A DNA stretch of 64,000 bases from Erythrobacter sp. YT30 (GTDB lineage: Bacteria; Pseudomonadota; Alphaproteobacteria; Sphingomonadales; Sphingomonadaceae), in assembly GCF_001542875.1 (NCBI RefSeq), contig NZ_LMAF01000002.1, positions 1,325,501-1,389,500 of the forward strand, read 5' to 3'. Shown here in pieces: positions 1 to 64,000 of this stretch. The translations under genes were made by a program, and so were the position numbers. Position 1 is the first letter of the stretch. Each line of letters begins with the position of its first letter. The notes under the pieces are model-generated. The model saw only the letters and a program-made list of their open reading frames with translations. It was not told the DNA's origin and did no database searches.

Positions 1-10
1 ATCGGTGCGT

Positions 11-508
11 TCAGGCAGCAGCTCTGCGGCGACGCCGGCCCAGGCCAAGAGCTATGAGCGCGAGACCAAACAGGCCAAGCATGCCGGGTGCAGGGACTTC
101 GGTGAAACCCTGAATGCCGCGGCGCACATCGCTCGATACGACAGGATCGCCCCAATTGACCCACAGGTTCCAAATGCGACCCTCATTGCGCGTGTTCAGC
201 ATGGCAGGGTGATTGGGATCGACCGAGGGCGTCACAGTCGCGCCCTTGAAAATCCGCGTGCCGGAAATCGATGTAAGAGTGGCCGAAAGGCTTGGGATTG
301 CTCCGCCTTGGAAGCTGGCGAAATCAGGGCTTTCGAAAGTCGCGTTCACATTCGTGCCGACCCAAGTGCCTGTTTGAGTATCCGTGTTGATGGTAAGGAC
401 ATCGCCGCCCTTGAGCTGGTATTCAAAGATGGTCGCCGATGCGGGCGCTGCCGCCATCATGCTGCCCATGGCCAACGCGACCATTGCTGCTTGCTTCACT
501 GTCTTCAT
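11..508 (-). CDS. PEP-CTERM sorting-domain protein A
   Basis: Small exported protein of 165 aa. The N-terminus (MKTVKQ, a hydrophobic stretch, then APASA) is a signal peptide. The C-terminus has VPAPG, a hydrophobic helix (MLGLFGLALIALGLG) and a basic RRRRR tail, the layout of PEP-CTERM signals that exosortase processes, here with VPAPG for the usual VPEP. The middle (FEYQLKGGDVLTINT, then an F-rich beta-like part) has no recognised domain. The start at 508 was chosen because it aligns with MKT of the neighbouring paralogue; an ATG three bases upstream (511) is equally possible, with GGAG upstream of both. It is a tandem paralogue of the gene at 767-1285. Role inferred: surface or exopolysaccharide-associated protein. 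Confidence 0.85.
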   Translation of the reverse strand: MKTVKQAAMVALAMGSMMAAAPASATIFEYQLKGGDVLTINTDTQTGTWVGTNVNATFESPDFASFQGGAIPSLSATLTSISGTRIFKGATVTPSVDPNHPAMLNTRNEGRIWNLWVNWGDPVVSSDVRRGIQGFTEVPAPGMLGLFGLALIALGLGRRRRRAAA

Positions 509-699
509 CATGCCCCCATTTACTCCGCCCACGGAGCACCCATTTTAACTAACTATCAGGCAAAAGCATTAACCGTGCCAACTTCCCCTGATTCCCGGAT
601 TTCCGGGGCTAACGGCCGCGCCACTTCGGGCGCGTTCGGCGGGTTTGTCAACAAATCCGACACTTGGTGACTAACCCGGAAAGCAGGACCGAGCCAAAA

Positions 700-739
700 G
701 AAAAAGCGCTCCACCGGCATTCCGGGAGAGCGCTTTTTC
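700..739 (-). terminator. Hairpin terminator after PEP-CTERM gene B
   Basis: AAAAAGCGCTC at 701-711 pairs with GAGCGCTTTTT at 728-738, with a smaller CCGG/CCGG pair inside the loop. It lies about 28 bases past the stop of the minus-strand gene at 767. A-run and T-run on both sides would let it work in either direction. Confidence 0.8.
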
Positions 740-766
740 AATGGTATCGCCGCGAACGGCGGGTGA

Positions 767-1285
767 TTACTGGGCTGCAACCTTGCGGCGACGACGGCCG
801 AGGCCGAGTGCAACAAGAGCAAGACCAAACAGGCCGAGCATTCCGGGAGCCGGAACATCAACAATGCGGTAGTTGTCAGCCTTGGTCACATAATCGCCAG
901 CGCCAACGGGGCTGCCCCACCAAGACCACAGATTGAACTTACCCTTGCCGTTGCTCTTCAGCATGTAAGGGTGGCAGTTGCTTGAGCCATTGCGGCAATT
1001 GGTTGGCGTGAGGCCAACACGATTGCCAACATTGCGAGTGCCCGTCAGCTCAGTGAGCGTTGTCATAAAGCTTGGCTTGGCACCGCCGGTAAAGCCTGAG
1101 AAATCACCTTTGAACGATGCGTCAATGTTTGCGCCTTTCATCGTGCCGCTATTGGTCAGCGTGTTGATGGTGAGCACATCGCCATTCGTCATTTCATATT
1201 CAAAGATAGACGCTGATGCAGGTGTGGCCGCGATCATCGTGCCAGCTGCAAGAGCGACTGCCGCTGTTTTGGTAATCGTCTTCAT
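767..1285 (-). CDS. PEP-CTERM sorting-domain protein B
   Basis: 172 aa, paralogue of the gene at 11-508. It has a signal peptide (MKTITKT, then AATPASA), a shared opening of the mature part (SIFEYEMTNGDVLTINT), and a C-terminal VPAPG-MLGLFGLALVALGLG-RRRRK signal for exosortase handling. The middle differs and contains two cysteines (NCRNGSSNCH) not present in paralogue A, possibly a disulfide. It ends in a strong hairpin terminator, so it is probably transcribed separately from paralogue A. Function unknown beyond export and anchoring. Confidence 0.85.
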   Translation of the reverse strand: MKTITKTAAVALAAGTMIAATPASASIFEYEMTNGDVLTINTLTNSGTMKGANIDASFKGDFSGFTGGAKPSFMTTLTELTGTRNVGNRVGLTPTNCRNGSSNCHPYMLKSNGKGKFNLWSWWGSPVGAGDYVTKADNYRIVDVPAPGMLGLFGLALVALGLGRRRRKVAAQ

Positions 1286-1521
1286 TCAAAACCCCTAGTG
1301 ATGGTTACCGCCGCACGCCAACATCAGAGACCCCTTGCTGGAGCGCGCAGCCAAAATTGGTAAACAAGACAGGAGCAAATCGCGTGCCAATACCAAGCGA
1401 ATGGCCAATTCGCGCGGTTACAATGCTTAACGCGGCGGGCGGAAAACCCACCCTTGTCAAAAGGTCCGACACTGGGGCACACGCAAGACGGCGTTAAACA
1501 TCTTAGGGTATTTCGGGGCCC
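1286..1521. promoter_or_regulatory. Divergent intergenic region
   Basis: About 235 bases between the leftward PEP-CTERM genes and the rightward TPR lipoprotein gene, so promoters for both should lie here. I see no convincing -35/-10 pair or operator repeat. Confidence 0.35.
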
Positions 1522-3087
1522 ATGAAAAACCACACAAATGATCTGCGATGGCGGCCGCTTATCGGCGCTGCGGCACTGGTTATGGCACTCGGACCTGCCC
1601 TTGCGAGCTGCGATATGGGTCCAAGCGATCCTGTCGCTGCCGCTGAAGAGGCACTCGCCAATGGAGAGCCTCGAACAGCGCTTGATTTGATCGACCAGGC
1701 GATTGACGCTGATCCCACCAATCCAGCGCTGCGCATGCTGTCAGGCGATGCGGCAATGGCGCTTGCCAATCCAGACCGCGCGATCAGCGAATTTGAGCGG
1801 ATCACGTCTAAGGACCCACAATATTCTGAGGCCCGCGCAAAGCTCGCCGAAGCGCAATTGATCGGCAATTACATCGATGCGGCTGGCAAGACTGTCGACA
1901 TGCTTGAAATGGACAATCCGGTCGCATTTATCGCGACAATCGGCTTTCAGTTCGCGTCGGGAGAGCCGGAAAAGGCGTATGCAACGCTTGATGGAGGTCT
2001 GGAGAAATTCCCCGACAACCCGCGTCTCATCACCATTGATGCTGAGCGGATGTGGACGCAGGGCAAAATGGATGACGCTCTTGAGCGGCTTGAGCCGGCG
2101 CTGAAGATCGAACCGCCGGTTGCACAGGCGCACCTTTTCGCAGGCCAATTGCAGCTCACAACGCGCGATGCGCGCGAGGCCGAAGCGCACTTTCAAAAGG
2201 TATTGAGCGTTCAGCCCTTGCATCAAACAGCCATGTTGGCGATGGCCGCAATCTCTCGCGATCGCGGCGATGCCGAAGCGGCGGTTAACTGGATTAGGAA
2301 GGCCAGTGAAGCGGGGCCATCGCATCCCATCGGCCTCCTCTTTACAGCACAGATGGCATATGATGCAGATGATCTTTCTCAGGCATTTGCGCTCATTGAA
2401 AAGGCACCGCCTGCCTTTGCCGGGGAGCCTGAATTCGTGCGGCTGCGCGGCATGATTGATGCCCGGCGCGATCAGCATGCAATGGCGGCACTCTCGCTTG
2501 GCAATTATGTCGATCAAACAGGCGGAGATGTGCTGACCCGCCAATTGCTGGCGCGCAGCCTTGGTGAAGAAGGACAATTTGACAAAGCGTGGAATGCGAT
2601 TGCCCCGGTCATCGATCATCCGCAGATGGATGGCGCCGGACTGCTCCTCGCGCTGCAGATCGCAGAGCGCGCAAGCCCAAAGGACGTGGCGCGCATCAAT
2701 TCGGTTTTGCAGAAACGACAGGCAGCACCGCTGCTTCAAAAAGACATGGTGGAAGCCGGCCAAGCCATTCGCGCAGGCGACTGGGCCAAAGCCGATGCAA
2801 TCTATGCGCCTTTGGTGACTGGGGCAGGGAAGAATGATCCCGCGCTTCTCAACAATGCCGCAGCCGTCAAATCAAAGCTTGGCCAGCATGAAAAGGCGGT
2901 TGCTCTTGCAAGGCGCGCTTTGGCCGAAGCGCCAAACAGTCCGGAGATCATGGACACTCTGGGCTGGTCGCTTTGGCAGCAAGGCGACAACAAAGCGGAG
3001 GCTCGCGCATTGCTAACCGAAGCGCGCGAAGGTGCTCCCGGCAACCGCGAAATCGCCGATCATTGGGCCATCGCTCACGCTGAATAA
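1522..3087 (+). CDS. TPR-repeat lipoprotein
   Basis: 521 aa. The N-terminus has a hydrophobic helix ending LGPALAS-C, a lipobox with cysteine about residue 30, so the protein is probably a periplasm-facing lipoprotein. The rest is tetratricopeptide repeats: ALANGEPRTALDLIDQAI, ALANPDRAISEFERI, and near the C-terminus KLGQHEKAVALARRALAEAP and LGWSLWQQGDNKAEARALL. Such TPR lipoproteins often accompany PEP-CTERM/exopolysaccharide loci; a link to the two PEP-CTERM genes next door is inference. It is about half the length of PrsT-type PEP-CTERM TPR proteins, so I do not use that name. The shine-dalgarno before the ATG is weak. Confidence 0.85.
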   Translation: MKNHTNDLRWRPLIGAAALVMALGPALASCDMGPSDPVAAAEEALANGEPRTALDLIDQAIDADPTNPALRMLSGDAAMALANPDRAISEFERITSKDPQYSEARAKLAEAQLIGNYIDAAGKTVDMLEMDNPVAFIATIGFQFASGEPEKAYATLDGGLEKFPDNPRLITIDAERMWTQGKMDDALERLEPALKIEPPVAQAHLFAGQLQLTTRDAREAEAHFQKVLSVQPLHQTAMLAMAAISRDRGDAEAAVNWIRKASEAGPSHPIGLLFTAQMAYDADDLSQAFALIEKAPPAFAGEPEFVRLRGMIDARRDQHAMAALSLGNYVDQTGGDVLTRQLLARSLGEEGQFDKAWNAIAPVIDHPQMDGAGLLLALQIAERASPKDVARINSVLQKRQAAPLLQKDMVEAGQAIRAGDWAKADAIYAPLVTGAGKNDPALLNNAAAVKSKLGQHEKAVALARRALAEAPNSPEIMDTLGWSLWQQGDNKAEARALLTEAREGAPGNREIADHWAIAHAE

Positions 3088-3239
3088 GCGGGCGGATTTG
3101 GCCTCTATCGCGCAGCGGCCGGATTTGGAGCCGAAACAATTGTATTGAGCGGCTTGACCACTGGCGCTTGCCTGCCTAGTTGGGCGCTTCCGCGCGCGGT
3201 TCGCGATTCCGATTACCGCGCGTCCTCATGGTAAATTGG

Positions 3240-3315
3240 GGGCCCTTAGCTCAGTCGGTAGAGCAACTGACTTTTAATCAGTAGGTCGCTGGTTCGAACC
3301 CAGCAGGGCTCACCA
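3240..3315 (+). tRNA. tRNA-Lys (anticodon UUU)
   Basis: 76 bases with encoded CCA. The acceptor stem GGGCCCT pairs with AGGGCTC, including one G-U. The D arm has AGCTCAGTCGGTAGAGC, the anticodon stem ACTGA/TCAGT encloses loop CTTTTAA with anticodon TTT, and the T arm is GCTGG-TTCGAAC-CCAGC. The last 45 bases are repeated at 25886-25930, marking this gene as an integration site; the tRNA itself is intact. Confidence 0.97.
3271..3315 (+). repeat. attL: 45-bp direct repeat, tRNA-Lys 3' half
   Basis: Identical to 25886-25930 over 45 bases, from the anticodon loop (CTTTTAATCAG) to the encoded CCA. The copies differ immediately outside. A tyrosine integrase gene lies just inside the other copy, so these are the core attachment sites of an integrated element of about 22.6 kb. 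Confidence 0.92.
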
Positions 3316-3390
3316 CCTTTTCAATCATTTAGCACATCTCTGTTTTTTACCGGTTACGTCGTGTCCGGCTGGTGTCGGTCGTCTTTTTGT

Positions 3391-4059
3391 CTATGGCACG
3401 TAAGCCTCGTCTCCCTCTGCTAGAACACACAGTTTGTTCCAGACATTGTCGATATTGTCGCCTTCGGCAAAGTCTGACGCGATGAAAGCCAGGTCTCCGA
3501 CCGGACCCGTTGCAATGAAGCGCTCATAACCAGTGAACCCGCCAAAAGCGTTTTTGGCGTTCACCTCCCCGCACGTAATCGGCGTGCCTCCTCCGGAGTA
3601 GAAACGAGAGTTCCGGAACTTTGCGCTGCTCGGATCGCGCAGGCGAGCTTTGATCGCGTCGTGAGACTGAATGATCCAGTACTGCTGTTTCGACACATCA
3701 GCGTAATTGTTCTTCGCTCCTGATGCTTTGTTGGGCTTCTGAGGCTTTTCCGCTGGAGAAGATTTTGGTTTGGGGTTCGCATCCTTCTCGGCATCGCTTG
3801 CAACAGTTGCAGCTACATCCTGCGATGCGGGTTCGTCTGGTTTCTCGGTAGCCATCTCTGCCTCGGTCGCACGGCCCGGTTGATCGCCTTCTTCCACGGG
3901 ATCGTGAAGAACTGCGAATATCCCGGACACAAAGAAAGACACGATTGAACCGACCGCAAATTGCCACCGAGAGATGCCATTGATGTAAGGCTTGATGATC
4001 CCAAGTGCTGCGACGATGGAGAGTAAGAAGAATATTGAGAACAGGACAAGCATTGGCAC
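3391..4059 (-). CDS. Membrane-anchored protein with acidic/Lys-Pro linker, unknown C-terminal domain
   Basis: 222 aa. Two hydrophobic helices (about residues 3-22 and 34-52) are followed by a low-complexity linker rich in Glu, Ala, Lys and Pro (about 55-118). A folded-looking C-terminal domain follows with KARLRDPSSAKFRNSRFY, ITCGEVNAKNAFGGFTGYERF and a final cysteine in WNKLCVLA. I believe I have seen this C-terminal pattern in many conserved hypothetical proteins, but I know no function. First gene inside the island at attL, transcribed toward the tRNA. The palindrome-like TTGCAACAGTTGCAG (3798-3812) lies inside it. Confidence 0.75.
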   Translation of the reverse strand: MPMLVLFSIFFLLSIVAALGIIKPYINGISRWQFAVGSIVSFFVSGIFAVLHDPVEEGDQPGRATEAEMATEKPDEPASQDVAATVASDAEKDANPKPKSSPAEKPQKPNKASGAKNNYADVSKQQYWIIQSHDAIKARLRDPSSAKFRNSRFYSGGGTPITCGEVNAKNAFGGFTGYERFIATGPVGDLAFIASDFAEGDNIDNVWNKLCVLAEGDEAYVP

Positions 4060-4172
4060 CTCTGAGACGATTGCTGCACACTATCGTCTACTGAACGCAT
4101 GGGAGGTCGCAAGACCTTTTTGTATCCTTTCGTCTGGTGACGCTCCGTATCAACCATGGTTGATCTTGGTCC

Positions 4173-4400
4173 ATGGACCTGCGTCACAATCTTGCTGTGA
4201 ACCTGCTTCGCCTGCGCAGGGAACGAGAGCTACCGCAGGATAAGTTTGCTGCTGAGATTGGCATACACCGCACCTATCTGAACCATCTCGAAAACCGGAA
4301 GCGCAGCCCAACCATCGACGTGATTGAAAAGATCATGGATGCTCTTGATGTGGACGTGAATGAGCTTCTCGGCGAGCCGTCTAAGGGCGATCAGGGCTGA
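4173..4400 (+). CDS. XRE-family helix-turn-helix regulator
   Basis: 75 aa, essentially one Cro/C1-type helix-turn-helix domain. LVRLRRERELPQDKFA-like helices 1-2 (actual: LLRLRRERELPQDKFAAEIG) precede the recognition helix HRTYLNHLENRKRSPTID and a last helix DALDVDVNELLG. Such single-domain regulators control mobile-element or restriction genes; the target is unknown. It resembles the XRE protein at 61414-61617 (both share HRTYI/L and NRKRSP/ARNPS patterns), a family likeness only. Confidence 0.88.
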   Translation: MDLRHNLAVNLLRLRRERELPQDKFAAEIGIHRTYLNHLENRKRSPTIDVIEKIMDALDVDVNELLGEPSKGDQG

Positions 4401-4551
4401 TTGAATAAGCTGGGAGGCAGGTGTACTTGATGGTTGGACAATTGCACGAACAGTCTCTTCGACCGCCTTCGACACAATTGCGGACATAGGCGATCAAATC
4501 TATAAATCATTGGCTGGGTGATCTATTTGATCTGCTTTTAGGAATGTCTAG

Positions 4552-4974
4552 GTGAAGAGAATTATTGAATTTGAAGCCGACTTTGCCGATGACCAAGTTG
4601 AAGAGAATGGGGAGGTCACACAGCCCGGCGGGCGGACTGCAATTGAAGCAGTCCGCGAGGCACTAGTATGCCAAGGCGCGCGCACTTCAGAGGTTGACCA
4701 GTATTCATTTCACAGCTGGACCTTCAGCGCGTCTTTATCTGGCAATGAGGTCTCAATCTTTCTCGCTGACCTACGCCCCAAATACGTCCTTACGGTTGAG
4801 CAGCATGGCTTGCTGGAACAGCTTACTGGCGCATCGAAGGCTGTACTCCAGGCTGCCCTAAATCAAACTCGCAAAGCCGTCGAGCATGCCGGTGGTAAGA
4901 ACCTCCGATACTACCGCACCTACGATGCAGCTGACCAACCCTGTGAAACTATCAATGAGGTGATGAGTAGGTAA
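4552..4974 (+). CDS. Hypothetical protein
   Basis: 140 aa starting at GTG (KRIIEFEADFADDQ). It is acidic at the N-terminus with a predicted mixed alpha/beta body (SFHSWTFSASLSGNEVSIFLADLRPKYVLTVEQ) and a helical C-terminal part. No signal peptide, membrane segment or known motif. It stands alone between the XRE gene and the next small ORF, in the island. Codon use looks protein-like, but I do not recognise the family. Confidence 0.55.
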   Translation: MKRIIEFEADFADDQVEENGEVTQPGGRTAIEAVREALVCQGARTSEVDQYSFHSWTFSASLSGNEVSIFLADLRPKYVLTVEQHGLLEQLTGASKAVLQAALNQTRKAVEHAGGKNLRYYRTYDAADQPCETINEVMSR

Positions 4975-5141
4975 ATGCCGAAACGCATTTGCAGCTCACC
5001 TATCTTCGCCACCGAAGCTAGCTGAGAATTGCTGTGTCCTTCACTCCCATGTTCTGACATGGATGTCGGTCGGGCTGGAATGGATTGTTCTAGACAACAC
5101 CGCACGCAAATAGACTAGAACAATTGCGGAACATCGTGTCT

Positions 5142-5477
5142 ATGTCCGCCATGGTCCGCCGCACCCGATCTCGCGCCAAAGCTCTAGACAGTGCCTTCCC
5201 AATCCGACTTACTGTCGCGACCTCGCGCAAAGCCTTGCCGGGGGTCTTTCAAGCAATTGAAGTTTGGGGCGCAACCAAATTCGGGCGAGGTCAGGTCGCT
5301 GTCCAAACAATCTCCAATTTCGGAGCCGGAGATGCTTATCTCTATTTCAGGGCAATGGATAAAGCGGAGCAGTGTCTGAGCGAGTTCCCAGAATTGATAC
5401 TGAGGGATTTCGCCGATCAAGAGATCAGCCGAACTTGCGCTGCCACAAATTCCGAGGCGCAATCAGCTGACGGGTGA
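5142..5477 (+). CDS. Hypothetical protein (doubtful)
   Basis: 111 aa from ATG 5142 (a TTG at 5124 would extend it). The N-terminus is Arg-rich; the rest (VFQAIEVWGATKFGRG, DAYLYFRAMDKAEQCLSEFPELIL) looks protein-like. An opposite-strand frame of 92 aa covers the same bases, so the strand is uncertain. No domain recognised. Confidence 0.35.
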   Translation: MSAMVRRTRSRAKALDSAFPIRLTVATSRKALPGVFQAIEVWGATKFGRGQVAVQTISNFGAGDAYLYFRAMDKAEQCLSEFPELILRDFADQEISRTCAATNSEAQSADG

Positions 5478-5505
5478 AAGTGACGGCGGGAGTGAGGTGA
5501 CCTGC

Positions 5506-5967
5506 TCAGAGCTTCATCATTTGCAATGCAGCGAACACGTCTGGCGCGCGGGCGACTTTCAGCATCTCAGCGCGGGATAGCTCTCTGGTGAGCAGGGCAT
5601 AGACCCAATCAGCGGCTGGCATGGTCTCGATGAATGCTAGCCAGCGCTCCGGTTTTTGAAATCGCTTGTGCACTTTGAAATGACAAGATCGGCAGATTGG
5701 CTTGGTTGTCATGCACCGATGGTAGATTTCCGTATGCGACCCATTTGCATCTCTTACTCGGCACACCTCGCACTTTACTGATCGCGGTAACAGGTCGAGG
5801 TTTCTGGCGACAGCGACCTTCTTCCATCCGGCAATACGCTCTTCACCCGTCGCTCCATTGTAGGAGCGCGGTGTGGGCCAGCCCCAACGCGGAACTCGTT
5901 CGCCCCCTTCGATAGCGTGGTCAACTTTGCGCTCAATCAGCAAATCGGGTGTTATCTTTTCTGGCAT
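5506..5967 (-). CDS. Small zinc-binding, HNH-like protein
   Basis: 153 aa from ATG 5967; the frame also opens from a TTG at 6003, which is less likely. The centre has CEVC, then HTEIYHR, then CRSCHFKVHKRF, a four-cysteine, histidine-rich arrangement like HNH nucleases or zinc-knuckle proteins. The usual N of HNH is not obvious. The remainder is helical. It lies next to the resolvase gene pair on the same strand but 60 bases further down. Nuclease activity is a guess; zinc binding is likely. Confidence 0.6.
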   Translation of the reverse strand: MPEKITPDLLIERKVDHAIEGGERVPRWGWPTPRSYNGATGEERIAGWKKVAVARNLDLLPRSVKCEVCRVRDANGSHTEIYHRCMTTKPICRSCHFKVHKRFQKPERWLAFIETMPAADWVYALLTRELSRAEMLKVARAPDVFAALQMMKL

Positions 5968-6030
5968 CTCAATTCCGGTAGGGGGGTCTCTGAAACTAGC
6001 CAAAACTAGTCGTTTTTGATCGAGCGTTCG

Positions 6031-6213
6031 TCAGACTGCGTCATCGAGCCTGCGAAGAAGTGCGTCGCACCGGATCAGTCCAACGCGGATCGAATGCACC
6101 AGCACTGCATTGATTTCTGGAGGTTGGCCAGACTGCTGACCTTCGACGGTGAGACCATGCATTTCCTCTAACTCGCAGGTCAGGAGCGCAAAGAGTTCGG
6201 CTGGTTCTGTCAC
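6031..6213 (-). CDS. Small protein translationally coupled to resolvase
   Basis: 60 aa from GTG 6213, whose GTGA overlaps the stop of the resolvase gene by 4 bases; a longer reading to 6258 would sit inside that gene. Sequence begins MTEPAELFALLTCELEEM and ends CDALLRRLDDAV, with mostly helical character and no known motif. The 4-base overlap is the main evidence for a real, co-translated gene. Possible accessory to the recombinase; no function assigned. Confidence 0.5.
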   Translation of the reverse strand: MTEPAELFALLTCELEEMHGLTVEGQQSGQPPEINAVLVHSIRVGLIRCDALLRRLDDAV

Positions 6214-6773
6214 GCCCGGTCTTCTTTCAAAAGCCTGTACACCGAGGCACGAGAGCAATTCAGGCGCTTGGCGATCTCTGGAGGGGTAAGGCCCTCCTCC
6301 GCCAACTTGCGCATCTCAGGCAGCTGTCGGCGGGCTGTGGGCACCCTGCCTTTGTATTTCCCTTCGCGCTTCGCTTGAGCGATGCCCACCTTTTGGCGTT
6401 CAAGGAGCAAGCTGCGCTCAAACTCCGCGAATGCTGAAAACATTGTCAGCATCATCTTCCCGGTCGCGCTCTTGCTATCTACGGCACTACCACCGAAATC
6501 GAGAATGCGCAGTGCCACGCCCTTGTCGTGCAAAGTCTCCATGATCTCTAGAAAATGCCGGGTGGATCGTGCCAACCGGTCGAGGCGTGCAACAACGAGC
6601 GTGTCGCCTTCGCGGACAAAATCGAGCGCGAGATAAAGCTGCTCGCGTGATGCAACAGAACTGACCTGTTCCGAGAAAACTTTCTTGCAACCCGTTGCAA
6701 GCAGTTGTTGAATTTGCCCGTCCAGACCCGCTTTTTGATCATACGTGGACGTTCGCGCATAGCCGATGAGCAC
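6210..6773 (-). CDS. Serine resolvase/invertase, small type
   Basis: 187 aa site-specific recombinase of the resolvase/invertase family. The catalytic domain starts MLIGYARTSTYDQ with nucleophile Ser9. VVARLDRLARS carries the conserved arginines, and FAEFERSLLLERQKVGIAQAKREGK is the E-helix region. The C-terminal helix-turn-helix is LTPPEIAKRLNCSRASVYRLLK. Full family length, all catalytic landmarks present. It may be a passenger of the island, as I see no transposase or terminal inverted repeats nearby. It contains the palindrome TTGCAACCCGTTGCAA (6686-6701), also present in hsdR. Confidence 0.93.
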   Translation of the reverse strand: MLIGYARTSTYDQKAGLDGQIQQLLATGCKKVFSEQVSSVASREQLYLALDFVREGDTLVVARLDRLARSTRHFLEIMETLHDKGVALRILDFGGSAVDSKSATGKMMLTMFSAFAEFERSLLLERQKVGIAQAKREGKYKGRVPTARRQLPEMRKLAEEGLTPPEIAKRLNCSRASVYRLLKEDRA

Positions 6774-6901
6774 GGTCTCTTCCTTCTGAATTTGCTTATG
6801 AAAATTAGCCTAGGAGAGTGTGCGGTCAGGTAAAGGTCAAACGCTCATGTCGCTCGCTCTGATCGGAAAAGCGGTTGATTGATGATCTGTCGAAACGGGT
6901 C

Positions 6902-7141
6902 TCACCGGGGCATCTTTGGCCATCGCTTGCGGAAGAACAAATCGAGTGCCTGAACCCGTATCTTTTTCAATTCGGCATCAATACGCGCAAGTTCTGGCGA
7001 CATCCGTGCGTTTTGGCTTGATACGGCCTTACCTTCTTTGGTGATTGGCCCGGTGGACTTCAGCCATGGCTTTGTTTCTTGAATGATACGACGTTGCTTC
7101 TCACGCCGCTCTTTAGTCCATGCTGCCTTTGTGCCCGCCAT
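6902..7141 (-). CDS. Small conserved basic protein
   Basis: 79 aa, strongly basic. The segment KPWLKSTGPITKEGKAVSSQNA matches a phrase I recall from many small uncharacterised bacterial proteins (PW-x-S-TGP-x-T-x-EGK-x-x-SS-NA). ATG start; no signal or membrane part. Alone between the resolvase and the duplicated TPR leader. Function unknown. Confidence 0.6.
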   Translation of the reverse strand: MAGTKAAWTKERREKQRRIIQETKPWLKSTGPITKEGKAVSSQNARMSPELARIDAELKKIRVQALDLFFRKRWPKMPR

Positions 7142-7571
7142 TTGTCGCGCTCCATCTTCAGTTCGTTTGGCGAGTTATAATTTTCTTTTCGATCATTCCC
7201 AAGGCAAATCATCCAAAAAAATGCGTGGATTTAACTGCGCATCGGTCTGGAAAACGCCTCCTTGACCCTCGCAACTGTTGCAAAGCGGGGGTCGGAGGTT
7301 GAACAAAAAGCGCTATTTGAAGGGCGCGCACTGAATGGCGGGTATTAGGGCGACATCTGCAGACCTTGAAAGGCCGAGTGTGGGGTAAAGCGGGACCGAA
7401 CGAAACTGCATTGGGTATTCCTATAAAAAGCACCTTTAGCTTGATCGGCACGAATTTAGGCACGTATCAATTTGGCTCGCTCCGAACCCAAAAGCGACCT
7501 TTTCTTGACTAAACTTCAAACGGCTTCAAACGTGAAAGTGTATCAATGGTGCATTCTGGGGGGAGTGTTTC
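7142..7571 (+). repeat. Leader region of TPR-TIR module 1 (duplicated at 10795-11246)
   Basis: 430 bases without a gene. Blocks are shared with the leader of module 2: a TCAGTTCGTTTGGCGA start (7159), the GCAACTGTTGC palindrome (7271-7281) followed by GTTGAACAAAAAGCGCTAT, a GCGACATCTGCAGACCTTGAAAGG block, and TTGACT (7505) followed by AAACGGCTTCAAA just before the gene. TTGACT is a possible -35 element conserved in both copies. Preservation of the whole leader suggests regulation was duplicated with the genes. Confidence 0.7.
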
Positions 7572-9665
7572 GTGCGCCGCGTTTTCTTGTTTCTTCTTTC
7601 ATGCGCGTTGGTCCTTGGTGTTCTTCTGCCTTCAGAACAAGCCCAAGCCCAAAGCACATCTGGCACGATCAGCATTTACACTTACCGCACCGTTACCTCA
7701 CGTCTGACCAATGAGAATGAGCGATTGAGCGGTGTTGCAGTCGCGGAGCGCAAAAATGCCGTGGTTGCCGACAGACGCTGGCGCAGCGCAAGGCGCCAAC
7801 TTGAACAAGAACGCGCGAGCGGAAGAGCCTCGGCAGAACGCATCGCGCAGCTTGAAAAACAAGCGGCTAATCGGGAGACGGAATTCAAAGAGACGATTGA
7901 ACGTCTGAATGCTCAGCTTGCTGCAAAGGACGAGGAATTTCAAAGAGCATTACGCGCGGCCACTGCTGCTGGCACCGATTTGCTTCAAAGCGAAGAAGGG
8001 AAGCGCGCTTTAGAATTGATTGCACTAGGCGGTGGCGAAAATACCGAGGCGGGCATTCAAATTCTGCTTGCTGAGCAAGAGATACAAGACCGGGTCGATA
8101 GGCTCAGGATCGCTGACCGGGCACGCTCTATTGCCATCACGCTCCTTGGCCTTAAAGGCACAGCGCCCAGTGCAACGACGGCATCCATCATCAAGCAATA
8201 CACGATAGTCACGGAAAACGACCCAAGCCGCCATTGGGATTGGGTTACACTTGGGAGGCTTTATTTCGATGCTGGACTTCTCACTGATGCTGGTGACGCA
8301 GCTAGTCAGTCTCTAGATACCGCCCAAAGCGAGCGCGATCGGTCCGTCGCTTTCACTGGACTGGGCAATGTGCAGGTTGAGCAAGGTGATCTCAGTAGCG
8401 CGCGCGAAAGCTACAGGAAGGGCTTAGCCATAGCCGAAAAGCTTGCCTCTGCTGATCCCTCCTCAGAGAGCCTGCAGCGCGATCTCTCGGTGAGCTACGG
8501 CAAGACCGGCGATGTGCAGCGCGCTTTAGGTGATCTCACCGGCGCGCGCAAAAGCTACAGCAGGGCATTGAGTATAATTGGAAAACTCACCGCCGCAGAC
8601 CCATCTTCTGCTATTCTGCAACGTGATCTCTCGGTGAGCTATGACCGGCTCGGCGACGTGGAGCGCGCTCAAGGAAATCTCGCAAGAGCACGCTCCAGCT
8701 ATTTGAGTGCTTTGGCTATAAGAGAATTTCTTGCTGACGACGCTCCCTCCTCGGCAAGCCTGCAGCGCGATCTCTTCGTGAGTTACCAAAATATCGGCGA
8801 CGTACAGCGCGTCCAAGGCGATCTTGATGGAGCGCAAGAGAGCTATCGGATGGGGCTAAGGATACTCGAAAAGCTTGCTGCCGCTGATCGCTCCTCAGCA
8901 AGCCTACAGCGCGATCTCTCCGTGATCTTCACCAAAATCGGCGATTTGCAGCGCGCTCTAGGCCAGCTCACCGGAGCGAACGAAAGTTACAAAGAGGGCT
9001 TAGCTATAAGAAAAAAGCTTGCCGCTGCTGCGCCTTCCTCAGCAAGCCTGCAACGCGATCTCTCGGTGAGCTATGACCGGCTCGGCGATGTGCAAAATGC
9101 TGAGGGCAATCTTGTCGGTGCGCGAAAGAGCTACATAAAGGGCTTGGCTATAAGAAAGAAGCTTGCCGCTGCTGCGCCTTCCTCCGCAAGCGTGCAACGC
9201 GATCTCTCGGTGAGCTATGACCGGCTCGGCGATGTGCAATATGCTGAGGGTGATTTTGTGGGTGCACGCAAGAGCTACAGCGCGGCCCTTGCCATAGCCG
9301 AACAGCTCGCTGCTGCCGATCCCACTTCGGCTAGTCTGCAACGCGATCTTTCAGTCAGTCATATAAGGATCGGCAACGTGCAGGTTGCACAAAGGGATAC
9401 CGCAGGCGCTCGCGAAAGCTACCTTTGGGGCTTGGCTATCAGAGAAAAGCTTGCTTCTGCTGACCCCAGCTCTGCTGCCCTGCGACGCGACGTAGCTGGC
9501 AGTCTTTGGAGACTTGCAGAATTAGGTGATCCTGTCTTTCCTTGGTCTAGGGTCGTGGAGCAGCTCGAAGCGATGGATGCTGACGGGGCTTTGTTTCCCG
9601 CTGACCAGCATTTTTTGGAAGAAGCGCGGCGACGGGCGCAATTGGAAGTCGAGGGCACGCCATGA
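7572..9665 (+). CDS. Exported coiled-coil/TPR-repeat protein, module 1
   Basis: 697 aa, starting GTG. A signal peptide (about 1-27, ending AQAQA) is followed by a heptad-like region rich in Arg, Glu, Ala (about 45-130). Next come an intermediate helical part and seven to eight 53-residue TPR-like units with consensus LQRDLSVSYDRLGDVQ-A-GDL-GARKSY--GLAI-EKLAAADPSSAS. The DNA shows the same 159-base period. The last unit degenerates to LWRLAELGDPVFPW. Its stop overlaps the TIR gene by 4 bases (ATGA), so the two are co-translated. Proteins with these repeats can act as sensor scaffolds beside TIR or caspase-like partners; that role is inferred here. If the signal is used, the TPR array sits in the periplasm. 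Confidence 0.85.
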   Translation: MRRVFLFLLSCALVLGVLLPSEQAQAQSTSGTISIYTYRTVTSRLTNENERLSGVAVAERKNAVVADRRWRSARRQLEQERASGRASAERIAQLEKQAANRETEFKETIERLNAQLAAKDEEFQRALRAATAAGTDLLQSEEGKRALELIALGGGENTEAGIQILLAEQEIQDRVDRLRIADRARSIAITLLGLKGTAPSATTASIIKQYTIVTENDPSRHWDWVTLGRLYFDAGLLTDAGDAASQSLDTAQSERDRSVAFTGLGNVQVEQGDLSSARESYRKGLAIAEKLASADPSSESLQRDLSVSYGKTGDVQRALGDLTGARKSYSRALSIIGKLTAADPSSAILQRDLSVSYDRLGDVERAQGNLARARSSYLSALAIREFLADDAPSSASLQRDLFVSYQNIGDVQRVQGDLDGAQESYRMGLRILEKLAAADRSSASLQRDLSVIFTKIGDLQRALGQLTGANESYKEGLAIRKKLAAAAPSSASLQRDLSVSYDRLGDVQNAEGNLVGARKSYIKGLAIRKKLAAAAPSSASVQRDLSVSYDRLGDVQYAEGDFVGARKSYSAALAIAEQLAAADPTSASLQRDLSVSHIRIGNVQVAQRDTAGARESYLWGLAIREKLASADPSSAALRRDVAGSLWRLAELGDPVFPWSRVVEQLEAMDADGALFPADQHFLEEARRRAQLEVEGTP

Positions 9666-10630
9666 TTACCCTTTTTGCCATGCCGGAAGATCGCTCAAAG
9701 GCCGAAGCTATTGTCGATGCCATGGTTACAGACGATCTCGATGTCTGGAACGAGACCGCAATCCCCGGAGGGAGCCAATGGTCTGAGGCACTCGTCAGAA
9801 CAAAGAATACCAAATGTTTGGTGATTTGCTGGAGCGAAGCGGCTCTGGCAGACACGATGGAAGGTAAGCTTTTCCGCGAGGCAGCATTGGATGGTTGCAG
9901 GCAGGGTCGCGCAATAGGAGCGCTCCTTGATCAAGTAAACCCTCCCGAGAGCTTTGCTTGCACGCTCTATAATCTTGCAAGCTGGAGGCTTAATCCGGGT
10001 GGTTGGCGCAGGTTTTTGATTGGCGATGCTTATTTGCGCGATCTTGTGCAGGCAGCCCGGTTCAAACAGGCCAATCGTGATCCCGCTCCTCCTTCCGCGC
10101 CACGAAAGCTTTTCTTACGGCAAGCGGCGGTTCTGTCATCAGCGGTGATTGTTCCAATGGTCGCCTTGGCTAGCTTCACGGATGTCCTACTCAACTTTGA
10201 ACGACGCATCGCTGAACAGCCCAGCGCTAAAGAGCAGGCCGCGTGGGACGCTTTACCAAGTGGGAGCTGTGCAGCGCTAAGGGATTTTGTCAGCGAGTTT
10301 GACGATGGCGTTTACCGTGATCGTGCTGATGCTTTGTTAGGCGCGGCTGTTCCATCAAAGGAAACCGTTTGGGCAAGCCGGGTTCTGGATGACGAGATAT
10401 ACCTATCTCACTCATCAGGAAGCAGAGAAAGCGATGCGGAAGTAGAAGGCAAGCGGCGCTGCGAACTTCTCGTACAAGGCATGGGGGTGCGTAACCTTCA
10501 AGTTAAGGTCAGCGCTTTCCGGCAGGATTGCCAATCCATCGGCTCTGACCAACTGTGCGATTGGCGCGGGACAGCGACCTGTTCCTTTGAAGAACCTCAG
10601 ACGGTGGATGTAGAAACATGCAACCTTTGA
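9662..10630 (+). CDS. TIR-domain membrane protein
   Basis: 322 aa. Residues 1-130 read as a TIR domain: MITLFAMPEDR strand, DVWNETAIPGGSQWSEAL, CLVICWSEAALADTMEGKLFREAA, then GRAIGALLDQV. Glu73 in FREAA is the candidate NADase glutamate. A hydrophobic helix at about 152-175, with RKLFLRQ before it, implies TIR in the cytosol and the C-terminal part in the periplasm. The C-terminal part (SGSCAALRDFVSEFDDGVYRDRADALL, then four cysteines) has no named domain. It overlaps the TPR gene by 4 bases. TIR domains in bacteria commonly cleave NAD+ or make cADPR-type signals on activation. My inference is a membrane-spanning effector triggered through the exported TPR partner. Confidence 0.8.
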   Translation: MITLFAMPEDRSKAEAIVDAMVTDDLDVWNETAIPGGSQWSEALVRTKNTKCLVICWSEAALADTMEGKLFREAALDGCRQGRAIGALLDQVNPPESFACTLYNLASWRLNPGGWRRFLIGDAYLRDLVQAARFKQANRDPAPPSAPRKLFLRQAAVLSSAVIVPMVALASFTDVLLNFERRIAEQPSAKEQAAWDALPSGSCAALRDFVSEFDDGVYRDRADALLGAAVPSKETVWASRVLDDEIYLSHSSGSRESDAEVEGKRRCELLVQGMGVRNLQVKVSAFRQDCQSIGSDQLCDWRGTATCSFEEPQTVDVETCNL

Positions 10631-11246
10631 ACAGATCTTCTGAGTGATAACGGAGTGGCATTGGACCGAATGTGTAACGTAAGCTGCGCTTTGGAACTTC
10701 GGTGGGTTCCATCAATTTTGGCTCCACATAAAAACGGGAGCGGACTGATAGCGAGCAACGAGTGTTTTGCCACTGTTGCTATTCACCTGAATTCATCCTC
10801 AGTTCGTTTGGCGACCTATAAACGGATTTGCGATCCTTCCCAAGGCAAAGCACTTGAAAGCATGCGGGAATTTTGAGTGTAATCTCGTGTATGAATGTTG
10901 GCGATAACTTGGATGAGCTTGACGCTGACGTTCGCGGCCATGTTCCTTGCAACCGTTGCAGGGTGGGTGTCTGTGATTGAACAAAAGCGCTATCTGAAGG
11001 CCGCACGCTAAATGGCCGGTTTTAGTGCGACATCTGTGGACTTTGAAAGGCAGAGTGTGAGGTGAAAGCGGACCAAAGAAGAATGCGTTAGCTGGTCCCT
11101 CAAGAAGCGGCTTGGCTGCATCCGCGCAGGTTTTAGCACGTGCCAATCTGGCTCGCGCCGAACTCAAAAAACCAGCATTCTTGACTAATTTGTAAACGGC
11201 TTCAAATCTGTAGGCATTTCAGTCGCTGCATTTTGGGGGTCATTTC
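10631..11246 (+). repeat. Leader region of TPR-TIR module 2 (second copy)
   Basis: 616 bases without a gene. The first 160 bases are unique. From about 10798 (TCAGTTCGTTTGGCGA) it repeats the module 1 leader: CCCAAGGCAAA, the TGCAACCGTTGCA palindrome (10948-10960) with GATTGAACAAAAGCGCTAT, GCGACATCTGTGGACTTTGAAAGG, and TTGACT (11181) with AAACGGCTTCAAA. Similarity then runs into the TPR gene. Confidence 0.7.
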
Positions 11247-13190
11247 GTGCATCGCGTTTTCTTCTTTCTTCTTTCATGTGCCTTGGTGTTTGGTGTGCTT
11301 GTACCGTCAGAACAAGCCCACGCCCAAAGTACATCTGGCACGATCAGCATCTACACTTACCGCACCGTTACCACGAGGCTCACTAACGAGAATGAGCGAT
11401 TAAGCGGTGTTGCAGTCACGGAGCGCAAGAATGCCGAGGCTGCCGACAGACGGTGGCGCAGCGCTAAACGGCTTTTGCGGCAAGCAAGGGTCAGCGGCAA
11501 AGCCTCAAAGAAGCGCGTGGAACAACTCGAAACCGAAGCGGCCGCCCGTGAAGCCGAATTTGAAAGTACAATCGAAGCTCTTAATGCACAGCTATCGGCA
11601 CTAGATGATCAATTTCGCCGAATGCTTCGTGCAGCAACGGTTGCGGGTACAGACTTGTTGCAAAGCACGGAAGGGAAAAGAGCGCTGGAGTTGATAGCGC
11701 TGGGTGGAGAAGCGAATACGGAGGCTGGCATCCAAATCTTGCTGGCTGAGCAAGATATACGAGACCAGGTCGAGAAGCTGCGGATCGCCGACCGCGCACG
11801 TTCGATTGCTGTCACTTTGTTGGGGCTTAAGGGAACTGCTCCCAGCGCCACAACAGCCGCGATTATCGAGCAATACGAAGTAGTCACTGAGAATGATCCA
11901 GAAAGGCACTGGGACTGGGTTGAGCTAAAGCGCTTGTACTTTGATGCAGGACGCCTAGCCGAAGCAATGCGTGCCGCACGTAGATCGTTGGAAACAGCGA
12001 GTAATGATCGCCAAAAATCTACGGCGCTAAATGCGCTGGGAGAAGTGCAAAAGGCAACCGGTGATCTCGCCGGAGCGCGACAAAGCCACATGATGTCACT
12101 CGCGATTACGAAGGGGATGGCAGCAGCACAGCCCAAGTCGATCATGATCAAGCGCGACCTTGTGGTGGATTACTTAAAAATTGGTACCGTTCAAAAGGCA
12201 CAAGGTGACTTTACTGGAGCACAAGAGAGTTTTTCTGAGGCGTTGAAGATCACACAAGGCATTGCGCATGCCAACCCCTCGCTTGCATTTCCACAACTCG
12301 ATCTCATGGCAAGCTACGGCAGGATCGGGGACTTGCAGATCGCAAGGCGGGACTTGACCGGAGCACGGCAGAGCTATGATGAAATTCTAGAGATAGCGAA
12401 AAAGTTGGTGGCAGCAGATCCAAGCTCCGCCTCACTCCAACGCAGCCTTATGGTTGGTCACACAAAGATCGGTGATATTCAACTAGCGGAAAATGACCTA
12501 AATGGAGCGAGTGAGAGCTATTCAAAGAGCTTAGAAATTCTGGAAAAGCTCACTCAGGGGGATGTGTCTTCGGTCAACTTGAAAAGAGACTTGGCTGTTA
12601 CTTTCGACAAGACCGGAGATGTTCAATTCAAGAAGGGAGACTTAGCAGCGGCGCTTGAAAGTTACAACAAAGCGTTGGGTATCAGGCAAGACCTAGAAGC
12701 CTTGAACCTATCGCCGAGCTACCTAAAGCGCGACCTGTTTCTAAGCCATCATAGCATCGGTAAATTACTGGCTGCACAAGGTGACACTATGGCAGCTCAG
12801 ATGAGCTACGAGAAAGGAATTGCGATACTTGACGAGCTGATTGCCAATGACTCCTCATCCGCTAGACTAAAATTGGATCTTGCGAACAGCATTGACCTCA
12901 TCGGAGACTTGCAAACATCGCAACGTAACCTGACCGGAGCGCGAGAGAGCTATAGGCGCGCACTGATCATAAGAGAAGGCTTGGCGAAAACAAATCCAAA
13001 CTCAGCAATTTTGCGGCGCAGGCTTACACTGAGTTATTGGAGGCTCGCGGATTTGGATGACCCATCATTTCCATGGTCTAGAGTTGTAGGGTGGTTCGAA
13101 AAGATGAAAAGAGACGGCCTCTCGGCACCAGGTGACGGGCGTTTTTTGGAGGAGGCTCGGAGATTGGCAAAGGAGCAAGGGGGATTGTGA
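11247..13190 (+). CDS. Exported coiled-coil/TPR-repeat protein, module 2
   Basis: 647 aa, GTG start. It is closely similar to the module 1 protein over signal peptide, coiled-coil and the following part (both have SEQA-AQSTSGTISIYTYRTVT, ERLSGVAV-ERKNA and LELIALGG-NTEAGIQILLAEQ). It then diverges through about seven 53-residue TPR-like units (KRDLVVDYLKIGTVQ, LQRSLMVGHTKIGDIQ, LKRDLAVTFDKTGDVQ and so on), ending LADLDDPSFPW. The conserved N-terminus with diversified repeats fits duplication followed by change in binding specificity. Its TIR partner gene is reduced to a remnant overlapping the stop codon. Confidence 0.85.
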   Translation: MHRVFFFLLSCALVFGVLVPSEQAHAQSTSGTISIYTYRTVTTRLTNENERLSGVAVTERKNAEAADRRWRSAKRLLRQARVSGKASKKRVEQLETEAAAREAEFESTIEALNAQLSALDDQFRRMLRAATVAGTDLLQSTEGKRALELIALGGEANTEAGIQILLAEQDIRDQVEKLRIADRARSIAVTLLGLKGTAPSATTAAIIEQYEVVTENDPERHWDWVELKRLYFDAGRLAEAMRAARRSLETASNDRQKSTALNALGEVQKATGDLAGARQSHMMSLAITKGMAAAQPKSIMIKRDLVVDYLKIGTVQKAQGDFTGAQESFSEALKITQGIAHANPSLAFPQLDLMASYGRIGDLQIARRDLTGARQSYDEILEIAKKLVAADPSSASLQRSLMVGHTKIGDIQLAENDLNGASESYSKSLEILEKLTQGDVSSVNLKRDLAVTFDKTGDVQFKKGDLAAALESYNKALGIRQDLEALNLSPSYLKRDLFLSHHSIGKLLAAQGDTMAAQMSYEKGIAILDELIANDSSSARLKLDLANSIDLIGDLQTSQRNLTGARESYRRALIIREGLAKTNPNSAILRRRLTLSYWRLADLDDPSFPWSRVVGWFEKMKRDGLSAPGDGRFLEEARRLAKEQGGL

Positions 13191-13336
13191 TCAACTTGAT
13201 TGCAATGCCTGAAGATCGCATCAAGCCAAAGGCTCTTGTTCATGCAATGGTCTCGCCTGACCTTTGCAACTATTGCAAGGCAGGTGGCGACGTCGAGTTA
13301 GCGTCTGGGCCTCAACGAGATCGCATCAAAATATAG
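13187..13336 (+). pseudogene. Remnant of second TIR gene
   Basis: GTG at 13187 overlaps the TPR stop by 4 bases, as in module 1. The frame reads VINLIAMPEDRIKPKALVHAMV, matching the start of the TIR protein (MITLFAMPEDRSKAEAIVDAMV). After SPDL it changes to unrelated sequence and stops at codon 50. The break falls at TTGCAACTATTGCAA (13264-13278), which resembles the palindrome of both module leaders. Thus the 5' end of TIR copy 2 appears joined by deletion to a third leader fragment. Confidence 0.8.
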
Positions 13337-13527
13337 AATGTGGAACGGTGTGAGACCAGCGCCCCAGGGAAGATCAAGCTCATTCAATTCCAGTATGGGA
13401 AAGGTTCAAAACGAGGTTGAGATTTGGTCAAGATCGCCAGGATTTGCCCGATCTAGTGCCCACAGCCTTTACAACTTCAAATCGCCTTCAAGCACTTTGA
13501 CTGAAGGAGCTTAGATGCATTTTTTGA

Positions 13528-14523
13528 CTAGCTCGTTTCGTTCACGCTATTGGTTATTATCGATAGCAGCCTTTCAAATTCATCGTGAGGATCAGCGCCC
13601 TTCCACCTATTTATGAACCGGCAAACAAGATGAAGATTTTCCGGCGTGTAGTGACCATCGCTGTCGATCCTATCTAGCGAGACTAGCAATTCCTTGTCCT
13701 CTTCCTCTCCATCCAATTGCATGCGTAATCCTGAATACGCACAATATCCCTCTTGTATATCGAATATCTCTCGGACCATTTGCTCACATTCTAGTCGTGA
13801 TAGCGTCGTGACCTTCACCTTCGTCTTGCGTTGGATCGTCCGCCCGTCAGCCTGACGCACAATTCCAAGCATTGTATCGGCAAGGCGCGCAGCCATAATC
13901 TCCTTTGGAGAGAAGATGTGCCCACCCTTCGATTGGGCTTCTTCGAGTTTCTTCTGAAACACCGGAAGATCATGCCAATGATCAAGTGGCTCACCGTTTA
14001 CCAGAGCTTGTGCATATTCGGCGTAACTTAGCTCTCCTGACGAGAGCGATTGGAACGTGGCCTCGGTGCTGAGAAAGTCTCTGGCTTTCGGGTGAAGGGC
14101 ATTCCATCGCAATGGTCGTCCATCAGCATCTCGGTCAGACCAACCTGAGCATGGCTTTTCCAATACAAAAACCTCTGGACCGTTTCGTTCTGGCCGATCA
14201 GATTTTTGGAGACTTTCTCGCATTGGCTCATCGGTCGAAAACGACCACCAAATCTCGTCACCCTGTCTGCTAATCCAGAGATCGCCTGCAGTCTCGCTCA
14301 GTTGGGTAGCGATATTGAACCAACGCCCAGCGGTTTGCCTCGTAGGTCGATGTCCTAGTGCCGTGAATGTTTCATTCTGTGCAGCTTCTATGTATCCCGC
14401 CCTGTCGTTGGCCTTCCAGAAGGGATGGATGCGAACGTCATCGAATGTCGCCAACGTCGAATTGGCTTTTGCCAGTGGCCAAAGGCTGTTCCCTTGACCG
14501 AAGTTGGCAACATACACTTTCAT
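13528..14523 (-). CDS. HNH-type nuclease-like protein in restriction operon
   Basis: 331 aa. The C-terminal third has CAYSGLRMQ, then LVSLDRIDSDGHYTPENLHLVCRFINRWKG, the D-R/N-L-C pattern of HNH endonuclease domains, although the first histidine is replaced (SLDRIDS). The N-terminal two thirds have no recognised domain. It overlaps the upstream YgjP-like gene by 4 bases (ATGA) and ends the leftward hsd operon. Role inferred: an accessory nuclease or modifier of the type I system. Such add-on genes are not part of the standard hsdMSR set. Confidence 0.75.
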   Translation of the reverse strand: MKVYVANFGQGNSLWPLAKANSTLATFDDVRIHPFWKANDRAGYIEAAQNETFTALGHRPTRQTAGRWFNIATQLSETAGDLWISRQGDEIWWSFSTDEPMRESLQKSDRPERNGPEVFVLEKPCSGWSDRDADGRPLRWNALHPKARDFLSTEATFQSLSSGELSYAEYAQALVNGEPLDHWHDLPVFQKKLEEAQSKGGHIFSPKEIMAARLADTMLGIVRQADGRTIQRKTKVKVTTLSRLECEQMVREIFDIQEGYCAYSGLRMQLDGEEEDKELLVSLDRIDSDGHYTPENLHLVCRFINRWKGADPHDEFERLLSIITNSVNETS

Positions 14524-15269
14524 TCGATTTCAACGACTGCGCTAACATCCTTGGGCCATTGCTCACTACGCAGAGGAAGAGAGTTGAGCCGATCCCGTTG
14601 GCTTCTCCAATTGGGCATGTGCCGATTGAGAAGGGCCACGAACCGATCTCCATGATTTGGTTCGATTAGGTGCGCCATCTCATGCAAGACGATGTAACTG
14701 AGGCATTCAGGCGGTTTCTTGATGAGTTCCAAGTTCAGCCAAATACGATAACCAGTCGAACTGCATGAACCCCATTTCGTTTTCATCTTCTTGATCGATA
14801 GTTCGGGGGCAGCGATTTCCAGCTTGCATGCCCACACGCTTACGAGATCAGCAGTTCGCTGCCGCAATTCATTACGTTGCCATCTTTGGAATGCCCGCTC
14901 TTTGAAATCCCTATCTGACCCAGTTGGAACGCGAAGCTCAATCCATTCTTGCGATGCGATGGAAACGCATGATGCACCACCGCTTTCGATCAATTTGAGA
15001 CGATATTGCTGACCGAGATGATAGTGGGTTTCGCCGGACACATACAATCGCTCACTTTGTCGCGATTGCTCCTGAAAAGCACGCATGTGCCGCTTAATCC
15101 ATCCCAAACGGGACACCACAGCGACGCGCACTGCATCCTCGCTGACGGTTGGGGGCGCAGCAATCCGAACTCGGCCATTCGGTGGGTAGACGCCTAGGTG
15201 CAGGTTCTTGATCTGCTTACGGTCAAGTTCGACTTCTAGATCGCCAATTTGCAACGACCTAGTATTCAT
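14520..15269 (-). CDS. YgjP-like zinc metallopeptidase-domain protein (DUF45/M48-like)
   Basis: 249 aa. The metal site is clear: LSYIVLHEMAHLIEPNHGDRF gives HExxH plus a third histidine. KMKTKWGSCSSTGYRIWLNLELIKKP is the hallmark preceding segment of the YgjP/WLM-like family. ATG 15269 overlaps hsdR by 11 bases and its own end overlaps the HNH gene by 4. This family is frequently found with type I restriction systems, which I recall as a recurring gene-neighbourhood fact, though its role there is not settled. Confidence 0.88.
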   Translation of the reverse strand: MNTRSLQIGDLEVELDRKQIKNLHLGVYPPNGRVRIAAPPTVSEDAVRVAVVSRLGWIKRHMRAFQEQSRQSERLYVSGETHYHLGQQYRLKLIESGGASCVSIASQEWIELRVPTGSDRDFKERAFQRWQRNELRQRTADLVSVWACKLEIAAPELSIKKMKTKWGSCSSTGYRIWLNLELIKKPPECLSYIVLHEMAHLIEPNHGDRFVALLNRHMPNWRSQRDRLNSLPLRSEQWPKDVSAVVEIE

Positions 15270-18200
15270 TGTTCTCTCGCACCACGGCTAGGATAGTCTC
15301 GATCAAATGCGGATCATCAATGTGCCGCTTGATCGCAAACCGAACCGCATTTTCTTTGATGCGGTTATTTCGCCAATCCGCCTTCCGTGACCCCTTCACT
15401 TCGTTTTCTATGGCGAGGGCCAAGCCCGCATCGCCGTCGAGATTGTCAAAGAGCGCTCGCCTGCCCGACGTGTTGATTTCGGTCGGGTAGTTGCTCTTTG
15501 ATCCTGCGTGTTTCACCTGCCCTGCTAATTCCACGAGCATTTCAAGATACTCGGCGTACTCGACCGCTTCTGCTCTCCGCTCTTTGATCAGAGCATCGAG
15601 AAGTTCCGACATCTTTTCATAGTATTTCGGATTGACTGGGCTTTCATCGATGATGAGCTTCCTGACGTTGTTTTCAATCGTCTCAGCAACAGCCTCTTCG
15701 CTTCCTTTGATACGCTCTGGCAATGCATCAATCGCGTCAGCGCCCCGTTCCACAATGAGGTCAATGAGCGAAAGGTCGTCGAAATTCGTCAGGACTTCGC
15801 TCTCGTCAGCCTTGATATAGGTGTCGATCAAATGCCGCATTGCTGGCTCGTAGAGTTTCAGGTCTACAGCGTCCTTGCTCGCGATCTTGATCTCGTCTCG
15901 CACATTTTGAAAATGCGCAACTTCCTTACGCAGAGCTTCGCCTTCTTCCCGGCTATATCCGGCTGCCCCTAAATCGTCAGCGACTTCAGCGAATGCCCTT
16001 AGGGCTGAGGCCGCTAGTTTGTAGAGCGTGAGGCGCTTAGGCTCGTTCTCCTTGAGTTGCTCTGCGATTGAAGTGTCGGAGCTACAGAAGTATCGAATGT
16101 AGTTTACGGTCTCCTTGGGCGGCTCGACAGGTTCGCAAAGGGCACGCAAGGCTTCCAGAGTTTCTTCCAGCCGTTCTCTTGCCTTTTTGATCCGGTTTTC
16201 AAGCAATCCAGAAACGTCGTCCTTGTCAAAGTTCTCGAACGCTTCCGACGTATAGTCTTCGACTGCCCCTTCTAGGCTCTTGAAGAGGTCTTTGTAGTCG
16301 ATGATGTAGCCATAGTCCTTGTCGTCTCCATCGAGACGGTTGACGCGGCAAATCGCTTGGAAAAGCCCGTGATCCTGCATCGTCTTGTCTATGTAGAGGT
16401 AGGTCGCAGGTGGAGCATCGAAACCTGTGAGCAGCTTGTCCACTACGATCAGGAGTTTCATCTGAGATGGCGACTTGATGAAGCGTTTCTTGACCTCCTT
16501 CTCAAAGGTCTCAACGTCTTTGTCGCCCAGCATCCGACGATAGATTTCGTATTGATGGAGGGTTTCGGTATCACCCTCTCCATCCCCTTCGCCCTTGATG
16601 TCATTCGGCGAAGGTTTGTAAGACGTCACGATGGCGCATTTGCCCTTGAGCGGCGTCTTCTCGAACAACTCATATAACTTGCATGCTTGGTAGATGCTGC
16701 CGGACACCAAAAGCGCGTTTCCATGCCCGCTGTTTAGACGCGGGCGCAACTCCATGTCGAACGTGATGTCACTCACAATCTGCTCTAGCCGCGACTGGCT
16801 GGACATCACCTTTTTGAGTGTGCCCCATCGTTGCTTGAGTTGCGCTTTTGCAATGTCTGTCAGGCCAGCCGTTTTCTTCTCAAACCACTGATCGATCTTG
16901 TTTTGTGACGTGACATGTTGATCGATGTCTCGCGCTTCGTAGCGCAGATCGAGGATTACACCGTCATCGACTGCCTCATTGAACTTATAAGTATGAATAT
17001 AGGTGCCGAAGACTTCGAGACTGGTTTGCTTGTCCTTCTTGAGTAGCGGTGTTCCTGTGAAACCGATGAACATCGCATCAGGAAGAATGCCCTTCATCGC
17101 CGCATGAAGCTCACCGCTTTGCGTTCGGTGACACTCATCCACAAACACGTAGAAGTCGCCCTTGGCTTTGAAATCATCGGGCAGTGCCTTGCGAACATCT
17201 TTCAGATATTGATCGACATCGCCTTCTTCTTTGCCGCCGAATTTGTGGACCAGTGAGCCGATGAGTGGCGGCGTGGTGTCATTAAGCACACCGATCAGGT
17301 CCGCCCCGCTCTTTGCCCGGTGAATATCCTCGCCAACGCCTTGGAAGACCTTTTCGATCTGCTCGTCCAGTTCGGTCCGGTCGGTGATGATGAGGACACG
17401 CGCATCACCTTTAACATTCTCTTTGACCCATTTGGCGAGCCAAACCATTGTGAGGCTCTTGCCGGAGCCTTGGGTGTGCCAAATGATCCCGCCTTCGCGT
17501 TGCTTCACACGCTCCTGAGCAGCCTTCACACCAAAATATTGATTGGGGCGACACAGCTTCTTTGTGCCTGCATCAAACACGATGAAGTCGTGCAGGATTT
17601 CGAGCAGCTTCTTTTTGCTGCACATATGGATGAGGTCTTGGTCTAGCCGCTCTGCTGGAAGGTCATCAGCAGGGTCGGTTTCTTTCCATTCGAGATAATA
17701 GCGTTCGGGTGTCTCGATGGTGCCGTAGCGCAGGCCCTCAGTATCATTCCCGGCCATCACAAGTTGCATGGTGGTGAAGAATGGCTTGATGAACTGCGAT
17801 TTCTGATTGTCGAGGTTCTGACGAATGCCTTCCGCGACAAAGACTTTGGAACGCTTCAGTTCGAGCACACCAATGGCGATGCCGTTGATGTAGAGCACGA
17901 TGTCCGGGCGCTTGGTCGCCGCCTTTTCATCACTCCCTGCAACGGTCACTTCCTCGGCAATGGCGAAGTGGTTCTTTTCCGGCTCACTCCAATTGATCAG
18001 ATGCACAGTGGTGAATGACTGGTTTGGCGCTGCCCGCACCTTCACGCCATAGCGCAACAGCTTGTAGACGTTGTGGTTTACGTCATAGGCGATGTTGGCG
18101 CTGTCTGTTGCAACCCGTTGCAATTCTTGAACAGCACGCGAAATCAGGTCGTCGTCATATTGGCCGGATAACCAGTCGCGCAGATAGTCCGCCTCAATGT

Positions 18201-18315
18201 TCCGGTTGTTGTCGCGGTCCTGCCAGTCGCCAAGATAATCATAGTCGAGCCGTTTATCGAATAGCGCCACGATGCGGTTCTGCGTTGCGCGCTCGATTTG
18301 ACCGACCTTGCTCAT
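15259..18315 (-). CDS. hsdR: Type I restriction enzyme, R subunit
   Basis: 1018 aa, the usual length. The N-terminal nuclease of the PD-(D/E)xK class has D138 in RPDIVLY and LELK at 151-154. The translocase motor has Walker A TQGSGKS (281-287) and DECH box at about 393-396 (FVDECHRTQSG), then IGFTGTPLL and later VDKLLTGFDAP and ICRVNRLDG. The C-terminal helical part is long, as in subunits that dock to HsdM. It would cut DNA after ATP-driven translocation when sites are unmethylated. It starts exactly at the stop of the preceding membrane ORF. It contains the palindrome TTGCAACCCGTTGCAA (18108-18123). Confidence 0.97.
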   Translation of the reverse strand: MSKVGQIERATQNRIVALFDKRLDYDYLGDWQDRDNNRNIEADYLRDWLSGQYDDDLISRAVQELQRVATDSANIAYDVNHNVYKLLRYGVKVRAAPNQSFTTVHLINWSEPEKNHFAIAEEVTVAGSDEKAATKRPDIVLYINGIAIGVLELKRSKVFVAEGIRQNLDNQKSQFIKPFFTTMQLVMAGNDTEGLRYGTIETPERYYLEWKETDPADDLPAERLDQDLIHMCSKKKLLEILHDFIVFDAGTKKLCRPNQYFGVKAAQERVKQREGGIIWHTQGSGKSLTMVWLAKWVKENVKGDARVLIITDRTELDEQIEKVFQGVGEDIHRAKSGADLIGVLNDTTPPLIGSLVHKFGGKEEGDVDQYLKDVRKALPDDFKAKGDFYVFVDECHRTQSGELHAAMKGILPDAMFIGFTGTPLLKKDKQTSLEVFGTYIHTYKFNEAVDDGVILDLRYEARDIDQHVTSQNKIDQWFEKKTAGLTDIAKAQLKQRWGTLKKVMSSQSRLEQIVSDITFDMELRPRLNSGHGNALLVSGSIYQACKLYELFEKTPLKGKCAIVTSYKPSPNDIKGEGDGEGDTETLHQYEIYRRMLGDKDVETFEKEVKKRFIKSPSQMKLLIVVDKLLTGFDAPPATYLYIDKTMQDHGLFQAICRVNRLDGDDKDYGYIIDYKDLFKSLEGAVEDYTSEAFENFDKDDVSGLLENRIKKARERLEETLEALRALCEPVEPPKETVNYIRYFCSSDTSIAEQLKENEPKRLTLYKLAASALRAFAEVADDLGAAGYSREEGEALRKEVAHFQNVRDEIKIASKDAVDLKLYEPAMRHLIDTYIKADESEVLTNFDDLSLIDLIVERGADAIDALPERIKGSEEAVAETIENNVRKLIIDESPVNPKYYEKMSELLDALIKERRAEAVEYAEYLEMLVELAGQVKHAGSKSNYPTEINTSGRRALFDNLDGDAGLALAIENEVKGSRKADWRNNRIKENAVRFAIKRHIDDPHLIETILAVVRENNEY

Positions 18316-18731
18316 CAGCTTGTCACTAGCTCCATAGCTGAAACGACGTTTGCAACTTTGATCGATGCACTGGTGCGGTCAGCAGCTACCGCAAAAATCG
18401 TCTCAAATTTCTCTTGGTCGATCATCACCCCCTCGTCGGCAGTCGCAAGCTCGACATCCATCCATTCGCCATCATCCGAAACACCAGTGATGCGCTTGAT
18501 CACGATGACCTGACCACCAACGGTCCAAAGTCCGAAGGTCCAATAGTCGCCCATCATGCGTTCGGTATACCAAGTGGGAAGTATCTCACCCGCTCGTGAC
18601 ATGTCGCCAACCATTGCGATTTTGCGGTTGACCTTGCGCCACTCCATCCACGCGAAGATCGCTGATCCGATACCTGCGATAGCACCGATAAAGCCGCCAA
18701 TGGCTCCAATCCAAGCGAGCGTTTCGTTCAT
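18315..18731 (-). CDS. Small membrane protein inside hsd operon
   Basis: 138 aa. One glycine-rich hydrophobic helix (about 5-27, WIGAIGGFIGAIAGIGSAIFAW) is followed by a soluble part of beta character (TFGLWTVGGQVIVIKRITGV, EWMDVELATADEGVMI). It overlaps hsdS by 4 bases upstream and hsdR by 1 base downstream, so it is co-translated between S and R. I do not recognise it. It may localise or regulate the complex; its placement is the only clue. Confidence 0.7.
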   Translation of the reverse strand: MNETLAWIGAIGGFIGAIAGIGSAIFAWMEWRKVNRKIAMVGDMSRAGEILPTWYTERMMGDYWTFGLWTVGGQVIVIKRITGVSDDGEWMDVELATADEGVMIDQEKFETIFAVAADRTSASIKVANVVSAMELVTS

Positions 18732-19837
18732 AACAGTCTAATCATTCCGGTTAGAAGCTGCTGAGACATAGCTTTTCGGATTGAACGAAGTTTGTCGCGA
18801 CGAGATTGCAGTTCATTGATCTCTTCTTCAGTATCGAAAATGACACTCGCGATCTTCTTCTGCTCGTCTTCGTCGGGTGGGGCACGAAGACTTAACAGCT
18901 TCAATTTCGAGACTGTCAAAACAGGCTGCGCCGACGCCTCCGATTTTCGGTTCAAGCCCATTCTCGATAGCACTAGAGAAAGCCAAGCAGGGTCATAGCC
19001 AGCGCGAACGGTCGCGACGATTGCATGCTCCGACGCGAAGAAATCACCTTTCACCAGGACTACATTGCCGCATTGTGCCCCGACACGTCCGATCAGTGGA
19101 AACACTCCCGAATGGGTGGCTCGGTCCGTGAAACCTCGAATACCATTTGCGCCGTAGCAACGAAATCGCCCCGTTTTCGAGATGTTTCGACTGGTTATCC
19201 CAAATCCGCTTTTCATTTCGCAGGCATCGTCCAGCGCCACTTCACGCCATTCGCCGGTAGAGCCGGGAAGGCGTAGTTTGCCGGTCAGGAGTTCCTGCAT
19301 CATACCCTGCTTGATCGCTTCCTTCTTAGCTACTAGCGCGTCGAGCGATGCAATCAGATTGTCCATGTGGCTGAGAGCTTCAGAGACTTTCGTTTGCTCA
19401 TGTTTGGTGGGTGGAACTGGCACGCCAATCGATTTGCAGGTGCCTTTGGTGATCTTAGGTTGGGCCGATCCAGTATTGAATTTGGCGAAATCAAGTCGTT
19501 CTAGAGCAAAGGCAAGGAACTTCGCATCAACGCAGTTCTTGGGCCTCATGACATGAGCATGGTTATTGACCCATGTCTTCCCTCGAATAACAAAGGCTTG
19601 AGGTAGGTTGCGACTGAGAATGTTCTCGCCGTCTTCCCCAAGTAAGACTAGTTCTTCATCAAAAATGTAGCCATCGACATAATCAATGACCCCGGTGGCA
19701 CCGTAGTAGGGGTAAATCCCATTCATCTTTTCCCGATCTGAACTCTTCATGGGTCGTCTCTGACCATCGAGAAATTCTACAAGATCATCGAGCTTTTTTT
19801 CGGACCATTCGGGCGTTGATGGCAATGCTTCAGTCAT
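18728..19837 (-). CDS. hsdS: Type I restriction enzyme, specificity subunit
   Basis: 369 aa from ATG 19837, which overlaps the hsdM stop by 8 bases (a TTG at 19843 also opens the frame). Two target-recognition halves are visible. The first starts EWSEKKLDDLVEFLDGQRRP with YYGATGVIDYVDGYIF; the second starts GEWREVALDDACEMKSGFG with RCYGANGIRGFTDRA. Each is followed by a conserved helical spacer (LSHMDNLIASLDALVAKKEAIKQGMMQELLTGKLRLP and the end RKAMSQQLLTGMIRLL). It sets the bipartite DNA target of the complex. Both half-TRDs look complete. Confidence 0.96.
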   Translation of the reverse strand: MTEALPSTPEWSEKKLDDLVEFLDGQRRPMKSSDREKMNGIYPYYGATGVIDYVDGYIFDEELVLLGEDGENILSRNLPQAFVIRGKTWVNNHAHVMRPKNCVDAKFLAFALERLDFAKFNTGSAQPKITKGTCKSIGVPVPPTKHEQTKVSEALSHMDNLIASLDALVAKKEAIKQGMMQELLTGKLRLPGSTGEWREVALDDACEMKSGFGITSRNISKTGRFRCYGANGIRGFTDRATHSGVFPLIGRVGAQCGNVVLVKGDFFASEHAIVATVRAGYDPAWLSLVLSRMGLNRKSEASAQPVLTVSKLKLLSLRAPPDEDEQKKIASVIFDTEEEINELQSRRDKLRSIRKAMSQQLLTGMIRLL

Positions 19838-22379
19838 CGGCAAAACCCATTGCTCGTAGGTGGGCTATGACTTGTTTTTCGTAGTCAACAACGAGAGCGC
19901 TAATTTTTGGCAACGGCTCGCGGTAACGCCCGATCAATTCACTGATGCGGCCTGTTAAATTGAGAGCTATTTGCTCTTGTTCTCTATTGATTAAGGCATC
20001 GATGGAACCGAGCCATTTGTCTTCGACTACAAGCACCTCCATCTCACTGTCGGTTAAAGCTAAATACTTGGCGACGATTAGTTGATTGAGCTTAGCTTTG
20101 GCTTCTCGCGCCGCCTTTGCGTATTTGCCTTTTTCGGTGTTCAGACGAAGCATCTCATCAATCGTCATTAGTTCAAGAAAATCAGGAATGGTCTCGAAAA
20201 ACTCCTGTTTTAGCGCCTTGCCGCAATTGGCTGTCTTCGCCTTCTTTTCGTAACTTGCAACAATGTCTTGCTCGCACTCCACGACCAATTCTTTGCGCCG
20301 CTCTTTGAGAAGAGTTACGGTGATCTTCCCCTTTCCATCGCGGCAGTCGGCGAAGAAACCATCTTCACCGCTGTGCTCTTCGTCCAATTCGACAATCCTA
20401 AGCTCGACAGCATCCAAAGTGGCTTCAACCTCGCCTAGTTGTGATTTCTCGTCAGCAAAAAAGCGATCCCTAACAAGGTTTGGAGGAACGATCTCCGCTA
20501 CAAACCCGCGTTTGCTCTGGCCCTTTGGGATCAAAATATCAGGTTGCTCCGGCCACTTCATCTGGGAACCTTCTTTAACGCGAAACACCTCTCGGATTTC
20601 TTTGGCAGCTTTCCACCCGTCCTCGGCGATCAAGTAGCAATCGTCCTGCATTATTTCAGACCAATAGGTCATGACGTGCTGGTAAGCATCGTAACGGTCG
20701 ATCAATGGCGCATCTGAGTAGCGCGAAAGCAGGTCCTCCGAGACTTCGTGGATCAAGTCTTTCGGGTGTGCTCCTTCGTCAAATGCGGCCATTTTCGACC
20801 TGTTGGCATCTCTCCATCCATTAAAAATCGCATCGAGCTTCGCTGTCAAAGCAGCGAAATCCGGGTGCTCTAAAATAGCGGCTCGCACCTCATCCGGCGC
20901 ATGGTTGGCATTCAAATAGCCTTCGCGTTCGTGATCGGAGAACAGCGCGTCGCGCAAGTTGGGCATCGCTTTCCAAAATGGCTCCAGCGCATCAATATCT
21001 CGCTTGGGAATACCGCCTTTCAGATGCGCTTCGATGTCCTGAAGGTCTTCCTCTTCCGAGCTATCGATGTAGCGCGGGATGTTGAGATTGCAGTCGTTTT
21101 GCTCCGAGCGAATTTCTGCCACCGGCACCATCCGCGAGTAACCGTCAATCTCGCGTTGGTTTTGGAAGACGTCCACGATCTTATGGACGTCCTGATGGCG
21201 CAAGCGGTTCTTGTTTCCGTCCTTAACGAAGCCCTTTGAGGCATCGACCATGAAGATGCCCGCGCGGGCGTTGGCATTCTCTTTGTCCAACACGATCAGG
21301 CATGCTGGAATACTTGTGCCGTAAAAGAGGTTAGCGGGCAGACCGATGATGCCTTTGATAAAACCGTGATGGATGATCTTCTTACGGATTTCGGCTTCCG
21401 CATTACCACGAAACAGAACCCCGTGAGGCATAACAACAACTGCTTTGCCCTTGGATTTCAGGCTGGCAAGCACGTGCAGCAAATAGGCATAATCGCCGTT
21501 TTTCGCTGGCGGCATGCCATACTCAAAGCGCCCATAGTCCTGTTCTAGTCCTGTGCTCCAAGCTTTGTCGGAAAACGGCGGGTTGGCGACTACAAAATCG
21601 AAGGTCTTCAGCCCATCATTTGCGTTCTTGAACTTGGGTTGGGTGATGGTATTCGCCCGCGCCATCTCGGCGTCGGCGTTGTTATGGATCACCATGTTCA
21701 TCCGGGCGAGGGCAAAGGTCGCGTTGTCCTTCTCTTGCCCATATATCGACATACCGTTCGGTGCAGCGTCGGCAGCCTTGATCAAGAGCGACCCTGACCC
21801 GCAAGTTGGGTCGTAGATTGTATGATCCTGCTTGGTCTCTTTGTTGATACCGACGACCTCAGCCATGATCCGGCTGACCTCGGCTGGGGTATAAAACTGG
21901 CCTTTCGATTTTCCACTATCCGCCGCGAAATGCCGCATCAGATATTCATAAGCGTCGCCCAGTATGTCATCGCCTTCAGCGCGGTTCTTGCGGAAATCGA
22001 GTTCCGGTCGGCTGAATATGTCCAGCAGGTCGGAGAGACGCGCCACCATATCCTTGCCATCGCCCAGCTTGTCCGGGTTGTTGAACGATGCGTTGTTTAT
22101 CACACCACCAAGTTCGTTGGCGTCCGCGATTTTCTGGATGGCAATATCGATCTTCTCGCCGATCTCCTTGTCACCTCGCAACAAAAGGAGATCAGCGAAA
22201 CGACACCCCGCAGGCACGGCGATCTGCGCCTCTGGGTCGCTTTCTGAGCGATCTGATATGTATTTGAGGAAGAGGAGGGTTAGGATGTAATCCTTGTATT
22301 GTGAGGCATCCATGCCACCGCGCAAGGCATCGCAACTGCTCCACAACGAACTGTAAATTTGAGACTTCTTGATTGCCAT
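19830..22379 (-). CDS. hsdM: Type I restriction enzyme, methylase subunit (long form)
   Basis: 849 aa. The N-terminal HsdM helical domain (SSLWSSCDALRGGMDASQYKDYIL) is followed by QFYTP (161-165), the SAM-binding PTCGSGSLL (191-199) and the catalytic NPPF (266-269) of N6-adenine methylases. It is longer than the classic HsdM of about 500-530 aa; the extra C-terminal 300 residues are rich in charged helices, as in the longer HsdM class. It starts 215 bases downstream of the reverse transcriptase gene, on the same strand. Confidence 0.96.
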   Translation of the reverse strand: MAIKKSQIYSSLWSSCDALRGGMDASQYKDYILTLLFLKYISDRSESDPEAQIAVPAGCRFADLLLLRGDKEIGEKIDIAIQKIADANELGGVINNASFNNPDKLGDGKDMVARLSDLLDIFSRPELDFRKNRAEGDDILGDAYEYLMRHFAADSGKSKGQFYTPAEVSRIMAEVVGINKETKQDHTIYDPTCGSGSLLIKAADAAPNGMSIYGQEKDNATFALARMNMVIHNNADAEMARANTITQPKFKNANDGLKTFDFVVANPPFSDKAWSTGLEQDYGRFEYGMPPAKNGDYAYLLHVLASLKSKGKAVVVMPHGVLFRGNAEAEIRKKIIHHGFIKGIIGLPANLFYGTSIPACLIVLDKENANARAGIFMVDASKGFVKDGNKNRLRHQDVHKIVDVFQNQREIDGYSRMVPVAEIRSEQNDCNLNIPRYIDSSEEEDLQDIEAHLKGGIPKRDIDALEPFWKAMPNLRDALFSDHEREGYLNANHAPDEVRAAILEHPDFAALTAKLDAIFNGWRDANRSKMAAFDEGAHPKDLIHEVSEDLLSRYSDAPLIDRYDAYQHVMTYWSEIMQDDCYLIAEDGWKAAKEIREVFRVKEGSQMKWPEQPDILIPKGQSKRGFVAEIVPPNLVRDRFFADEKSQLGEVEATLDAVELRIVELDEEHSGEDGFFADCRDGKGKITVTLLKERRKELVVECEQDIVASYEKKAKTANCGKALKQEFFETIPDFLELMTIDEMLRLNTEKGKYAKAAREAKAKLNQLIVAKYLALTDSEMEVLVVEDKWLGSIDALINREQEQIALNLTGRISELIGRYREPLPKISALVVDYEKQVIAHLRAMGFADD

Positions 22380-22593
22380 TCCGAAACGAGCCTTTCCCTA
22401 GCCCGTCAACCAAAATGCACGTGCTGGAATTAATTTCGATGACGATATTGCAACACGCCGCAAAAGGTCAATCAAAGGAAGGGCAGTTTACTTAGAAACC
22501 TCAAACCACTGATTTGATTGGGCCACTTTGGGCTATAGTTTACACCAAAAGTCCCAGAAAACCGGGCTTCATAGATGCTTGGGAAGCTCTTGC
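22380..22593 (-). promoter_or_regulatory. Gap between reverse transcriptase and hsdM
   Basis: 214 bases that probably carry the hsdM promoter. Because reverse transcriptases can have a structured RNA partner beside them, this is the nearest place such an RNA could lie. The only structure I see by eye is weak (CCCAGAAAACCGGG, 22553-22566), so I do not call an RNA. Confidence 0.3.
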
Positions 22594-23745
22594 TCACCAA
22601 CATGCGGGATCGTTATCTATCGCTGTTCGGGCATAACTCCATACTGCTTCGTGCGTACAGGCCGAGAAGCACGCTTCAAGATAATCCATGCCATTGGGGC
22701 CAACGGAGGAGGGATGTTCTAGAGAGCTAAAGAACCTATCATAGTTTTTCTCGCTCATGCCCACCCACGGGCGATCATATGACCATCTGAATGCATATCC
22801 GAGGTGTTCAAATCCAGAATTGCTCAGGCACTTGATCTCCGATTTAATGGAGAACGGCCCCGCAGGATGCCGAATAAAATACTCAGCCAGAGCGTTACTC
22901 ACCGATTGGGCGCGATGCTCGTTCTCGGTCACAACAACTATGTTGTCGCAGTAGACGAAACAGCCTAAGCTCTCTGGTAGCTGATGGGCCAGATCATTTA
23001 AGAGAACTCCGAAGATGGCATTGGATGCCGGTGAACCCTGCAAAAGACCCTGCGGGGGTATTCCTGAGGATGGTAACCGGTAACAAGGATACTTCAGGAA
23101 TACCTCGTCGCGGCTTTTCTTAACATTTTGCGAGAACGTGAAAGTCCGGGCATCCAACGCCCCTCGGATCAATTCGTCAGGCAAGTCAAGAAACTGGTGT
23201 AGTGCAGCAGGTTGCACTGAGCCGAAAGCACTAGAAACGTCTGCAACAACGACTGACAGGGATTGGCATGTCAAAATCTCGGTGATGTGTTTGATCTGCC
23301 GGTCACGGCCTCGGCCTGACCAATCGGCAATGTGTTTGCCGGGTGAATGAGTGGCTTCTAAGAGGCGTTTTGTAATCATGTGCCACGCTTTCAAATGCGT
23401 GGGTAATGAGCAAACCTGTCGGACACCGAGATAAGATTTTGGCTCATAATGCCAACGGACATGCTTGCGACAATTTGCAAGCGCACTTTTCCAGTCTTGT
23501 GCGGCATCCAATTTAGCGCGCAATGCGTTTGCCCGCGACGCCATCTCGTTGTCTTCCACTCCTTCAGCTTTGGCAATAGCGAGTGCTCGAACAGTTCGAG
23601 AGTTCAGATAGCCTTGAACCGCTTTGTTGAGACGCTCGCGATTAATCTTCCCGCTTCCGCCTTTTGAGTAGCTTTCGATCTGCTTCAACTGTCGCTTTTG
23701 CTGCCTCCGCATTTGCGGAAGGGTCATTGGAGTTGGATCAGGCAT
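22594..23745 (-). CDS. Divergent reverse transcriptase with YCDN active site
   Basis: 383 aa from ATG 23745, overlapping the AlpA-type gene by 8 bases. Motifs of a reverse transcriptase palm are in order: LGVRQVCSLP (106-115) in the fingers, motif A VVVADVSSAF with Asp169, motif B GIPPQGLLQGSPASN (228-242), motif C FVYCDN (263-268), and the FEHLGYAF (312-319) turn. Motif C normally reads YxDD; here the second aspartate is Asn268. Motif B has the QG-SP form of group II intron, retron and unknown-group enzymes, not the diversity-generating form. There is no maturase or HNH domain. It lies between integrase/AlpA and a type I restriction operon, which suggests a defence-associated enzyme rather than a mobile intron. 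Whether it polymerises is open. Confidence 0.85.
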   Translation of the reverse strand: MPDPTPMTLPQMRRQQKRQLKQIESYSKGGSGKINRERLNKAVQGYLNSRTVRALAIAKAEGVEDNEMASRANALRAKLDAAQDWKSALANCRKHVRWHYEPKSYLGVRQVCSLPTHLKAWHMITKRLLEATHSPGKHIADWSGRGRDRQIKHITEILTCQSLSVVVADVSSAFGSVQPAALHQFLDLPDELIRGALDARTFTFSQNVKKSRDEVFLKYPCYRLPSSGIPPQGLLQGSPASNAIFGVLLNDLAHQLPESLGCFVYCDNIVVVTENEHRAQSVSNALAEYFIRHPAGPFSIKSEIKCLSNSGFEHLGYAFRWSYDRPWVGMSEKNYDRFFSSLEHPSSVGPNGMDYLEACFSACTHEAVWSYARTAIDNDPACW

Positions 23746-23926
23746 CAATGGTCTCCGAGTTCTCAATCCAGCGTTGGACAGAGTTGCTGCGATAGTGAAT
23801 TTTGCGGCCGATCTTCACTCGGGGTGGTCCCTTTCTCAGCGAATGCCAGCGCCGAAGTGTCCGCACACTAATCCGGAGTGTCGCTGCAACATCGGCTTCC
23901 GTAAGAAGCTCATTTTGGTTTGTCAT
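23738..23926 (-). CDS. AlpA-type excisionase/helix-turn-helix protein
   Basis: 62 aa, MerR-like single winged-helix domain: LLTEADVAATLRISVRTLRRWHSLRKGPPRVKIGRKIHYRSNSVQRWIE. This is the standard form of AlpA/Xis-like proteins of integrative elements, which regulate or direct excision by the neighbouring integrase. Two genes downstream of the integrase on the same strand. Its end overlaps the reverse transcriptase start by 8 bases, so the two may be co-translated. Confidence 0.9.
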   Translation of the reverse strand: MTNQNELLTEADVAATLRISVRTLRRWHSLRKGPPRVKIGRKIHYRSNSVQRWIENSETIDA

Positions 23927-23970
23927 TGCTGTCGCCTTGGCTTCCTGTGTCTCTGCATGGCTTTTAGCGG

Positions 23971-24600
23971 CTATTCAGGCCCTTCACTGCGCCAAAAATG
24001 GTCGGTATTTATGCCCCGATCCTCTGCCCATTTCAGAACGTGTAAAATGTATATCTCTCGCTCCGTGGCTTCTGGCGCATCCAATTGCTCAGCATAAAAC
24101 TGATTTAGGACTGCCTGTATTCTCGGCGTAACCTTCACACCGAGAAACGGGCTTTCACCCTCGATTGCGGCATGGTTTTGCTCAGCGTCCCATTGTCTTT
24201 TGTAGCTGCGGTAAGTGTCATTCTCAGATGCTTTCTGAAGAGGTTTGTGGAACGTGTTTTGGTGGGCACGACGCACCATTTCGTTAAAGGATGGTTCGGG
24301 CTGCTCACCAAATTTTGGATCATCCCTTCGGTCCAATTCGACAACATAGGCTAGAGCGATGCCATCGAGCATACGGTCCATTTTGTTTGCCTTTGTCGCT
24401 TTTTTGGCAGCCCGCTGCCTAGTGGCTTCCAGTTCCGAAATGCATGCCAGCATTGCCCAGGGCGGCGGGAAGGCGGGTTGGGAGGCGATGGCCAATGCGA
24501 CATATCGGAAATCGGGGTTTCCATCCTGCACAGATTTTTGGAAGAGTTCTTCGGCACGAACGATTTCTTCGCTTCCACTCACGTCTCTTGACCTAGCCAT
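23971..24600 (-). CDS. Hypothetical protein next to integrase
   Basis: 209 aa from ATG 24600, one base after the integrase stop, so co-transcribed with it (longer in-frame readings would sit inside the integrase gene). Charged and helical, with IASQPAFPPPWAMLACISELEATRQRA in the middle and HVLKWAEDRGINTDHFWRSEG at the end. No domain recognised. Its place between int and alpA suggests a role linked to the element. Confidence 0.7.
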   Translation of the reverse strand: MARSRDVSGSEEIVRAEELFQKSVQDGNPDFRYVALAIASQPAFPPPWAMLACISELEATRQRAAKKATKANKMDRMLDGIALAYVVELDRRDDPKFGEQPEPSFNEMVRRAHQNTFHKPLQKASENDTYRSYKRQWDAEQNHAAIEGESPFLGVKVTPRIQAVLNQFYAEQLDAPEATEREIYILHVLKWAEDRGINTDHFWRSEGPE

Positions 24601-24601
24601 C

Positions 24602-25735
24602 TCAAATTTTCTTTCCTGCCAATTCAGTAGCCTTGCGAAGTGCTTCATCTGCAAGGTGTGCATATCGGTTTGTTGTCGCCGGTTGGCTGTGCCCAAGCAG
24701 CTTGCCGATTATTTGTAAGGAAACGCCCTCCGATGCCAACAGCGATGCATAGTTGTGGCGCAAATCGTGGGGCCGAAGGTCCTCTATTCCAGCCTTCTTG
24801 CAAAGCTTGCCGAATGCTCGTCCGATGCTTGTTATTGGTTTCCCAGAATTGGTGGAGAACACAAATTCACTTTTTGTGCTCTTCTGCGCACGCTTCAGCA
24901 CTTCAACCGCTGGCTCTGACAGTGGAACCCGATGGGGGCGCTTCTGCTTTGTGTGGGAACTCGGCTTGACCCAAACTGCACAATCGAGGTCAAATTGAGA
25001 CCACTGGGCGGCAAACACCTCACCGCTTCGCGCACCCGTCAGCATTAGAAACCAAATTGCGAGAGTTGACGCTGTCTCAGGCATTGATGAAAGCGCATTG
25101 ATGAATGACTTTTGCTCATCAGCAGTTAGATAGCGCTCTCGCTCAACCTCAGGGTTCATCGCTAGGCCAGAGACTGGGTTCTTGTCCGCAAGGTTCCAAC
25201 GGATTGCCACGGAGTAAGCCTTCCGCAACATTGCCATAGACCTGTTCGCTTGGACTGGCGTGCTCTCGCTTATCCGGCGATGGAGACGATCGACATCCTC
25301 GCTGGTCACCTCTGGTAGACGCTTTGAACCAAAGGCAGGCAGCAGGAAACGTCGCCAGATGGCTTTTTCGTCTCTCTGCGTGCTGGCTGCCTTCTTGGTG
25401 AGGGCCTCTTTCTCATACTTCTTATAGAACTCGGCAATCGTTGGTTGAATGCGGTGAGCTTGGCGTTTTTCGAGCGGGTCTTCCCCTACATCAGTCAATC
25501 GACGAAGCCGTTTCGCTTCTTCGCGGGCGGCCGCGACAGTCCAAGCCGGGTGCCTTCCAATTGTCATCCGACGCTCCCTGCCGCCAACTGTGTAGTTTAG
25601 CACGAAAGCTGTGCACCCCGTTGCAGTGATGCGGACAGCAAAGCCTGTTACGCTTTGCTCCCGCAGGAAGATGGATCCACTCGATGGTGGCGTAGTTGAG
25701 CGGATGAGTTTGTCCGTGATTTTTTCGGTTTTCAT
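24602..25735 (-). CDS. Tyrosine integrase of the tRNA-Lys island
   Basis: 377 aa from ATG 25735 (MKTEKITDKLIRST); the frame opens 21 codons earlier, but the protein-like region begins here. The N-terminal DUF4102-like arm-binding part (FLREQSVTGFAVRITATG) is followed by a SAM-like domain and catalytic domain with R236 (TGARSGE), H323-x-x-R326 (RPHDLRH), H349 (LLGHS) and nucleophile Y358 (TNRYAH). All five positions are present, so it should be active. It lies 150 bases inside attR. It is the natural partner of the 45-bp tRNA-Lys attachment repeats. Confidence 0.96.
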   Translation of the reverse strand: MKTEKITDKLIRSTTPPSSGSIFLREQSVTGFAVRITATGCTAFVLNYTVGGRERRMTIGRHPAWTVAAAREEAKRLRRLTDVGEDPLEKRQAHRIQPTIAEFYKKYEKEALTKKAASTQRDEKAIWRRFLLPAFGSKRLPEVTSEDVDRLHRRISESTPVQANRSMAMLRKAYSVAIRWNLADKNPVSGLAMNPEVERERYLTADEQKSFINALSSMPETASTLAIWFLMLTGARSGEVFAAQWSQFDLDCAVWVKPSSHTKQKRPHRVPLSEPAVEVLKRAQKSTKSEFVFSTNSGKPITSIGRAFGKLCKKAGIEDLRPHDLRHNYASLLASEGVSLQIIGKLLGHSQPATTNRYAHLADEALRKATELAGKKI

Positions 25736-25885
25736 GTCCGTCCTATGTCCGGTTCCACGATTGCTTATGCGGCGTTTCGTGGCGATGCTTGGCATCAAGT
25801 GGAGTTATTGGACACGACAAGGATCAGGGCATATCTGTCCTAATCCTAAGGTTTTGAGCCAATTCGCAGACGAAGGTAGGCCAGC

Positions 25886-25930
25886 CTTTTAATCAGTAGG
25901 TCGCTGGTTCGAACCCAGCAGGGCTCACCA
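25886..25930 (+). repeat. attR: 45-bp copy of tRNA-Lys 3' end
   Basis: Identical to 3271-3315. It lacks the 5' half of the tRNA, so it is not a functional tRNA gene but the distal attachment site created by integration. It sits about 150 bases outside the integrase gene. Confidence 0.92.
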
Positions 25931-26115
25931 TCCATTCCCATCGAACATCGGTTTCTGGAGTCTCCCGCGCGGTGGTGGAAATTGTGCCCGCAATTCCGGG
26001 GCTTTGCGCTGGTGGTAATCTGCTGTGCCGACCAAGGAGATGCGGTGACCTACCAATTCGCGCCCGAAATGGGCGAAGTTCTCCGCGGTCGATTTGGTGA
26101 CCTACTTCTCAAATT

Positions 26116-27780
26116 TCAGGAGTTGGGGAAGCCGAGCGCTTCGCGTTGATCTACGAAGCGGATCGGCAGGTTACCCATCCGCCAAAGGCTGCGAGCGCTG
26201 AGCCCCTTGGGTTGCGTGCCAGTCAGGATGCTACGGATGATCGTGGGATCAAGATAGCTTAGCCGTGCCAGACGCTGCAGATGACGTAGCTTTGTGGTCT
26301 TGGTCGATTGGACGGCACCTTCGTCCATCTCAAGCAGCTGGTCGCGAGCTGCAAATGCTCGACCGAGCAATTCGACAAGCTTGTCGTCCTTAGCCACCAA
26401 GTCCTGTTTTGACGGCTGCAGTCGAAGGCGAGGTTCATGGCCGTAGTTCTTTCGGTCGAGCGCAATCTTGAATTCCGACTTGGTTGTGTCTTTATCGTCC
26501 GGCTGGATACCCAGTGCCGCAGATGGCTCGAGCGATCCGTCGATCTCGTTCTCGCTGACAGCAACCCGAAGGCCAAGTTTGGTTAGGATCTCGCTAGCCC
26601 TACTCACCGACAGCTGCTCAACGTCTGTGGCTAGCTGCTGCGCCTTTTCAAAGACCCGCAGCTTTTCATCAGCTGACCTGGATGCAACCAACCTCTGAAT
26701 GTTTCCGCTTGTCCGAAGCGATCTGCCGACCGCGCGACGCACCGCCTGTTCGATCTCACTTGCGGGCAATCGCAATGCCGGCGCTTCGTAATCGTCGTTC
26801 ATGTTTGACGCATAGTAGGTGTAGCGTCGGCCGTGTCGTTTGGTGTGTGTGGGAGACATTGGGCGACTGCGGTCGTCAAAGATCATGCCCGCGAGCAAAG
26901 CCAGTCGCCGCTTGGGACCCGCAGATGAACCATGCGAGGTTCGGTCTTTGAGTTTCTCTTGGACTGCCTCGAACGTATCTCGGCCAACGATGGCGTCATG
27001 TTGACCTGGATAGGTCTTATCTTTGTGCCGGACTTCACCCACATAAAGCGGATTGGAGAGTAGATGCTTGAGCGCGCCGCGCTTGATGGGATGGCCACCG
27101 CTCACCCGACCGCGTTTCGAGACATGCTGCTTGCTGACGAAGCCATCTCTCCCAAGCTCTTCAACAAGTGCTTTGATCGTATCTGCCTCGAGATAGCGGC
27201 GCATGATCTCGCGGACAGTCTCTGCCTCTTTTGGAATGACAACGAGCTTTCGATCGACCGCCTTGTAGCCAAGAGGGACGCTGCCGCCCATCCACATACC
27301 CTTGGCTTTCGACGCTGCAATCTTGTCACGGATCCGTTCAGCGCCAACCTCTCGCTCAAACTGGGCGAATGACAGCAAGACATTGAGCGTCAGTCTCCCC
27401 ATCGAACTTGTGGTCGAGAATGCTTGGGTCACGCTCACGAACGAAGCCTCGGTTTCGTCCAAGACGTCCACGATCTTGGCAAAGTCTGCGAGGCTTCGGG
27501 TCAGTCGATCGATCTTGTACACGACGACCACGTCAACCTTGCCTGCTCGCACATCAGCTAGAAGCTGCTGCAAGGCTGGGCGTTCCAGTGTGCCGCCCGA
27601 GTGCCCGCCATCATCATAGAGCTCAGGCAGCAGAGCCCAGCCTTCGTGCTGCTGGCTCAAGACGTAGGCAGCACATGCTTCTCGCTGCGCATCGAGACTA
27701 TTGAAGTCCTTGTCCAAGCCTTCGTCCGTCGACTTCCGCGTGTAGATCGCGCAGCGGAGCTTCTTCTCAGCCTTAGCCAT
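26116..27780 (-). CDS. Large serine recombinase
   Basis: 554 aa. The resolvase catalytic domain begins CAIYTRKSTDEG with nucleophile Ser17, then QREACAAYVLSQ and VVVVYKIDRLTRSLADF. The recombinase domain follows (EAETVREIMRRYLE, LSNPLYVGEVRHKDKTYPGQHDAIV). The segment after it carries SHGSSAGPKRRLALLAGMIFDDRSRPMSP. The zinc-ribbon cysteines found in many large serine recombinases are not obvious. Its start overlaps the DUF2924 gene by 8 bases. This pair recurs in alphaproteobacterial mobile DNA. Its attachment sites were not found. Confidence 0.93.
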   Translation of the reverse strand: MAKAEKKLRCAIYTRKSTDEGLDKDFNSLDAQREACAAYVLSQQHEGWALLPELYDDGGHSGGTLERPALQQLLADVRAGKVDVVVVYKIDRLTRSLADFAKIVDVLDETEASFVSVTQAFSTTSSMGRLTLNVLLSFAQFEREVGAERIRDKIAASKAKGMWMGGSVPLGYKAVDRKLVVIPKEAETVREIMRRYLEADTIKALVEELGRDGFVSKQHVSKRGRVSGGHPIKRGALKHLLSNPLYVGEVRHKDKTYPGQHDAIVGRDTFEAVQEKLKDRTSHGSSAGPKRRLALLAGMIFDDRSRPMSPTHTKRHGRRYTYYASNMNDDYEAPALRLPASEIEQAVRRAVGRSLRTSGNIQRLVASRSADEKLRVFEKAQQLATDVEQLSVSRASEILTKLGLRVAVSENEIDGSLEPSAALGIQPDDKDTTKSEFKIALDRKNYGHEPRLRLQPSKQDLVAKDDKLVELLGRAFAARDQLLEMDEGAVQSTKTTKLRHLQRLARLSYLDPTIIRSILTGTQPKGLSARSLWRMGNLPIRFVDQREALGFPNS

Positions 27781-28246
27781 GGGCAGCCACCTTCAACTCT
27801 CCGAGGCGCGGACTGTGTAGCCCGAAGAAGCGCGGGCCTGACCACTTGGCTCCGGTGATATGTGATGCGACCGCGCTCAGTGATCCAAACGTCTGGCCTC
27901 GATACTCACAGCCACTTTCAAGTACGACCACCTCATGAACTTCTCCATGCCATGTTCGCGAGAGCCACGTTCCTGGTTTGGCTTCGGTCGATACTCGACC
28001 TTCTTTGCGGCGCTCGTCTTTGCGACCGAGCGCACCAAGCTGCCGGAGCTCAACCTTTGTGAGTTTGCCGGCCTCGGGTTCCTGTAAGCGAGCCGCTAGG
28101 GCTCTTCTCATTAGAGCAAGGCCTAGAGCAAGAGGCGCTGGGATCCCATATGTGTCGCGCCAAGCAGCTCGTAGTTCCGATGGTGCCATTTCCTCGATGG
28201 CGATGATCTTCTCTTCGATGGCGATGATCTTCTCTTCGATATCCAT
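27773..28246 (-). CDS. DUF2924 protein, recombinase partner
   Basis: 157 aa. LRAAWRDTYGIPAPLALGLALMRRALAARLQE, then a basic linker, then KPGTWLSRTWHGEVHEVVVLESGCEYRGQTFGSLSAVASHITGAKWSGPRFFGL is the DUF2924 pattern. It resembles an HTH-like part plus a DNA-binding-like beta module. It overlaps the recombinase start. The N-terminus contains a 21-base tandem duplication giving two EEKIIAI copies (about 28195-28236), so the start may instead be the Met at residue 20 (MAPSELRAAW). Confidence 0.88.
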   Translation of the reverse strand: MDIEEKIIAIEEKIIAIEEMAPSELRAAWRDTYGIPAPLALGLALMRRALAARLQEPEAGKLTKVELRQLGALGRKDERRKEGRVSTEAKPGTWLSRTWHGEVHEVVVLESGCEYRGQTFGSLSAVASHITGAKWSGPRFFGLHSPRLGELKVAAHG

Positions 28247-28346
28247 AGCTGCATGGATGCTCGAAGATCGGCACTAGTCGAGTGCTTTCTGGCAGCTTTC
28301 GCTCTTTCCAGTGGACTTGCGGCAACGTTTGAGCATTGCTGTGCGC

Positions 28347-28541
28347 ATGGACGACATCGACCGCGAACTCCTCGACCTGCTCTGCACCAAGATCGGCATG
28401 CTGATGGAGGACCACAGTGCCGGTGCGCTGACGGTTGGAGCTCAATCTGAAGGTGGGCAAAAGGCAGCTACCGATGAGCTAGTTCATGCAGTGAACAGGA
28501 TCGAAAAACTGGCTGCCGCCGCTCAATCCATCGCGGAATGA
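28347..28541 (+). CDS. Small helical protein divergent from recombinase pair
   Basis: 64 aa from ATG 28347 (MDDIDRELLDLLCTKIGMLMED); upstream frame extends but lacks a better start. Wholly helical, acidic, ending RIEKLAAAAQSIAE. Divergent from the DUF2924 gene. Short helical ORFs at this position are familiar near such recombinase loci, but the evidence here is only frame and composition. Confidence 0.45.
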   Translation: MDDIDRELLDLLCTKIGMLMEDHSAGALTVGAQSEGGQKAATDELVHAVNRIEKLAAAAQSIAE

Positions 28542-28624
28542 CTGCAATGCGCCCCAATGTTAGACATTGCTTTGGCAAAGATGGCTTCCCAAAAGCCGCC
28601 ATCCTTTCCAGAGTGCTCGAAGCT

Positions 28625-28960
28625 CTAGTCTTTGCACCATACGATCATCCCGCTTCGGACCCAGAAGTGATTACGGCAGCCCGTTTTTCGCCATACCGAC
28701 GGATGCAGTGTGGGGGACAGTCTTTCCTCAGAAACGAGCCGCCATTTCGTAGTGGCTTCTTCGATCAGCGCGAGTTCGATCCTTTCGCCACATCCGCAGG
28801 GACATAAGAGTGCCGCAGCCCAAAGCTCGTCTCCTTCCCTGGCTACGACCAAGTGCCCGGGAGACAGATTTTCGGGAGGTGTATCGCCTTCGACAAAGGA
28901 GAGCTCTAGATCGGGTTGCCGGGGAAAGATCCGACGCCAGAGACGCTTAAAAATGTTCAT
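28625..28960 (-). CDS. DUF6527-like cysteine-rich protein of Ubl operon
   Basis: 111 aa. A likely metal-binding module has LLCPCGCGERIEL (C53, C55, C57), later GCRNHFWVRSGMIVWC (C95, H98, C109). The pattern matches DUF6527 as I remember it, a family found in bacterial ubiquitin-like operons. ATG 28960 overlaps the E1 gene stop by 4 bases, so it is the last gene of the three-gene operon. Biochemical role unknown; zinc binding or a peptidase-like or adaptor function are options. Confidence 0.75.
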   Translation of the reverse strand: MNIFKRLWRRIFPRQPDLELSFVEGDTPPENLSPGHLVVAREGDELWAAALLCPCGCGERIELALIEEATTKWRLVSEERLSPTLHPSVWRKTGCRNHFWVRSGMIVWCKD

Positions 28961-30339
28961 GCCGCTTCAGCCGCTGCCGACGATATGCCTAAGCGGCTCA
29001 GTAGGCTGTCGCTCAACCCGCAGCCCAAGAACTGTGCCAACAACGGGGCGGATACGCTGGGCTCTGGCGAAGACTCTTCTTCACCGCCTGCAAGGCTGAA
29101 ATATGTACGAGCGAAGCCTTTGTTCGGCTCGTGCCGAAAAGGAAAGAGCCGCGCGATCCATTCATTCACCCCAGCGCTGGCTGCACGCATATTTAGCGAA
29201 ATCACCGATGGTGCTTCTTCCACTACGCCTTTCACGTATCCTTCATCGAGCTGCTGTGCGTATGCTTTGGGATCTGATTGGCGCAAATACTCTGCAGAAA
29301 GGCCTTCGCCAGTGATCTCGCCACGGTCCCAAAGCCCAGGACCGCCGGGACGTATAAAGTCAACGCGGCCACAGACATCGGCAATTTCCGAAATTCCGGA
29401 GCGTCGGCGTGTCGGAATCACGACCCCGACATCGATGAGCGGACAGAGGAAGGCGTGAGAGACCAGATCGCAATGATACCGCCCCCCCATCGAGTCGACA
29501 CACGAAAACATAACATCGGCATCGCTGACTGCATCGAGCGCAGAGACATGAGCGAGCGGGGACTCATACGTTTCGACGATAGTGTCAGGGTGGTGGCGTT
29601 TTATTGCATCACGCAAAACGTGGGTCTTGTAGCGCCCGACACCAGCAGGGGTCGCATAGAGAATTCGATTGAGGTTCTTTTTCTCAACGTGGTCGAAATC
29701 CACTAGGATAATTCGGCCCACACCCAACCGGCCCAGGAGCTCGGCGGTGATCGACCCGGTCCCAGAGACACCAACAACCACGGCCGTCTTACCCGAGAGC
29801 GACGCTCCCATCGCTGAGGAAAACGCCATCGGTATTTCCGATAGTTTGGTGGTGAGGTCCGACACTTCGTGCCCGATTGAGACGACAGACGGTATTTCCG
29901 TGCAATTCATCTCGCCGTCGTAGATCCGGGCTTTGACCCGACCATCAGGTAACATGATCGCAGAGCCATGCATTCCATCGGTATGACGAACGCCGTGCTG
30001 TAATGCGGGGATGCACACTGCGTCGCTTTCATCGTCGATTGCAGAGAAACCGTAAAGCCCGCCTGGGTGGGAATGCATCAGTAGGATCGAACCGCCGATT
30101 TCATCGGCGGCGTCGACCGCTTTCTCTAGGTATTCTCCGGGCCAGCTTAACCGCGTCGATGTGCGAACGCTGCATGCTTGATGAGGCACAGGAATAATGG
30201 AGCGCACTTGCAAACGGACTGCATTGCGACCGCATAGAGTGCAGATCAGAATTGCTGCCGCTTCTTTGCCATCCCCTGGGAAGACATGATTTCGTAGCGA
30301 CTGGTGGTCGCGAGAGAGCATACGCAGCGACGGCCCCAT
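28957..30339 (-). CDS. JAB peptidase-E1 fusion (ThiF/HesA-type)
   Basis: 460 aa fusing two enzymes. The N-terminal JAB/MPN metalloprotease has E26 and H89-S-H91-P-G-G with S99 and D102 (HSHPGG-x5-S-x2-D), all present. The E1-like adenylation domain begins at about residue 180 with AVVVGVSGTGSITAELLGRLGVGRIILVDFDHVEKKNLNR, then MFSCVDSMGGRYHCD and PLIDVGVV. An E1 activates a ubiquitin-like protein with ATP; a JAB domain trims or removes it. Its ATG overlaps the Ubl-E2 stop (TGATG). The fusion of activating and removing activities in one chain is typical of compact prokaryotic Ubl systems described by comparative genomics. Confidence 0.9.
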   Translation of the reverse strand: MGPSLRMLSRDHQSLRNHVFPGDGKEAAAILICTLCGRNAVRLQVRSIIPVPHQACSVRTSTRLSWPGEYLEKAVDAADEIGGSILLMHSHPGGLYGFSAIDDESDAVCIPALQHGVRHTDGMHGSAIMLPDGRVKARIYDGEMNCTEIPSVVSIGHEVSDLTTKLSEIPMAFSSAMGASLSGKTAVVVGVSGTGSITAELLGRLGVGRIILVDFDHVEKKNLNRILYATPAGVGRYKTHVLRDAIKRHHPDTIVETYESPLAHVSALDAVSDADVMFSCVDSMGGRYHCDLVSHAFLCPLIDVGVVIPTRRRSGISEIADVCGRVDFIRPGGPGLWDRGEITGEGLSAEYLRQSDPKAYAQQLDEGYVKGVVEEAPSVISLNMRAASAGVNEWIARLFPFRHEPNKGFARTYFSLAGGEEESSPEPSVSAPLLAQFLGCGLSDSLLSRLGISSAAAEAA

Positions 30340-31481
30340 CAGTTTGCCCCGACTTCGCGAGCGATAGCGTCTTCAATAAGCGCGATGTGAGAAATCAGGC
30401 TGTCTTTCGCGGGATTCCAGGCGGTGGCGCCGCTACGGTGCCGGGACCAACGCTGGTACGACACTCCCGCGATGGTCTGGCGAGACTGCGTTTGCGGAAT
30501 CGGACGGCCTGACTCTAGAGAGAGGTGTGGCGAGCAGAAGAACATGTCGAGCTGGGCTGCTGGGTAGCTCGGCGGCATGAGGACCGCAATATCGACAGCT
30601 TCCTGACGATAGCCATCGGGCAGTACATATCCGCGAAGGATAAACCAGCGCTTGCCTCCATCGATGATTGTCTCAGTGCTTTCAGCGCGCCGAGCGAGAT
30701 AAGCTTCGTCCTCGACGCGAAGCTCGAAGGCCCGATTTACAGGAGCGTGAGCTTCGCCGTTGTTGACATGATCGGGTCTGAGCCAGAGCTTTTCGATGCC
30801 TTTTCGAGACAAGTCGATCGTATCGTTAAGCTGCACGCTTTCCTTGGGCGCGCCTACGAACTTCAGAATTGCGGTCCAACCCTGATCCGGATCGAGACCT
30901 GCTTTCACCAATGCATCACGGACAGTGATTTGCGGCACATCGAATGTCAGCAATACGCCCTGGACGAGAAGCTTCCATTCGCCCTTGCGGGTGAAGATCC
31001 GTTCGAGCCCTTCGGCGTCGAGATCAATCTCGTCGCCAGACTCTAGCACTTCGTCAGGCTCGTCAGTCTTCGCAAGCAGAAGCTGTTTGCGATCCGGAAT
31101 CTTGAAAATGAGCCGCACCATCTCCGCGGAAATGCGCGTAGTTCCCCAAGGGAACCGGCGCTCATCGAGTGTAGCGTAGAAAAGGCGATCAGTTCGGAAG
31201 GCAAAGAAGCGTTCAGCGCGGCGATCTGAAATATCGATAACCTCGTCGGGCTCCACCGCGCTCAACCCATCCTTGCCCAAGAGCAACAACGCATATTCGT
31301 TTACCGGGTGGCGCTCAAAAGCGTCGAGGATCTGCGCTCCTGTCGGAGTGGCATCTACAATCTGGCGCTTTTCATCGAACCCATCGCCGTCCCACAGCCT
31401 CACTCGATAGGCGCTGGCTTTAGGGAGCGTTTTCTCGTCGTCCGAACGCGCCCAATCTTCAACTTCCAAAACCTCTGACAT
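30339..31481 (-). CDS. Multi-ubiquitin-like protein fused to E2-like domain
   Basis: 380 aa. Three successive beta-grasp-like Ubl units of 70-75 residues are visible. The first starts at about 22 (SAYRVRLWDGDGFDEKRQIVD), the second at 95 (DRLFYATLDERRFPWGTTRIS), the third at 168 (WKLLVQGVLLTFDVPQITVRDALV). The first two end in the recurring DEVIDI/DEIDLDAEG-type segment before an RF-F or RIF phrase. The C-terminal 130 residues match a prokaryotic E2 family: DIAVLMPPSYPAAQLDMFF, then YQRWSRHRS, WNP, DSLISHIALIEDAI. Fusion means no free Gly-Gly Ubl tail at the C-terminus, so processing or a scaffold role must be considered. First gene of the operon with JAB-E1 and DUF6527. Confidence 0.85.
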   Translation of the reverse strand: MSEVLEVEDWARSDDEKTLPKASAYRVRLWDGDGFDEKRQIVDATPTGAQILDAFERHPVNEYALLLLGKDGLSAVEPDEVIDISDRRAERFFAFRTDRLFYATLDERRFPWGTTRISAEMVRLIFKIPDRKQLLLAKTDEPDEVLESGDEIDLDAEGLERIFTRKGEWKLLVQGVLLTFDVPQITVRDALVKAGLDPDQGWTAILKFVGAPKESVQLNDTIDLSRKGIEKLWLRPDHVNNGEAHAPVNRAFELRVEDEAYLARRAESTETIIDGGKRWFILRGYVLPDGYRQEAVDIAVLMPPSYPAAQLDMFFCSPHLSLESGRPIPQTQSRQTIAGVSYQRWSRHRSGATAWNPAKDSLISHIALIEDAIAREVGAN

Positions 31482-31633
31482 GCGTAATTCCTTCGTCTGA
31501 TTGGCACTTCGCTGTGCTGATGCCTCATTATCTAATAGCTAAAAAATAGCTAGTCAACAGCCATTACAACATTAAAATAGATTGACAATCGCAACCGAAA
31601 CTCATAGTTTGCGCGCGCTAATGGAGAATAGGC
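31482..31633. promoter_or_regulatory. Divergent promoter region with AATAGCTA repeats
   Basis: Lies between the leftward Ubl operon and the rightward RHH operon. AATAGCTA occurs at 31534-31541 and 31545-31552, 11 bases apart, one helical turn; its TAGCTA core is palindromic, as expected of an operator for a dimeric RHH regulator. TTGACA (31582-31587) with ATAGTT about 16 bases on is a candidate promoter for the rightward genes. Confidence 0.5.
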
Positions 31634-31843
31634 GTGGCTCGTAAGACGATGACACTGAACCTCACGGATGCTGAAATGGCGGTGCTGGAGGAGCTTTGTG
31701 AAAAGAAAGACCTGAGTAAGACCGTGCTGATGAGGCAGGCATTGCGCTTGTACCAACGTGTCGAGGAGCGGCTCGACATGGGTGGGAAGCTCTTTTTCGA
31801 AGACGAGGCGTCTAAAGAGAAGTCGGAGATTATGATGCTATGA
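31634..31843 (+). CDS. Ribbon-helix-helix regulator
   Basis: 69 aa from GTG. The N-terminal beta ribbon KTMTLNLTDAEM and two helices (VLEELCEKKDLSKTVLMRQALRLYQ) are the RHH DNA-binding fold of CopG/Arc-type proteins; the acidic tail may contact a partner. It overlaps the acetyltransferase-like gene by 4 bases. RHH plus GNAT pairs form one class of toxin-antitoxin modules, so it could be an antitoxin. Its probable operator is the AATAGCTA pair upstream, between it and the Ubl operon. Confidence 0.8.
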   Translation: MARKTMTLNLTDAEMAVLEELCEKKDLSKTVLMRQALRLYQRVEERLDMGGKLFFEDEASKEKSEIMML

Positions 31844-32475
31844 CCAAAGAGCCTGAGATAACTCCGGTTGGCTTGAAGCGCATGTCTGATGGTCAGATGG
31901 TTGACGCTGAGCTCTGGGATGGCATCACTGATAAGAACCTGGCTGACTGGGAAGCGAAGTGGACGCCAGAGCTATTGCGCTTGCTCGAAGCTTTGCATGA
32001 CAAGGGGATCGAGCGTGCGCTTTGGCCGCAAAGCCGTCATTGGGACTGGCGAGCAAAAACACAAGCAATCGAGAAGCGCCTAGACGAGCAGTGTTTCTCG
32101 ATCGTTTGCGATAATCTCACCCAGGCAATGATGATTACCGAGCTGACCAAGCGTGCTCGCCTAGAGAGCCAGCGCAACGAGCACTTGGTCTATGTATCGT
32201 TTGTCGAAGCGGCGCCGTGGAACCGCCGGGACATTCTCGGCAAGCCGCCTGACTATTCCGGCTGTGGGTCGATCCTGATCCGCGCGGCAATCGAGTTTAG
32301 CAAGCTAGAAGGCTTCAAGGGCCGCATCGGCTTGCACTCTTTACCGCAATCGAACGATTTTTACGCCAACAAGGTCGGTATGACCGATCTTGGCGCCGAT
32401 GAGGACTATGACAATCTTCGCTACTTCGAAATGACACCGGAGCAAGCTGAAGAATTCGCCAAGGAAGGAAGCTGA
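31840..32475 (+). CDS. GNAT-like acetyltransferase
   Basis: 211 aa. The C-terminal half reads as a GNAT fold: HLVYVSFVEAAPWNRRDI, GCGSILIRAAIEFSKLEGFKGRIGLHSLPQSNDFYANKVGMTDLG, with the last strand-helix (FYANKVGM) typical. The acetyl-CoA loop is degenerate (SGCGSIL for RxxGxG/A). N-terminal 100 residues are helical and unassigned. Co-translated with the RHH gene; 1 base before the next gene. Either a TacT-like toxin or a modifying enzyme. Confidence 0.7.
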   Translation: MTKEPEITPVGLKRMSDGQMVDAELWDGITDKNLADWEAKWTPELLRLLEALHDKGIERALWPQSRHWDWRAKTQAIEKRLDEQCFSIVCDNLTQAMMITELTKRARLESQRNEHLVYVSFVEAAPWNRRDILGKPPDYSGCGSILIRAAIEFSKLEGFKGRIGLHSLPQSNDFYANKVGMTDLGADEDYDNLRYFEMTPEQAEEFAKEGS

Positions 32476-32476
32476 T

Positions 32477-32959
32477 ATGAAACTCGCTATTTCAAAGGAG
32501 TGGTGCGCACAAAAGGCAGAAGCTGAAGCGGGCGTCGAAATCGGTGCCGGACTGCTTGGCGTTGATCCGCTGCTGCCGAGCGCTGGGGGACGTGTAGCAT
32601 CAATCGACGACGCTCGTATTGTGTTCGGCCGTTTTGTGCATCTTAATCGACGCAAGCTGAAGCTGTCATATGAAGCATTGGCCGACCAAGCCGATGTTGA
32701 GATCGCAGAGCTAATGAATATTGAGCACGACGCAAGCTATGAGCCGGAGCCACGCACAATCTATCAACTTGCGGGCGCTTTTGGAGTGGATCAACGAAAA
32801 CTCATGGAGCTTTCCGGGCTCTCCAAGCCAAAGAATGGTGGGTATATCGAGGATGCAGTCCGATATGCTGCCCGCTCGGAATCTTTGGAAGATCTCAACG
32901 AGGAAGAGCTTGCCGCGTTGGAGGCATTGGTCTCTGTATTGAGCAAGAAAAAAGCCTGA
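32477..32959 (+). CDS. XRE-type regulator paired with ImmA/IrrE peptidase
   Basis: 160 aa. A helix-turn-helix at about 55-110 (FVHLNRRKLKLSYEALADQADVEIAELMNIEH with RTIYQLAGAFGVDQRKLMELSG) resembles Cro/C1-type domains with an unusual spacing. The C-terminus ends EEELAALEALVSVLSKKKA. The ImmA/IrrE-like metallopeptidase gene starts 27 bases downstream; such pairs work as repressor and cleaving protease in phage and mobile-element control. Confidence 0.8.
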   Translation: MKLAISKEWCAQKAEAEAGVEIGAGLLGVDPLLPSAGGRVASIDDARIVFGRFVHLNRRKLKLSYEALADQADVEIAELMNIEHDASYEPEPRTIYQLAGAFGVDQRKLMELSGLSKPKNGGYIEDAVRYAARSESLEDLNEEELAALEALVSVLSKKKA

Positions 32960-32986
32960 TTATCATAGTGCGGGGGCGCAGATCCG

Positions 32987-33925
32987 GTGGCGAAGAATAG
33001 TTTTCTAAAGCAGAAGGTCGCAGCCGACATCGATGCCCAAGTGGAGCGCGTACTAGCCGATCTGGGCAACCCGGAACCGCCTCTTCGTCTGGAGGTCGTG
33101 CGGGACAGGCTAAAACTCGACAAGGGCTTCTACACCGCCAATGATCCTGGGTTGCTACAAGAGACGGTTCACAAACTCCGCGTTGGAACCAAACAGCTAT
33201 TGCTACGACCAGCTCTTTTGATTGACGCGGTCCGAAAGTTCGACCTTCGCGCACTCTATATTCCTGATCAGAAGCGCATTTTGCTCGATGGTTCGCAGCC
33301 TAAATTGAAATTTCGCTGGAACGAGGCCCACGAGATTGGGCACAGCATTATTCCTTGGCATGAAGGCGCAATGCTAGGCGACGATGACACAACTCTAATC
33401 CCCTCGTGTCATGCCAAGCTCGAAAATGAGGCGAACTTCGCAGCCGCTAGACTCCTGTTCTTAAGAGGCAGGTTCATCGAAGAGGCTCGTGCGATGGAAC
33501 CCTCCATCGCTTCGTTGCAGGCACTTGCAGACAAATTTGGGAATACGAGGACCTCGACGCTTTGGCGATGTGTAGAGGCGTGGGGTGATGAAACACCTAT
33601 CCTTGGACTTGTCACCGACCATCCTCTCCATTGGCACCGGAAAAACGACTTCAATCCGTTGGAACCTTGCCGCCACTTCATCCAGTCGACCGCGTTCGCC
33701 GCACGCTTTTCAGGGCTTCAAGAAACGACTGTTTTCGATGAAATCGTGAACTACGCAAATGGCGGTAAAGGCGGCCCCCTGGGGAACGCGGACGTTTTGC
33801 TCAACGATGACAATGGCGAACCGCATATCTTCGAGTTCGAGAGCTTCTCTTTTCACCATTACACGCTGACGCTATGCATATACGACAGCGCTAAACCAAA
33901 CGTCCTAAGCGTTTCAGCACGCTAA
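32987..33925 (+). CDS. ImmA/IrrE-family metallopeptidase
   Basis: 312 aa from GTG. The zinc motif HEIGH is at 115-119 in RWNEAHEIGHSIIPWHEG, with the family's NEANFAAARLLF segment at about 147-158 supplying the third ligand region. The C-terminal extension (about 180-312) contains a beta-rich part with FEFESFSFHHYTLTL. It probably cleaves the XRE protein encoded upstream after a signal, derepressing neighbours; what it regulates (Ubl operon or its own) is unknown. Confidence 0.88.
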   Translation: MAKNSFLKQKVAADIDAQVERVLADLGNPEPPLRLEVVRDRLKLDKGFYTANDPGLLQETVHKLRVGTKQLLLRPALLIDAVRKFDLRALYIPDQKRILLDGSQPKLKFRWNEAHEIGHSIIPWHEGAMLGDDDTTLIPSCHAKLENEANFAAARLLFLRGRFIEEARAMEPSIASLQALADKFGNTRTSTLWRCVEAWGDETPILGLVTDHPLHWHRKNDFNPLEPCRHFIQSTAFAARFSGLQETTVFDEIVNYANGGKGGPLGNADVLLNDDNGEPHIFEFESFSFHHYTLTLCIYDSAKPNVLSVSAR

Positions 33926-34269
33926 AGAGCATCGTTGTAGGAGCAGTGTTATCGTTAGCGTATCGTCACCTCACTGCCCATACCAACCTCGGAATGCCAT
34001 ATATGACCAGCTACTCCCAGGCGTTGCGGGGCCAGCAGGCCGAGCAAGACGGGCGGGCCTAGTGGTGCATGCCTTTGTGTGATTGTCGAGGAGTCTAATC
34101 CGTCTAATCGAATGTCCTCTTACGTCGCGATAGCAACTCAGACCGGACGGTCCGCAATCGGCCCAGTTCGAGCCTTCGCCTAACATCGATTATGAGGGTG
34201 AAAGCGGGCGACAGCGGGTTGCAGCTTGGGACGGAAAGCGTGCTTTGCCAAAGCGGATGAGGTTGGCGA
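33926..34269. other. Intergenic region with degenerate repeat
   Basis: 344 bases between convergent transcripts. No gene seen. It contains CGGACGGTCCG and CCGCAATCGGCCCAGTTCG (34144-34170), similar to sequences at 41034-41060 and 46805-46825, likely copies of a short dispersed element. Confidence 0.4.
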
Positions 34270-35943
34270 TCAATCCAGCTCAATCATCTCAAATATTGAT
34301 CTTCGCATTTGGAAATACTCATCGCTGAATTCCCATCCGGCAGTGTCATGATCAGTATGAGACGGAAGTTCCAATATTCCATGCCGCGATCCGGAGAGCA
34401 CCAATATCCGGTCAGCCAAGCGAAGCGCTTCATCTACATCGTGGGTTATCCAGAGAGTGGTGCGTCGACTACCGAACTTTATCGTATCAATGAAGAGGTC
34501 CTGTATCAGCCGCCTCTGAAATGCGTCTAGCGACGCGTTTGGCTCGTCACAGAACAGAAAGGCATGCGAGTTTAAGTAAGCGGTGGCTAGCGCCAGCCTT
34601 TGTCGTTGCCCTCCACTCAACTGGCTGCCCAGATTGTGCGCAACTGGCTCAAGACGAAATCTCTTGAGGGCAAATTGCACTCTAGCGACAATTTCATCAG
34701 TCGACTTGCCCTGATTGGCCAAAGCTAGATTTTGGCTAACCGTAAGCGTTCGAAAGACGGGGGCATCCTGCAGGACAAGACTGACTTGCTCTGGTGAAGC
34801 GTGGCTCTGCGTTCCGATCTTTATTTCGCCTCGGGTCCAGAGGCCTTCGGCTGGTATGCCAGCAGCGGCTTTAAGGAGGCTCGTTTTTCCGATCCCGCTC
34901 TGACCAAGAACGCAAATGATCTCACCGGGCTTCACGTCCAGCGACAGGTTGCTGACAATCAGTCGGTCGGCGTAACCTATGGCAAGGTCGGAGAAGCGGA
35001 TTCCTGCTCCGTCATCCAGCTGTTCGGTTTGCGCAATTTCGGTTTCGGAGAATTGGTCGGTGTTCCCGGCGAAAGCATTGCGTGAACGACGTCTTGTCTC
35101 CCACCGCAGCGTATGATTCAACATATGCCAAAGAGTGACAAAGGCTCGTTCCCCGACAACACCGAGGATCGAAAACATAGCGATCGAAGACAGGAGTATG
35201 TCGTAGCGTGCACGATCATTGGCTTCGAAAATCCGGTATCCCAAGCCTTCGGTCCAAAAGGGTGCGTCACCGAAAACGGGTCGCTCCGTGGAACCTGTGA
35301 GTTCCGCCACGGCAACCACAATGAGAGCAATTAGAAGCGACGTTCTAAGTGCGATGAACAGGGATGACGAGATATGCGTAGAAATGACGATCCGAAGCCT
35401 TGCCATCGGGCCCAGCCCGAGGCTTTTAGCTCTCCAGATGTCCTCAGGCGGCACACTCAGCGCGCTCTGATGGGTTGCGAGCCAGCACACGAAGAACACG
35501 GCCCACGCGATGATCGACGTCTTCCCGATTTCGTCGAAACCGAAAATTACGATTGATACCGGGACGAGTGCAATAAACGGCACGGAACGGAGCATCGTGA
35601 GCGACGCCTCAAAAACGTATCGCAAGGCTCTCGACAGCCCGGTCAAAAGGCCGATAGCAATCCCGAGGGGCGCTCCTATTGACCATCCCAGCAACCAACG
35701 CGCCGACGTCACGGCGATATCGTGCTGCAATTCGCCGAGAACCCATTGCTCCCGGATCGATGACACAATGCCAATCAGGTTAGGAAAGCCGAATTTCGCT
35801 TCTAGAAAGGCGAATAATGCGCCCATCAGTAAGACCGTCGCACCGATCTTTATCGCGAGGGATCGTAGCTCCTGCCAGGCGATACGTTGCAAAGCAATGG
35901 CGACATTTCCGACTTTGTCCGTGTGGTCTTTCCTTCGCGTCAT
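34270..35943 (-). CDS. ABC transporter: permease-ATPase fusion (NitT/TauT-like)
   Basis: 557 aa. The N-terminal half is a membrane permease with several hydrophobic helices and the EAA-loop region (DEIGKTSIIAW, VPPEDIWRAKSLGLGPMARLRIVI). The C-terminal half is the ATPase: Walker A GQSGIGKT (about 342), signature LSGGQRQRLALA (about 440), Walker B and D-loop FLFCDEPNASLDA (about 462), H-loop WITHDVDEA. These are separate polypeptides in most NitT/TauT systems; fusion is uncommon. Substrate class (nitrate, sulfonate, thiamine precursor, amino-acid analogue) cannot be told from sequence. 30 bases after the binding-protein gene. Confidence 0.93.
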   Translation of the reverse strand: MTRRKDHTDKVGNVAIALQRIAWQELRSLAIKIGATVLLMGALFAFLEAKFGFPNLIGIVSSIREQWVLGELQHDIAVTSARWLLGWSIGAPLGIAIGLLTGLSRALRYVFEASLTMLRSVPFIALVPVSIVIFGFDEIGKTSIIAWAVFFVCWLATHQSALSVPPEDIWRAKSLGLGPMARLRIVISTHISSSLFIALRTSLLIALIVVAVAELTGSTERPVFGDAPFWTEGLGYRIFEANDRARYDILLSSIAMFSILGVVGERAFVTLWHMLNHTLRWETRRRSRNAFAGNTDQFSETEIAQTEQLDDGAGIRFSDLAIGYADRLIVSNLSLDVKPGEIICVLGQSGIGKTSLLKAAAGIPAEGLWTRGEIKIGTQSHASPEQVSLVLQDAPVFRTLTVSQNLALANQGKSTDEIVARVQFALKRFRLEPVAHNLGSQLSGGQRQRLALATAYLNSHAFLFCDEPNASLDAFQRRLIQDLFIDTIKFGSRRTTLWITHDVDEALRLADRILVLSGSRHGILELPSHTDHDTAGWEFSDEYFQMRRSIFEMIELD

Positions 35944-35973
35944 TTGCCTACAACGGTTCCCGCTTGTGGGGTA

Positions 35974-37005
35974 TCAGTTGGACACTCGATCGGGTGCAAT
36001 CTCCACCAACAGCGTCGAGTCAACGAACGGCGAATAGTCGTTTGGAGCAAAAGACGTCGGATTGGCAGCGCGGAGCCGATTGACCGTGACTTGAAGTTGG
36101 TCGCGAAGCTCGGTTTCCTGCAATTCAACCCGGAACGACGTGGTGCTGAAGAAATCTCCCAAGTCACCCGCTTCCAGCCCAAGCCATGTTTCGACAGATG
36201 CCTGAGCTTCCGCGCGGTTTTCTTCGATGTATCCCTCGGTTTCTATGAGCGCATTGAGAAGACCAACCAGTTGTTCGCGCGATCCCTCCAGCTTTTCGCG
36301 CGTGGTCACGACATTCATTCTGAGTGTGAAGATCGTAGGATCAACAAGGGCCAGCAATTCTCCGCGGTCTTCAGCAGTCCCGGCCTTGATCCCTTGATTG
36401 TAAATCCGGCGCGCCTGCTGGATGAAGGGATCCCAGAGTATGGCCGCATCGAGATCGCCGCGAACCAGTGCGGAGCGCAAATCGGTTGGTCTGGCATTGA
36501 GAGTTTCGAGGTCGTCCCTTGAAAGCCCAGCCCTCTCCAGCAGACCAAGCAGATAGGTCTCACCAATCGTATTGGCGACAAAACCAATCCGTTTGCCACG
36601 CAGTGTTGCCGGATCGTCAGTGATCCCGCTTTCCGCGAAAGTCACGAGTTGCACATGGCGGTCGCTGGTCAGCACGGTGGCGATGACTACCGGGTCACGT
36701 TGCGCGGCGATCATTGCAGCAACCGGCTCGATAGCAATATTGCCCGCTACGCCCGAGCGTTCCGAGGCGCTCGACAGCGAAGCAACGACGTCAGGACCTG
36801 CCTCCAGAGAAATAGGCTGAAGATCGATCCCGTTCTCGCTCGTGTATCCTTGATTGTACGCCAGGAAACTCATCGCGCTGAGCGCAATCTTGAACTCGGC
36901 ATAGGGCAGCGTCGTGCGTTCGCTCGGCTTGTCCTCACATCCCGAAAGAAGGAGCGCAAGGATAGCCAGGAGCGTCAAGGTAATAGAGTTTTTCAGATCA
37001 GGCAT
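35974..37005 (-). CDS. ABC substrate-binding lipoprotein (NMT1/THI5-like)
   Basis: 343 aa from ATG 37005, 2 bases after the upstream stop; a longer frame to 37089 lies in the upstream gene. The signal LLALLLSGC gives a lipobox with Cys about residue 23. The fold follows NMT1/THI5 or SsuA/TauA proteins: AYNQGYTSENGIDLQPISLEAGPDVVASL, GKRIGFVANTIGETYLLGLLERAGL, GDLDAAILWDPFIQQA, ending ILWDPF-type ligand pocket. It delivers its ligand to the fused permease-ATPase. Ligand unknown. Confidence 0.92.
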   Translation of the reverse strand: MPDLKNSITLTLLAILALLLSGCEDKPSERTTLPYAEFKIALSAMSFLAYNQGYTSENGIDLQPISLEAGPDVVASLSSASERSGVAGNIAIEPVAAMIAAQRDPVVIATVLTSDRHVQLVTFAESGITDDPATLRGKRIGFVANTIGETYLLGLLERAGLSRDDLETLNARPTDLRSALVRGDLDAAILWDPFIQQARRIYNQGIKAGTAEDRGELLALVDPTIFTLRMNVVTTREKLEGSREQLVGLLNALIETEGYIEENRAEAQASVETWLGLEAGDLGDFFSTTSFRVELQETELRDQLQVTVNRLRAANPTSFAPNDYSPFVDSTLLVEIAPDRVSN

Positions 37006-37007
37006 TT

Positions 37008-38840
37008 TCACTTTCCTCTGACGGTCGAGCGCAAGCGATTCTCTAAATAATCGAGAAACTCGCCGTGATACTGGACTTCGAAATGGCACGCGGCAATGGC
37101 GCGTTTTGCACGGCGCTTGCGAAGTTCCATGTGAGCATACTCGCTAAGACAGTCCCCTGCGATCCTGAGGCCGCTGAAGAGGAACTGCGCGACTGCTAGG
37201 ACGGTGTCGTTGTCAGGCTGATTCTTGGTCGTTTCTTCAAGCTCATTTGCCGCCTTGCGCATTGCCGACAAATAGTCGCTCAGCATCTCGAGCCCATTGT
37301 GCGTGGGAAGTGCGTCCAAGAACGTCTTGCGCGCATAAAGCTCCATCGTGACAGCAGGGAAGTAATCCGCCGTTGCCTCGGCGACGACGCGGCCGACGGC
37401 GCGCTGTATCGAGAAGGTGAAGTCATTGTTGGGATATCCGGCCGATGAATTCTGGCTGATAAAGCCGAAACGCTTAATTCCCAAATCCTCATTCTCGCTG
37501 GCCTTTTGCAGGATAAAGTGATCCCAGTCGCTACGCAGCATGGTCGAGAACGGCTCCCACACTGCGATCGTGATGCCAAATGAGGACCTGTCGCGCCCGC
37601 GAGTCCAAATGTAATCGAACAGCTTGTCGCGGACCCTTTCGTACTCGCCGATATTAAAGGCTTCGCGCTGGCCCAAAAAGCCACCAGGCAGATTGGTCGA
37701 AAGCGACAGCTTCACATCCTTAAACCGGTTCTGGAGCACGTCCTCGAGCGCTTCGATATGCTGGCGAGCAAAAGTACCATCCGGGCACAGGATCGGCGGA
37801 ACACCTTCTGCGCCAGCATCCTTTTGCAAATCGCGCCACAATTCGTGATAATGCGATGTCCACCTCTCGAGATCGTTCGCCAAATCCTCAGCCCGAGCGT
37901 GCCCAAAAGACGGTTCTTTATGTGAGCTGCGATCTTCGAGATGTTCATCCATGCGCAGTCGCGTTTCGCCATTCAGGTCGTACTTGCGTGCGCATTTGAC
38001 CGGATCGAGAAGAGTGACGAGCGCCAATCCACGTGTACTGTAGCACAGGCGCGCGACCGGTATGGCCAAGTTACCGTTGATGTCGGCTTCGAAGTCCCTG
38101 AAGATTCCCTCGTTGACGACTGCCATATCAATGTCGCCCTGCCTCCAGAGATTGCGCACCTGCGCGCCGGAACAGAACGCCGACCAGCCCATGGGATCAT
38201 CATCGCAAGGCAGATAAGGTATGCCGCTGCCGTTTTCTGCTTGGGCAGCAGTTGGGGAGCTGTCGTGCTCCGCCTGTACCTTCTTGAGTAAGTTGGTCAG
38301 GTCGGGCGTCACAATCTTTAGCGGTTCGCTATCCCACCGACTCTTTGACCACAGCGTATCGGGTACTAAGCAGCGACCTTCTCTACCTCTGTAGCTAGCA
38401 ACTGTAGCAACGTGTACAGGCACGCCTTTGGTCTTCTCAAGCGCGAGGATCGCGGGCATCGCAAACACGGTATGGACCGCAGCAACGCGGAAAGGGTCTT
38501 CATCGAACTGCGCCTTCAGGGCTTCCTCAATTTTAGCCAATGTGCCTGGATGCGGACGCTTCGAGCGACGATTGGCAATTCGCCACAAAGTCGAATGATC
38601 GACATCGTCCTCTTCGCCATGAGGGAACAGTAGCGTCTGAAAGGCACGCCACGTCTGCGCGCCGCTTCTTTCATAGGCTTTGCGCAGCCGTAGCACAGTC
38701 GGCTGCAAATCAACGCTGCCCTCGATTTCGTCTAACCCCAGGCGATGCATGCTAGCCAAAGTACGGTCCTCCAATAACCCCCGATACGAGAGGGGGTAAC
38801 GCTGAATGCGGCTGCGATTCCAGTCATTTTCGCGAATCAT
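37008..38840 (-). CDS. Large unknown protein, HTH-like N-terminus and binding-protein-like middle
   Basis: 610 aa, first gene of the ABC operon. Residues 50-110 (LRKAYERSGAQTWRAFQTLLFP, STLWRIANRRSKRPHPGTLAKIEEALK) look like an XRE-type DNA-binding region. About 115-330 contains SAFCSGAQVRNLWRQGDIDMAVVNEGIFRDFEADINGNLAIPVARLCYSTRGLALV, reminiscent of periplasmic-binding folds, and the C-terminal third is helical (RKTFLDALPTHNGLEMLSDYL). My reading is a ligand-responsive regulator of the uptake genes; a non-regulatory role is possible. No known family. Confidence 0.6.
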   Translation of the reverse strand: MIRENDWNRSRIQRYPLSYRGLLEDRTLASMHRLGLDEIEGSVDLQPTVLRLRKAYERSGAQTWRAFQTLLFPHGEEDDVDHSTLWRIANRRSKRPHPGTLAKIEEALKAQFDEDPFRVAAVHTVFAMPAILALEKTKGVPVHVATVASYRGREGRCLVPDTLWSKSRWDSEPLKIVTPDLTNLLKKVQAEHDSSPTAAQAENGSGIPYLPCDDDPMGWSAFCSGAQVRNLWRQGDIDMAVVNEGIFRDFEADINGNLAIPVARLCYSTRGLALVTLLDPVKCARKYDLNGETRLRMDEHLEDRSSHKEPSFGHARAEDLANDLERWTSHYHELWRDLQKDAGAEGVPPILCPDGTFARQHIEALEDVLQNRFKDVKLSLSTNLPGGFLGQREAFNIGEYERVRDKLFDYIWTRGRDRSSFGITIAVWEPFSTMLRSDWDHFILQKASENEDLGIKRFGFISQNSSAGYPNNDFTFSIQRAVGRVVAEATADYFPAVTMELYARKTFLDALPTHNGLEMLSDYLSAMRKAANELEETTKNQPDNDTVLAVAQFLFSGLRIAGDCLSEYAHMELRKRRAKRAIAACHFEVQYHGEFLDYLENRLRSTVRGK

Positions 38841-39060
38841 TGCAAATTTTACCCGGAACTTTGATGCACTGTTGTTGGAAAAAGGTGAACGAAATTACCT
38901 GAACGGGAGGGAAACCAGCTATCAAATTCGATAGCGAGAAATACTTACTCATATTATTTTCACCGCTAAATCAACACTTTGAGATTATTCTTACCTTATT
39001 TGCAACAGAGTACGCAACAGCCAAAAATTTATAAGATTTACAAGGGGCTGCGAATCGGTA
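38841..39060. promoter_or_regulatory. AT-rich divergent promoter region
   Basis: Between the leftward ABC operon and the rightward small ORF/oxygenase genes. Markedly more AT-rich than its surroundings (for example ATACTTACTCATATTATTTT, 38941-38960), with CATATTAT as a possible -10 element. No clear operator seen. Confidence 0.45.
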
Positions 39061-39240
39061 ATGTCAGCCTACAGCGCAAAAAAGCTGCGGGAGGCGATTA
39101 TCGAAAGATTTTTGCTGATCCAATCGCAACGACGTTGCAGCTGGCAAATCGACGAGGCCGCTGTTCCACGATGGGCCCCGTCGATCGTTACCACCGGGGA
39201 CGAAGGCCACCGGCACATCGCATATATGTTGCAAATGTGA
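39061..39240 (+). CDS. Candidate small protein heading the oxygenase-AlaX operon
   Basis: 59 aa (ATG 39061, TGA at 39238-39240), below usual gene-finder limits. The frame reads MSAYSAKKLREAIIERFLLI, then QSQRRCSWQIDEAAVPRWAP, then SIVTTGDEGHRHIAYMLQM. The first third is an amphipathic helix and the rest is polar. It lies 39 bases before the oxygenase start on the same strand. It could be a small partner, a leader peptide or an oxygenase substrate. A purine-rich AAGGGG lies about 15 bases upstream, too far for an ideal ribosome site. Coding status is uncertain. Confidence 0.45.
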   Translation: MSAYSAKKLREAIIERFLLIQSQRRCSWQIDEAAVPRWAPSIVTTGDEGHRHIAYMLQM

Positions 39241-39279
39241 CCGCCACAAGGCCTTCGTTCATAACACAGGACGAAGCAA

Positions 39280-40110
39280 ATGACTTACGTAAAACTCCAT
39301 TTCAACCAAGCGGAAGACCGCATCGCTGAGTATGCCGGCCTTGAGGCAGCCGACATTGCGGAGGCCACTGACGATCTGCGCAGCGGCCGCACGAACGGAG
39401 CGATCTTCCGCGGTGCAATCGATGAGGAAACACGCAAGTATGCGGTTTCCCAGCTCGATGCCTGCGCCGAGAAGGAGACATATCACGGTCTCGATACGCT
39501 CGGAAAGATCGGCGGAAACCTTTTTGAAGCCGGTCTCAATCCCTTCCTCTACGCGGACTACTTCCGCAAGGCGCAACATTGGCAGCAGCTCAGCCGCTCG
39601 ATGTTTCCCGAGGGAAAGTATCCGATCGATCGAGTTCGCACTATGCTGGATGATGAGTGGGATAAGGGCTGCGGCCTTCTTCGCCTTGAGGATGGCATCG
39701 CCTTTAGCGGCCTGATGCGTTTCATAGACAACGGGGCAGGTCTCTTTCCTCATAATGATTGCATCGGGGCAGACCTGCCGAATTCGCTGTTGGCGACCAA
39801 CGTGGACGTTCAGCTTGCGCTGAACGTGATGCTCCAACGTCCGGAGGCCGGTGGGGAGACGCGCATCTATCCCCGCATTTTCAGCCGTTCCGAGTACGAC
39901 GCGAACCGTCTGCCGGTGCCCGACCACTACGGTGTGCGCACAGATGCACTGCCGGCACCGGTAACGATCCGTGCAGAAGAGGGCGATGCCTACCTCTTTA
40001 ACGCCGCTCACATCCATGAGGTGATGCCGTGCTCGGGCGCCAAGACGCGCTACACTCTCAGCACCTTCATTGGTGTGCGCAAGGACGGGTCTCTGGCGCT
40101 CTTTTCCTGA
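39280..40110 (+). CDS. 2-oxoglutarate/Fe(II)-dependent oxygenase
   Basis: 276 aa. The iron facial triad is H158-N-D160 (GLFPHNDC) and H244 or H246 (AAHIHEV), with R257 (GAKTRYTL) as the 2-oxoglutarate arginine. The jelly-roll strands (LALNVMLQRPEAGGETRIYPRIF, EEGDAYLFNAAHIHEVMP, YTLSTFIGVRKDG) are clear. Members hydroxylate free amino acids or peptides, or halogenate. Here Asp160 argues against halogenase. It is followed by an AlaX-type editing gene, which suggests the product or substrate is an amino acid that could be mischarged on tRNA; that link is inference. RBS GGACGAAG before the ATG. Confidence 0.88.
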   Translation: MTYVKLHFNQAEDRIAEYAGLEAADIAEATDDLRSGRTNGAIFRGAIDEETRKYAVSQLDACAEKETYHGLDTLGKIGGNLFEAGLNPFLYADYFRKAQHWQQLSRSMFPEGKYPIDRVRTMLDDEWDKGCGLLRLEDGIAFSGLMRFIDNGAGLFPHNDCIGADLPNSLLATNVDVQLALNVMLQRPEAGGETRIYPRIFSRSEYDANRLPVPDHYGVRTDALPAPVTIRAEEGDAYLFNAAHIHEVMPCSGAKTRYTLSTFIGVRKDGSLALFS

Positions 40111-40116
40111 AACCAT

Positions 40117-40144
40117 GCGGGCCAGCCCTTTTGGGTCGGCCCGC
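40117..40144 (+). terminator. Hairpin between oxygenase and AlaX genes
   Basis: GCGGGCC (40117-40123) pairs with GGCCCGC (40138-40144), extended inside by GCCC/GGGT with a TTTT loop. No T-run follows, so it may attenuate or process transcripts rather than end them. Confidence 0.5.
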
Positions 40145-40172
40145 CCCAATTTGAAAAAATAAGGATACTGAC

Positions 40173-40823
40173 ATGACACTCAAGAACTATCTGGCGAGCA
40201 ACGACCTGATCGGCACGGCCAAGGTCACCGCAATCGTTGAATGCAACGGCAAGACCGTTGTGCGCCTCGACCAGACCTGGTTTCACGCGCAGGGTGGCGG
40301 ACAGAAGGCCGATCGCGGCACTATCGCTGGCCAGGTCGTCCACCACGTCGCTCACGCGGAAGACGGGCAGGTCGACCACGTGGTCGATGCCGCTCCATTC
40401 GAGATCGGCGATGCCGTCGAACTCATCGTCGACGCAGATTGGAGGCAGGACGGCCGTCGCTGGCATTCTGCCGGTCATCTGATCGCAGACTGTGCAGAAG
40501 CGGTCTGCGCGCAAATCAAGGCGCGACAAGGCCACCACTGGCCGGGTGAAGCGCGCGTCGAATTCGATGGCGAGCCCGGCGACAAGGTTCGTTTCAATGA
40601 AGACCTCCAGGCGGCGATCGATCGGGCGATCGAAGAGGGCGTCGCGATGAACATCGTAGGCGACCCGTTTGCCAATCGGGCGCTCCAGATCGGCGAGAAT
40701 CTACCGGTTTGCTGCGGCGGGACCCACGTGGCCTCTGCTCGTGAGTTGAAGGGTTTGACAATCACGAAAGCAAAAACCAAGCGCGGTAACTTGCGCGTCA
40801 GTTATGGGTTCGGTAGAGGCTGA
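40173..40823 (+). CDS. AlaX-like alanyl-tRNA editing domain protein
   Basis: 216 aa. The free-standing trans-editing domain has FHAQGGGQKADRG (37-49; the GGGQ motif), zinc ligands H98 and H102 (HSAGH) and C181 and H185 (CGGTH). These match the editing site of AlaRS/ThrRS/AlaX. It lacks the synthetase catalytic core and the C-Ala domain, so it is a stand-alone deacylase that clears mischarged Ser, Gly or another amino acid from tRNA. It starts 63 bases after the oxygenase stop. In this operon it could protect the cell from a non-canonical amino acid made or imported by neighbours. Confidence 0.92.
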   Translation: MTLKNYLASNDLIGTAKVTAIVECNGKTVVRLDQTWFHAQGGGQKADRGTIAGQVVHHVAHAEDGQVDHVVDAAPFEIGDAVELIVDADWRQDGRRWHSAGHLIADCAEAVCAQIKARQGHHWPGEARVEFDGEPGDKVRFNEDLQAAIDRAIEEGVAMNIVGDPFANRALQIGENLPVCCGGTHVASARELKGLTITKAKTKRGNLRVSYGFGRG

Positions 40824-41212
40824 GCCGATTGCCCGTGCTCACAAAGGCCTAGCGCCCATCACCGGGCGCTAGGCCTTACCATTTTGCTGCTTGTTTGTGG
40901 GCCTGAGCACTCATTCAAATGGCCGTCATGATGGAAGTCCGCGGTTGGTTCGCCTGCTCTTCACTGAAGCTCTGCCGTCATGGATTGGGTCGTAAACGGA
41001 CAGTCAGCTTTCCGGTTTCTGTGGGCTAAGAACAGACATTCCGCAAACGGCCCAGTTCGGGACTTCTGGGATCGACGATTTCTAAAGTTCTCCAAAGGTG
41101 AAGTAAAACCTCTTAAACTGCGTTCCGAAGCGCCCGGATCTCCCCTGAAATGGCGAACGTTCCAGGAAAGAAAAGAAATCTTAGCCATACATCTTGCTCC
41201 AAGCTTGGGGAT
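40824..41212. other. Intergenic region with strong terminator and degenerate repeat
   Basis: 389 bases. It holds the hairpin at 40844-40877 and a repeat-like tract (41034-41060, ACATTCCGCAAACGGCCCAG) shared with 34144-34170. No gene seen that I would support. Confidence 0.5.
40844..40877 (+). terminator. Strong hairpin after AlaX gene
   Basis: A 14-base perfect stem: AAGGCCTAGCGCCC (40844-40857) with GGGCGCTAGGCCTT (40864-40877), loop of 6. It starts 21 bases after the AlaX stop; only ATTTT follows, so the T-run is short. Confidence 0.8.
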
Positions 41213-42826
41213 CTAGTGCGTGTCGGCTTTGTCTAGCATCGCCAACAACTCCTGCCGCGACTCTTGCGACGACATCAGATAGGCCGATGGCAGCAAGTGT
41301 TTATATTCGCGTTCTTTTTCCTGTATCTTGTCTAGTACGGATAGGATGTAATCCAACTGCTGAACATCGCTTGCGCCCGCTTCAAAATCCAAGGAGGACT
41401 TATCCAGCGGCGGCATGACGCCAAACCTTTCGGGCAAGTACCAACACAATTGCAGCAATGGCCCGGCCATATGGCGGCGCGCTAGTGCATGGTATTGGCA
41501 GTTCTTGCGATAGCTCAGTTCGAGCACGCTCATCGTGAGCCAGTAGTGAAAATTTGTAAGCTTCGCGATTTCGAGTGCGGGGCCTTCTGGGAGACTGTGC
41601 GCCTGCCCCTGCCACATGGTTCTGTGTGGATATATGTTAGATGGATACCGCCTGTCCCGAGGATTGCTCCAGACATCCGACAATCCATAGAAAGCCGGGT
41701 GCTCTCCTCTGTAGACCGAGAGAAAGAACTCGAAGTGATCAACCTCGCCATCCTCTTGAACAATTTCAAGTTGAGTATCCCAGTAATTAAAGTCGTCCCA
41801 GCCCGTTGCGTCCCCGTATTCATTCAGCTCCTTGCGAATTTCAGCGTAGAAACTGCCAACATCGTTCACCCGCTTTCTGCACTGTGCCGCAGCGTGGAGC
41901 TCTTCGAAAAGGACGGGGTCGCTTTGCTCTAGGTTCTTGGGTGCTTCGGCCAAACAATATTTTGCCAAGGAGGCGTGCGACAAAGGTTCAAGGCGAAACT
42001 CGAACGGATAAATTTTGGGTTCGTAGGGAAAGTCCTGTCGGACAAGATTTGGGGTGGACCCCAAGGCTACGAGCAGCCGATTGACGGTGTCCAAGTGCAA
42101 CATCTCTTCAATCGCAACGCCAAGAAGAGAATGCGGCTGGCCAGGCGTTCGATGCCCCAGTCCAGCCAGACTGGAGTAGCGTGGTTGCTTGATCGAAAAG
42201 GCGGCGTAGAGATATTGCAGCATGAGCGAATTCTCGATCTCTGCTGCTTCATGAAGATAGCGAATGAGCTTCCATTTATTGGATGATGCGGCGGGTTTCT
42301 CGCGCGGCTTCTTCTCAACCTTTTTGATCGCCGCGGCTGCGCTATCGACGTAGCGTTGGTAGCCCGTGCACCGGCAAAGATGGGATTCCAACGCGTGTTT
42401 CGTGGCTTCGTCAACTGGCGTGTCAGTTCCCAGCCCATTCTCTCGATTTTGGTAAAGACAATAGGCCTCCATCAAGAAACCTGGCGTACAATACCCACAC
42501 TGAAATGTCTCATCCTCGACAAATGAGGTCTGCAAAGGGTGAAGTTCTTTTCCTTCTGCCAAACCTTCTACTGTCTTGATCGACCATTTGTGGCAGGTCT
42601 CTAGTGAAGTTGAGCAGGCCGGGATGGCGTGCCAGACTCCATCGTTGTCTTGCATCGCTACCGTACAGGCTTTGCACATGCCCCCGCCACAACCGAACTT
42701 GGTGCCTGTGAGGCTAAGCTCCTCGTGCAGATAGTCAATCAAGCGCCAATGAGCGGGTAGTTCAGTCTTGCTCTTGCGGGGCTGGCCATTGGTGACAAGC
42801 TTGAAGGGGATCCGTTTCGTTGTCAT
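41213..42826 (-). CDS. 2Fe-2S dehydrogenase subunit fused to VioB-like ferritin-like domain
   Basis: 537 aa. Residues 1-165 are the small subunit of molybdenum hydroxylases: plant-type cluster CGGGMCKAC (46-54) and second cluster CGYCTPGF (110-117) with CRC (151-153). Residues 185-430 are a ferritin-like domain of the iminophenylpyruvate-dimer-synthase (VioB) type: LIRYLHEAAEIENSLMLQYLYAAF, VAIEEMLHLDTVNRLLVALG, PYEPKIYPFEFRLEPL. VioB couples oxidised amino acids in violacein synthesis. Such a fusion is unusual. It overlaps the large-subunit gene by 4 bases and follows it. The C-terminal 100 residues are helical. It passes electrons for, or reacts with the product of, the hydroxylase, by inference. 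Confidence 0.85.
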   Translation of the reverse strand: MTTKRIPFKLVTNGQPRKSKTELPAHWRLIDYLHEELSLTGTKFGCGGGMCKACTVAMQDNDGVWHAIPACSTSLETCHKWSIKTVEGLAEGKELHPLQTSFVEDETFQCGYCTPGFLMEAYCLYQNRENGLGTDTPVDEATKHALESHLCRCTGYQRYVDSAAAAIKKVEKKPREKPAASSNKWKLIRYLHEAAEIENSLMLQYLYAAFSIKQPRYSSLAGLGHRTPGQPHSLLGVAIEEMLHLDTVNRLLVALGSTPNLVRQDFPYEPKIYPFEFRLEPLSHASLAKYCLAEAPKNLEQSDPVLFEELHAAAQCRKRVNDVGSFYAEIRKELNEYGDATGWDDFNYWDTQLEIVQEDGEVDHFEFFLSVYRGEHPAFYGLSDVWSNPRDRRYPSNIYPHRTMWQGQAHSLPEGPALEIAKLTNFHYWLTMSVLELSYRKNCQYHALARRHMAGPLLQLCWYLPERFGVMPPLDKSSLDFEAGASDVQQLDYILSVLDKIQEKEREYKHLLPSAYLMSSQESRQELLAMLDKADTH

Positions 42827-45549
42827 CCTTTTGCCTCCTGTGCCTGGTTTTTTAAGTCTTCGCGCAGCTCTTCAGGCATTCTCTGGAGGACTTCGTTGGG
42901 AGTTATTGGCCAGTGAGTGAACCGCCTCTCATCCGCTTCAGACACATCGCTGTAGATCGCGTCGATAACTGCATTGGCGATGGCTGGCGCGATCGGCGAG
43001 ATTGAGACTTCTGAGATACCTTTATAGAGTTCTTTGGGCAGATCAATTTTCGGCTTGATGTTAAGAGTGTTGTTGATCTTGCTGAGCACCGGTTGACCCT
43101 TCTTTGGATCCACAAACTGGGTCTCAATGCCCTGGTTTGGCATATGCCGAAGGCGCGGCATGGCATAACGATCAAAGTTGATTTGCCGTTGACCGCCTAG
43201 CGGCCCGGCCGGGTACTTCTCAAACAAGGTGTGGCCTAAGCCTTGTGCAATTCCTCCCTCGATCTGAGCCTTGATCCGCTTATCGCTCAGTCTCGACCCT
43301 GCATCGAGGATTATCGTGACCCGTTCGATATCAACAACGCCGTGATAATCGACCACGGTGTCGACTAGGCACGCAGCGCTGGCGAAAAGCGAACGGTACG
43401 GTTGATCTTCTTTTGCAAGGTGCTTTCTATTTGTAGGATCGAAAGCGTTCATGACATCTACAAAATGGGTGGCGCCCCATCGACTTGAGAAAACCAGCCT
43501 TGCGAGCCATCTGGGTTCGCTCTTACCATCGACTTGGAATTCACCATAAGCCCAGGTGTTCTTGAACTTGGCGAGGCCAAAAATACCAGCTCTTGCTGAG
43601 CCCAATACCTTCTTGGCAATTTCTTCATAAGGTGCGCTACCGATGCCCTCGTAGTGAATCTCCCGGTCAGCCGGGTCGAAGGCTATTTTCTCCACTTCGA
43701 CGTCTACGCCTGGCTTGTTCAACTCTTTGAGAAGCTCGGGACCCCACACGTACTTCATCCAGACATCGTAAATCTGGCGAAAGACGTGTACACTCCCGAA
43801 GGTACCCTTGGCCGCCGCGTTTGTGTCGACACCTGACTTGAGAATGCTTGCCAAGTGATGGCCTTGGCCGGTTTGGACCGTAACCGGCACGCTGCCAAAC
43901 ACCCCTTGGATCAAGCTTTCTAGACCATCAACGGTGCCTTGGCCCATGCGCACCGGAAAGCCGACAACCTCGATCTCAAGAGCTTCATTGAGCCTGAGAC
44001 CAAGTGCCGGAGTATCGCGCGAAGTCCCATAGGCTTCCATTGCAAACGCCATTCCGGTGCCAAACCGTTTTCCGGCATTGTCTGGATGCTTGTTGAAGTC
44101 CGCCTTTCGCTTGTCCCGGCTTTTCCAATGCACGCTCTGGGAAGCAGCATCGAGCACCTCTGCGTTCATAAGGGGCTGGCGATGTGGTTTGCCATCGATA
44201 TCTGGATCATTCGTCTTGATCGCGATTTGCTTGCGATAGGCGACCGGGTCTTTTCCAAGTTTCGCGGCAAGGCGATCAATCTGCTGCTCGATATTGAACA
44301 GTGCTTGCGGAATGCCGAAGCCACGCATGCTGCCTGATAATACGCCAGAATTCTTGAGAGCTGCCGCACGTCCAGTCTGTTTCTTGGTCCGATAAGCTCC
44401 CAAAGTCGAATGGCGCGATAGTTTGGCAACTGAACCCGAGAGGTTTTGGACTGATCCTCCATCGACCAAGACGTTGGATTCGAACGCATCAATCTCGCCT
44501 TTCTTGTTGTAAGACAACCGCGTTTCAACCCGGCTAGGATGCCGCTTGATACCAGCTACAAATTGTTCGAGACGATCATATTCCAGGCGTACCGGGAGGC
44601 CTTTTCCCGCAAGCGCAGCGAGGGCGGCATAATATCCAAACTGAGATGCTGATCGCCCTCCGAATCCGCCGCCCAAGCGGCAGGGCAGCAAATTGAACTC
44701 GCAATTCTCAATGGTGTTTCGCTTAGTGAAGGACACGATCTCTTGTGAGTGCGATTGGGTTGGGATAATCAACTCCACCAGTCGCACGCCTTTCACTTTT
44801 GATGGCTGCACGCGTCCGAGAGCAGAGTCAGGTTCGAGGTGGCCTGTGTCGACAGCGCTAGTACGAGTCGTGAGTTGCAAAACGTGTTTTGACTTATCCA
44901 GTTGCTCGGATACCGTTCCATTGTATTGTTTTGCACTGCTAACTGCGTACTTCTTAGTGGGTTTTCCGTTCGACCCTTTTCCCCAATACCAATGGATCCA
45001 GTTGCCCCAAGTGGACGCGTCCGGCTCCCAAGATCGCGGCACAAAGATCGAAGCAGCCTCATCAAGAAATTCGCCTGACTCAAAACTCTGGTTAAGTTTT
45101 GCCGAACTATCTGAGTACTCAATAGCGTCGGCGAGGGCTTGCTTCTCGCGCTGGGCATCAAGAAACTTTTCACGATCCTCGAACACAAGGAGACAAACTG
45201 GCTGACCCACAAACTTGGTTGGGTTGCCCATTGTAACAAGGTAGTCGTCAGCCGGATCCTTGAACCTAGCTAAGGGTTCGTCGGCCAACAGATCATAGAA
45301 TTCGCAGAAGTCGTCCTCCCCCTTGGGGCGCTTTACGACGCAGCGGATCGCACCAAGATCTTGAAGCCTAGACACATCAATCCGCAGGACTGCATGATCG
45401 AACAGCGTGGCACGCAGATAAAACGCGCTGAGGGTAGTGTTTCCCCAGTTCGCTTCGCCATAAACCGCGAGATCGCCAATATCTTTCGCTCTTAGGTCAC
45501 GTGCAAAAATCTTCTTTCCCGTTACCACATCTCGATGCGATTCTCGCAT
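42823..45549 (-). CDS. Molybdopterin-dependent hydroxylase, large subunit (xanthine dehydrogenase family)
   Basis: 908 aa from ATG 45549 (frame opens at a TTG 45561). The Ald_Xan_dh_C part is near residues 20-140; then GGGFGGR (about 295), SMRGFGIPQALFNIE, MGQGTVDGLES and the C-terminal GISEVSISPIAPAIANAVIDAIY with the catalytic Glu position of the GE-P-P motif. It binds molybdopterin cytosine dinucleotide by family. No FAD-binding medium subunit gene is nearby, so this is a two-subunit, isoquinoline-oxidoreductase-like arrangement, with the second subunit fused to a ferritin-like domain. Substrate unknown, perhaps a heterocycle. Confidence 0.9.
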   Translation of the reverse strand: MRESHRDVVTGKKIFARDLRAKDIGDLAVYGEANWGNTTLSAFYLRATLFDHAVLRIDVSRLQDLGAIRCVVKRPKGEDDFCEFYDLLADEPLARFKDPADDYLVTMGNPTKFVGQPVCLLVFEDREKFLDAQREKQALADAIEYSDSSAKLNQSFESGEFLDEAASIFVPRSWEPDASTWGNWIHWYWGKGSNGKPTKKYAVSSAKQYNGTVSEQLDKSKHVLQLTTRTSAVDTGHLEPDSALGRVQPSKVKGVRLVELIIPTQSHSQEIVSFTKRNTIENCEFNLLPCRLGGGFGGRSASQFGYYAALAALAGKGLPVRLEYDRLEQFVAGIKRHPSRVETRLSYNKKGEIDAFESNVLVDGGSVQNLSGSVAKLSRHSTLGAYRTKKQTGRAAALKNSGVLSGSMRGFGIPQALFNIEQQIDRLAAKLGKDPVAYRKQIAIKTNDPDIDGKPHRQPLMNAEVLDAASQSVHWKSRDKRKADFNKHPDNAGKRFGTGMAFAMEAYGTSRDTPALGLRLNEALEIEVVGFPVRMGQGTVDGLESLIQGVFGSVPVTVQTGQGHHLASILKSGVDTNAAAKGTFGSVHVFRQIYDVWMKYVWGPELLKELNKPGVDVEVEKIAFDPADREIHYEGIGSAPYEEIAKKVLGSARAGIFGLAKFKNTWAYGEFQVDGKSEPRWLARLVFSSRWGATHFVDVMNAFDPTNRKHLAKEDQPYRSLFASAACLVDTVVDYHGVVDIERVTIILDAGSRLSDKRIKAQIEGGIAQGLGHTLFEKYPAGPLGGQRQINFDRYAMPRLRHMPNQGIETQFVDPKKGQPVLSKINNTLNIKPKIDLPKELYKGISEVSISPIAPAIANAVIDAIYSDVSEADERRFTHWPITPNEVLQRMPEELREDLKNQAQEAKG

Positions 45550-45644
45550 ATAAACCCCCAAAATTCAGGCAGAAAATCTTAGGACAAAGGCCAACTGGTA
45601 TCAATTGGTCTAGCGCCATATGACCCCAATCCAATGCAAGACCC

Positions 45645-46610
45645 CTAACGATGAGGAGTGCCGCGACTTCCCTTTTTCTTTGCGTATTCCACGAACTCAC
45701 GTGCTTCCCTCAAGGCGCATTTGTTCGAAATAGGGCCATCCGTTTTGCCTTCCTTGGCGGGGCGGTATTTCGGGACTTCGAGCTCCATGTCGCGAAACGC
45801 CTGAGCAGCCCGTGAGAATGGCGCCAGCGCCGCCTCGGTGCAGAGGAAAGACGTGATACTTGACGTCCTTAACTCCTCGCCCTCTTCGTCGATGAAGAAG
45901 GGTTGCGCCGTGTGCCTTTCCTCCACAAAGCCTCTAAATGCCGTGTCAAGATCGTTGGTGAGGTTCATGCCAATCTTCGTGGCTGAAACCGGCTCAGGAG
46001 CCACAATGTAATCGGGGTTATCTTTTCGAGCTGTCAGTGTGTGGAACAAGTCGCCGACATGATACATCCCGGGATCAGTTTGGAGATAAACTACTCGTTT
46101 CACCCGACCTAGCATCATAATGCCAGTGCACTGCGTACATGACTCGAGGCTAGTGTAGACTGTAACACGCGACAAAGCGTTGCTGTACTTGTCAGCCGGA
46201 TTGTCTGCCGACGCAACATTCCATGAATCTTGCAGCTGAGTTAGTGAGAAGACCCGCTTGATCAAGCGCGCCTCAGCGTGTTCGACACTCGAGTCAAAAA
46301 TCTGATTGTGATTGAAATCAAAATCGATGATGTATCCATCGTGATCAACAGCCAGCGCAGCGATGTTATGACCACGGTACTCATCTTCTAGATGCGGGCA
46401 GTTATCATCCCATTGCGATCTACGAGGATTGAGTGGATACTCGCCTTTGACGCCGTATTTTGTGCCGCACCAATAGTTTTCGATGATCTCTGCCAATGCG
46501 CCACTGTATATTCGGTGCCGCTCCTTTTCGCCTCTGCTCAACTTCGAATGGCTGGGCTTGATGAGATCCTCTAATGGTCTCTTTAAGAACTCTTCTATCG
46601 GCTCTTCCAA
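45645..46610 (-). CDS. Zinc-dependent deaminase-fold protein
   Basis: 321 aa. The cytidine-deaminase-like signature is HAE (111-113, SVEHAEARLIKRVF) with CTQC (158-161, SLESCTQCTGIMML), preceded by NIAALAVDHDGYIIDF. The N-terminal 75 residues and C-terminal 120 residues are not assigned. Such enzymes deaminate nucleosides, bases or related heterocycles. Next to a molybdenum hydroxylase it could form part of a purine- or pterin-like pathway (inference). 95 bases upstream of the hydroxylase gene, same strand, so possibly one operon. Confidence 0.85.
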   Translation of the reverse strand: MEEPIEEFLKRPLEDLIKPSHSKLSRGEKERHRIYSGALAEIIENYWCGTKYGVKGEYPLNPRRSQWDDNCPHLEDEYRGHNIAALAVDHDGYIIDFDFNHNQIFDSSVEHAEARLIKRVFSLTQLQDSWNVASADNPADKYSNALSRVTVYTSLESCTQCTGIMMLGRVKRVVYLQTDPGMYHVGDLFHTLTARKDNPDYIVAPEPVSATKIGMNLTNDLDTAFRGFVEERHTAQPFFIDEEGEELRTSSITSFLCTEAALAPFSRAAQAFRDMELEVPKYRPAKEGKTDGPISNKCALREAREFVEYAKKKGSRGTPHR

Positions 46611-47183
46611 TTATGCCCCTCCGAATCAATATTCCTACTCGGACAATATTCGAAAAACTTGATGATGGAAACTCTCTCGACAATTGGACTCAGTAGTCTT
46701 AGCTCACCATTCCAAATTAGCTGGGCGTGTTCATCAGTGTGACCAGAATTAGTCGCGATTGGGTCAGATGAGCAAGATCTGCTTTCATCCGGGACTCGCC
46801 GAATAGCGGACAGTCCGCTTTCGGCCCCTTTGAGCCATGACCCTTGATTATCCTACATAGATTTTCGGAGGTTCGGTTGCGGGTGACTTTGTGAGCCTGA
46901 TGCCCGATAATATTGGGCGATGGAGGATAAGCTCTTTGACCTGACGCTTCGACAGAATCCTCATCACGATGTCTCCTAATTGAAGAGCATCGCGATGCTC
47001 GAGGTTTACGACATTCCCCGAGGACCTGTTAGCCTACCGACTTTATTTTGACTTACAAGCCCAAGTAATCATGGCGCGAATGATCGTATTCTTGCTGTGC
47101 CGATATCAGACAGTTTTGCATTGCATTCAGCAGCGTTACTGCCAGTATCAATTGTTCAATGCCCATGATTCGAACTTGGGCGC
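46611..47183. other. Intergenic region upstream of deaminase and virB3
   Basis: 573 bases with no gene that I can support. It holds divergent promoters for the deaminase and the T4SS operon, a degenerate repeat with AGCGGAC-A-GTCCGCT (46805-46819), a hairpin GCCCGATAATATTGGGC (46902-46918) and a perfect palindrome GAGCATCGCGATGCTC (46985-47000). A virB2 gene normally precedes virB3 here but is absent. Confidence 0.5.
46985..47000. repeat. Perfect 16-base palindrome
   Basis: GAGCATCGCGATGCTC, about 180 bases upstream of the first T4SS gene. Symmetric and possibly an operator for the virB operon; no matching regulator identified. Confidence 0.5.
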
Positions 47184-47483
47184 TTGGGGGCACTTTTGGA
47201 AAACGAACTGCGCAGGGATACATTGTTCGTCGCATTGACGCGTCCCCAAATGTTTGCAGGCGTTACTTACACTTTCTTCGTGATCAATGCGGTCATCGCA
47301 GTTGAGCTATTTCTAATCTTCCGCGCGTGGTGGGTCTTGCTGGTAGCCTTAGCCATCCACGGGATCGGTATGCTGGCCTGCCTTCGCGAGCCGCGCATCT
47401 TTGATCTTTGGATCAAACGGGTCCGCAATTGTCCGCGCATCAAGAATTACGCGATCTGGAAATGCAATTCCTACCGGCCCTAA
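47184..47483 (+). CDS. virB3: T4SS protein VirB3/TrbD-like
   Basis: 99 aa, TTG start. LRRDTLFVALTRPQMFAGVTYTFFVINAVIAVELFLIF, then WWVLLVALAIHGIGMLACLREPRIFDLWIKRVRNCP is the VirB3 pattern: one hairpin of two membrane helices and the conserved CLREPRIFDLW. The stop overlaps virB4 by 22 bases. It starts the conjugative or effector T4SS operon virB3-4-6-8-9-10-11. Confidence 0.88.
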   Translation: MGALLENELRRDTLFVALTRPQMFAGVTYTFFVINAVIAVELFLIFRAWWVLLVALAIHGIGMLACLREPRIFDLWIKRVRNCPRIKNYAIWKCNSYRP

Positions 47484-49837
47484 CGCGTGATCCCAAGATA
47501 GTGGCCAAGGAGGTTCCGGCAGGGGCGCATCTGCCCTATGCGCGGCATATCGATGATGTGACGATAGAAACGCGCGATGGCTTGCTCTTGCAGACCATCC
47601 GATTGGGCGGACTGCTTTTCGAGACGGCCGATAGTGACGAGCTCAACTACCGCCTGGGCCTGCGCGATGCGATGCTGCGGACGCTCGGAAGCTCGCGTTT
47701 CGCAATCTACCATCATGTGGTCCGTCGGCGCGCAGAGGCATCGCTGGAGCCCGTGCAGTCTGATGACTTCTCTGCCCGGCTCGACGAAGAGTGGCAGGCA
47801 AAACTCTCGGACAAGCAACTATTCGTAAATGAACTCTTCCTCACGATTGTAAGGCGTCCGCTCCAGGGCCGGATCGGAATTGCTGACCGCATGCGCGGAT
47901 GGTTTGCCAAGAGCGCCAAGCGAAATGCTGGATTGATCGCCGCAGAGAAACACGCTCTTGATCGGGCGCGCGATGCAATGATGGCGTCTTTGAGTGCGTA
48001 TGACCCGCACCTTTTGAGTGTCTACAACACCGAGGATGGCCCGCGCTCGGAACCGCTTGAATTCCTATCCTGCTTATTCAACGCAGACATGCGTCCGGTT
48101 GCGTTGCCTCATGGCGATCTTGGGCACTTTGTTCCATCGCGTCGGATCAGCTTTGGCCAGGACGCGGTGGAACTGGCTCCGACAGGTCAATTGCCGCGCC
48201 GGTTTGTGGCGCTGGTGTCGATCAAGGATTATCCAAGCGCGACATTCCCCGGCATGTTTGATGAGCTTTACCGACTGCCTTTCGAGCTGCATGTCAGCCA
48301 GAGCTTTGCCTGTGTGGAACGCGGCAAAGCTCTGGGCGATATGAACCTGGCGCTGCGCCGCATGCGGTCTGCTGAAGATGAAGCTTTGTCGCTTCGTGAC
48401 GAGCTTACCTACGCCAAGGACGAGGTGGCGGCAGGGCGCGCGGGATTTGGCGAGCATCACACCACGATTGCGGTCCATGCTGAGGACTTACAACAGCTCG
48501 ATGACCAGGTCGCCGAAGTGATCGCGTTGCTTGCTGATCTTGGTATCAACGCGGTACGCGAAGATATCGCGCTGGAGCCTACCTATTGGGCGCAATTCCC
48601 GGCAAACTTTCGCTACATTGGAAGGCGGGGCCTTGTCTCGACCACCAATTTTGCAGGGCTTGCAAGCCTGCACAACTTTCCAACAGGGCGAGCCAAAGGC
48701 AATCATTGGGGCGATGCAGTCACTTTGTTTGAGACAACGGCGGCCGGCCCATACTTCTTCAATTTCCACCAGCAGGATCTCGGCAATTTCACGGTCATCG
48801 GCCCCTCAGGATCGGGCAAGACTGTCGTGCTCAATTTCCTGCTAGCACAAGCTCAGCGGTTTAAGCCGCGCACGATTTTCTTCGATAAGGATCGAGGCGC
48901 AGAACTCTTTATCCGCGCCATTGGCGGGCAATATGATCGATTGAAGCCGGGCACGCCTTCGGGTCTCAACCCACTGCAACTGGATGAGACGCCTGAAAAT
49001 ACGCAATTTCTGATCGAATGGCTGACGCTTCTAGCCGGCGGAGCCTCGAGCGAAGAGCTTGATCACATTCGCGACGCGGTTGAGACCAATTACTTGCAGC
49101 CGATTGAGCGTCGCCGCTTGCGCCATCTCGTCGAGCTTTTCCGGGGTGGCGCGCGGCCTGAGCCCGGCGATTTGGCATCTCGTCTAAGACCCTGGTGGGG
49201 CGAAGGAGAACGGGCCTGGTTGTTCGACAATCCAAAAGATCAAACCGATCTCTCGGCTCAGACGGTCGGATTTGATATGACCGCGATCCTTGATGATCCA
49301 GCGGCGCGCACGCCTGCCATGTTCTATTTCTTCCATCGGGTGGAGCAGCGTCTTGATGGCAGCCCCTCGATCATCACCATCGATGAGGGCTGGAAGGCTT
49401 TGGATGATGAGGTCTTTGTCCGCCGGATCAAGGATTGGGAAAAGACGATCCGCAAGCGAAACGGCATTGTGGGCTTTGCAACCCAAAGCGCGGCCGATGC
49501 GCTTGAAAGCAAGATTGCAAGCGCAATCATCGAGCAGGCGGCAACACAGATCTTTATGATCAACCCCAAAGCGCGCGCAGAAGACTACATCAATGGCTTT
49601 GGACTGAGCCGCCATGAGTTTGATTTGGTGCGCACGCTCCCGGACACCTCGCGCTGCTTTTTGATCAAACATGGGCGCGACAGTGTGGTCGCTCGTCTAG
49701 ATTTATCAGGCGAGCAAGACTTGCTGACGATCTTGTCAGGCCGCGAGAGCACTGTTCGTCTGTTCGATCAACTGGTCGATAAAACCGGGCCTGATCCTGC
49801 GAATTGGCTTCATTTGCTGCTTGAGAAGGCAGCCTGA
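47462..49837 (+). CDS. virB4: T4SS ATPase VirB4
   Basis: 791 aa from ATG 47462; the frame opens at 47408. Walker A GPSGSGKT at about 446-453, then FFDKDRGAELFIRAIGGQYDRLKPG and Walker B SIITIDEGWKALDDEVF, GFATQSAADAL and FMINPKARAEDYINGFGLSRHEFDLVR are the VirB4/TrbE hallmarks. It powers assembly of the secretion channel on the inner membrane. Overlaps virB3 by 22 bases; its final TGA overlaps the virB6 start (TGATG). Confidence 0.95.
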   Translation: MQFLPALTRDPKIVAKEVPAGAHLPYARHIDDVTIETRDGLLLQTIRLGGLLFETADSDELNYRLGLRDAMLRTLGSSRFAIYHHVVRRRAEASLEPVQSDDFSARLDEEWQAKLSDKQLFVNELFLTIVRRPLQGRIGIADRMRGWFAKSAKRNAGLIAAEKHALDRARDAMMASLSAYDPHLLSVYNTEDGPRSEPLEFLSCLFNADMRPVALPHGDLGHFVPSRRISFGQDAVELAPTGQLPRRFVALVSIKDYPSATFPGMFDELYRLPFELHVSQSFACVERGKALGDMNLALRRMRSAEDEALSLRDELTYAKDEVAAGRAGFGEHHTTIAVHAEDLQQLDDQVAEVIALLADLGINAVREDIALEPTYWAQFPANFRYIGRRGLVSTTNFAGLASLHNFPTGRAKGNHWGDAVTLFETTAAGPYFFNFHQQDLGNFTVIGPSGSGKTVVLNFLLAQAQRFKPRTIFFDKDRGAELFIRAIGGQYDRLKPGTPSGLNPLQLDETPENTQFLIEWLTLLAGGASSEELDHIRDAVETNYLQPIERRRLRHLVELFRGGARPEPGDLASRLRPWWGEGERAWLFDNPKDQTDLSAQTVGFDMTAILDDPAARTPAMFYFFHRVEQRLDGSPSIITIDEGWKALDDEVFVRRIKDWEKTIRKRNGIVGFATQSAADALESKIASAIIEQAATQIFMINPKARAEDYINGFGLSRHEFDLVRTLPDTSRCFLIKHGRDSVVARLDLSGEQDLLTILSGRESTVRLFDQLVDKTGPDPANWLHLLLEKAA

Positions 49838-51033
49838 TGGCGTGCCCGACAATCATCACTGGCGAAGAGTTCCTGAAGCGGACCCTCGCGCATATTGATT
49901 GCCAGGCCCAGGTGATAGGGAGTTATGGCTATCTTGCGCTGGGCGAGCCGGGCTCCTTGGCGGCAACATTGGTTACGGGTCTGCTGACGCTCTTTATTGC
50001 GTTCTTTGGTGTTCGGCTGCTCTTTGGCCCGGCACCGGGCGCGCGCGATCTCGTCTTTGATGTCCTCAAAATCGGGATTGTGCTGACGCTCGCCTTCTCA
50101 TGGCCCGCCTTTAGAACAGTGATCTATGATGTGACCCTTAAAGGCCCGGCTGAGATTGCCTCCGTGATTGAAGAAAGCAGCGGCAACGGTAGCGCGACTG
50201 GCTTTGCCGATCGCCTGCAGCAAGCGGATAATGATATCGTTCGCCTCACTGAGCTTGGCGCGGGGCGCAACACCGGCGCGCTCATCGATAGCGATGCGCC
50301 GGGTGGCTCGTTTAAGGGAACAGCACTTGAAGACGACTCCGCCTATGGCACAGCACGTCTGTTCTACTTATCGAGTGTGATCGGAGTCTTGGCTGTGCTT
50401 CGCATTGCCGCCGGTGTCTTGCTTGCCGTCACCCCGGTTGTTGCAGGACTCTATTTCTTCACGCAATCGCGCGGGATTTTTGCTGGATGGCTGCGCGGGC
50501 TAGCTTTAACCGTCGCCGGGTCGATTGGCGCGACCATCACACTAAGCGTACAACTCGCTATTATCGAGCCATGGCTGGCGGACGCTTTGCGGGTGCGAGC
50601 TCTCGGCTATGCGACGCCATCGGCGCCCACTGAGCTGTTTGCTATCACGCTAGCCTTTGCAATCGTCCAGATCCTGATGCTTTGGCTGCTTGCCAAGGTT
50701 GTGTTCAATCGCGGATGGCTCACCTTGCCAGATTTCCCGAAGTGGCCCGAGCCAAGCACGCTTGGTCAACCGATGCTTGCAGGCGCGAATGCTCGCCAAC
50801 CTGAGATTCAGGTTCTGCGCGCTGAGCGCATGAGCAATACGATCGAAAGCTCGATCCGCCGAGAACGCTCGATTGGCAGTGAGAGGCTTGTTGGCACCAC
50901 CATGACGAGCACATCTGAGACGGGTTTTCCAGGCGCTGGAAGCAGCTTTGATGCGCCCAGACTGGGATCATCGTATCGAAGAACGGCAACGCGCACTTCG
51001 CGCTCTCACCAAAGGCGGGACAAAAAGTCATGA
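49837..51033 (+). CDS. virB6: T4SS inner-membrane protein VirB6/TrbL
   Basis: 398 aa. At least five hydrophobic helices (about 40-65, 75-92, 180-205, 210-255 and 270-290) with the central VirB6-type part GGSFKGTALEDDSAYGTARLFYLSSVIGVLAVLRIAAGVLLAVTPVVAGLYFF. The C-terminal 100 residues are polar and Ser/Arg-rich. It forms the inner-membrane channel core. Directly follows virB4; no virB5 is found between them, unlike the Agrobacterium order. Confidence 0.9.
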   Translation: MACPTIITGEEFLKRTLAHIDCQAQVIGSYGYLALGEPGSLAATLVTGLLTLFIAFFGVRLLFGPAPGARDLVFDVLKIGIVLTLAFSWPAFRTVIYDVTLKGPAEIASVIEESSGNGSATGFADRLQQADNDIVRLTELGAGRNTGALIDSDAPGGSFKGTALEDDSAYGTARLFYLSSVIGVLAVLRIAAGVLLAVTPVVAGLYFFTQSRGIFAGWLRGLALTVAGSIGATITLSVQLAIIEPWLADALRVRALGYATPSAPTELFAITLAFAIVQILMLWLLAKVVFNRGWLTLPDFPKWPEPSTLGQPMLAGANARQPEIQVLRAERMSNTIESSIRRERSIGSERLVGTTMTSTSETGFPGAGSSFDAPRLGSSYRRTATRTSRSHQRRDKKS

Positions 51034-51764
51034 ACGCACAGCCTGATCACGATCTGTCTGATCTGCCTGTTGCTGATAGTTGGGCGACCAGTGTCACTGA
51101 TGATCTGGAGCGCTCCGCCAAACGCGCCTGGATCGTTGCGATTATCGCTGGCCTGATTGCGCTCCTCGAAGCCATTGCGCTCGTTTATCTCGTCCCGCTC
51201 AAAACGGTTGAGCTCCACACGCTTCTGGTTGATCGCCAGACTGGCAATGTCGAAGCGTTAAGCCCGCTCGACACGCAATTAGTGGCGCCTGATGCGGCGC
51301 TCACGCGTTCGTTCCTGGTTCAATATGTCATCGCGCGAGAGAGCTTTAGCGCGGATGGCGTGCAAGTGGATTATCGTAAAGTCTCGCTCTGGTCTGATCA
51401 AACCACACGCCAAGCCTATCAGCGCGCAATGGATGCGACCAACCCCTCCAGCCCCTTGAGCTATTTGCCCAACCGCGCGGTTCTCAAAACTGAGATTAAA
51501 AGCGTTTCAAGCCTCTCTGAGGGTCGCGCCATGGTTCGCTTTACCACCACACGTATTGATCCCGGTGCTAGCCCGCAGCCATCCCAGCATTGGGTTGCGG
51601 TTGTTGGCTATGGGTTCTCAGTTGCAGAGATGAGCGAAGCGGATCGCTATGTGAACCCGCTGGGGTTCCAAGTGATTAGCTATCGCCGGGATTCAGAGAC
51701 GCTCCCCGAAGAGGGAATAGTGAATGGCATTGCGCAGCCAGACGCAGGGGAGGCTGCTCAATGA
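51030..51764 (+). CDS. virB8: T4SS bridge protein VirB8
   Basis: 244 aa. One membrane helix (about 35-55, AWIVAIIAGLIALLEAIALVYLVPL), then a periplasmic VirB8 domain (TRSFLVQYVIARESF, VSLWSDQTTRQAYQRAMDA, RFTTTRID, HWVAVVGYGF). It bridges inner and outer membrane parts. ATGA overlaps on both sides. Confidence 0.93.
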   Translation: MNAQPDHDLSDLPVADSWATSVTDDLERSAKRAWIVAIIAGLIALLEAIALVYLVPLKTVELHTLLVDRQTGNVEALSPLDTQLVAPDAALTRSFLVQYVIARESFSADGVQVDYRKVSLWSDQTTRQAYQRAMDATNPSSPLSYLPNRAVLKTEIKSVSSLSEGRAMVRFTTTRIDPGASPQPSQHWVAVVGYGFSVAEMSEADRYVNPLGFQVISYRRDSETLPEEGIVNGIAQPDAGEAAQ

Positions 51765-52462
51765 GAGCGCTAGTCTTTGCCATAGCCCCCTTACTTTTCG
51801 CCACGCCACTTGCCGCCCAGGTCTATCCTTCGCCGAGCGCGCAAAGTCCGCGCATTCAGGAAGTCACGTGGCAGAAAGGTCAATCATATTTGCTGACTGT
51901 TTTACCAGAAAGCCATTTGACAGTCCTTTTAGAGCCTGGCGAAGTGATCCGGCGAGCGGTCATCAATGATGGGCAAAGCTGGGAAGTCGCCGTCTCAGCC
52001 GACCAGGACAGTTTGACCGTCAAACCCGATGCTACAGCTCTACCCACTCAACTGCTCGTTGAAACCGGTGTTCGCGAATATCGCTTTGACCTCGAGATCG
52101 CACAGAGCTTGCTAGCGGCATATCTCGTTCGCTTTGTGCCGGAGCAAACCTTCGAAGCCTCCAATCCAGCCATAGCACCGCCGATTGATCGCCCGACCTA
52201 TTCCTACAGGCTGCGCGGCGACAAGTCTGTACGACCCGCAAGCATCACCGATAACGGCGAGAAGACCATCATCGAATATGCTGAAGGCCAGTCTCTTCCA
52301 GCCGTGTTCGCCATTGGTCCAACCGGCGATGAAGAAGTGGTCGATGGCTATATGCGCGATGGTCGGTTTGTGATCGACCGGGTCCATCAGGAACTTGTAT
52401 TCCGCATAGATAAAGAGAAAGCGCGGGCCAAACGCAATAAAGAGCAGGATCAAAGCTCATGA
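51761..52462 (+). CDS. virB9: T4SS outer-membrane complex protein VirB9
   Basis: 233 aa with a signal peptide (ALVFAIAPLLFATPLAAQ). The N-terminal part has LTVLLEPGEVIRRAVINDGQSWEVAVSADQDSLTVKP, and the C-terminal beta domain YSYRLRGDKSVRPASITDNGEKTIIEYAEGQSLPAVFAIG ends with RFVIDRVHQELVFRID, the VirB9/CagX pattern. It forms the outer-membrane ring with VirB10; no VirB7 lipoprotein gene is visible. Confidence 0.93.
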   Translation: MRALVFAIAPLLFATPLAAQVYPSPSAQSPRIQEVTWQKGQSYLLTVLPESHLTVLLEPGEVIRRAVINDGQSWEVAVSADQDSLTVKPDATALPTQLLVETGVREYRFDLEIAQSLLAAYLVRFVPEQTFEASNPAIAPPIDRPTYSYRLRGDKSVRPASITDNGEKTIIEYAEGQSLPAVFAIGPTGDEEVVDGYMRDGRFVIDRVHQELVFRIDKEKARAKRNKEQDQSS

Positions 52463-53526
52463 ACGAAGCGGCAAATGCTGAGCCTGCACCGAATGATGCC
52501 AGCTTCAATGATATACGCCCGATTGTGCCTACTGGATCGTCGAGCAATTGGGGGCTGTATGGGTTTTTAGCGCTTCTGTTGATTGGCGGGATGGTGCTGT
52601 TCAACGCGCTCAACGCTTCGCGCGAGGCGGCCCAAGTCCCTTCCGCAATTGCGCCGGAAGGCGATGGTCGCTTGGCTATCACTTCGCCTGCGCCTTTGCG
52701 GGTGCCTGATCGGTTTGCAGGACGAGAGGCAATTGAGCCCGTGCGGGATGACGCGACGCCCGCAAGCCAGCAAGATGCTCGGTCTATTCCAACGCCAGCC
52801 CCACCTGCGCTTGTTCAGCAAGTATCGCCCCAACCGTCTTTTCCGCCAGCACCTGCCCCAAATCCCGCCATCGAGCCCGCGCCTAGACCGGAGGTTGTCT
52901 TTGAGCGCCGCAAGCCGCCGCAGGTTGCGCCACGTGCCGAGGAAGACCCCAGAAATCGCAATCGAGTTAAGGCAGATCGTTTCCTCAATCCTGCCCGCAC
53001 CATTCCTCAAGGGACAGTCATCCCAGCCGTGCTTGAGACCGCCATTGATTCTACGCGTCCCGGCGGAGTGCGTGCGCTCGTTCAGCGCGACGTCTTGGGG
53101 TTCGACGGATCGCGCGTTCTGATCCCACGTGGCAGTCGCCTCTATGGAGAGTATGCCGAAGGCCTTCAGCAAGGTCAGAACCGCGCGCTTGTTCAATGGA
53201 CCCGGTTGATCCGTCCGGACGGTGTGACGGTAGCGCTGGATTCTCCGTCATCTGATCCGTTGGGGCGTGCCGGTATCCGTGGGAAGGTGGATAGCAAGTT
53301 CCTTCAACGCTTTGGCGGAGCGCTTCTTCAGTCAGTGCTCGATCTCGGCGTGGGACTTGCCATCAATGAAGCAACCGACGGCGTGATTGTTGCGCTTCCT
53401 GGTAGCACTCAAAATGTTCAGGTTACCGACCAGCAAAGCATCCAGCCGACGCTGAAGGTCAAGCACGGCACCAGCGTCTCCGTGTTTGTTGCGCGCGATT
53501 TGGACTTCTCGAGCGTTGAGCCATGA
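52459..53526 (+). CDS. virB10: T4SS core protein VirB10
   Basis: 355 aa. N-terminal membrane helix (about 33-53), a long Pro/Ala/Arg-rich periplasmic linker, and the C-terminal VirB10/TrbI beta-barrel: GTVIPAVLETAIDSTRPGGVRALVQRDVLGFDGSRVLIPRGSRLYGEY, DSPSSDPLGRAGIRGKVDSKF, ending TSVSVFVARDLDF. It spans both membranes. Overlaps neighbours by 4 bases each. Confidence 0.95.
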   Translation: MNEAANAEPAPNDASFNDIRPIVPTGSSSNWGLYGFLALLLIGGMVLFNALNASREAAQVPSAIAPEGDGRLAITSPAPLRVPDRFAGREAIEPVRDDATPASQQDARSIPTPAPPALVQQVSPQPSFPPAPAPNPAIEPAPRPEVVFERRKPPQVAPRAEEDPRNRNRVKADRFLNPARTIPQGTVIPAVLETAIDSTRPGGVRALVQRDVLGFDGSRVLIPRGSRLYGEYAEGLQQGQNRALVQWTRLIRPDGVTVALDSPSSDPLGRAGIRGKVDSKFLQRFGGALLQSVLDLGVGLAINEATDGVIVALPGSTQNVQVTDQQSIQPTLKVKHGTSVSVFVARDLDFSSVEP

Positions 53527-54500
53527 GCACTACCGAAGCCGGATACTACCTCGATAGCTTTCTGGCTCCGCTTAGTGCCGTTCTCACACGAGAGGACGTA
53601 ACCGATATCTGGATCAATCGCCCTGGTGAGATCTGGATTGAGAGTCTCGGCGGAGGGATTGAGCGGATTGCGGAGCCCTGCCTCGACACCAAGCTTCTCG
53701 AGCGGCTTGCCAAACAAATTGCGGCGTTCTCCTCGCAAGGGATCAGCCGGGCCCAGCCATTGCTAGCGGCCACACTTCCCGATGGATCACGTGTTCAGGT
53801 GGCAGCGCCGCCTGCGACAAGGGATGGCTATGCGTTTGCCATTCGGCGGCATGTCTCGGCGGATTTGTCGCTATCCGATTGGGAAGATGCTGGTGCATTC
53901 GACGTGATGGATAGCGCAGACGTCGAAATCGATTCTGAGCGGCGGTTTAGAAGCGTCATGGGTCGAGAGGCTGCGACCGTCCTTCGCCAGGCGGTGCGCG
54001 AGCGGCGCAACATTTTGGTCTCGGGCGGAACTTCGACTGGGAAGACTACCTTCTTGAACTCGCTCCTTGCTGAGATACCTTCTGAAGAGCGCCTCATCCT
54101 AATTGAGGATACAGCCGAGCTGCAGTTGAAGCATAACAACGCTGTTGGGCTGATCGCGGCTCGGGGCGACCTGTCAGAGGCACAAGTGTCTGCCGAAGAC
54201 TTGCTTATAGCTGCGCTGCGCATGAGACCTGATCGGATTATCCTTGGTGAGTTGCGTGGGACCGAGGCGTTTACGTTTCTGCGAGCGGTCAACACGGGTC
54301 ATCCTGGATCTATGACAACCGTACACGCGGATACGCCTGCTCGTGCGATTGAACAGCTAGCTTTGCTGGTTCTTCAAGCAGGATCAAAGCTGAGCCGTGA
54401 GGATGTGCGGCACTATGTGCGCAGCAGTGTCGATGTGTTTGTGCAGGTGGTGCGTCGCGCTGGCTGGCGACGAGTAGAACGCATCATGGCTTCATGTTGA
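53523..54500 (+). CDS. virB11: T4SS ATPase VirB11
   Basis: 325 aa. Walker A VSGGTSTGKTT at about 166-176, the Asp box LILIEDTAELQL, the Walker B area PDRIILGELRGTEAF, and VNTGHPGSMTTVHADTPARA are the VirB11 family marks. It is a hexameric traffic ATPase. Last gene of the operon; it meets the Sel1 gene tail to tail, 8 bases apart. No virD4 coupling ATPase follows. Confidence 0.95.
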   Translation: MSTTEAGYYLDSFLAPLSAVLTREDVTDIWINRPGEIWIESLGGGIERIAEPCLDTKLLERLAKQIAAFSSQGISRAQPLLAATLPDGSRVQVAAPPATRDGYAFAIRRHVSADLSLSDWEDAGAFDVMDSADVEIDSERRFRSVMGREAATVLRQAVRERRNILVSGGTSTGKTTFLNSLLAEIPSEERLILIEDTAELQLKHNNAVGLIAARGDLSEAQVSAEDLLIAALRMRPDRIILGELRGTEAFTFLRAVNTGHPGSMTTVHADTPARAIEQLALLVLQAGSKLSREDVRHYVRSSVDVFVQVVRRAGWRRVERIMASC

Positions 54501-54508
54501 ATTTTAAA

Positions 54509-55126
54509 TCAACGGCGTAAAAGGTCAGTAGAAGGGTACTTTAAAAACAAAAAGATCATCGGGACAAACAAAGCAATAGTCTCGAAGATACCAACCAATC
54601 GCATTGACATTCCGAATTCGCCTTTTCTTTTCAATTGCGCCAAGCGAATTCTCGCATACATATGCCCCTTTTCAGCCGCGAGTTGCAGGTATGAGTATGC
54701 AGATTCTCTGTTGCTAATTTTTCCTACTCCGGGCCATTGGATCCTAGCTAATCTGTACATTGCTGGGGAATATCCCAGATCAGCCAAGTGTATGTATTCC
54801 TTCTCTGCCTGCGCAACATCATCATCCAGCTCAAGTTGCTGCGCAAGCCGAAAGCGGCCTTCTACTGAGCCTCTATCTGCGGCTTTCCTAAGCAAAGCGA
54901 TCGCGTCCGGCACATTTTGCTCCATCCCGTGATCGCCATGGATCAAAATGTCTGCAAGACAAATCATCGCTAAAGTTGAGCCATGGTCCGCTTTCCCTCT
55001 TAACACTTTAAGTGAATTGCTTGGATCATTCGGCAAGTCAGAAAGCACATGCCAAATCTCTAGTCTATCTTCAGCGCTATCCCATTCATATCTAAGTGCT
55101 TCGCCGATACTATCCAGCTCTTCCAT
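54509..55126 (-). CDS. Sel1-repeat protein with C-terminal membrane helix
   Basis: 205 aa. At least three Sel1-like units: LKVLRGKADHGSTLAMICLADILIHG, AIALLRKAADRGSVEGRFRLAQQLE, AYSYLQLAAEKGHMYARIRLAQLKR. A hydrophobic C-terminal helix (about 178-198, IFETIALFVPMIFLFLKY) follows. It sits 47 bases downstream of the RHS gene on the same strand. Genes in this place after RHS toxins often encode immunity proteins; Sel1/TPR-type immunity proteins are known. Immunity is inferred from position. Confidence 0.75.
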   Translation of the reverse strand: MEELDSIGEALRYEWDSAEDRLEIWHVLSDLPNDPSNSLKVLRGKADHGSTLAMICLADILIHGDHGMEQNVPDAIALLRKAADRGSVEGRFRLAQQLELDDDVAQAEKEYIHLADLGYSPAMYRLARIQWPGVGKISNRESAYSYLQLAAEKGHMYARIRLAQLKRKGEFGMSMRLVGIFETIALFVPMIFLFLKYPSTDLLRR

Positions 55127-55173
55127 GAATTAATGCCTCATGAGAAAATTGAATTTAGCAGTCCTTGCTCGAG

Positions 55174-58100
55174 TTATCGAGCAGGTGCTGGATTTATCAC
55201 GCCTACCCCATAACCGACAATTAAGACTGGTGCTGCAAACCTTAGCGCAGCCGCGCCCACAATTCGACCACCTTGAAGGGCCATCTGTTTGCCTGTCTCA
55301 GCTATGATGCGATTGGCCAGCTTCTTGTCTGGGAGTGGGGTGGTTCTAGGCAATACAACCTTCGGCACGCGACTTGGACTACGAGGCTGACGTTGCTGTG
55401 CTTGTGTAGTTCTTTGCTTTCTTTTGGTTTCCTTCGGTGGCTCTTCTTGCTGTTGAGAGTCCACGGGTAAGTCATCATTTAATGGCGGTTCAAAGTCTGG
55501 CTCTATCGTCGTCCCACACGAAGCAAGAATAGCGCAAACTGCCTTCTTCCATAAATCTTTTGCTGAGACACCGTTCCGTGCGCCGGGAGAAGAGTCTTTT
55601 GACAGATTTCCTGAACCCAAGGACCCTCGACCGGGTAAGGCACCTGTCGATGATCCCGCGAAAGACCCCGTGATACCGGGATTCACATTTCCTCCGAACT
55701 TGCAACCCCCCGTTTCTGTATTTACAATCCGAGAGCCAGTGCAAGTGCCAGTGGGATCAATCCCGTTGATCGGATCCTGCCCAACATAACCGTATAGATT
55801 GACGTTGTCCTCATACCCAATCGGATCGGTTTGCATAAACCTGCCGAGCTTTGGCGCGTAAATGCGAGCTTTGTAATAATACATTCCCAGCTCTGGCAGC
55901 CAGACTTGGCCGGTGTATTGGAAACGGCCCTCGTTGGTCGCACTTGGCTGACCGTATTCGTCATAGGTATTGATGACGCGGTTGTTGTTGAACCGGTCCG
56001 AGCTGTAGACGATCGAGCCACGGGCATCGGTTTGCAGATGCCGAGCAACATTTCGGTCCGTCGACGAGCCTACGTTGTAATAGCTAATCAACGGGTCATC
56101 GACGCCTTGAGCAGGGCCATGAATATGGCGTTCAATAATCGAGCCACTGGCATTGAACACAGCAACAAGTGCATCGCCATCATGAAGGTAAGACTTGGTG
56201 CCCTGACTCACGCCATTGATGTAGTTGGTGGATTTCGCAAGTCTGCCGAGGGGATCGTATTCCAAAGCCGCTTTGAGCTGTCCTGAGTAGGATATCGAAG
56301 CGCAATTCGAGTTCGCCTTGGCGCGCATCTCGACAAGCCGGTTCTCAACATCATAGAGATAGACATAATCGCTATCCATGGTGAGATTGCCATTGGCATC
56401 GTAGCAATAGGCTTGCCCCGAAACGCTTGTGTACTGATTCAGCCCGTTAGTAGCATAACTCCTATTGAGTGTCTGGAAACCATCCCAACTGAAATCATCG
56501 TTTGTTTGCGTCTCGGACTTGATCTGCGAACCTGCATTCCGCGTGAATGACCATGTGACATCATAGTCCGTTCCTGGGCCATTAATCGTCGTCGATGCCA
56601 TGCGACCGATGCCATCGTAGGTCCACGACTGATCCGGAGTGCCGGAGTCTCGCCATGCATTTGAGAGCTGGCCAAACGTGCTGTAATTGTAGTTGAGCAG
56701 CGTTACATTAGCTGGATCACGTAGCGTGTTGAACTGCCCGCCAGATGTGAAGTCATATCTAAACAGCGCCTCCTGCGGTGTACCGATAGGAAAACCAATA
56801 CGCTCCCGGTTGCCCACTTCATCAAGCCAGTAGTTGATCTGACGATAAACACCGTCTGTGTTGGTTATTGCCGTTGTCACTCTGCCATAGCGATCGAGAG
56901 TGTAAGACTCTCCGAGCCCGTTGATGTTTAGAAACCGCACTCGATTGGTCAGCCCGCGGATGTCGTATCTGTAGTACACATCGCGCGTGTGAACTGAGGC
57001 AAGCCCCGCACGCGCTGGAACAATCTTGCGCGTCATTTGGTTCAGATTGTCATATTGGTAGTTGATTACCGACCCGTCGCGCTTGCGCAGCGAAGTACGG
57101 TTGCCATTCACATCATAGGTGTATTGCTCATAGTCGTTGGGGTTGGGGGTGTTGAGTGCATTGGGATCGGGAAAGTACCAATACTTTTGACGGTCAAACC
57201 CATCGTACGCCATCTTTGCTCGATAGCCTCGAGCGTCGGTGAAGTTCTGCAGCTGTCCATTTGGAGTGAACGTGTAGGTTGCATAATCACGCTGAAGCGA
57301 AGTGCCGATGCCCTGCTCAATGCGGACAACTCGGCCCTCGGTGTCGTAGTGATTGCGAGTAATGCGATCAGGTCCGTCGCTCGATGCGGGCAGGATCGGG
57401 CTACACGCGTCAACAGATTGAATAGCGGCACTCATCCGAGTGGCGGTGCAGTTCAGCCTGTTTAGTTGATCATAATTGTATTGGGAAACTTCAAAAACAG
57501 TGCCGCTGACTGATCGACTTATCGTGCGCTTGGGCAGGCGTCGACTGTTGTACTGAGTTTCGACTTCGCTTTGTTGTGTTAATGTCGGGATAGTGGGCGA
57601 AGTCGCGTTTGTTGATCCAGGGACCACGCCGCTCTGAACTTTGACGACCTGATCGTCTGATTGTCGGTAGAACATTCGAGAGGCAGGCCTCGTCCCGTTC
57701 TCATTCTTGGGTCCGATCTCCCAAGTCTTTCTGCCAACACTGTCATAGCGATAATACATCGCATCATCGCTGCCTGGCAGCGGCCCATCGACTGCGATGG
57801 TTCGGCCAGCGTCGTCGTAAGAGTAGCTCGTGGTCAGCGGAGCGTTGCCCACCCCGTCGGTAATGCTTTCTGTAGCTGGGAGAGTGGTCGAACCCCAATA
57901 GGTTCGGCTTGTGACGAACGAGTTTGCGGTGCCACAAGTAAGCTCTGCTCCAGCGCTATTCGCTGCGCAAACCTCTTCAGAGATCAGCCTGCGAAAAGCG
58001 TCATAGGTGTATTTGGTCTTGCGGCGCTGGTTGTTAGCGTCGATCGGCTCAAGCTTGGTGCGGAGCAAGCCTTCATAGGTGCCATCCCATGTGTAATCGG

Positions 58101-59451
58101 TCTGTTTGCCTTTTGCGTCTCGAGTCCAAGTAGGCTTGAAGCAGTTTGCGCCGAAACACGGTAAGAAGCCTTGTCCGCCAGGATAGTTGGCTGTCTCCAC
58201 AATGTCCTGAAGCCCGGAATTCGGTTTTGCCTTTATGCGCTTCTCGATGATGTTGCCGATCGCATCATAGTCAACTTGAACCGAATTGCCCTCAGGGTAG
58301 ACAATTTTTCGCAGCTTCCCAAAGACATCGTGAATGTATTCAGTTTCGTCACCAGTGCTATTGGTGATCCTTCTGACTGAAGGAACCACCTGAGAGCCAA
58401 GCGCCGGATGGAGAATGTCCGCGCTCCAAGTCGCGCCTTGTGGGCCCGTTGCAGTGATCTTGCTAAACTTTGGTGCAGTGGCGGTCTGATTCAGAGTTAA
58501 GTTTTGGTATGAGTAGTTCCATGTCACGCCCTGATTTGTGATCTGGGCTACTGGCGCAAGCCAGGCGGTTGGTTGTGGAGACTTTGTAGCGGTGTACTCT
58601 GGCGCTGTCTCACCAGGTAGAGTGAGCGAGGTTGAAGAAACCAAAGGCATAGCATCCAAATGTGCATTGCACGTACCACACTCCCAGGTTCTTCCCGCAA
58701 TATCTGTGATCGTGTTGCCGCTGTAAGTATGCTGCGCCAAAGGTGTTGTCGAAGAACTCCCTTTGTAGATACCAGCACTGGCCAGTGTACGCCAAGTCGT
58801 CGTGTTTCCAGTATTAGATTCATATGTGAAGCGAATCTCGTAGCCTCGATTGGTGACCACTTTCAGGGGGCGATGGTATTTGATTACAACCCCGCCACCT
58901 TGGTTTTGCGTGTAGGTTTCGTATGTGAAGGTGTGCCGCTCGCCATCGGCATACTGCACATAGGACGCGAAAAACATGAGATACAGTGGTCGTCCAGGTA
59001 TATCCTGCCAAACCATTTGCTGATCAAATAGAACCTGCTTGCCTGTACCGCCTTCGATGAAATTGAATGTCCTCGAGCCAAGCCCTGCGACGAGGGTTGA
59101 CCCATCTTGGTTATATGACTCGCATTCGCCATCCAAGCATTTGAGAAGACCAGAAGTTAGGCCTCCACCGTTAACATTATAAGTCGCATATTGGCCTGAG
59201 GGCACATTCCCTCGAACGTGCGGAATAAGATCGTTTATCCGGCTAAATTGGAGTCGCCCCGCGCCAGGAACCGTTAGCGGAGGCGCCCTATTTGGCACTT
59301 GCCCTGTAATGAGGTCGACACCATTTGGATCAGGTTCAATCTTTAGGGGCTGTATCTGCTGCGCGGCTACAGGAGATGCTGAGACAAGGACAGCTCCAAG
59401 TAAACAAACTGAAAATGCGATCCCAAGAATGCTTTTCAAATTTTCCAGCAT
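55174..59451 (-). CDS. RHS-repeat surface protein
   Basis: 1425 aa from ATG 59451 (MLENLKSILG); the frame reads on further, but this start gives a clean signal peptide ending SPVAAQQ. The body is RHS/YD repeats (YDAFRRLISE, YSYDDAGRTIAVDG, YRYDSVGRKTWE, DRYGRVTTA and many more). The RHS core end is RFQYTGQVWLPELGMYYYKARIYAPKLGRFMQTDPIGYEDNVNLYGYVGQDPINGIDPTG. The C-terminal 180 residues differ from core: Gly/Ser-rich, then VSAKDLWKKAVCAILASCG, a Glu/Arg-rich linker and a Gly/Ala tail with a hydrophobic part. No toxin fold is recognised in the tip. Same strand as the smaller RHS gene and VirB2 gene upstream. Confidence 0.9.
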   Translation of the reverse strand: MLENLKSILGIAFSVCLLGAVLVSASPVAAQQIQPLKIEPDPNGVDLITGQVPNRAPPLTVPGAGRLQFSRINDLIPHVRGNVPSGQYATYNVNGGGLTSGLLKCLDGECESYNQDGSTLVAGLGSRTFNFIEGGTGKQVLFDQQMVWQDIPGRPLYLMFFASYVQYADGERHTFTYETYTQNQGGGVVIKYHRPLKVVTNRGYEIRFTYESNTGNTTTWRTLASAGIYKGSSSTTPLAQHTYSGNTITDIAGRTWECGTCNAHLDAMPLVSSTSLTLPGETAPEYTATKSPQPTAWLAPVAQITNQGVTWNYSYQNLTLNQTATAPKFSKITATGPQGATWSADILHPALGSQVVPSVRRITNSTGDETEYIHDVFGKLRKIVYPEGNSVQVDYDAIGNIIEKRIKAKPNSGLQDIVETANYPGGQGFLPCFGANCFKPTWTRDAKGKQTDYTWDGTYEGLLRTKLEPIDANNQRRKTKYTYDAFRRLISEEVCAANSAGAELTCGTANSFVTSRTYWGSTTLPATESITDGVGNAPLTTSYSYDDAGRTIAVDGPLPGSDDAMYYRYDSVGRKTWEIGPKNENGTRPASRMFYRQSDDQVVKVQSGVVPGSTNATSPTIPTLTQQSEVETQYNSRRLPKRTISRSVSGTVFEVSQYNYDQLNRLNCTATRMSAAIQSVDACSPILPASSDGPDRITRNHYDTEGRVVRIEQGIGTSLQRDYATYTFTPNGQLQNFTDARGYRAKMAYDGFDRQKYWYFPDPNALNTPNPNDYEQYTYDVNGNRTSLRKRDGSVINYQYDNLNQMTRKIVPARAGLASVHTRDVYYRYDIRGLTNRVRFLNINGLGESYTLDRYGRVTTAITNTDGVYRQINYWLDEVGNRERIGFPIGTPQEALFRYDFTSGGQFNTLRDPANVTLLNYNYSTFGQLSNAWRDSGTPDQSWTYDGIGRMASTTINGPGTDYDVTWSFTRNAGSQIKSETQTNDDFSWDGFQTLNRSYATNGLNQYTSVSGQAYCYDANGNLTMDSDYVYLYDVENRLVEMRAKANSNCASISYSGQLKAALEYDPLGRLAKSTNYINGVSQGTKSYLHDGDALVAVFNASGSIIERHIHGPAQGVDDPLISYYNVGSSTDRNVARHLQTDARGSIVYSSDRFNNNRVINTYDEYGQPSATNEGRFQYTGQVWLPELGMYYYKARIYAPKLGRFMQTDPIGYEDNVNLYGYVGQDPINGIDPTGTCTGSRIVNTETGGCKFGGNVNPGITGSFAGSSTGALPGRGSLGSGNLSKDSSPGARNGVSAKDLWKKAVCAILASCGTTIEPDFEPPLNDDLPVDSQQQEEPPKETKRKQRTTQAQQRQPRSPSRVPKVVLPRTTPLPDKKLANRIIAETGKQMALQGGRIVGAAALRFAAPVLIVGYGVGVINPAPAR

Positions 59452-59536
59452 CTTATGCCCCTGAAACTTCGTGTATTTTTCGCTGTGGACCGCGGTCACT
59501 ATGAAGGACTGAGCCACTGTTATTGGTGAGACGTGA

Positions 59537-59974
59537 CTATGGTCGACGCTTCTTGCCCCGATTCCATTGGCCGGAAACCGCCTCAGCCAATCCGCAAAGT
59601 ACCTGGGCGCGAACGCCGTAGGCGGCTGCAAATTGCTTTTGGATGTCCTCAAGGGGCAGCGATGCCAGATCACATACTGAATCGCGCCAGGCCTCGAACT
59701 CTTTCTCGTTCGCGAACGCGTCCGAACATCGAATCACTTTGAACCGCTTGGCTTGCAGCGCAGAGCGATTGCCTTGGGGCAAAACAATAAGAAGCGGGTC
59801 TTCGCTTTTGCGATCGGAAGTCATGCAGACTGGCTTCCCCGACTTCCCCTGAGCCTTCACGAGGCTTAATTCACCAAGACCGATATTGATCGACGCAATG
59901 ATCAGACTTGCCATTGCTACGGTGCTGCTGATGCATCGCTTTGAAGGTGATGCAGCTAGGTTCTTTTGGTTCAT
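59537..59974 (-). CDS. Hypothetical exported protein of RHS operon
   Basis: 145 aa from ATG 59974, overlapping the upstream gene stop by 4 bases. N-terminal hydrophobic segment (VAMASLIIASINIGLGELSLVKAQG) looks like a signal peptide. The mature part has four cysteines (PVCMTSDRK, IRCSDAF, DSVCDLA, VLCGLAEA), probably two disulfides. No known domain. The RHS gene begins 86 bases further on. Confidence 0.7.
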   Translation of the reverse strand: MNQKNLAASPSKRCISSTVAMASLIIASINIGLGELSLVKAQGKSGKPVCMTSDRKSEDPLLIVLPQGNRSALQAKRFKVIRCSDAFANEKEFEAWRDSVCDLASLPLEDIQKQFAAAYGVRAQVLCGLAEAVSGQWNRGKKRRP

Positions 59975-60588
59975 TGCAGTGGCCCTCCACCGCCACAAAT
60001 GCTCGTAGAAACAGAGAGCAATCCGGTCGCTGAGGCACCAAGGGAGTCCTGCACGGTGTAGGTAAAAGTCGAAGAGTCCCCGTCTGGCCCCAAAACCACA
60101 TCAACCGACGAAGAAGAGACGACATTCGCAACTGCCGAGCCGCTGTTCCGGATGATCGAAACCAATGCCAGAGGGTAGTTGCCCTCTGGATCAGAATCGT
60201 TCGCTGTCAGATTGACGATGATTGCATTTCCGCACTGACCAGATCCAAAATCCGTGGTCGTATTAGGTGGATTGTTGCCTGGTGGCGGCGGAGGCGGAGG
60301 CGGCGGAGGCGGCGGAGGGGGAGGAGGTGGCGGAGAACCCCCACCTTGCGTGCATTCAGTCGCCCCAGCGCTTGTGTTCGCCACATACTGCGTCCGATTG
60401 TCAGCCTCGTCATAACAAATCGATTGAGTTTCGCCGTTGTTTTGACTGCCCGTGCCAGTCGTCACCACTTTCACCAAGCGGCCGAGAGCATCGTAAGAAT
60501 AGGTCTCCGTACTGGACTGCGCATTGGCGACGTTATTGCTCGCCAATGCAGCCAACGAAGAGCCAATCAGAAAGGCTGATAAGCGCAT
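59971..60588 (-). CDS. Short RHS-repeat protein with poly-proline and Ig-like domain
   Basis: 205 aa. Signal peptide (1-23, SSLAALASNNVANAQ), one RHS unit (ETYSYDALGRLVKVVTTG, ICYDEADNRTQYVANT), an uninterrupted run of 18 prolines, then a beta-sandwich-like domain (IIVNLTANDSDPEGNYPLALVSI, STFTYTVQDSLGASATGLLSV) of the cadherin-like kind. It overlaps the next gene by 4 bases. Probably a secreted or surface companion of the big RHS protein. The CCN tract (60293-60346) is prone to slippage. Confidence 0.8.
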   Translation of the reverse strand: MRLSAFLIGSSLAALASNNVANAQSSTETYSYDALGRLVKVVTTGTGSQNNGETQSICYDEADNRTQYVANTSAGATECTQGGGSPPPPPPPPPPPPPPPPPPGNNPPNTTTDFGSGQCGNAIIVNLTANDSDPEGNYPLALVSIIRNSGSAVANVVSSSSVDVVLGPDGDSSTFTYTVQDSLGASATGLLSVSTSICGGGGPLQ

Positions 60589-60832
60589 CGAGAACTTCCC
60601 CTGTTGCTCACGTAGGGGAAACTACTGATCGGCTCTGGTCAACGAATGTTTTGAAAGTTCAGCGTCTTCTAAATCTGAAAACCGCAGAAACCGGATGTAC
60701 GAGCGCCTGTAGCTCTACAGAAAAAAGTAACCCCCAAAAAAGACTTTTGTTTGCGTCGGTAGCGGCCAAAACTGCGGTTGGTTTCGTACGACTCGACGTG
60801 CAAACTGCGTATTCGGTCGCACGACCGAACGC

Positions 60833-61171
60833 TTATTCACGCCGAAGCGATGCACTTGGATTGGGATCATCTCCAAGCGGTGGCAATTCTCGCGCCTCTA
60901 CGACAATAGTTCGAGGCGCCGCGTCGTGAGCGGACGAACCTAAAGTTGAAAAGCCCCCCGCAATCGTAGGCGCCGACAACAGCACGAAGATGCCAATCAC
61001 GCACCTTGCTCCTAATTGAAAGGAAATACGTCCCTGAAGGATTGAGAAACCAAGCAGCGCTACTGCAATTACGCACAGCGTGATTGCTATGTCGCTTAAC
61101 ACAATGCTTTCAAGCCAATCGGTTGCGCTCGAAATGGAAGTGTTGGATGGTTCGAACAAGGTAGTTTGCAT
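60833..61171 (-). CDS. VirB2/TrbC-like T4SS pilin, orphan position
   Basis: 112 aa from ATG 61171; the frame opens at 61246. Two hydrophobic helices are in SIVLSDIAITLCVIAVALLGFSILQGRISFQLGARCVIGIFVLLSAPTIAGGF, with the positively charged turn GRISFQLGAR between them. That is the VirB2/TrbC pilin pattern. It is the subunit missing ahead of virB3 at 47184. It lies 6.3 kb beyond virB11 and on the opposite strand, upstream of the RHS genes. Identification rests on pattern alone. Confidence 0.65.
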   Translation of the reverse strand: MQTTLFEPSNTSISSATDWLESIVLSDIAITLCVIAVALLGFSILQGRISFQLGARCVIGIFVLLSAPTIAGGFSTLGSSAHDAAPRTIVVEARELPPLGDDPNPSASLRRE

Positions 61172-61413
61172 GCTAACTCTTTTTTGGATTAGGCTATCGA
61201 ATAACTCGCAGAGGCCCAGCCACAATTCAATGGGAGAAGGGTTCAAAGACGAGAACGGGGTTTGTCAGGGTGGCTGAAAAGGTGGCTCAGACAAGCCACT
61301 CAGTTTTTTCTTCAAATTTTCTAGTTATTTGAACAGTCCCGTGGTGCATCTCGACAGAGCTAAACAGACCGGTTTTTCATTCCCATGGACGACCAGTCCA
61401 ATGAAAATCCGGT

Positions 61414-61617
61414 CTAGTCGATCAATGCGCCTGCGTTGACCTCTAGGGCGATAGCCAACCGTTCAATCACTTCTATTGAAGGGTTACGCGCACCGCGTTC
61501 CAGATCGCTGATGTAAGTTCGATGGATGTCGGCCTGATGGGCAAACTCTTCCTGGCTCCATCCCTTATCAAGACGGAACTTGCGTAAGTTCGCGGCGAGG
61601 CGCTGTCGAATACCCAC
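61414..61617 (-). CDS. XRE-family helix-turn-helix regulator
   Basis: 67 aa, GTG start. A single Cro/C1 domain: RLAANLRKFRLDKGWSQEEFAHQADIHRTYISDLERGARNPSIEVIERLAIALEVNAGAL. It lies beyond the VirB2-like gene on the same strand and faces the secreted protein gene at 61736. Likely local repressor; target unknown. Confidence 0.9.
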   Translation of the reverse strand: MGIRQRLAANLRKFRLDKGWSQEEFAHQADIHRTYISDLERGARNPSIEVIERLAIALEVNAGALID

Positions 61618-61735
61618 TCGCGCAATTGAAGCCGATGTCGTCGATCAATCTACAGACGATCAGTGACATTTTGCTTGACTGAGCGAGCTATGCGAGCAGT
61701 AGTGATGTCACTTATCGACGACATAAAGGTATAAG

Positions 61736-62581
61736 ATGTTTATTCCAGCGAAAAGCTTGCAATGGATTGCTGTGGCGGGAAGCATAGCTGCTGCGGTTGT
61801 AGTAGTGCCACCCGCCTCGTACGCGCGCGAACAGCAAGGTGATGAGTCAGGCGTCGCTGGCAATTCTTCCGTAAGGATTGTCGACGAGCAGATTGAATCA
61901 GCCGTGCCTCCTATGCTTTGGCAAGATTTGAGGGTTGGCATGTCACCGGAAGAAGCACTTGCAATCATTCGTGATATTCCTGAGGTATCGAGCGCGAGAC
62001 AGTATCGGCGAAGGGCAGATGATGACCCCAGTCAGCTTCGGATTTCACTTCGTTCTGAAAAGATCCAGATTGCAGGAATGCCATTCGAGATCGAACCGCG
62101 TTTTGCAAAACGGCGCCTTGATCAGGTCTGGCTCGTTTCAACCGCTCAATGTAGCAACAATGCCGTTGCGTTGCTTGAAGAACTCTCAGCGGGCCTCGCT
62201 ACCAAATATCCGGAAGCCATTTTTGAAGAGGAGTTCAGCCGCGTTGACCTCTCTCGAGCGCACCGCAATTCTCGCAGCAGCGGGCAAAGCGTTCGTTTCT
62301 CGCGCATCTATAGTTCACGCGATGTCGCAGTTGTCTTAACCTTCTCATTCTCTTCAGAAAGCCCGCCGCCTTATCCCGGGTCTCGCAATCGTTTTGCTCT
62401 CTCGCTCTACCAGATTGCCCGCAGCAACTATCGTCAAAGGTCACAAGACTGCGATGGCACCGGTCACAACAGAATGGGCATAGCGCTCCAATACATGACC
62501 CGTAGCTCCTTTGATGCTCGAGCCGCCAAGCTCGCGGAGGAGATCGAGGGCGAAAGAGCTGAGCTCATCGATCAGCTCTAA
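61736..62581 (+). CDS. Hypothetical exported protein
   Basis: 281 aa. Signal peptide (LQWIAVAGSIAAAVVVVPPASYA). The mature part starts VRIVDEQIESAVPPMLWQDLRVGMSPEEALAIIRDIPEV, a motif that looks like a small helix-loop domain found in other lipoprotein-like outer-envelope proteins (VGMSPEEV type). Later there is VWLVSTAQCSNNAVALLEELSAGLATKYPEA. No enzyme motif. Alone on the plus strand; upstream region is AT-rich (CTTATCGACGACATAAAGG). Confidence 0.7.
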   Translation: MFIPAKSLQWIAVAGSIAAAVVVVPPASYAREQQGDESGVAGNSSVRIVDEQIESAVPPMLWQDLRVGMSPEEALAIIRDIPEVSSARQYRRRADDDPSQLRISLRSEKIQIAGMPFEIEPRFAKRRLDQVWLVSTAQCSNNAVALLEELSAGLATKYPEAIFEEEFSRVDLSRAHRNSRSSGQSVRFSRIYSSRDVAVVLTFSFSSESPPPYPGSRNRFALSLYQIARSNYRQRSQDCDGTGHNRMGIALQYMTRSSFDARAAKLAEEIEGERAELIDQL

Positions 62582-62595
62582 AGGCATCGGCATTC

Positions 62596-63012
62596 CTAGC
62601 AGCTATCTATTGGCCCCTTAGGACACGTATCATAAACTGGCTTCACTTCATTGCCGACAAACTCGACGATTAGTTTGCGAGGGCCATCCTCGCTAAGGTC
62701 GGGACGAACATCGTCAATCTCTGACTCCTTGATCAGCTCAAAAAGCCGCAGCATGTCGCGCGGTGACGTTCGAGCCTCATTGAGAAAATTCCTCAGCATC
62801 GCCTCGAACCTAGTCATTTGGACCCTTTTGCCATCAATCTTCACCGTTACCTTTTCGTACAATAGCCTCGCCAACATTGCATCAGCATTCTGCCGATGTT
62901 TCGACTTTCGCCTGCCGGCTGCAGCCTTGTTCCCTTTCTTGAACTGGTGTTGCTTTGGCGGCTTCTTGTAACCAACCTCATAGTCTGCATCGTCATCCTC
63001 TACTTCATCCAT
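62596..63012 (-). CDS. DUF5681-like protein beside methylase
   Basis: 138 aa from ATG 63012, overlapping the methylase stop by 8 bases; a longer reading to 63096 would lie inside the methylase gene. YEVGYKKPPKQHQFKKGNKAAAGRRK is the DUF5681 hallmark (Y-VGY--PP---QFKKG-S-NP-GRPK), then FEAMLRNFLNEARTSPRDMLRLFELIKES. Such genes sit by ParB/methylase genes in alphaproteobacterial prophage-like regions. Function unknown; the basic region suggests nucleic-acid contact. Confidence 0.8.
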   Translation of the reverse strand: MDEVEDDDADYEVGYKKPPKQHQFKKGNKAAAGRRKSKHRQNADAMLARLLYEKVTVKIDGKRVQMTRFEAMLRNFLNEARTSPRDMLRLFELIKESEIDDVRPDLSEDGPRKLIVEFVGNEVKPVYDTCPKGPIDSC

Positions 63013-64000
63013 TGTCCGCCTCCGTGGTTGCAGCTGGCGAAATCGTTGCGGCCTCCTTTTTCCTGACTCTAAATGGCTCGACACCCGTCGCTTCACGGAA
63101 CCGATGCAAGATGATGTCGCAGTAATGCGGATCGAGCTCGATCAATGCGGCTCGTCGCTTTGTTCTTTGCGCAGCTAGAGCAGTCGTTCCCGATCCTGCG
63201 AATGGATCAAGCACCAGGTCACCTGGATTGGAACAATCAAGGATGGCATCGGCCACCATTTCCAAATTCTTGACGGTCGGATGGAGGCTCAGTGCTTTAG
63301 AGCGTCCTCGCCCGAATGATCCCATCCCTGGATAGGTCCAGACGTTTGAACGATTGCGACCGTGACGGCCAAGTTCGACATTGTTGATGTGCGGCTCGGA
63401 GCCAGATTTGAATACAGCGATGAACTCGTGACGACTGCGGTAGAGCGAGCCCATAGATCCCGTCCCTTTGTCCCAAACGCAGATTGCTTTGAGCTCGTCA
63501 AACTGCTTGTGGCCGACGCTTACCAGCAGATCAATCTGCCGCCAGTCCATGCAAATGAAGTGGATGGCTCCATCCTTTGTCGAAGCGATCGAAAACTGGA
63601 TAAAGCGCTCTAGAAACTCACCAAATGTCTTCCGTGACATCTCTCCGCTTGCTTGCACGAAGTCCTGATGCTGAACTTTCCCTCTGCCAGAAGCAACACC
63701 AGCGATCGGCAAATTGTAGGGCGGGTCGGTAAACACCAGCCCCGCCTTTTCTGAACTAAGCAAGGTTTCGTAGCTCTTTGGGTCAAGCGCATCTCCGCAA
63801 TAAAGTTTGTGTTTGCCGAGTTGCCATAGATCGCCAACTCTGCAGCGCTGCTCTACGTCTGTGGCGAGGAACTCCGCCTCCTCAGTTTCGCTTTCGTCCC
63901 GGCTCTTCTCGATCAGATAGTCGATTTCACCAATCTCAAAACCCGTATCGATTATCTCAATTGCGCCCTCGAGTTCGAGTAAAGCGTTGAACTCGATCGC
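63005..64000 (-). CDS. DNA methyltransferase (DNA-methylase N4/N6 type), N-terminus outside window
   Basis: 331 codons visible; the frame is open to the window edge, so the N-terminus is missing. Reading in from the edge: AIEFNALLELEGAIEIIDTG, then FEIGEIDYLIEK, then VGDLWQLGKHKLYCGDA, then the catalytic DPPYN, and near the end the SAM-binding DPFAGSGTT. The order DPPY before FAGSG is the beta-class arrangement. The FEIGEIDYLI segment points to the ParB-like N-terminal half common in this family. Orphan methylase: no restriction gene seen beside it. Confidence 0.92.
   Translation of the reverse strand, partial: AIEFNALLELEGAIEIIDTGFEIGEIDYLIEKSRDESETEEAEFLATDVEQRCRVGDLWQLGKHKLYCGDALDPKSYETLLSSEKAGLVFTDPPYNLPIAGVASGRGKVQHQDFVQASGEMSRKTFGEFLERFIQFSIASTKDGAIHFICMDWRQIDLLVSVGHKQFDELKAICVWDKGTGSMGSLYRSRHEFIAVFKSGSEPHINNVELGRHGRNRSNVWTYPGMGSFGRGRSKALSLHPTVKNLEMVADAILDCSNPGDLVLDPFAGSGTTALAAQRTKRRAALIELDPHYCDIILHRFREATGVEPFRVRKKEAATISPAATTEADNG

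Follow-up and report, generated by a model that had tools for sequence, protein, structure and literature searches.

An intact reverse transcriptase (RT) gene, in which asparagine takes the place of the second aspartate of the YxDD motif, lies at one end of a tRNA-targeted integrative island in the 64,000-nt stretch of DNA analysed here (the window). The RT is most probably part of the core module of this island, rather than of the restriction system encoded next to it. The asparagine is kept in most of the relatives found, and the position of the RT gene is held in a sister island by a primase-family gene. The features of the island are collected in Table 1, where positions refer to the window, as they do throughout unless another locus (L013, L038 etc.) is named.

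Table 1. Features of the RT gene, its module and the surrounding island.
Feature	Position	Strand	Remarks
tRNA-Lys(TTT), complete; last 45 bp (3271-3315) form the attachment repeat	3240..3315	+	Rfam, repeat search
Far-end genes: 222-aa protein 3391-4059; 165-aa protein 5506-6003; small serine resolvase 6210-6773	3391..6773	-	
Cargo: two TPR proteins, weak TIR-like protein (below Pfam cut-off), unassigned gene 13528-14523, YgjP-type metallopeptidase 14520-15269	7572..15269		
Type I restriction cargo: hsdR 15259-18315; 138-aa ORF 18315-18731; hsdS 18728-19843; hsdM 19830-22379	15259..22379	-	
Palindrome TTGCAACNNGTTGCAA, near copy with 2 mismatches	22448..22463	-	130 nt behind RT stop
Non-coding block directly behind RT stop	22483..22594	-	common to window, L013, L038
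RT, motif C YCDN	22594..23745	-	ATG at 23745, 383 aa, intact ORF
Motif C codons, Tyr265-Cys266-Asp267-Asn268	22942..22953	-	sequence and alignment
Motif B, QGLLQGSPAS	23023..23052	-	alignment
Motif A, VVVADVSSAF, with Asp169 and aromatic steric gate Phe174	23224..23253	-	alignment
Excisionase-type helix-turn-helix (HTH) protein (HTH_17), 62 aa	23738..23926	-	overlaps RT start by 8 nt; Pfam
ORF200, 209-aa protein	23971..24600	-	between integrase and HTH in related modules
Tyrosine integrase of the island, 377 aa	24602..25735	-	Pfam
45-bp copy of the tRNA-Lys(TTT) 3' end, integrase-end attachment repeat	25886..25930	+	0 expected in shuffles

The asparagine of motif C and the class of the enzyme

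The RT open reading frame is as the sequence-only reading had described it, with motifs A, B and C and an HLGY motif all readable, and with motif B in the wider form PQGLLQGSPAS. Its sole Pfam match is RVT_1, at 32.7 bits against a cut-off of 29.6. The predicted structure has the complete RT fold; VIA-align places many RT families close together, and absence from its list proves nothing. To judge from alignment and model, the protein keeps the polymerase hallmarks, namely the motif A aspartate, the first aspartate of motif C, the aromatic steric gate and the complete fold, while motif C reads YCDN and is without the second aspartate of YxDD.

In a set of 5.8 billion proteins, a word-based search listed 18 matches, two of which are the window RT itself and P0008, a frameshifted fragment with no motif C. 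The other 16 matches listed all cover motif C and have DN there, in the form YCDN, YSDN or FSDN. A second protein search with a 17-row profile returned 13 proteins, all of them among the first 18, and added nothing. Scanning genome contigs with the single window RT protein as query gave no relatives. Among the genomes of the order, the class and the family, profile searches matched 10 of 296, 2 of 385 and 7 of 397, respectively; these samples overlap, all contain the window's own genome and were searched under different E-value limits. Motif C reads DN in seven and DD in three of the ten order-genome matches. Nine further loci with RT relatives came from a scan of species genomes, and belong to an uncultured Erythrobacter, Novosphingobium pokkalii, Sphingomonas vulcanisoli, Gemmobacter aquatilis and Shimia gijangensis, and to metagenome-assembled genomes (MAGs) of Defluviimonas, another Rhodobacteraceae, Devosia and an unplaced pseudomonadote. 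No phage or plasmid relatives were found by tblastn or in viral contigs.

The RT alignment of 35 rows holds 29 DN and 6 DD rows, a ratio that is not an unbiased frequency, since DN residues were part of the patterns used in the species scan and DN proteins were the source of the search profiles. Omitted from it were the window RT's own duplicate P0001, P0008 (for want of motif C), L020 (frameshifted, DD), L031 (DN, 98% to L030) and same-locus duplicates. All 19 rows of the clade around the window RT read DN, and the tree needs at least three changes between asparagine and aspartate, with several long branches that make placements unsure. Asp169 and Asp267 are invariant in the 35 rows, the steric-gate residue is always aromatic (27 Phe, 8 Tyr), and the key residues of motif B are likewise kept in every row. 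In 26 of the 29 DN rows the motif C aspartate is preceded by Cys, Ser or Thr, and in all six DD rows by Ala or Gly; since the rows are related to one another, a Fisher test on them gives no fair probability. Asn268 is not noise, since it is kept in relatives, and the DN form of motif C looks like a remodelled active-site turn rather than decay. The module can nonetheless do its work without it, because six rows read DD, among them L040, which has the full module of integrase, ORF200, HTH and RT.

As regards its class, the window RT is assigned to none by the profile libraries used (PADLOC, Pfam and NCBIfam). Among the UG/DRT profiles, which were those of PADLOC 2.0.0 of 2023 only, with the published UG/myRT sets outside the comparison, the best scores are 18.3 bits (Drt3a) and 17.1 bits (UG4), and generic RT models score higher (33.6 and 30.6). 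Two relatives score above this: L038, a DN member of the core clade, reaches 31.1 bits with UG4, and L028, a DD member, 49.3 with UG4 and 46.3 with UG17. In comparison with the known UG/DRT systems (UG17, that is DRT10, UG4, DRT3 and DRT9), the window RT has HTH_17 and hsdM as neighbours, unlike the SLATT or second RT found there, and the SLATT that marks DRT10 did not turn up. From group II intron RTs and the domesticated G2L4 RT it differs in the asparagine of motif C, in its HTH and integrase neighbours and in the absence of both a maturase domain (none in Pfam; TIGR04416 at 27 bits against a cut-off of 300) and a group II intron RNA (the Rfam scan of the window yields only a tRNA). Retron profiles, at E up to 1, and Rfam gave no match near the window RT; many msr-msd RNAs are missing from Rfam. 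No known UG/DRT, retron or group II class gave an adequate profile match, and the earlier suggestion of an unassigned RT without a maturase part is borne out, the profile search placing it in neither group II introns nor retrons. Unclassified RTs are known from the myRT survey, where they make up 88 of 25,570 RTs of complete genomes (PMC8934634). The second RT of the same genome, used as a control, scored 270 bits with RT_VI, the model of type VI retron RTs; this gene (L001 1276-2223, G000:C1) is a type VI retron RT by profile and has the motif YVDD.

The module at the integrase end

The small HTH protein matches Pfam HTH_17 with 39.5 bits (cut-off 27); since the AlpA family is absent from its Pfam matches, it is more safely called an AlpA-like excisionase-type HTH. 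The idea of an RT fused by overlap to AlpA survives in part: the 8-nt overlap is real, but the 62-aa HTH has its own gene in a different reading frame and is not fused to the RT. A small HTH gene with its stop over the RT start is the commonest partner of these RTs. The overlap is of 4 nt in seven other loci (L013, L023, L026, L029, L030, L031 and L032) and of 1 nt in L017 and L038, and in L040 the two genes are separated by a 43-nt gap. HTH_17 is above cut-off in the window protein and in eight of the ten further proteins scanned; Phage_AlpA is above cut-off in the other two (L016, L019) and also in L026 and L018. L016 and L019 have other small genes between HTH and RT, and in L021 a different protein, of 191 aa, overlaps the RT by 4 nt.

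ORF200 has no match in Pfam, NCBIfam or PHROG, the first two scanned with a shorter form of 198 aa, and Foldseek found nothing similar to its model, which is all-helical and of low confidence, at an E-value of 0.001 or lower. The order integrase, ORF200, HTH, RT is found in five loci (window, L013, L023, L038 and L040), and L017 keeps only ORF200, HTH and RT. Five of the 397 family genomes have ORF200, and these include the only two with it among the 296 order genomes; in the large protein set it has 13 matches, its own protein included. Of the RT-bearing genomes, just 2 of 10 in the order sample and 4 of 7 in the family sample were found to have it; conversely, four of the five ORF200 genomes have the RT, as do two of the three close kin of the integrase. 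In a set of 21 RT loci, from which L020 and duplicates were left out and with up to about 21 kb read at each, 16 have a tyrosine integrase no more than 6 kb from the RT, and in the other five (L017, L026, L027, L028 and L032) none was found at this distance. Because of these five, and because the HTH-RT pair of L030/L031 is divergent from the integrase, HTH and RT may be a unit with another job. A promoter and terminator scan of 22300-26200 found no more than in shuffles.

The fifth ORF200 genome, G727, has an integrase 51% identical to that of the window, followed by ORF200, the HTH gene and then a CHC2/Toprim primase-family gene, which is joined start-on-stop to the HTH (TAATG) and followed by a DUF3631 gene. 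No RT was found at this slot with 35 RT queries, which gave one weak match elsewhere. A pair of exact tRNA-Lys(CTT) repeats, separated by about 18.5 kb, encloses the G727 island, which carries relatives of the far-end resolvase and 165-aa protein. Since integrase, ORF200 and HTH recur in this order and the primase-family gene comes next, the RT occupies the slot of the primase in this sister, the only primase-bearing one found.

Borders, cargo and the DNA behind the gene

Two exact 45-bp copies of the tRNA end flank an island of about 22.6 kb with the core module at one end, and the integrase adjoins a direct repeat of the tRNA 3' end, as is typical of tRNA-targeted integrative islands. In L038, L023 and L014 this repeat encloses stretches of about 10.7, 11.1 and 8.9 kb, respectively, whereas the end found in L040 and L046 is that of tRNA-Lys(CTT). 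The far-end resolvase and 165-aa protein have relatives in L038, L023 and L014, and the 222-aa protein has them in L038 and L023. From the recurrence of repeats and far-end relatives, these islands share the integrase-end module and the far-end genes, and have a variable middle.

Some peculiarities of these loci can be mentioned here. In L014 (5344-6867) a single frame joins the first part of the integrase to the RT domain, with ORF200 and HTH absent, through either a deletion or a fault of MAG assembly. Three exact tRNA-Lys attachment copies in L023 (1059-1103, 6942-6986 and 18024-18068) suggest two tandem islands. A large serine recombinase lies just outside the attachment copy in both the window (26116-27780) and L038 (5148-6818), where the DNA is 67-71% identical. 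Also outside the island, 28957-31481 holds a ubiquitin-like cluster, with a ThiF/JAB protein beside a multi-ubiquitin plus E2-like protein.

Behind the RT, other loci have a protein kinase with a weak phosphatase match (L013) or a cytosine methylase (L023), and no helicase was found among the genes directly behind the RT in the window, L013 and L017. L052 holds at 6131-14623 an island without RT match that carries type I restriction genes, the RT of its genome being elsewhere; by eye, it also has relatives of the window metallopeptidase and of the gene at 13528-14523, the same kind of cargo set.

The window RT and the L013 RT share 32% of residues, and blastn aligns the window module with that of L013 only over the attachment site and 114 nt behind the RT (75%). 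This block is found in three of six modules (window, L013 and L038), the other three being without it. No structured RNA was detected beside the RT, with fold z-scores of -0.76, -1.55 and -1.21, no common structure and no Rfam match, and the simpler reading of the block is a DNA site rather than an RNA.

In all six modules the palindrome TTGCAACNNGTTGCAA, or a near copy with at most two mismatches, follows the RT stop at a distance of 28 to 130 nt; it could be a recombination or regulator site. It occurs at 6685-6700, 18108-18123 and 22448-22463 in the window, and also in L013, L017, L023, L038, L040, L051, L052 and L055. In nine chosen genomes, 19 of the 28 places of TGCAACNNGTTGCA are within 20 kb of an RT or sister module, an enrichment that is partly circular because the word was first spotted in these islands; six of the remaining nine form two clusters in other islands (L051 and L052). 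The palindrome word lies within the genes for the resolvase, HsdR, the integrase (with 1-2 mismatches) and the RT, in different reading frames, and for this reason the DNA word itself may be under selection.

Possible roles of the RT

The predicted primase gene in exactly the same slot of a sister island is the reason for proposing, tentatively and at somewhat less than even probability, that the RT makes DNA when the island is switched on, replacing the DnaG-type primase predicted in the sister. The HTH gene would be an excision or early regulator, and its overlap with the RT would couple translation, so that the RT would appear on island induction. Asn268 would permit DNA synthesis, perhaps at a lower rate or with a different preferred metal, as has been described for some viral polymerases with asparagine at this place (PMC4634563), and the product would be island DNA, either as a primer or through copying at a site such as the conserved block behind the gene. 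The basis of this proposal in sequence consists of the conserved asparagine, the invariant catalytic aspartates, the HTH overlap, the attachment repeats and the primase-family gene of one sister. The main cautions that weaken it are that there is a single primase sister and that HTH-RT pairs exist without ORF200 or a close integrase; further counterpoints are the defence cargo on the islands, the presence of the block in only half of the modules and the scanned downstream genes, which are not helicases. A more specific version, in which an island lineage swapped its replication primase for an Asn-motif RT that starts or performs replication of the excised element, is rather unlikely. Such a swap of RT for primase would make the service of an RT in integrative-element replication directly testable and, if true, would give RTs a role beyond retrohoming, diversity generation and defence.

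Equal in standing to island DNA synthesis, and likewise a little short of an even chance, is the reading of the RT as a defence or exclusion enzyme that is carried by the island and belongs to a class not described before. Regulated by the HTH and responding to infection by a phage or a competing element, it would make a DNA product that stops either the invader or the cell, in the manner of DRT enzymes. Restriction, methylase and other defence-like cargo on the window island and several relatives would fit this role, as would the persistence of the HTH-RT pair over deep branches with different integrases. PMC12632851 adds that antiviral immunity is the function of most domesticated bacterial RTs so far characterised, that DRT10 (UG17) loci can also have a tyrosine recombinase, whose deletion is neutral for immunity, and that DRT10 reads YVDD in motif C. 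The profile scores speak against it, as the window RT does not exceed 18.3 bits with any UG/DRT profile and even the score of L038 is still weak, and so do the company of ORF200 and integrase kin and the primase-family gene as the other occupant of the slot. The unsupported RNA beside the RT counts only against the RNA-templated DRT types.

Cooperation of the RT with the adjacent type I restriction system, implied by the earlier remark that the two are neighbours, is very improbable. The adjacency itself was confirmed, hsdM being the next gene past the RT at 214 nt, and type I genes occur in 9 of the 21 RT loci, directly behind the RT in the window and L017 and within reach in seven more. However, none were found in the stretches read around the other 12, including those of L013, L023 and L038 in the core clade, gene order and strand vary, and a similar restriction set is carried by L052 on its island without RT match; type I restriction is a frequent cargo, not a fixed partner of the RT. 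A lone mutation in a decaying gene has practically no probability. Broken relatives do exist, as P0008 and L020 are apparently frameshifted and L014 is joined to an integrase part, but this explanation is refuted by the asparagine in all 16 homologues and in 29 of 35 rows, by full-length frames and by purifying selection, with dN/dS of 0.23-0.27 in three pairs of RT relatives (the deep pairs of L038 with the window and with L013 gave no usable dS). The outcome that would have refuted the earlier reading, YxDD in all homologues, did not appear. That the enzyme has lost polymerisation and become a nucleic-acid-binding scaffold or sensor is improbable, if less so than the two foregoing. Most of the relatives found lack the second aspartate of motif C, and mutating either YXDD aspartate is said to inactivate the polymerase of retroviral RTs (PMC554778). 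The residues invariant over the 35 rows (both remaining aspartates, the aromatic gate and key motif B positions) and the DD relative L040 in the same module argue against a scaffold, as does the natural occurrence of asparagine in some viral RNA polymerases (PMC4634563) and nematode Bel/Pao RTs. On the evidence of these sequences, the loss of synthesis once suggested looks unlikely, and the activity suggested beside it plausible.

The nematode Bel/Pao RTs (Cer7-Cer12 and Atlas virus) are the only YxDN RTs found in the open-licence PubMed Central literature. Like the window RT they have asparagine for the second aspartate, in the form YVDN (PMC554778 and PMC9094657), but they belong to eukaryotic Gag-Pol-Env or LTR elements, and the likeness is one of the motif. 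Whether asparagine preserves activity in them is left undecided in PMC554778. The same replacement is found in polymerases of birnaviruses and Mononegavirales (PMC4634563); these make RNA, whereas the window RT has an aromatic steric gate of RT type. No bacterial RT with a conserved asparagine at the second position of motif C was found in the open-licence PubMed Central literature, nor was any literature found there that combines AlpA with RT, integrase and retron, or with RT, primase, satellite and integrase. Because the bacterial family has DN and DD members in the same slot, a natural test of the effect of the asparagine is already set up.

Satellite-like integrative islands, such as the P4-like ones, combine an integrase, an AlpA-type HTH and a primase. 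The window island resembles them in its tRNA attachment repeats, integrase, HTH, small size and cargo, and in having one sister with a primase-family gene, and differs from them in the RT that stands in the primase slot.
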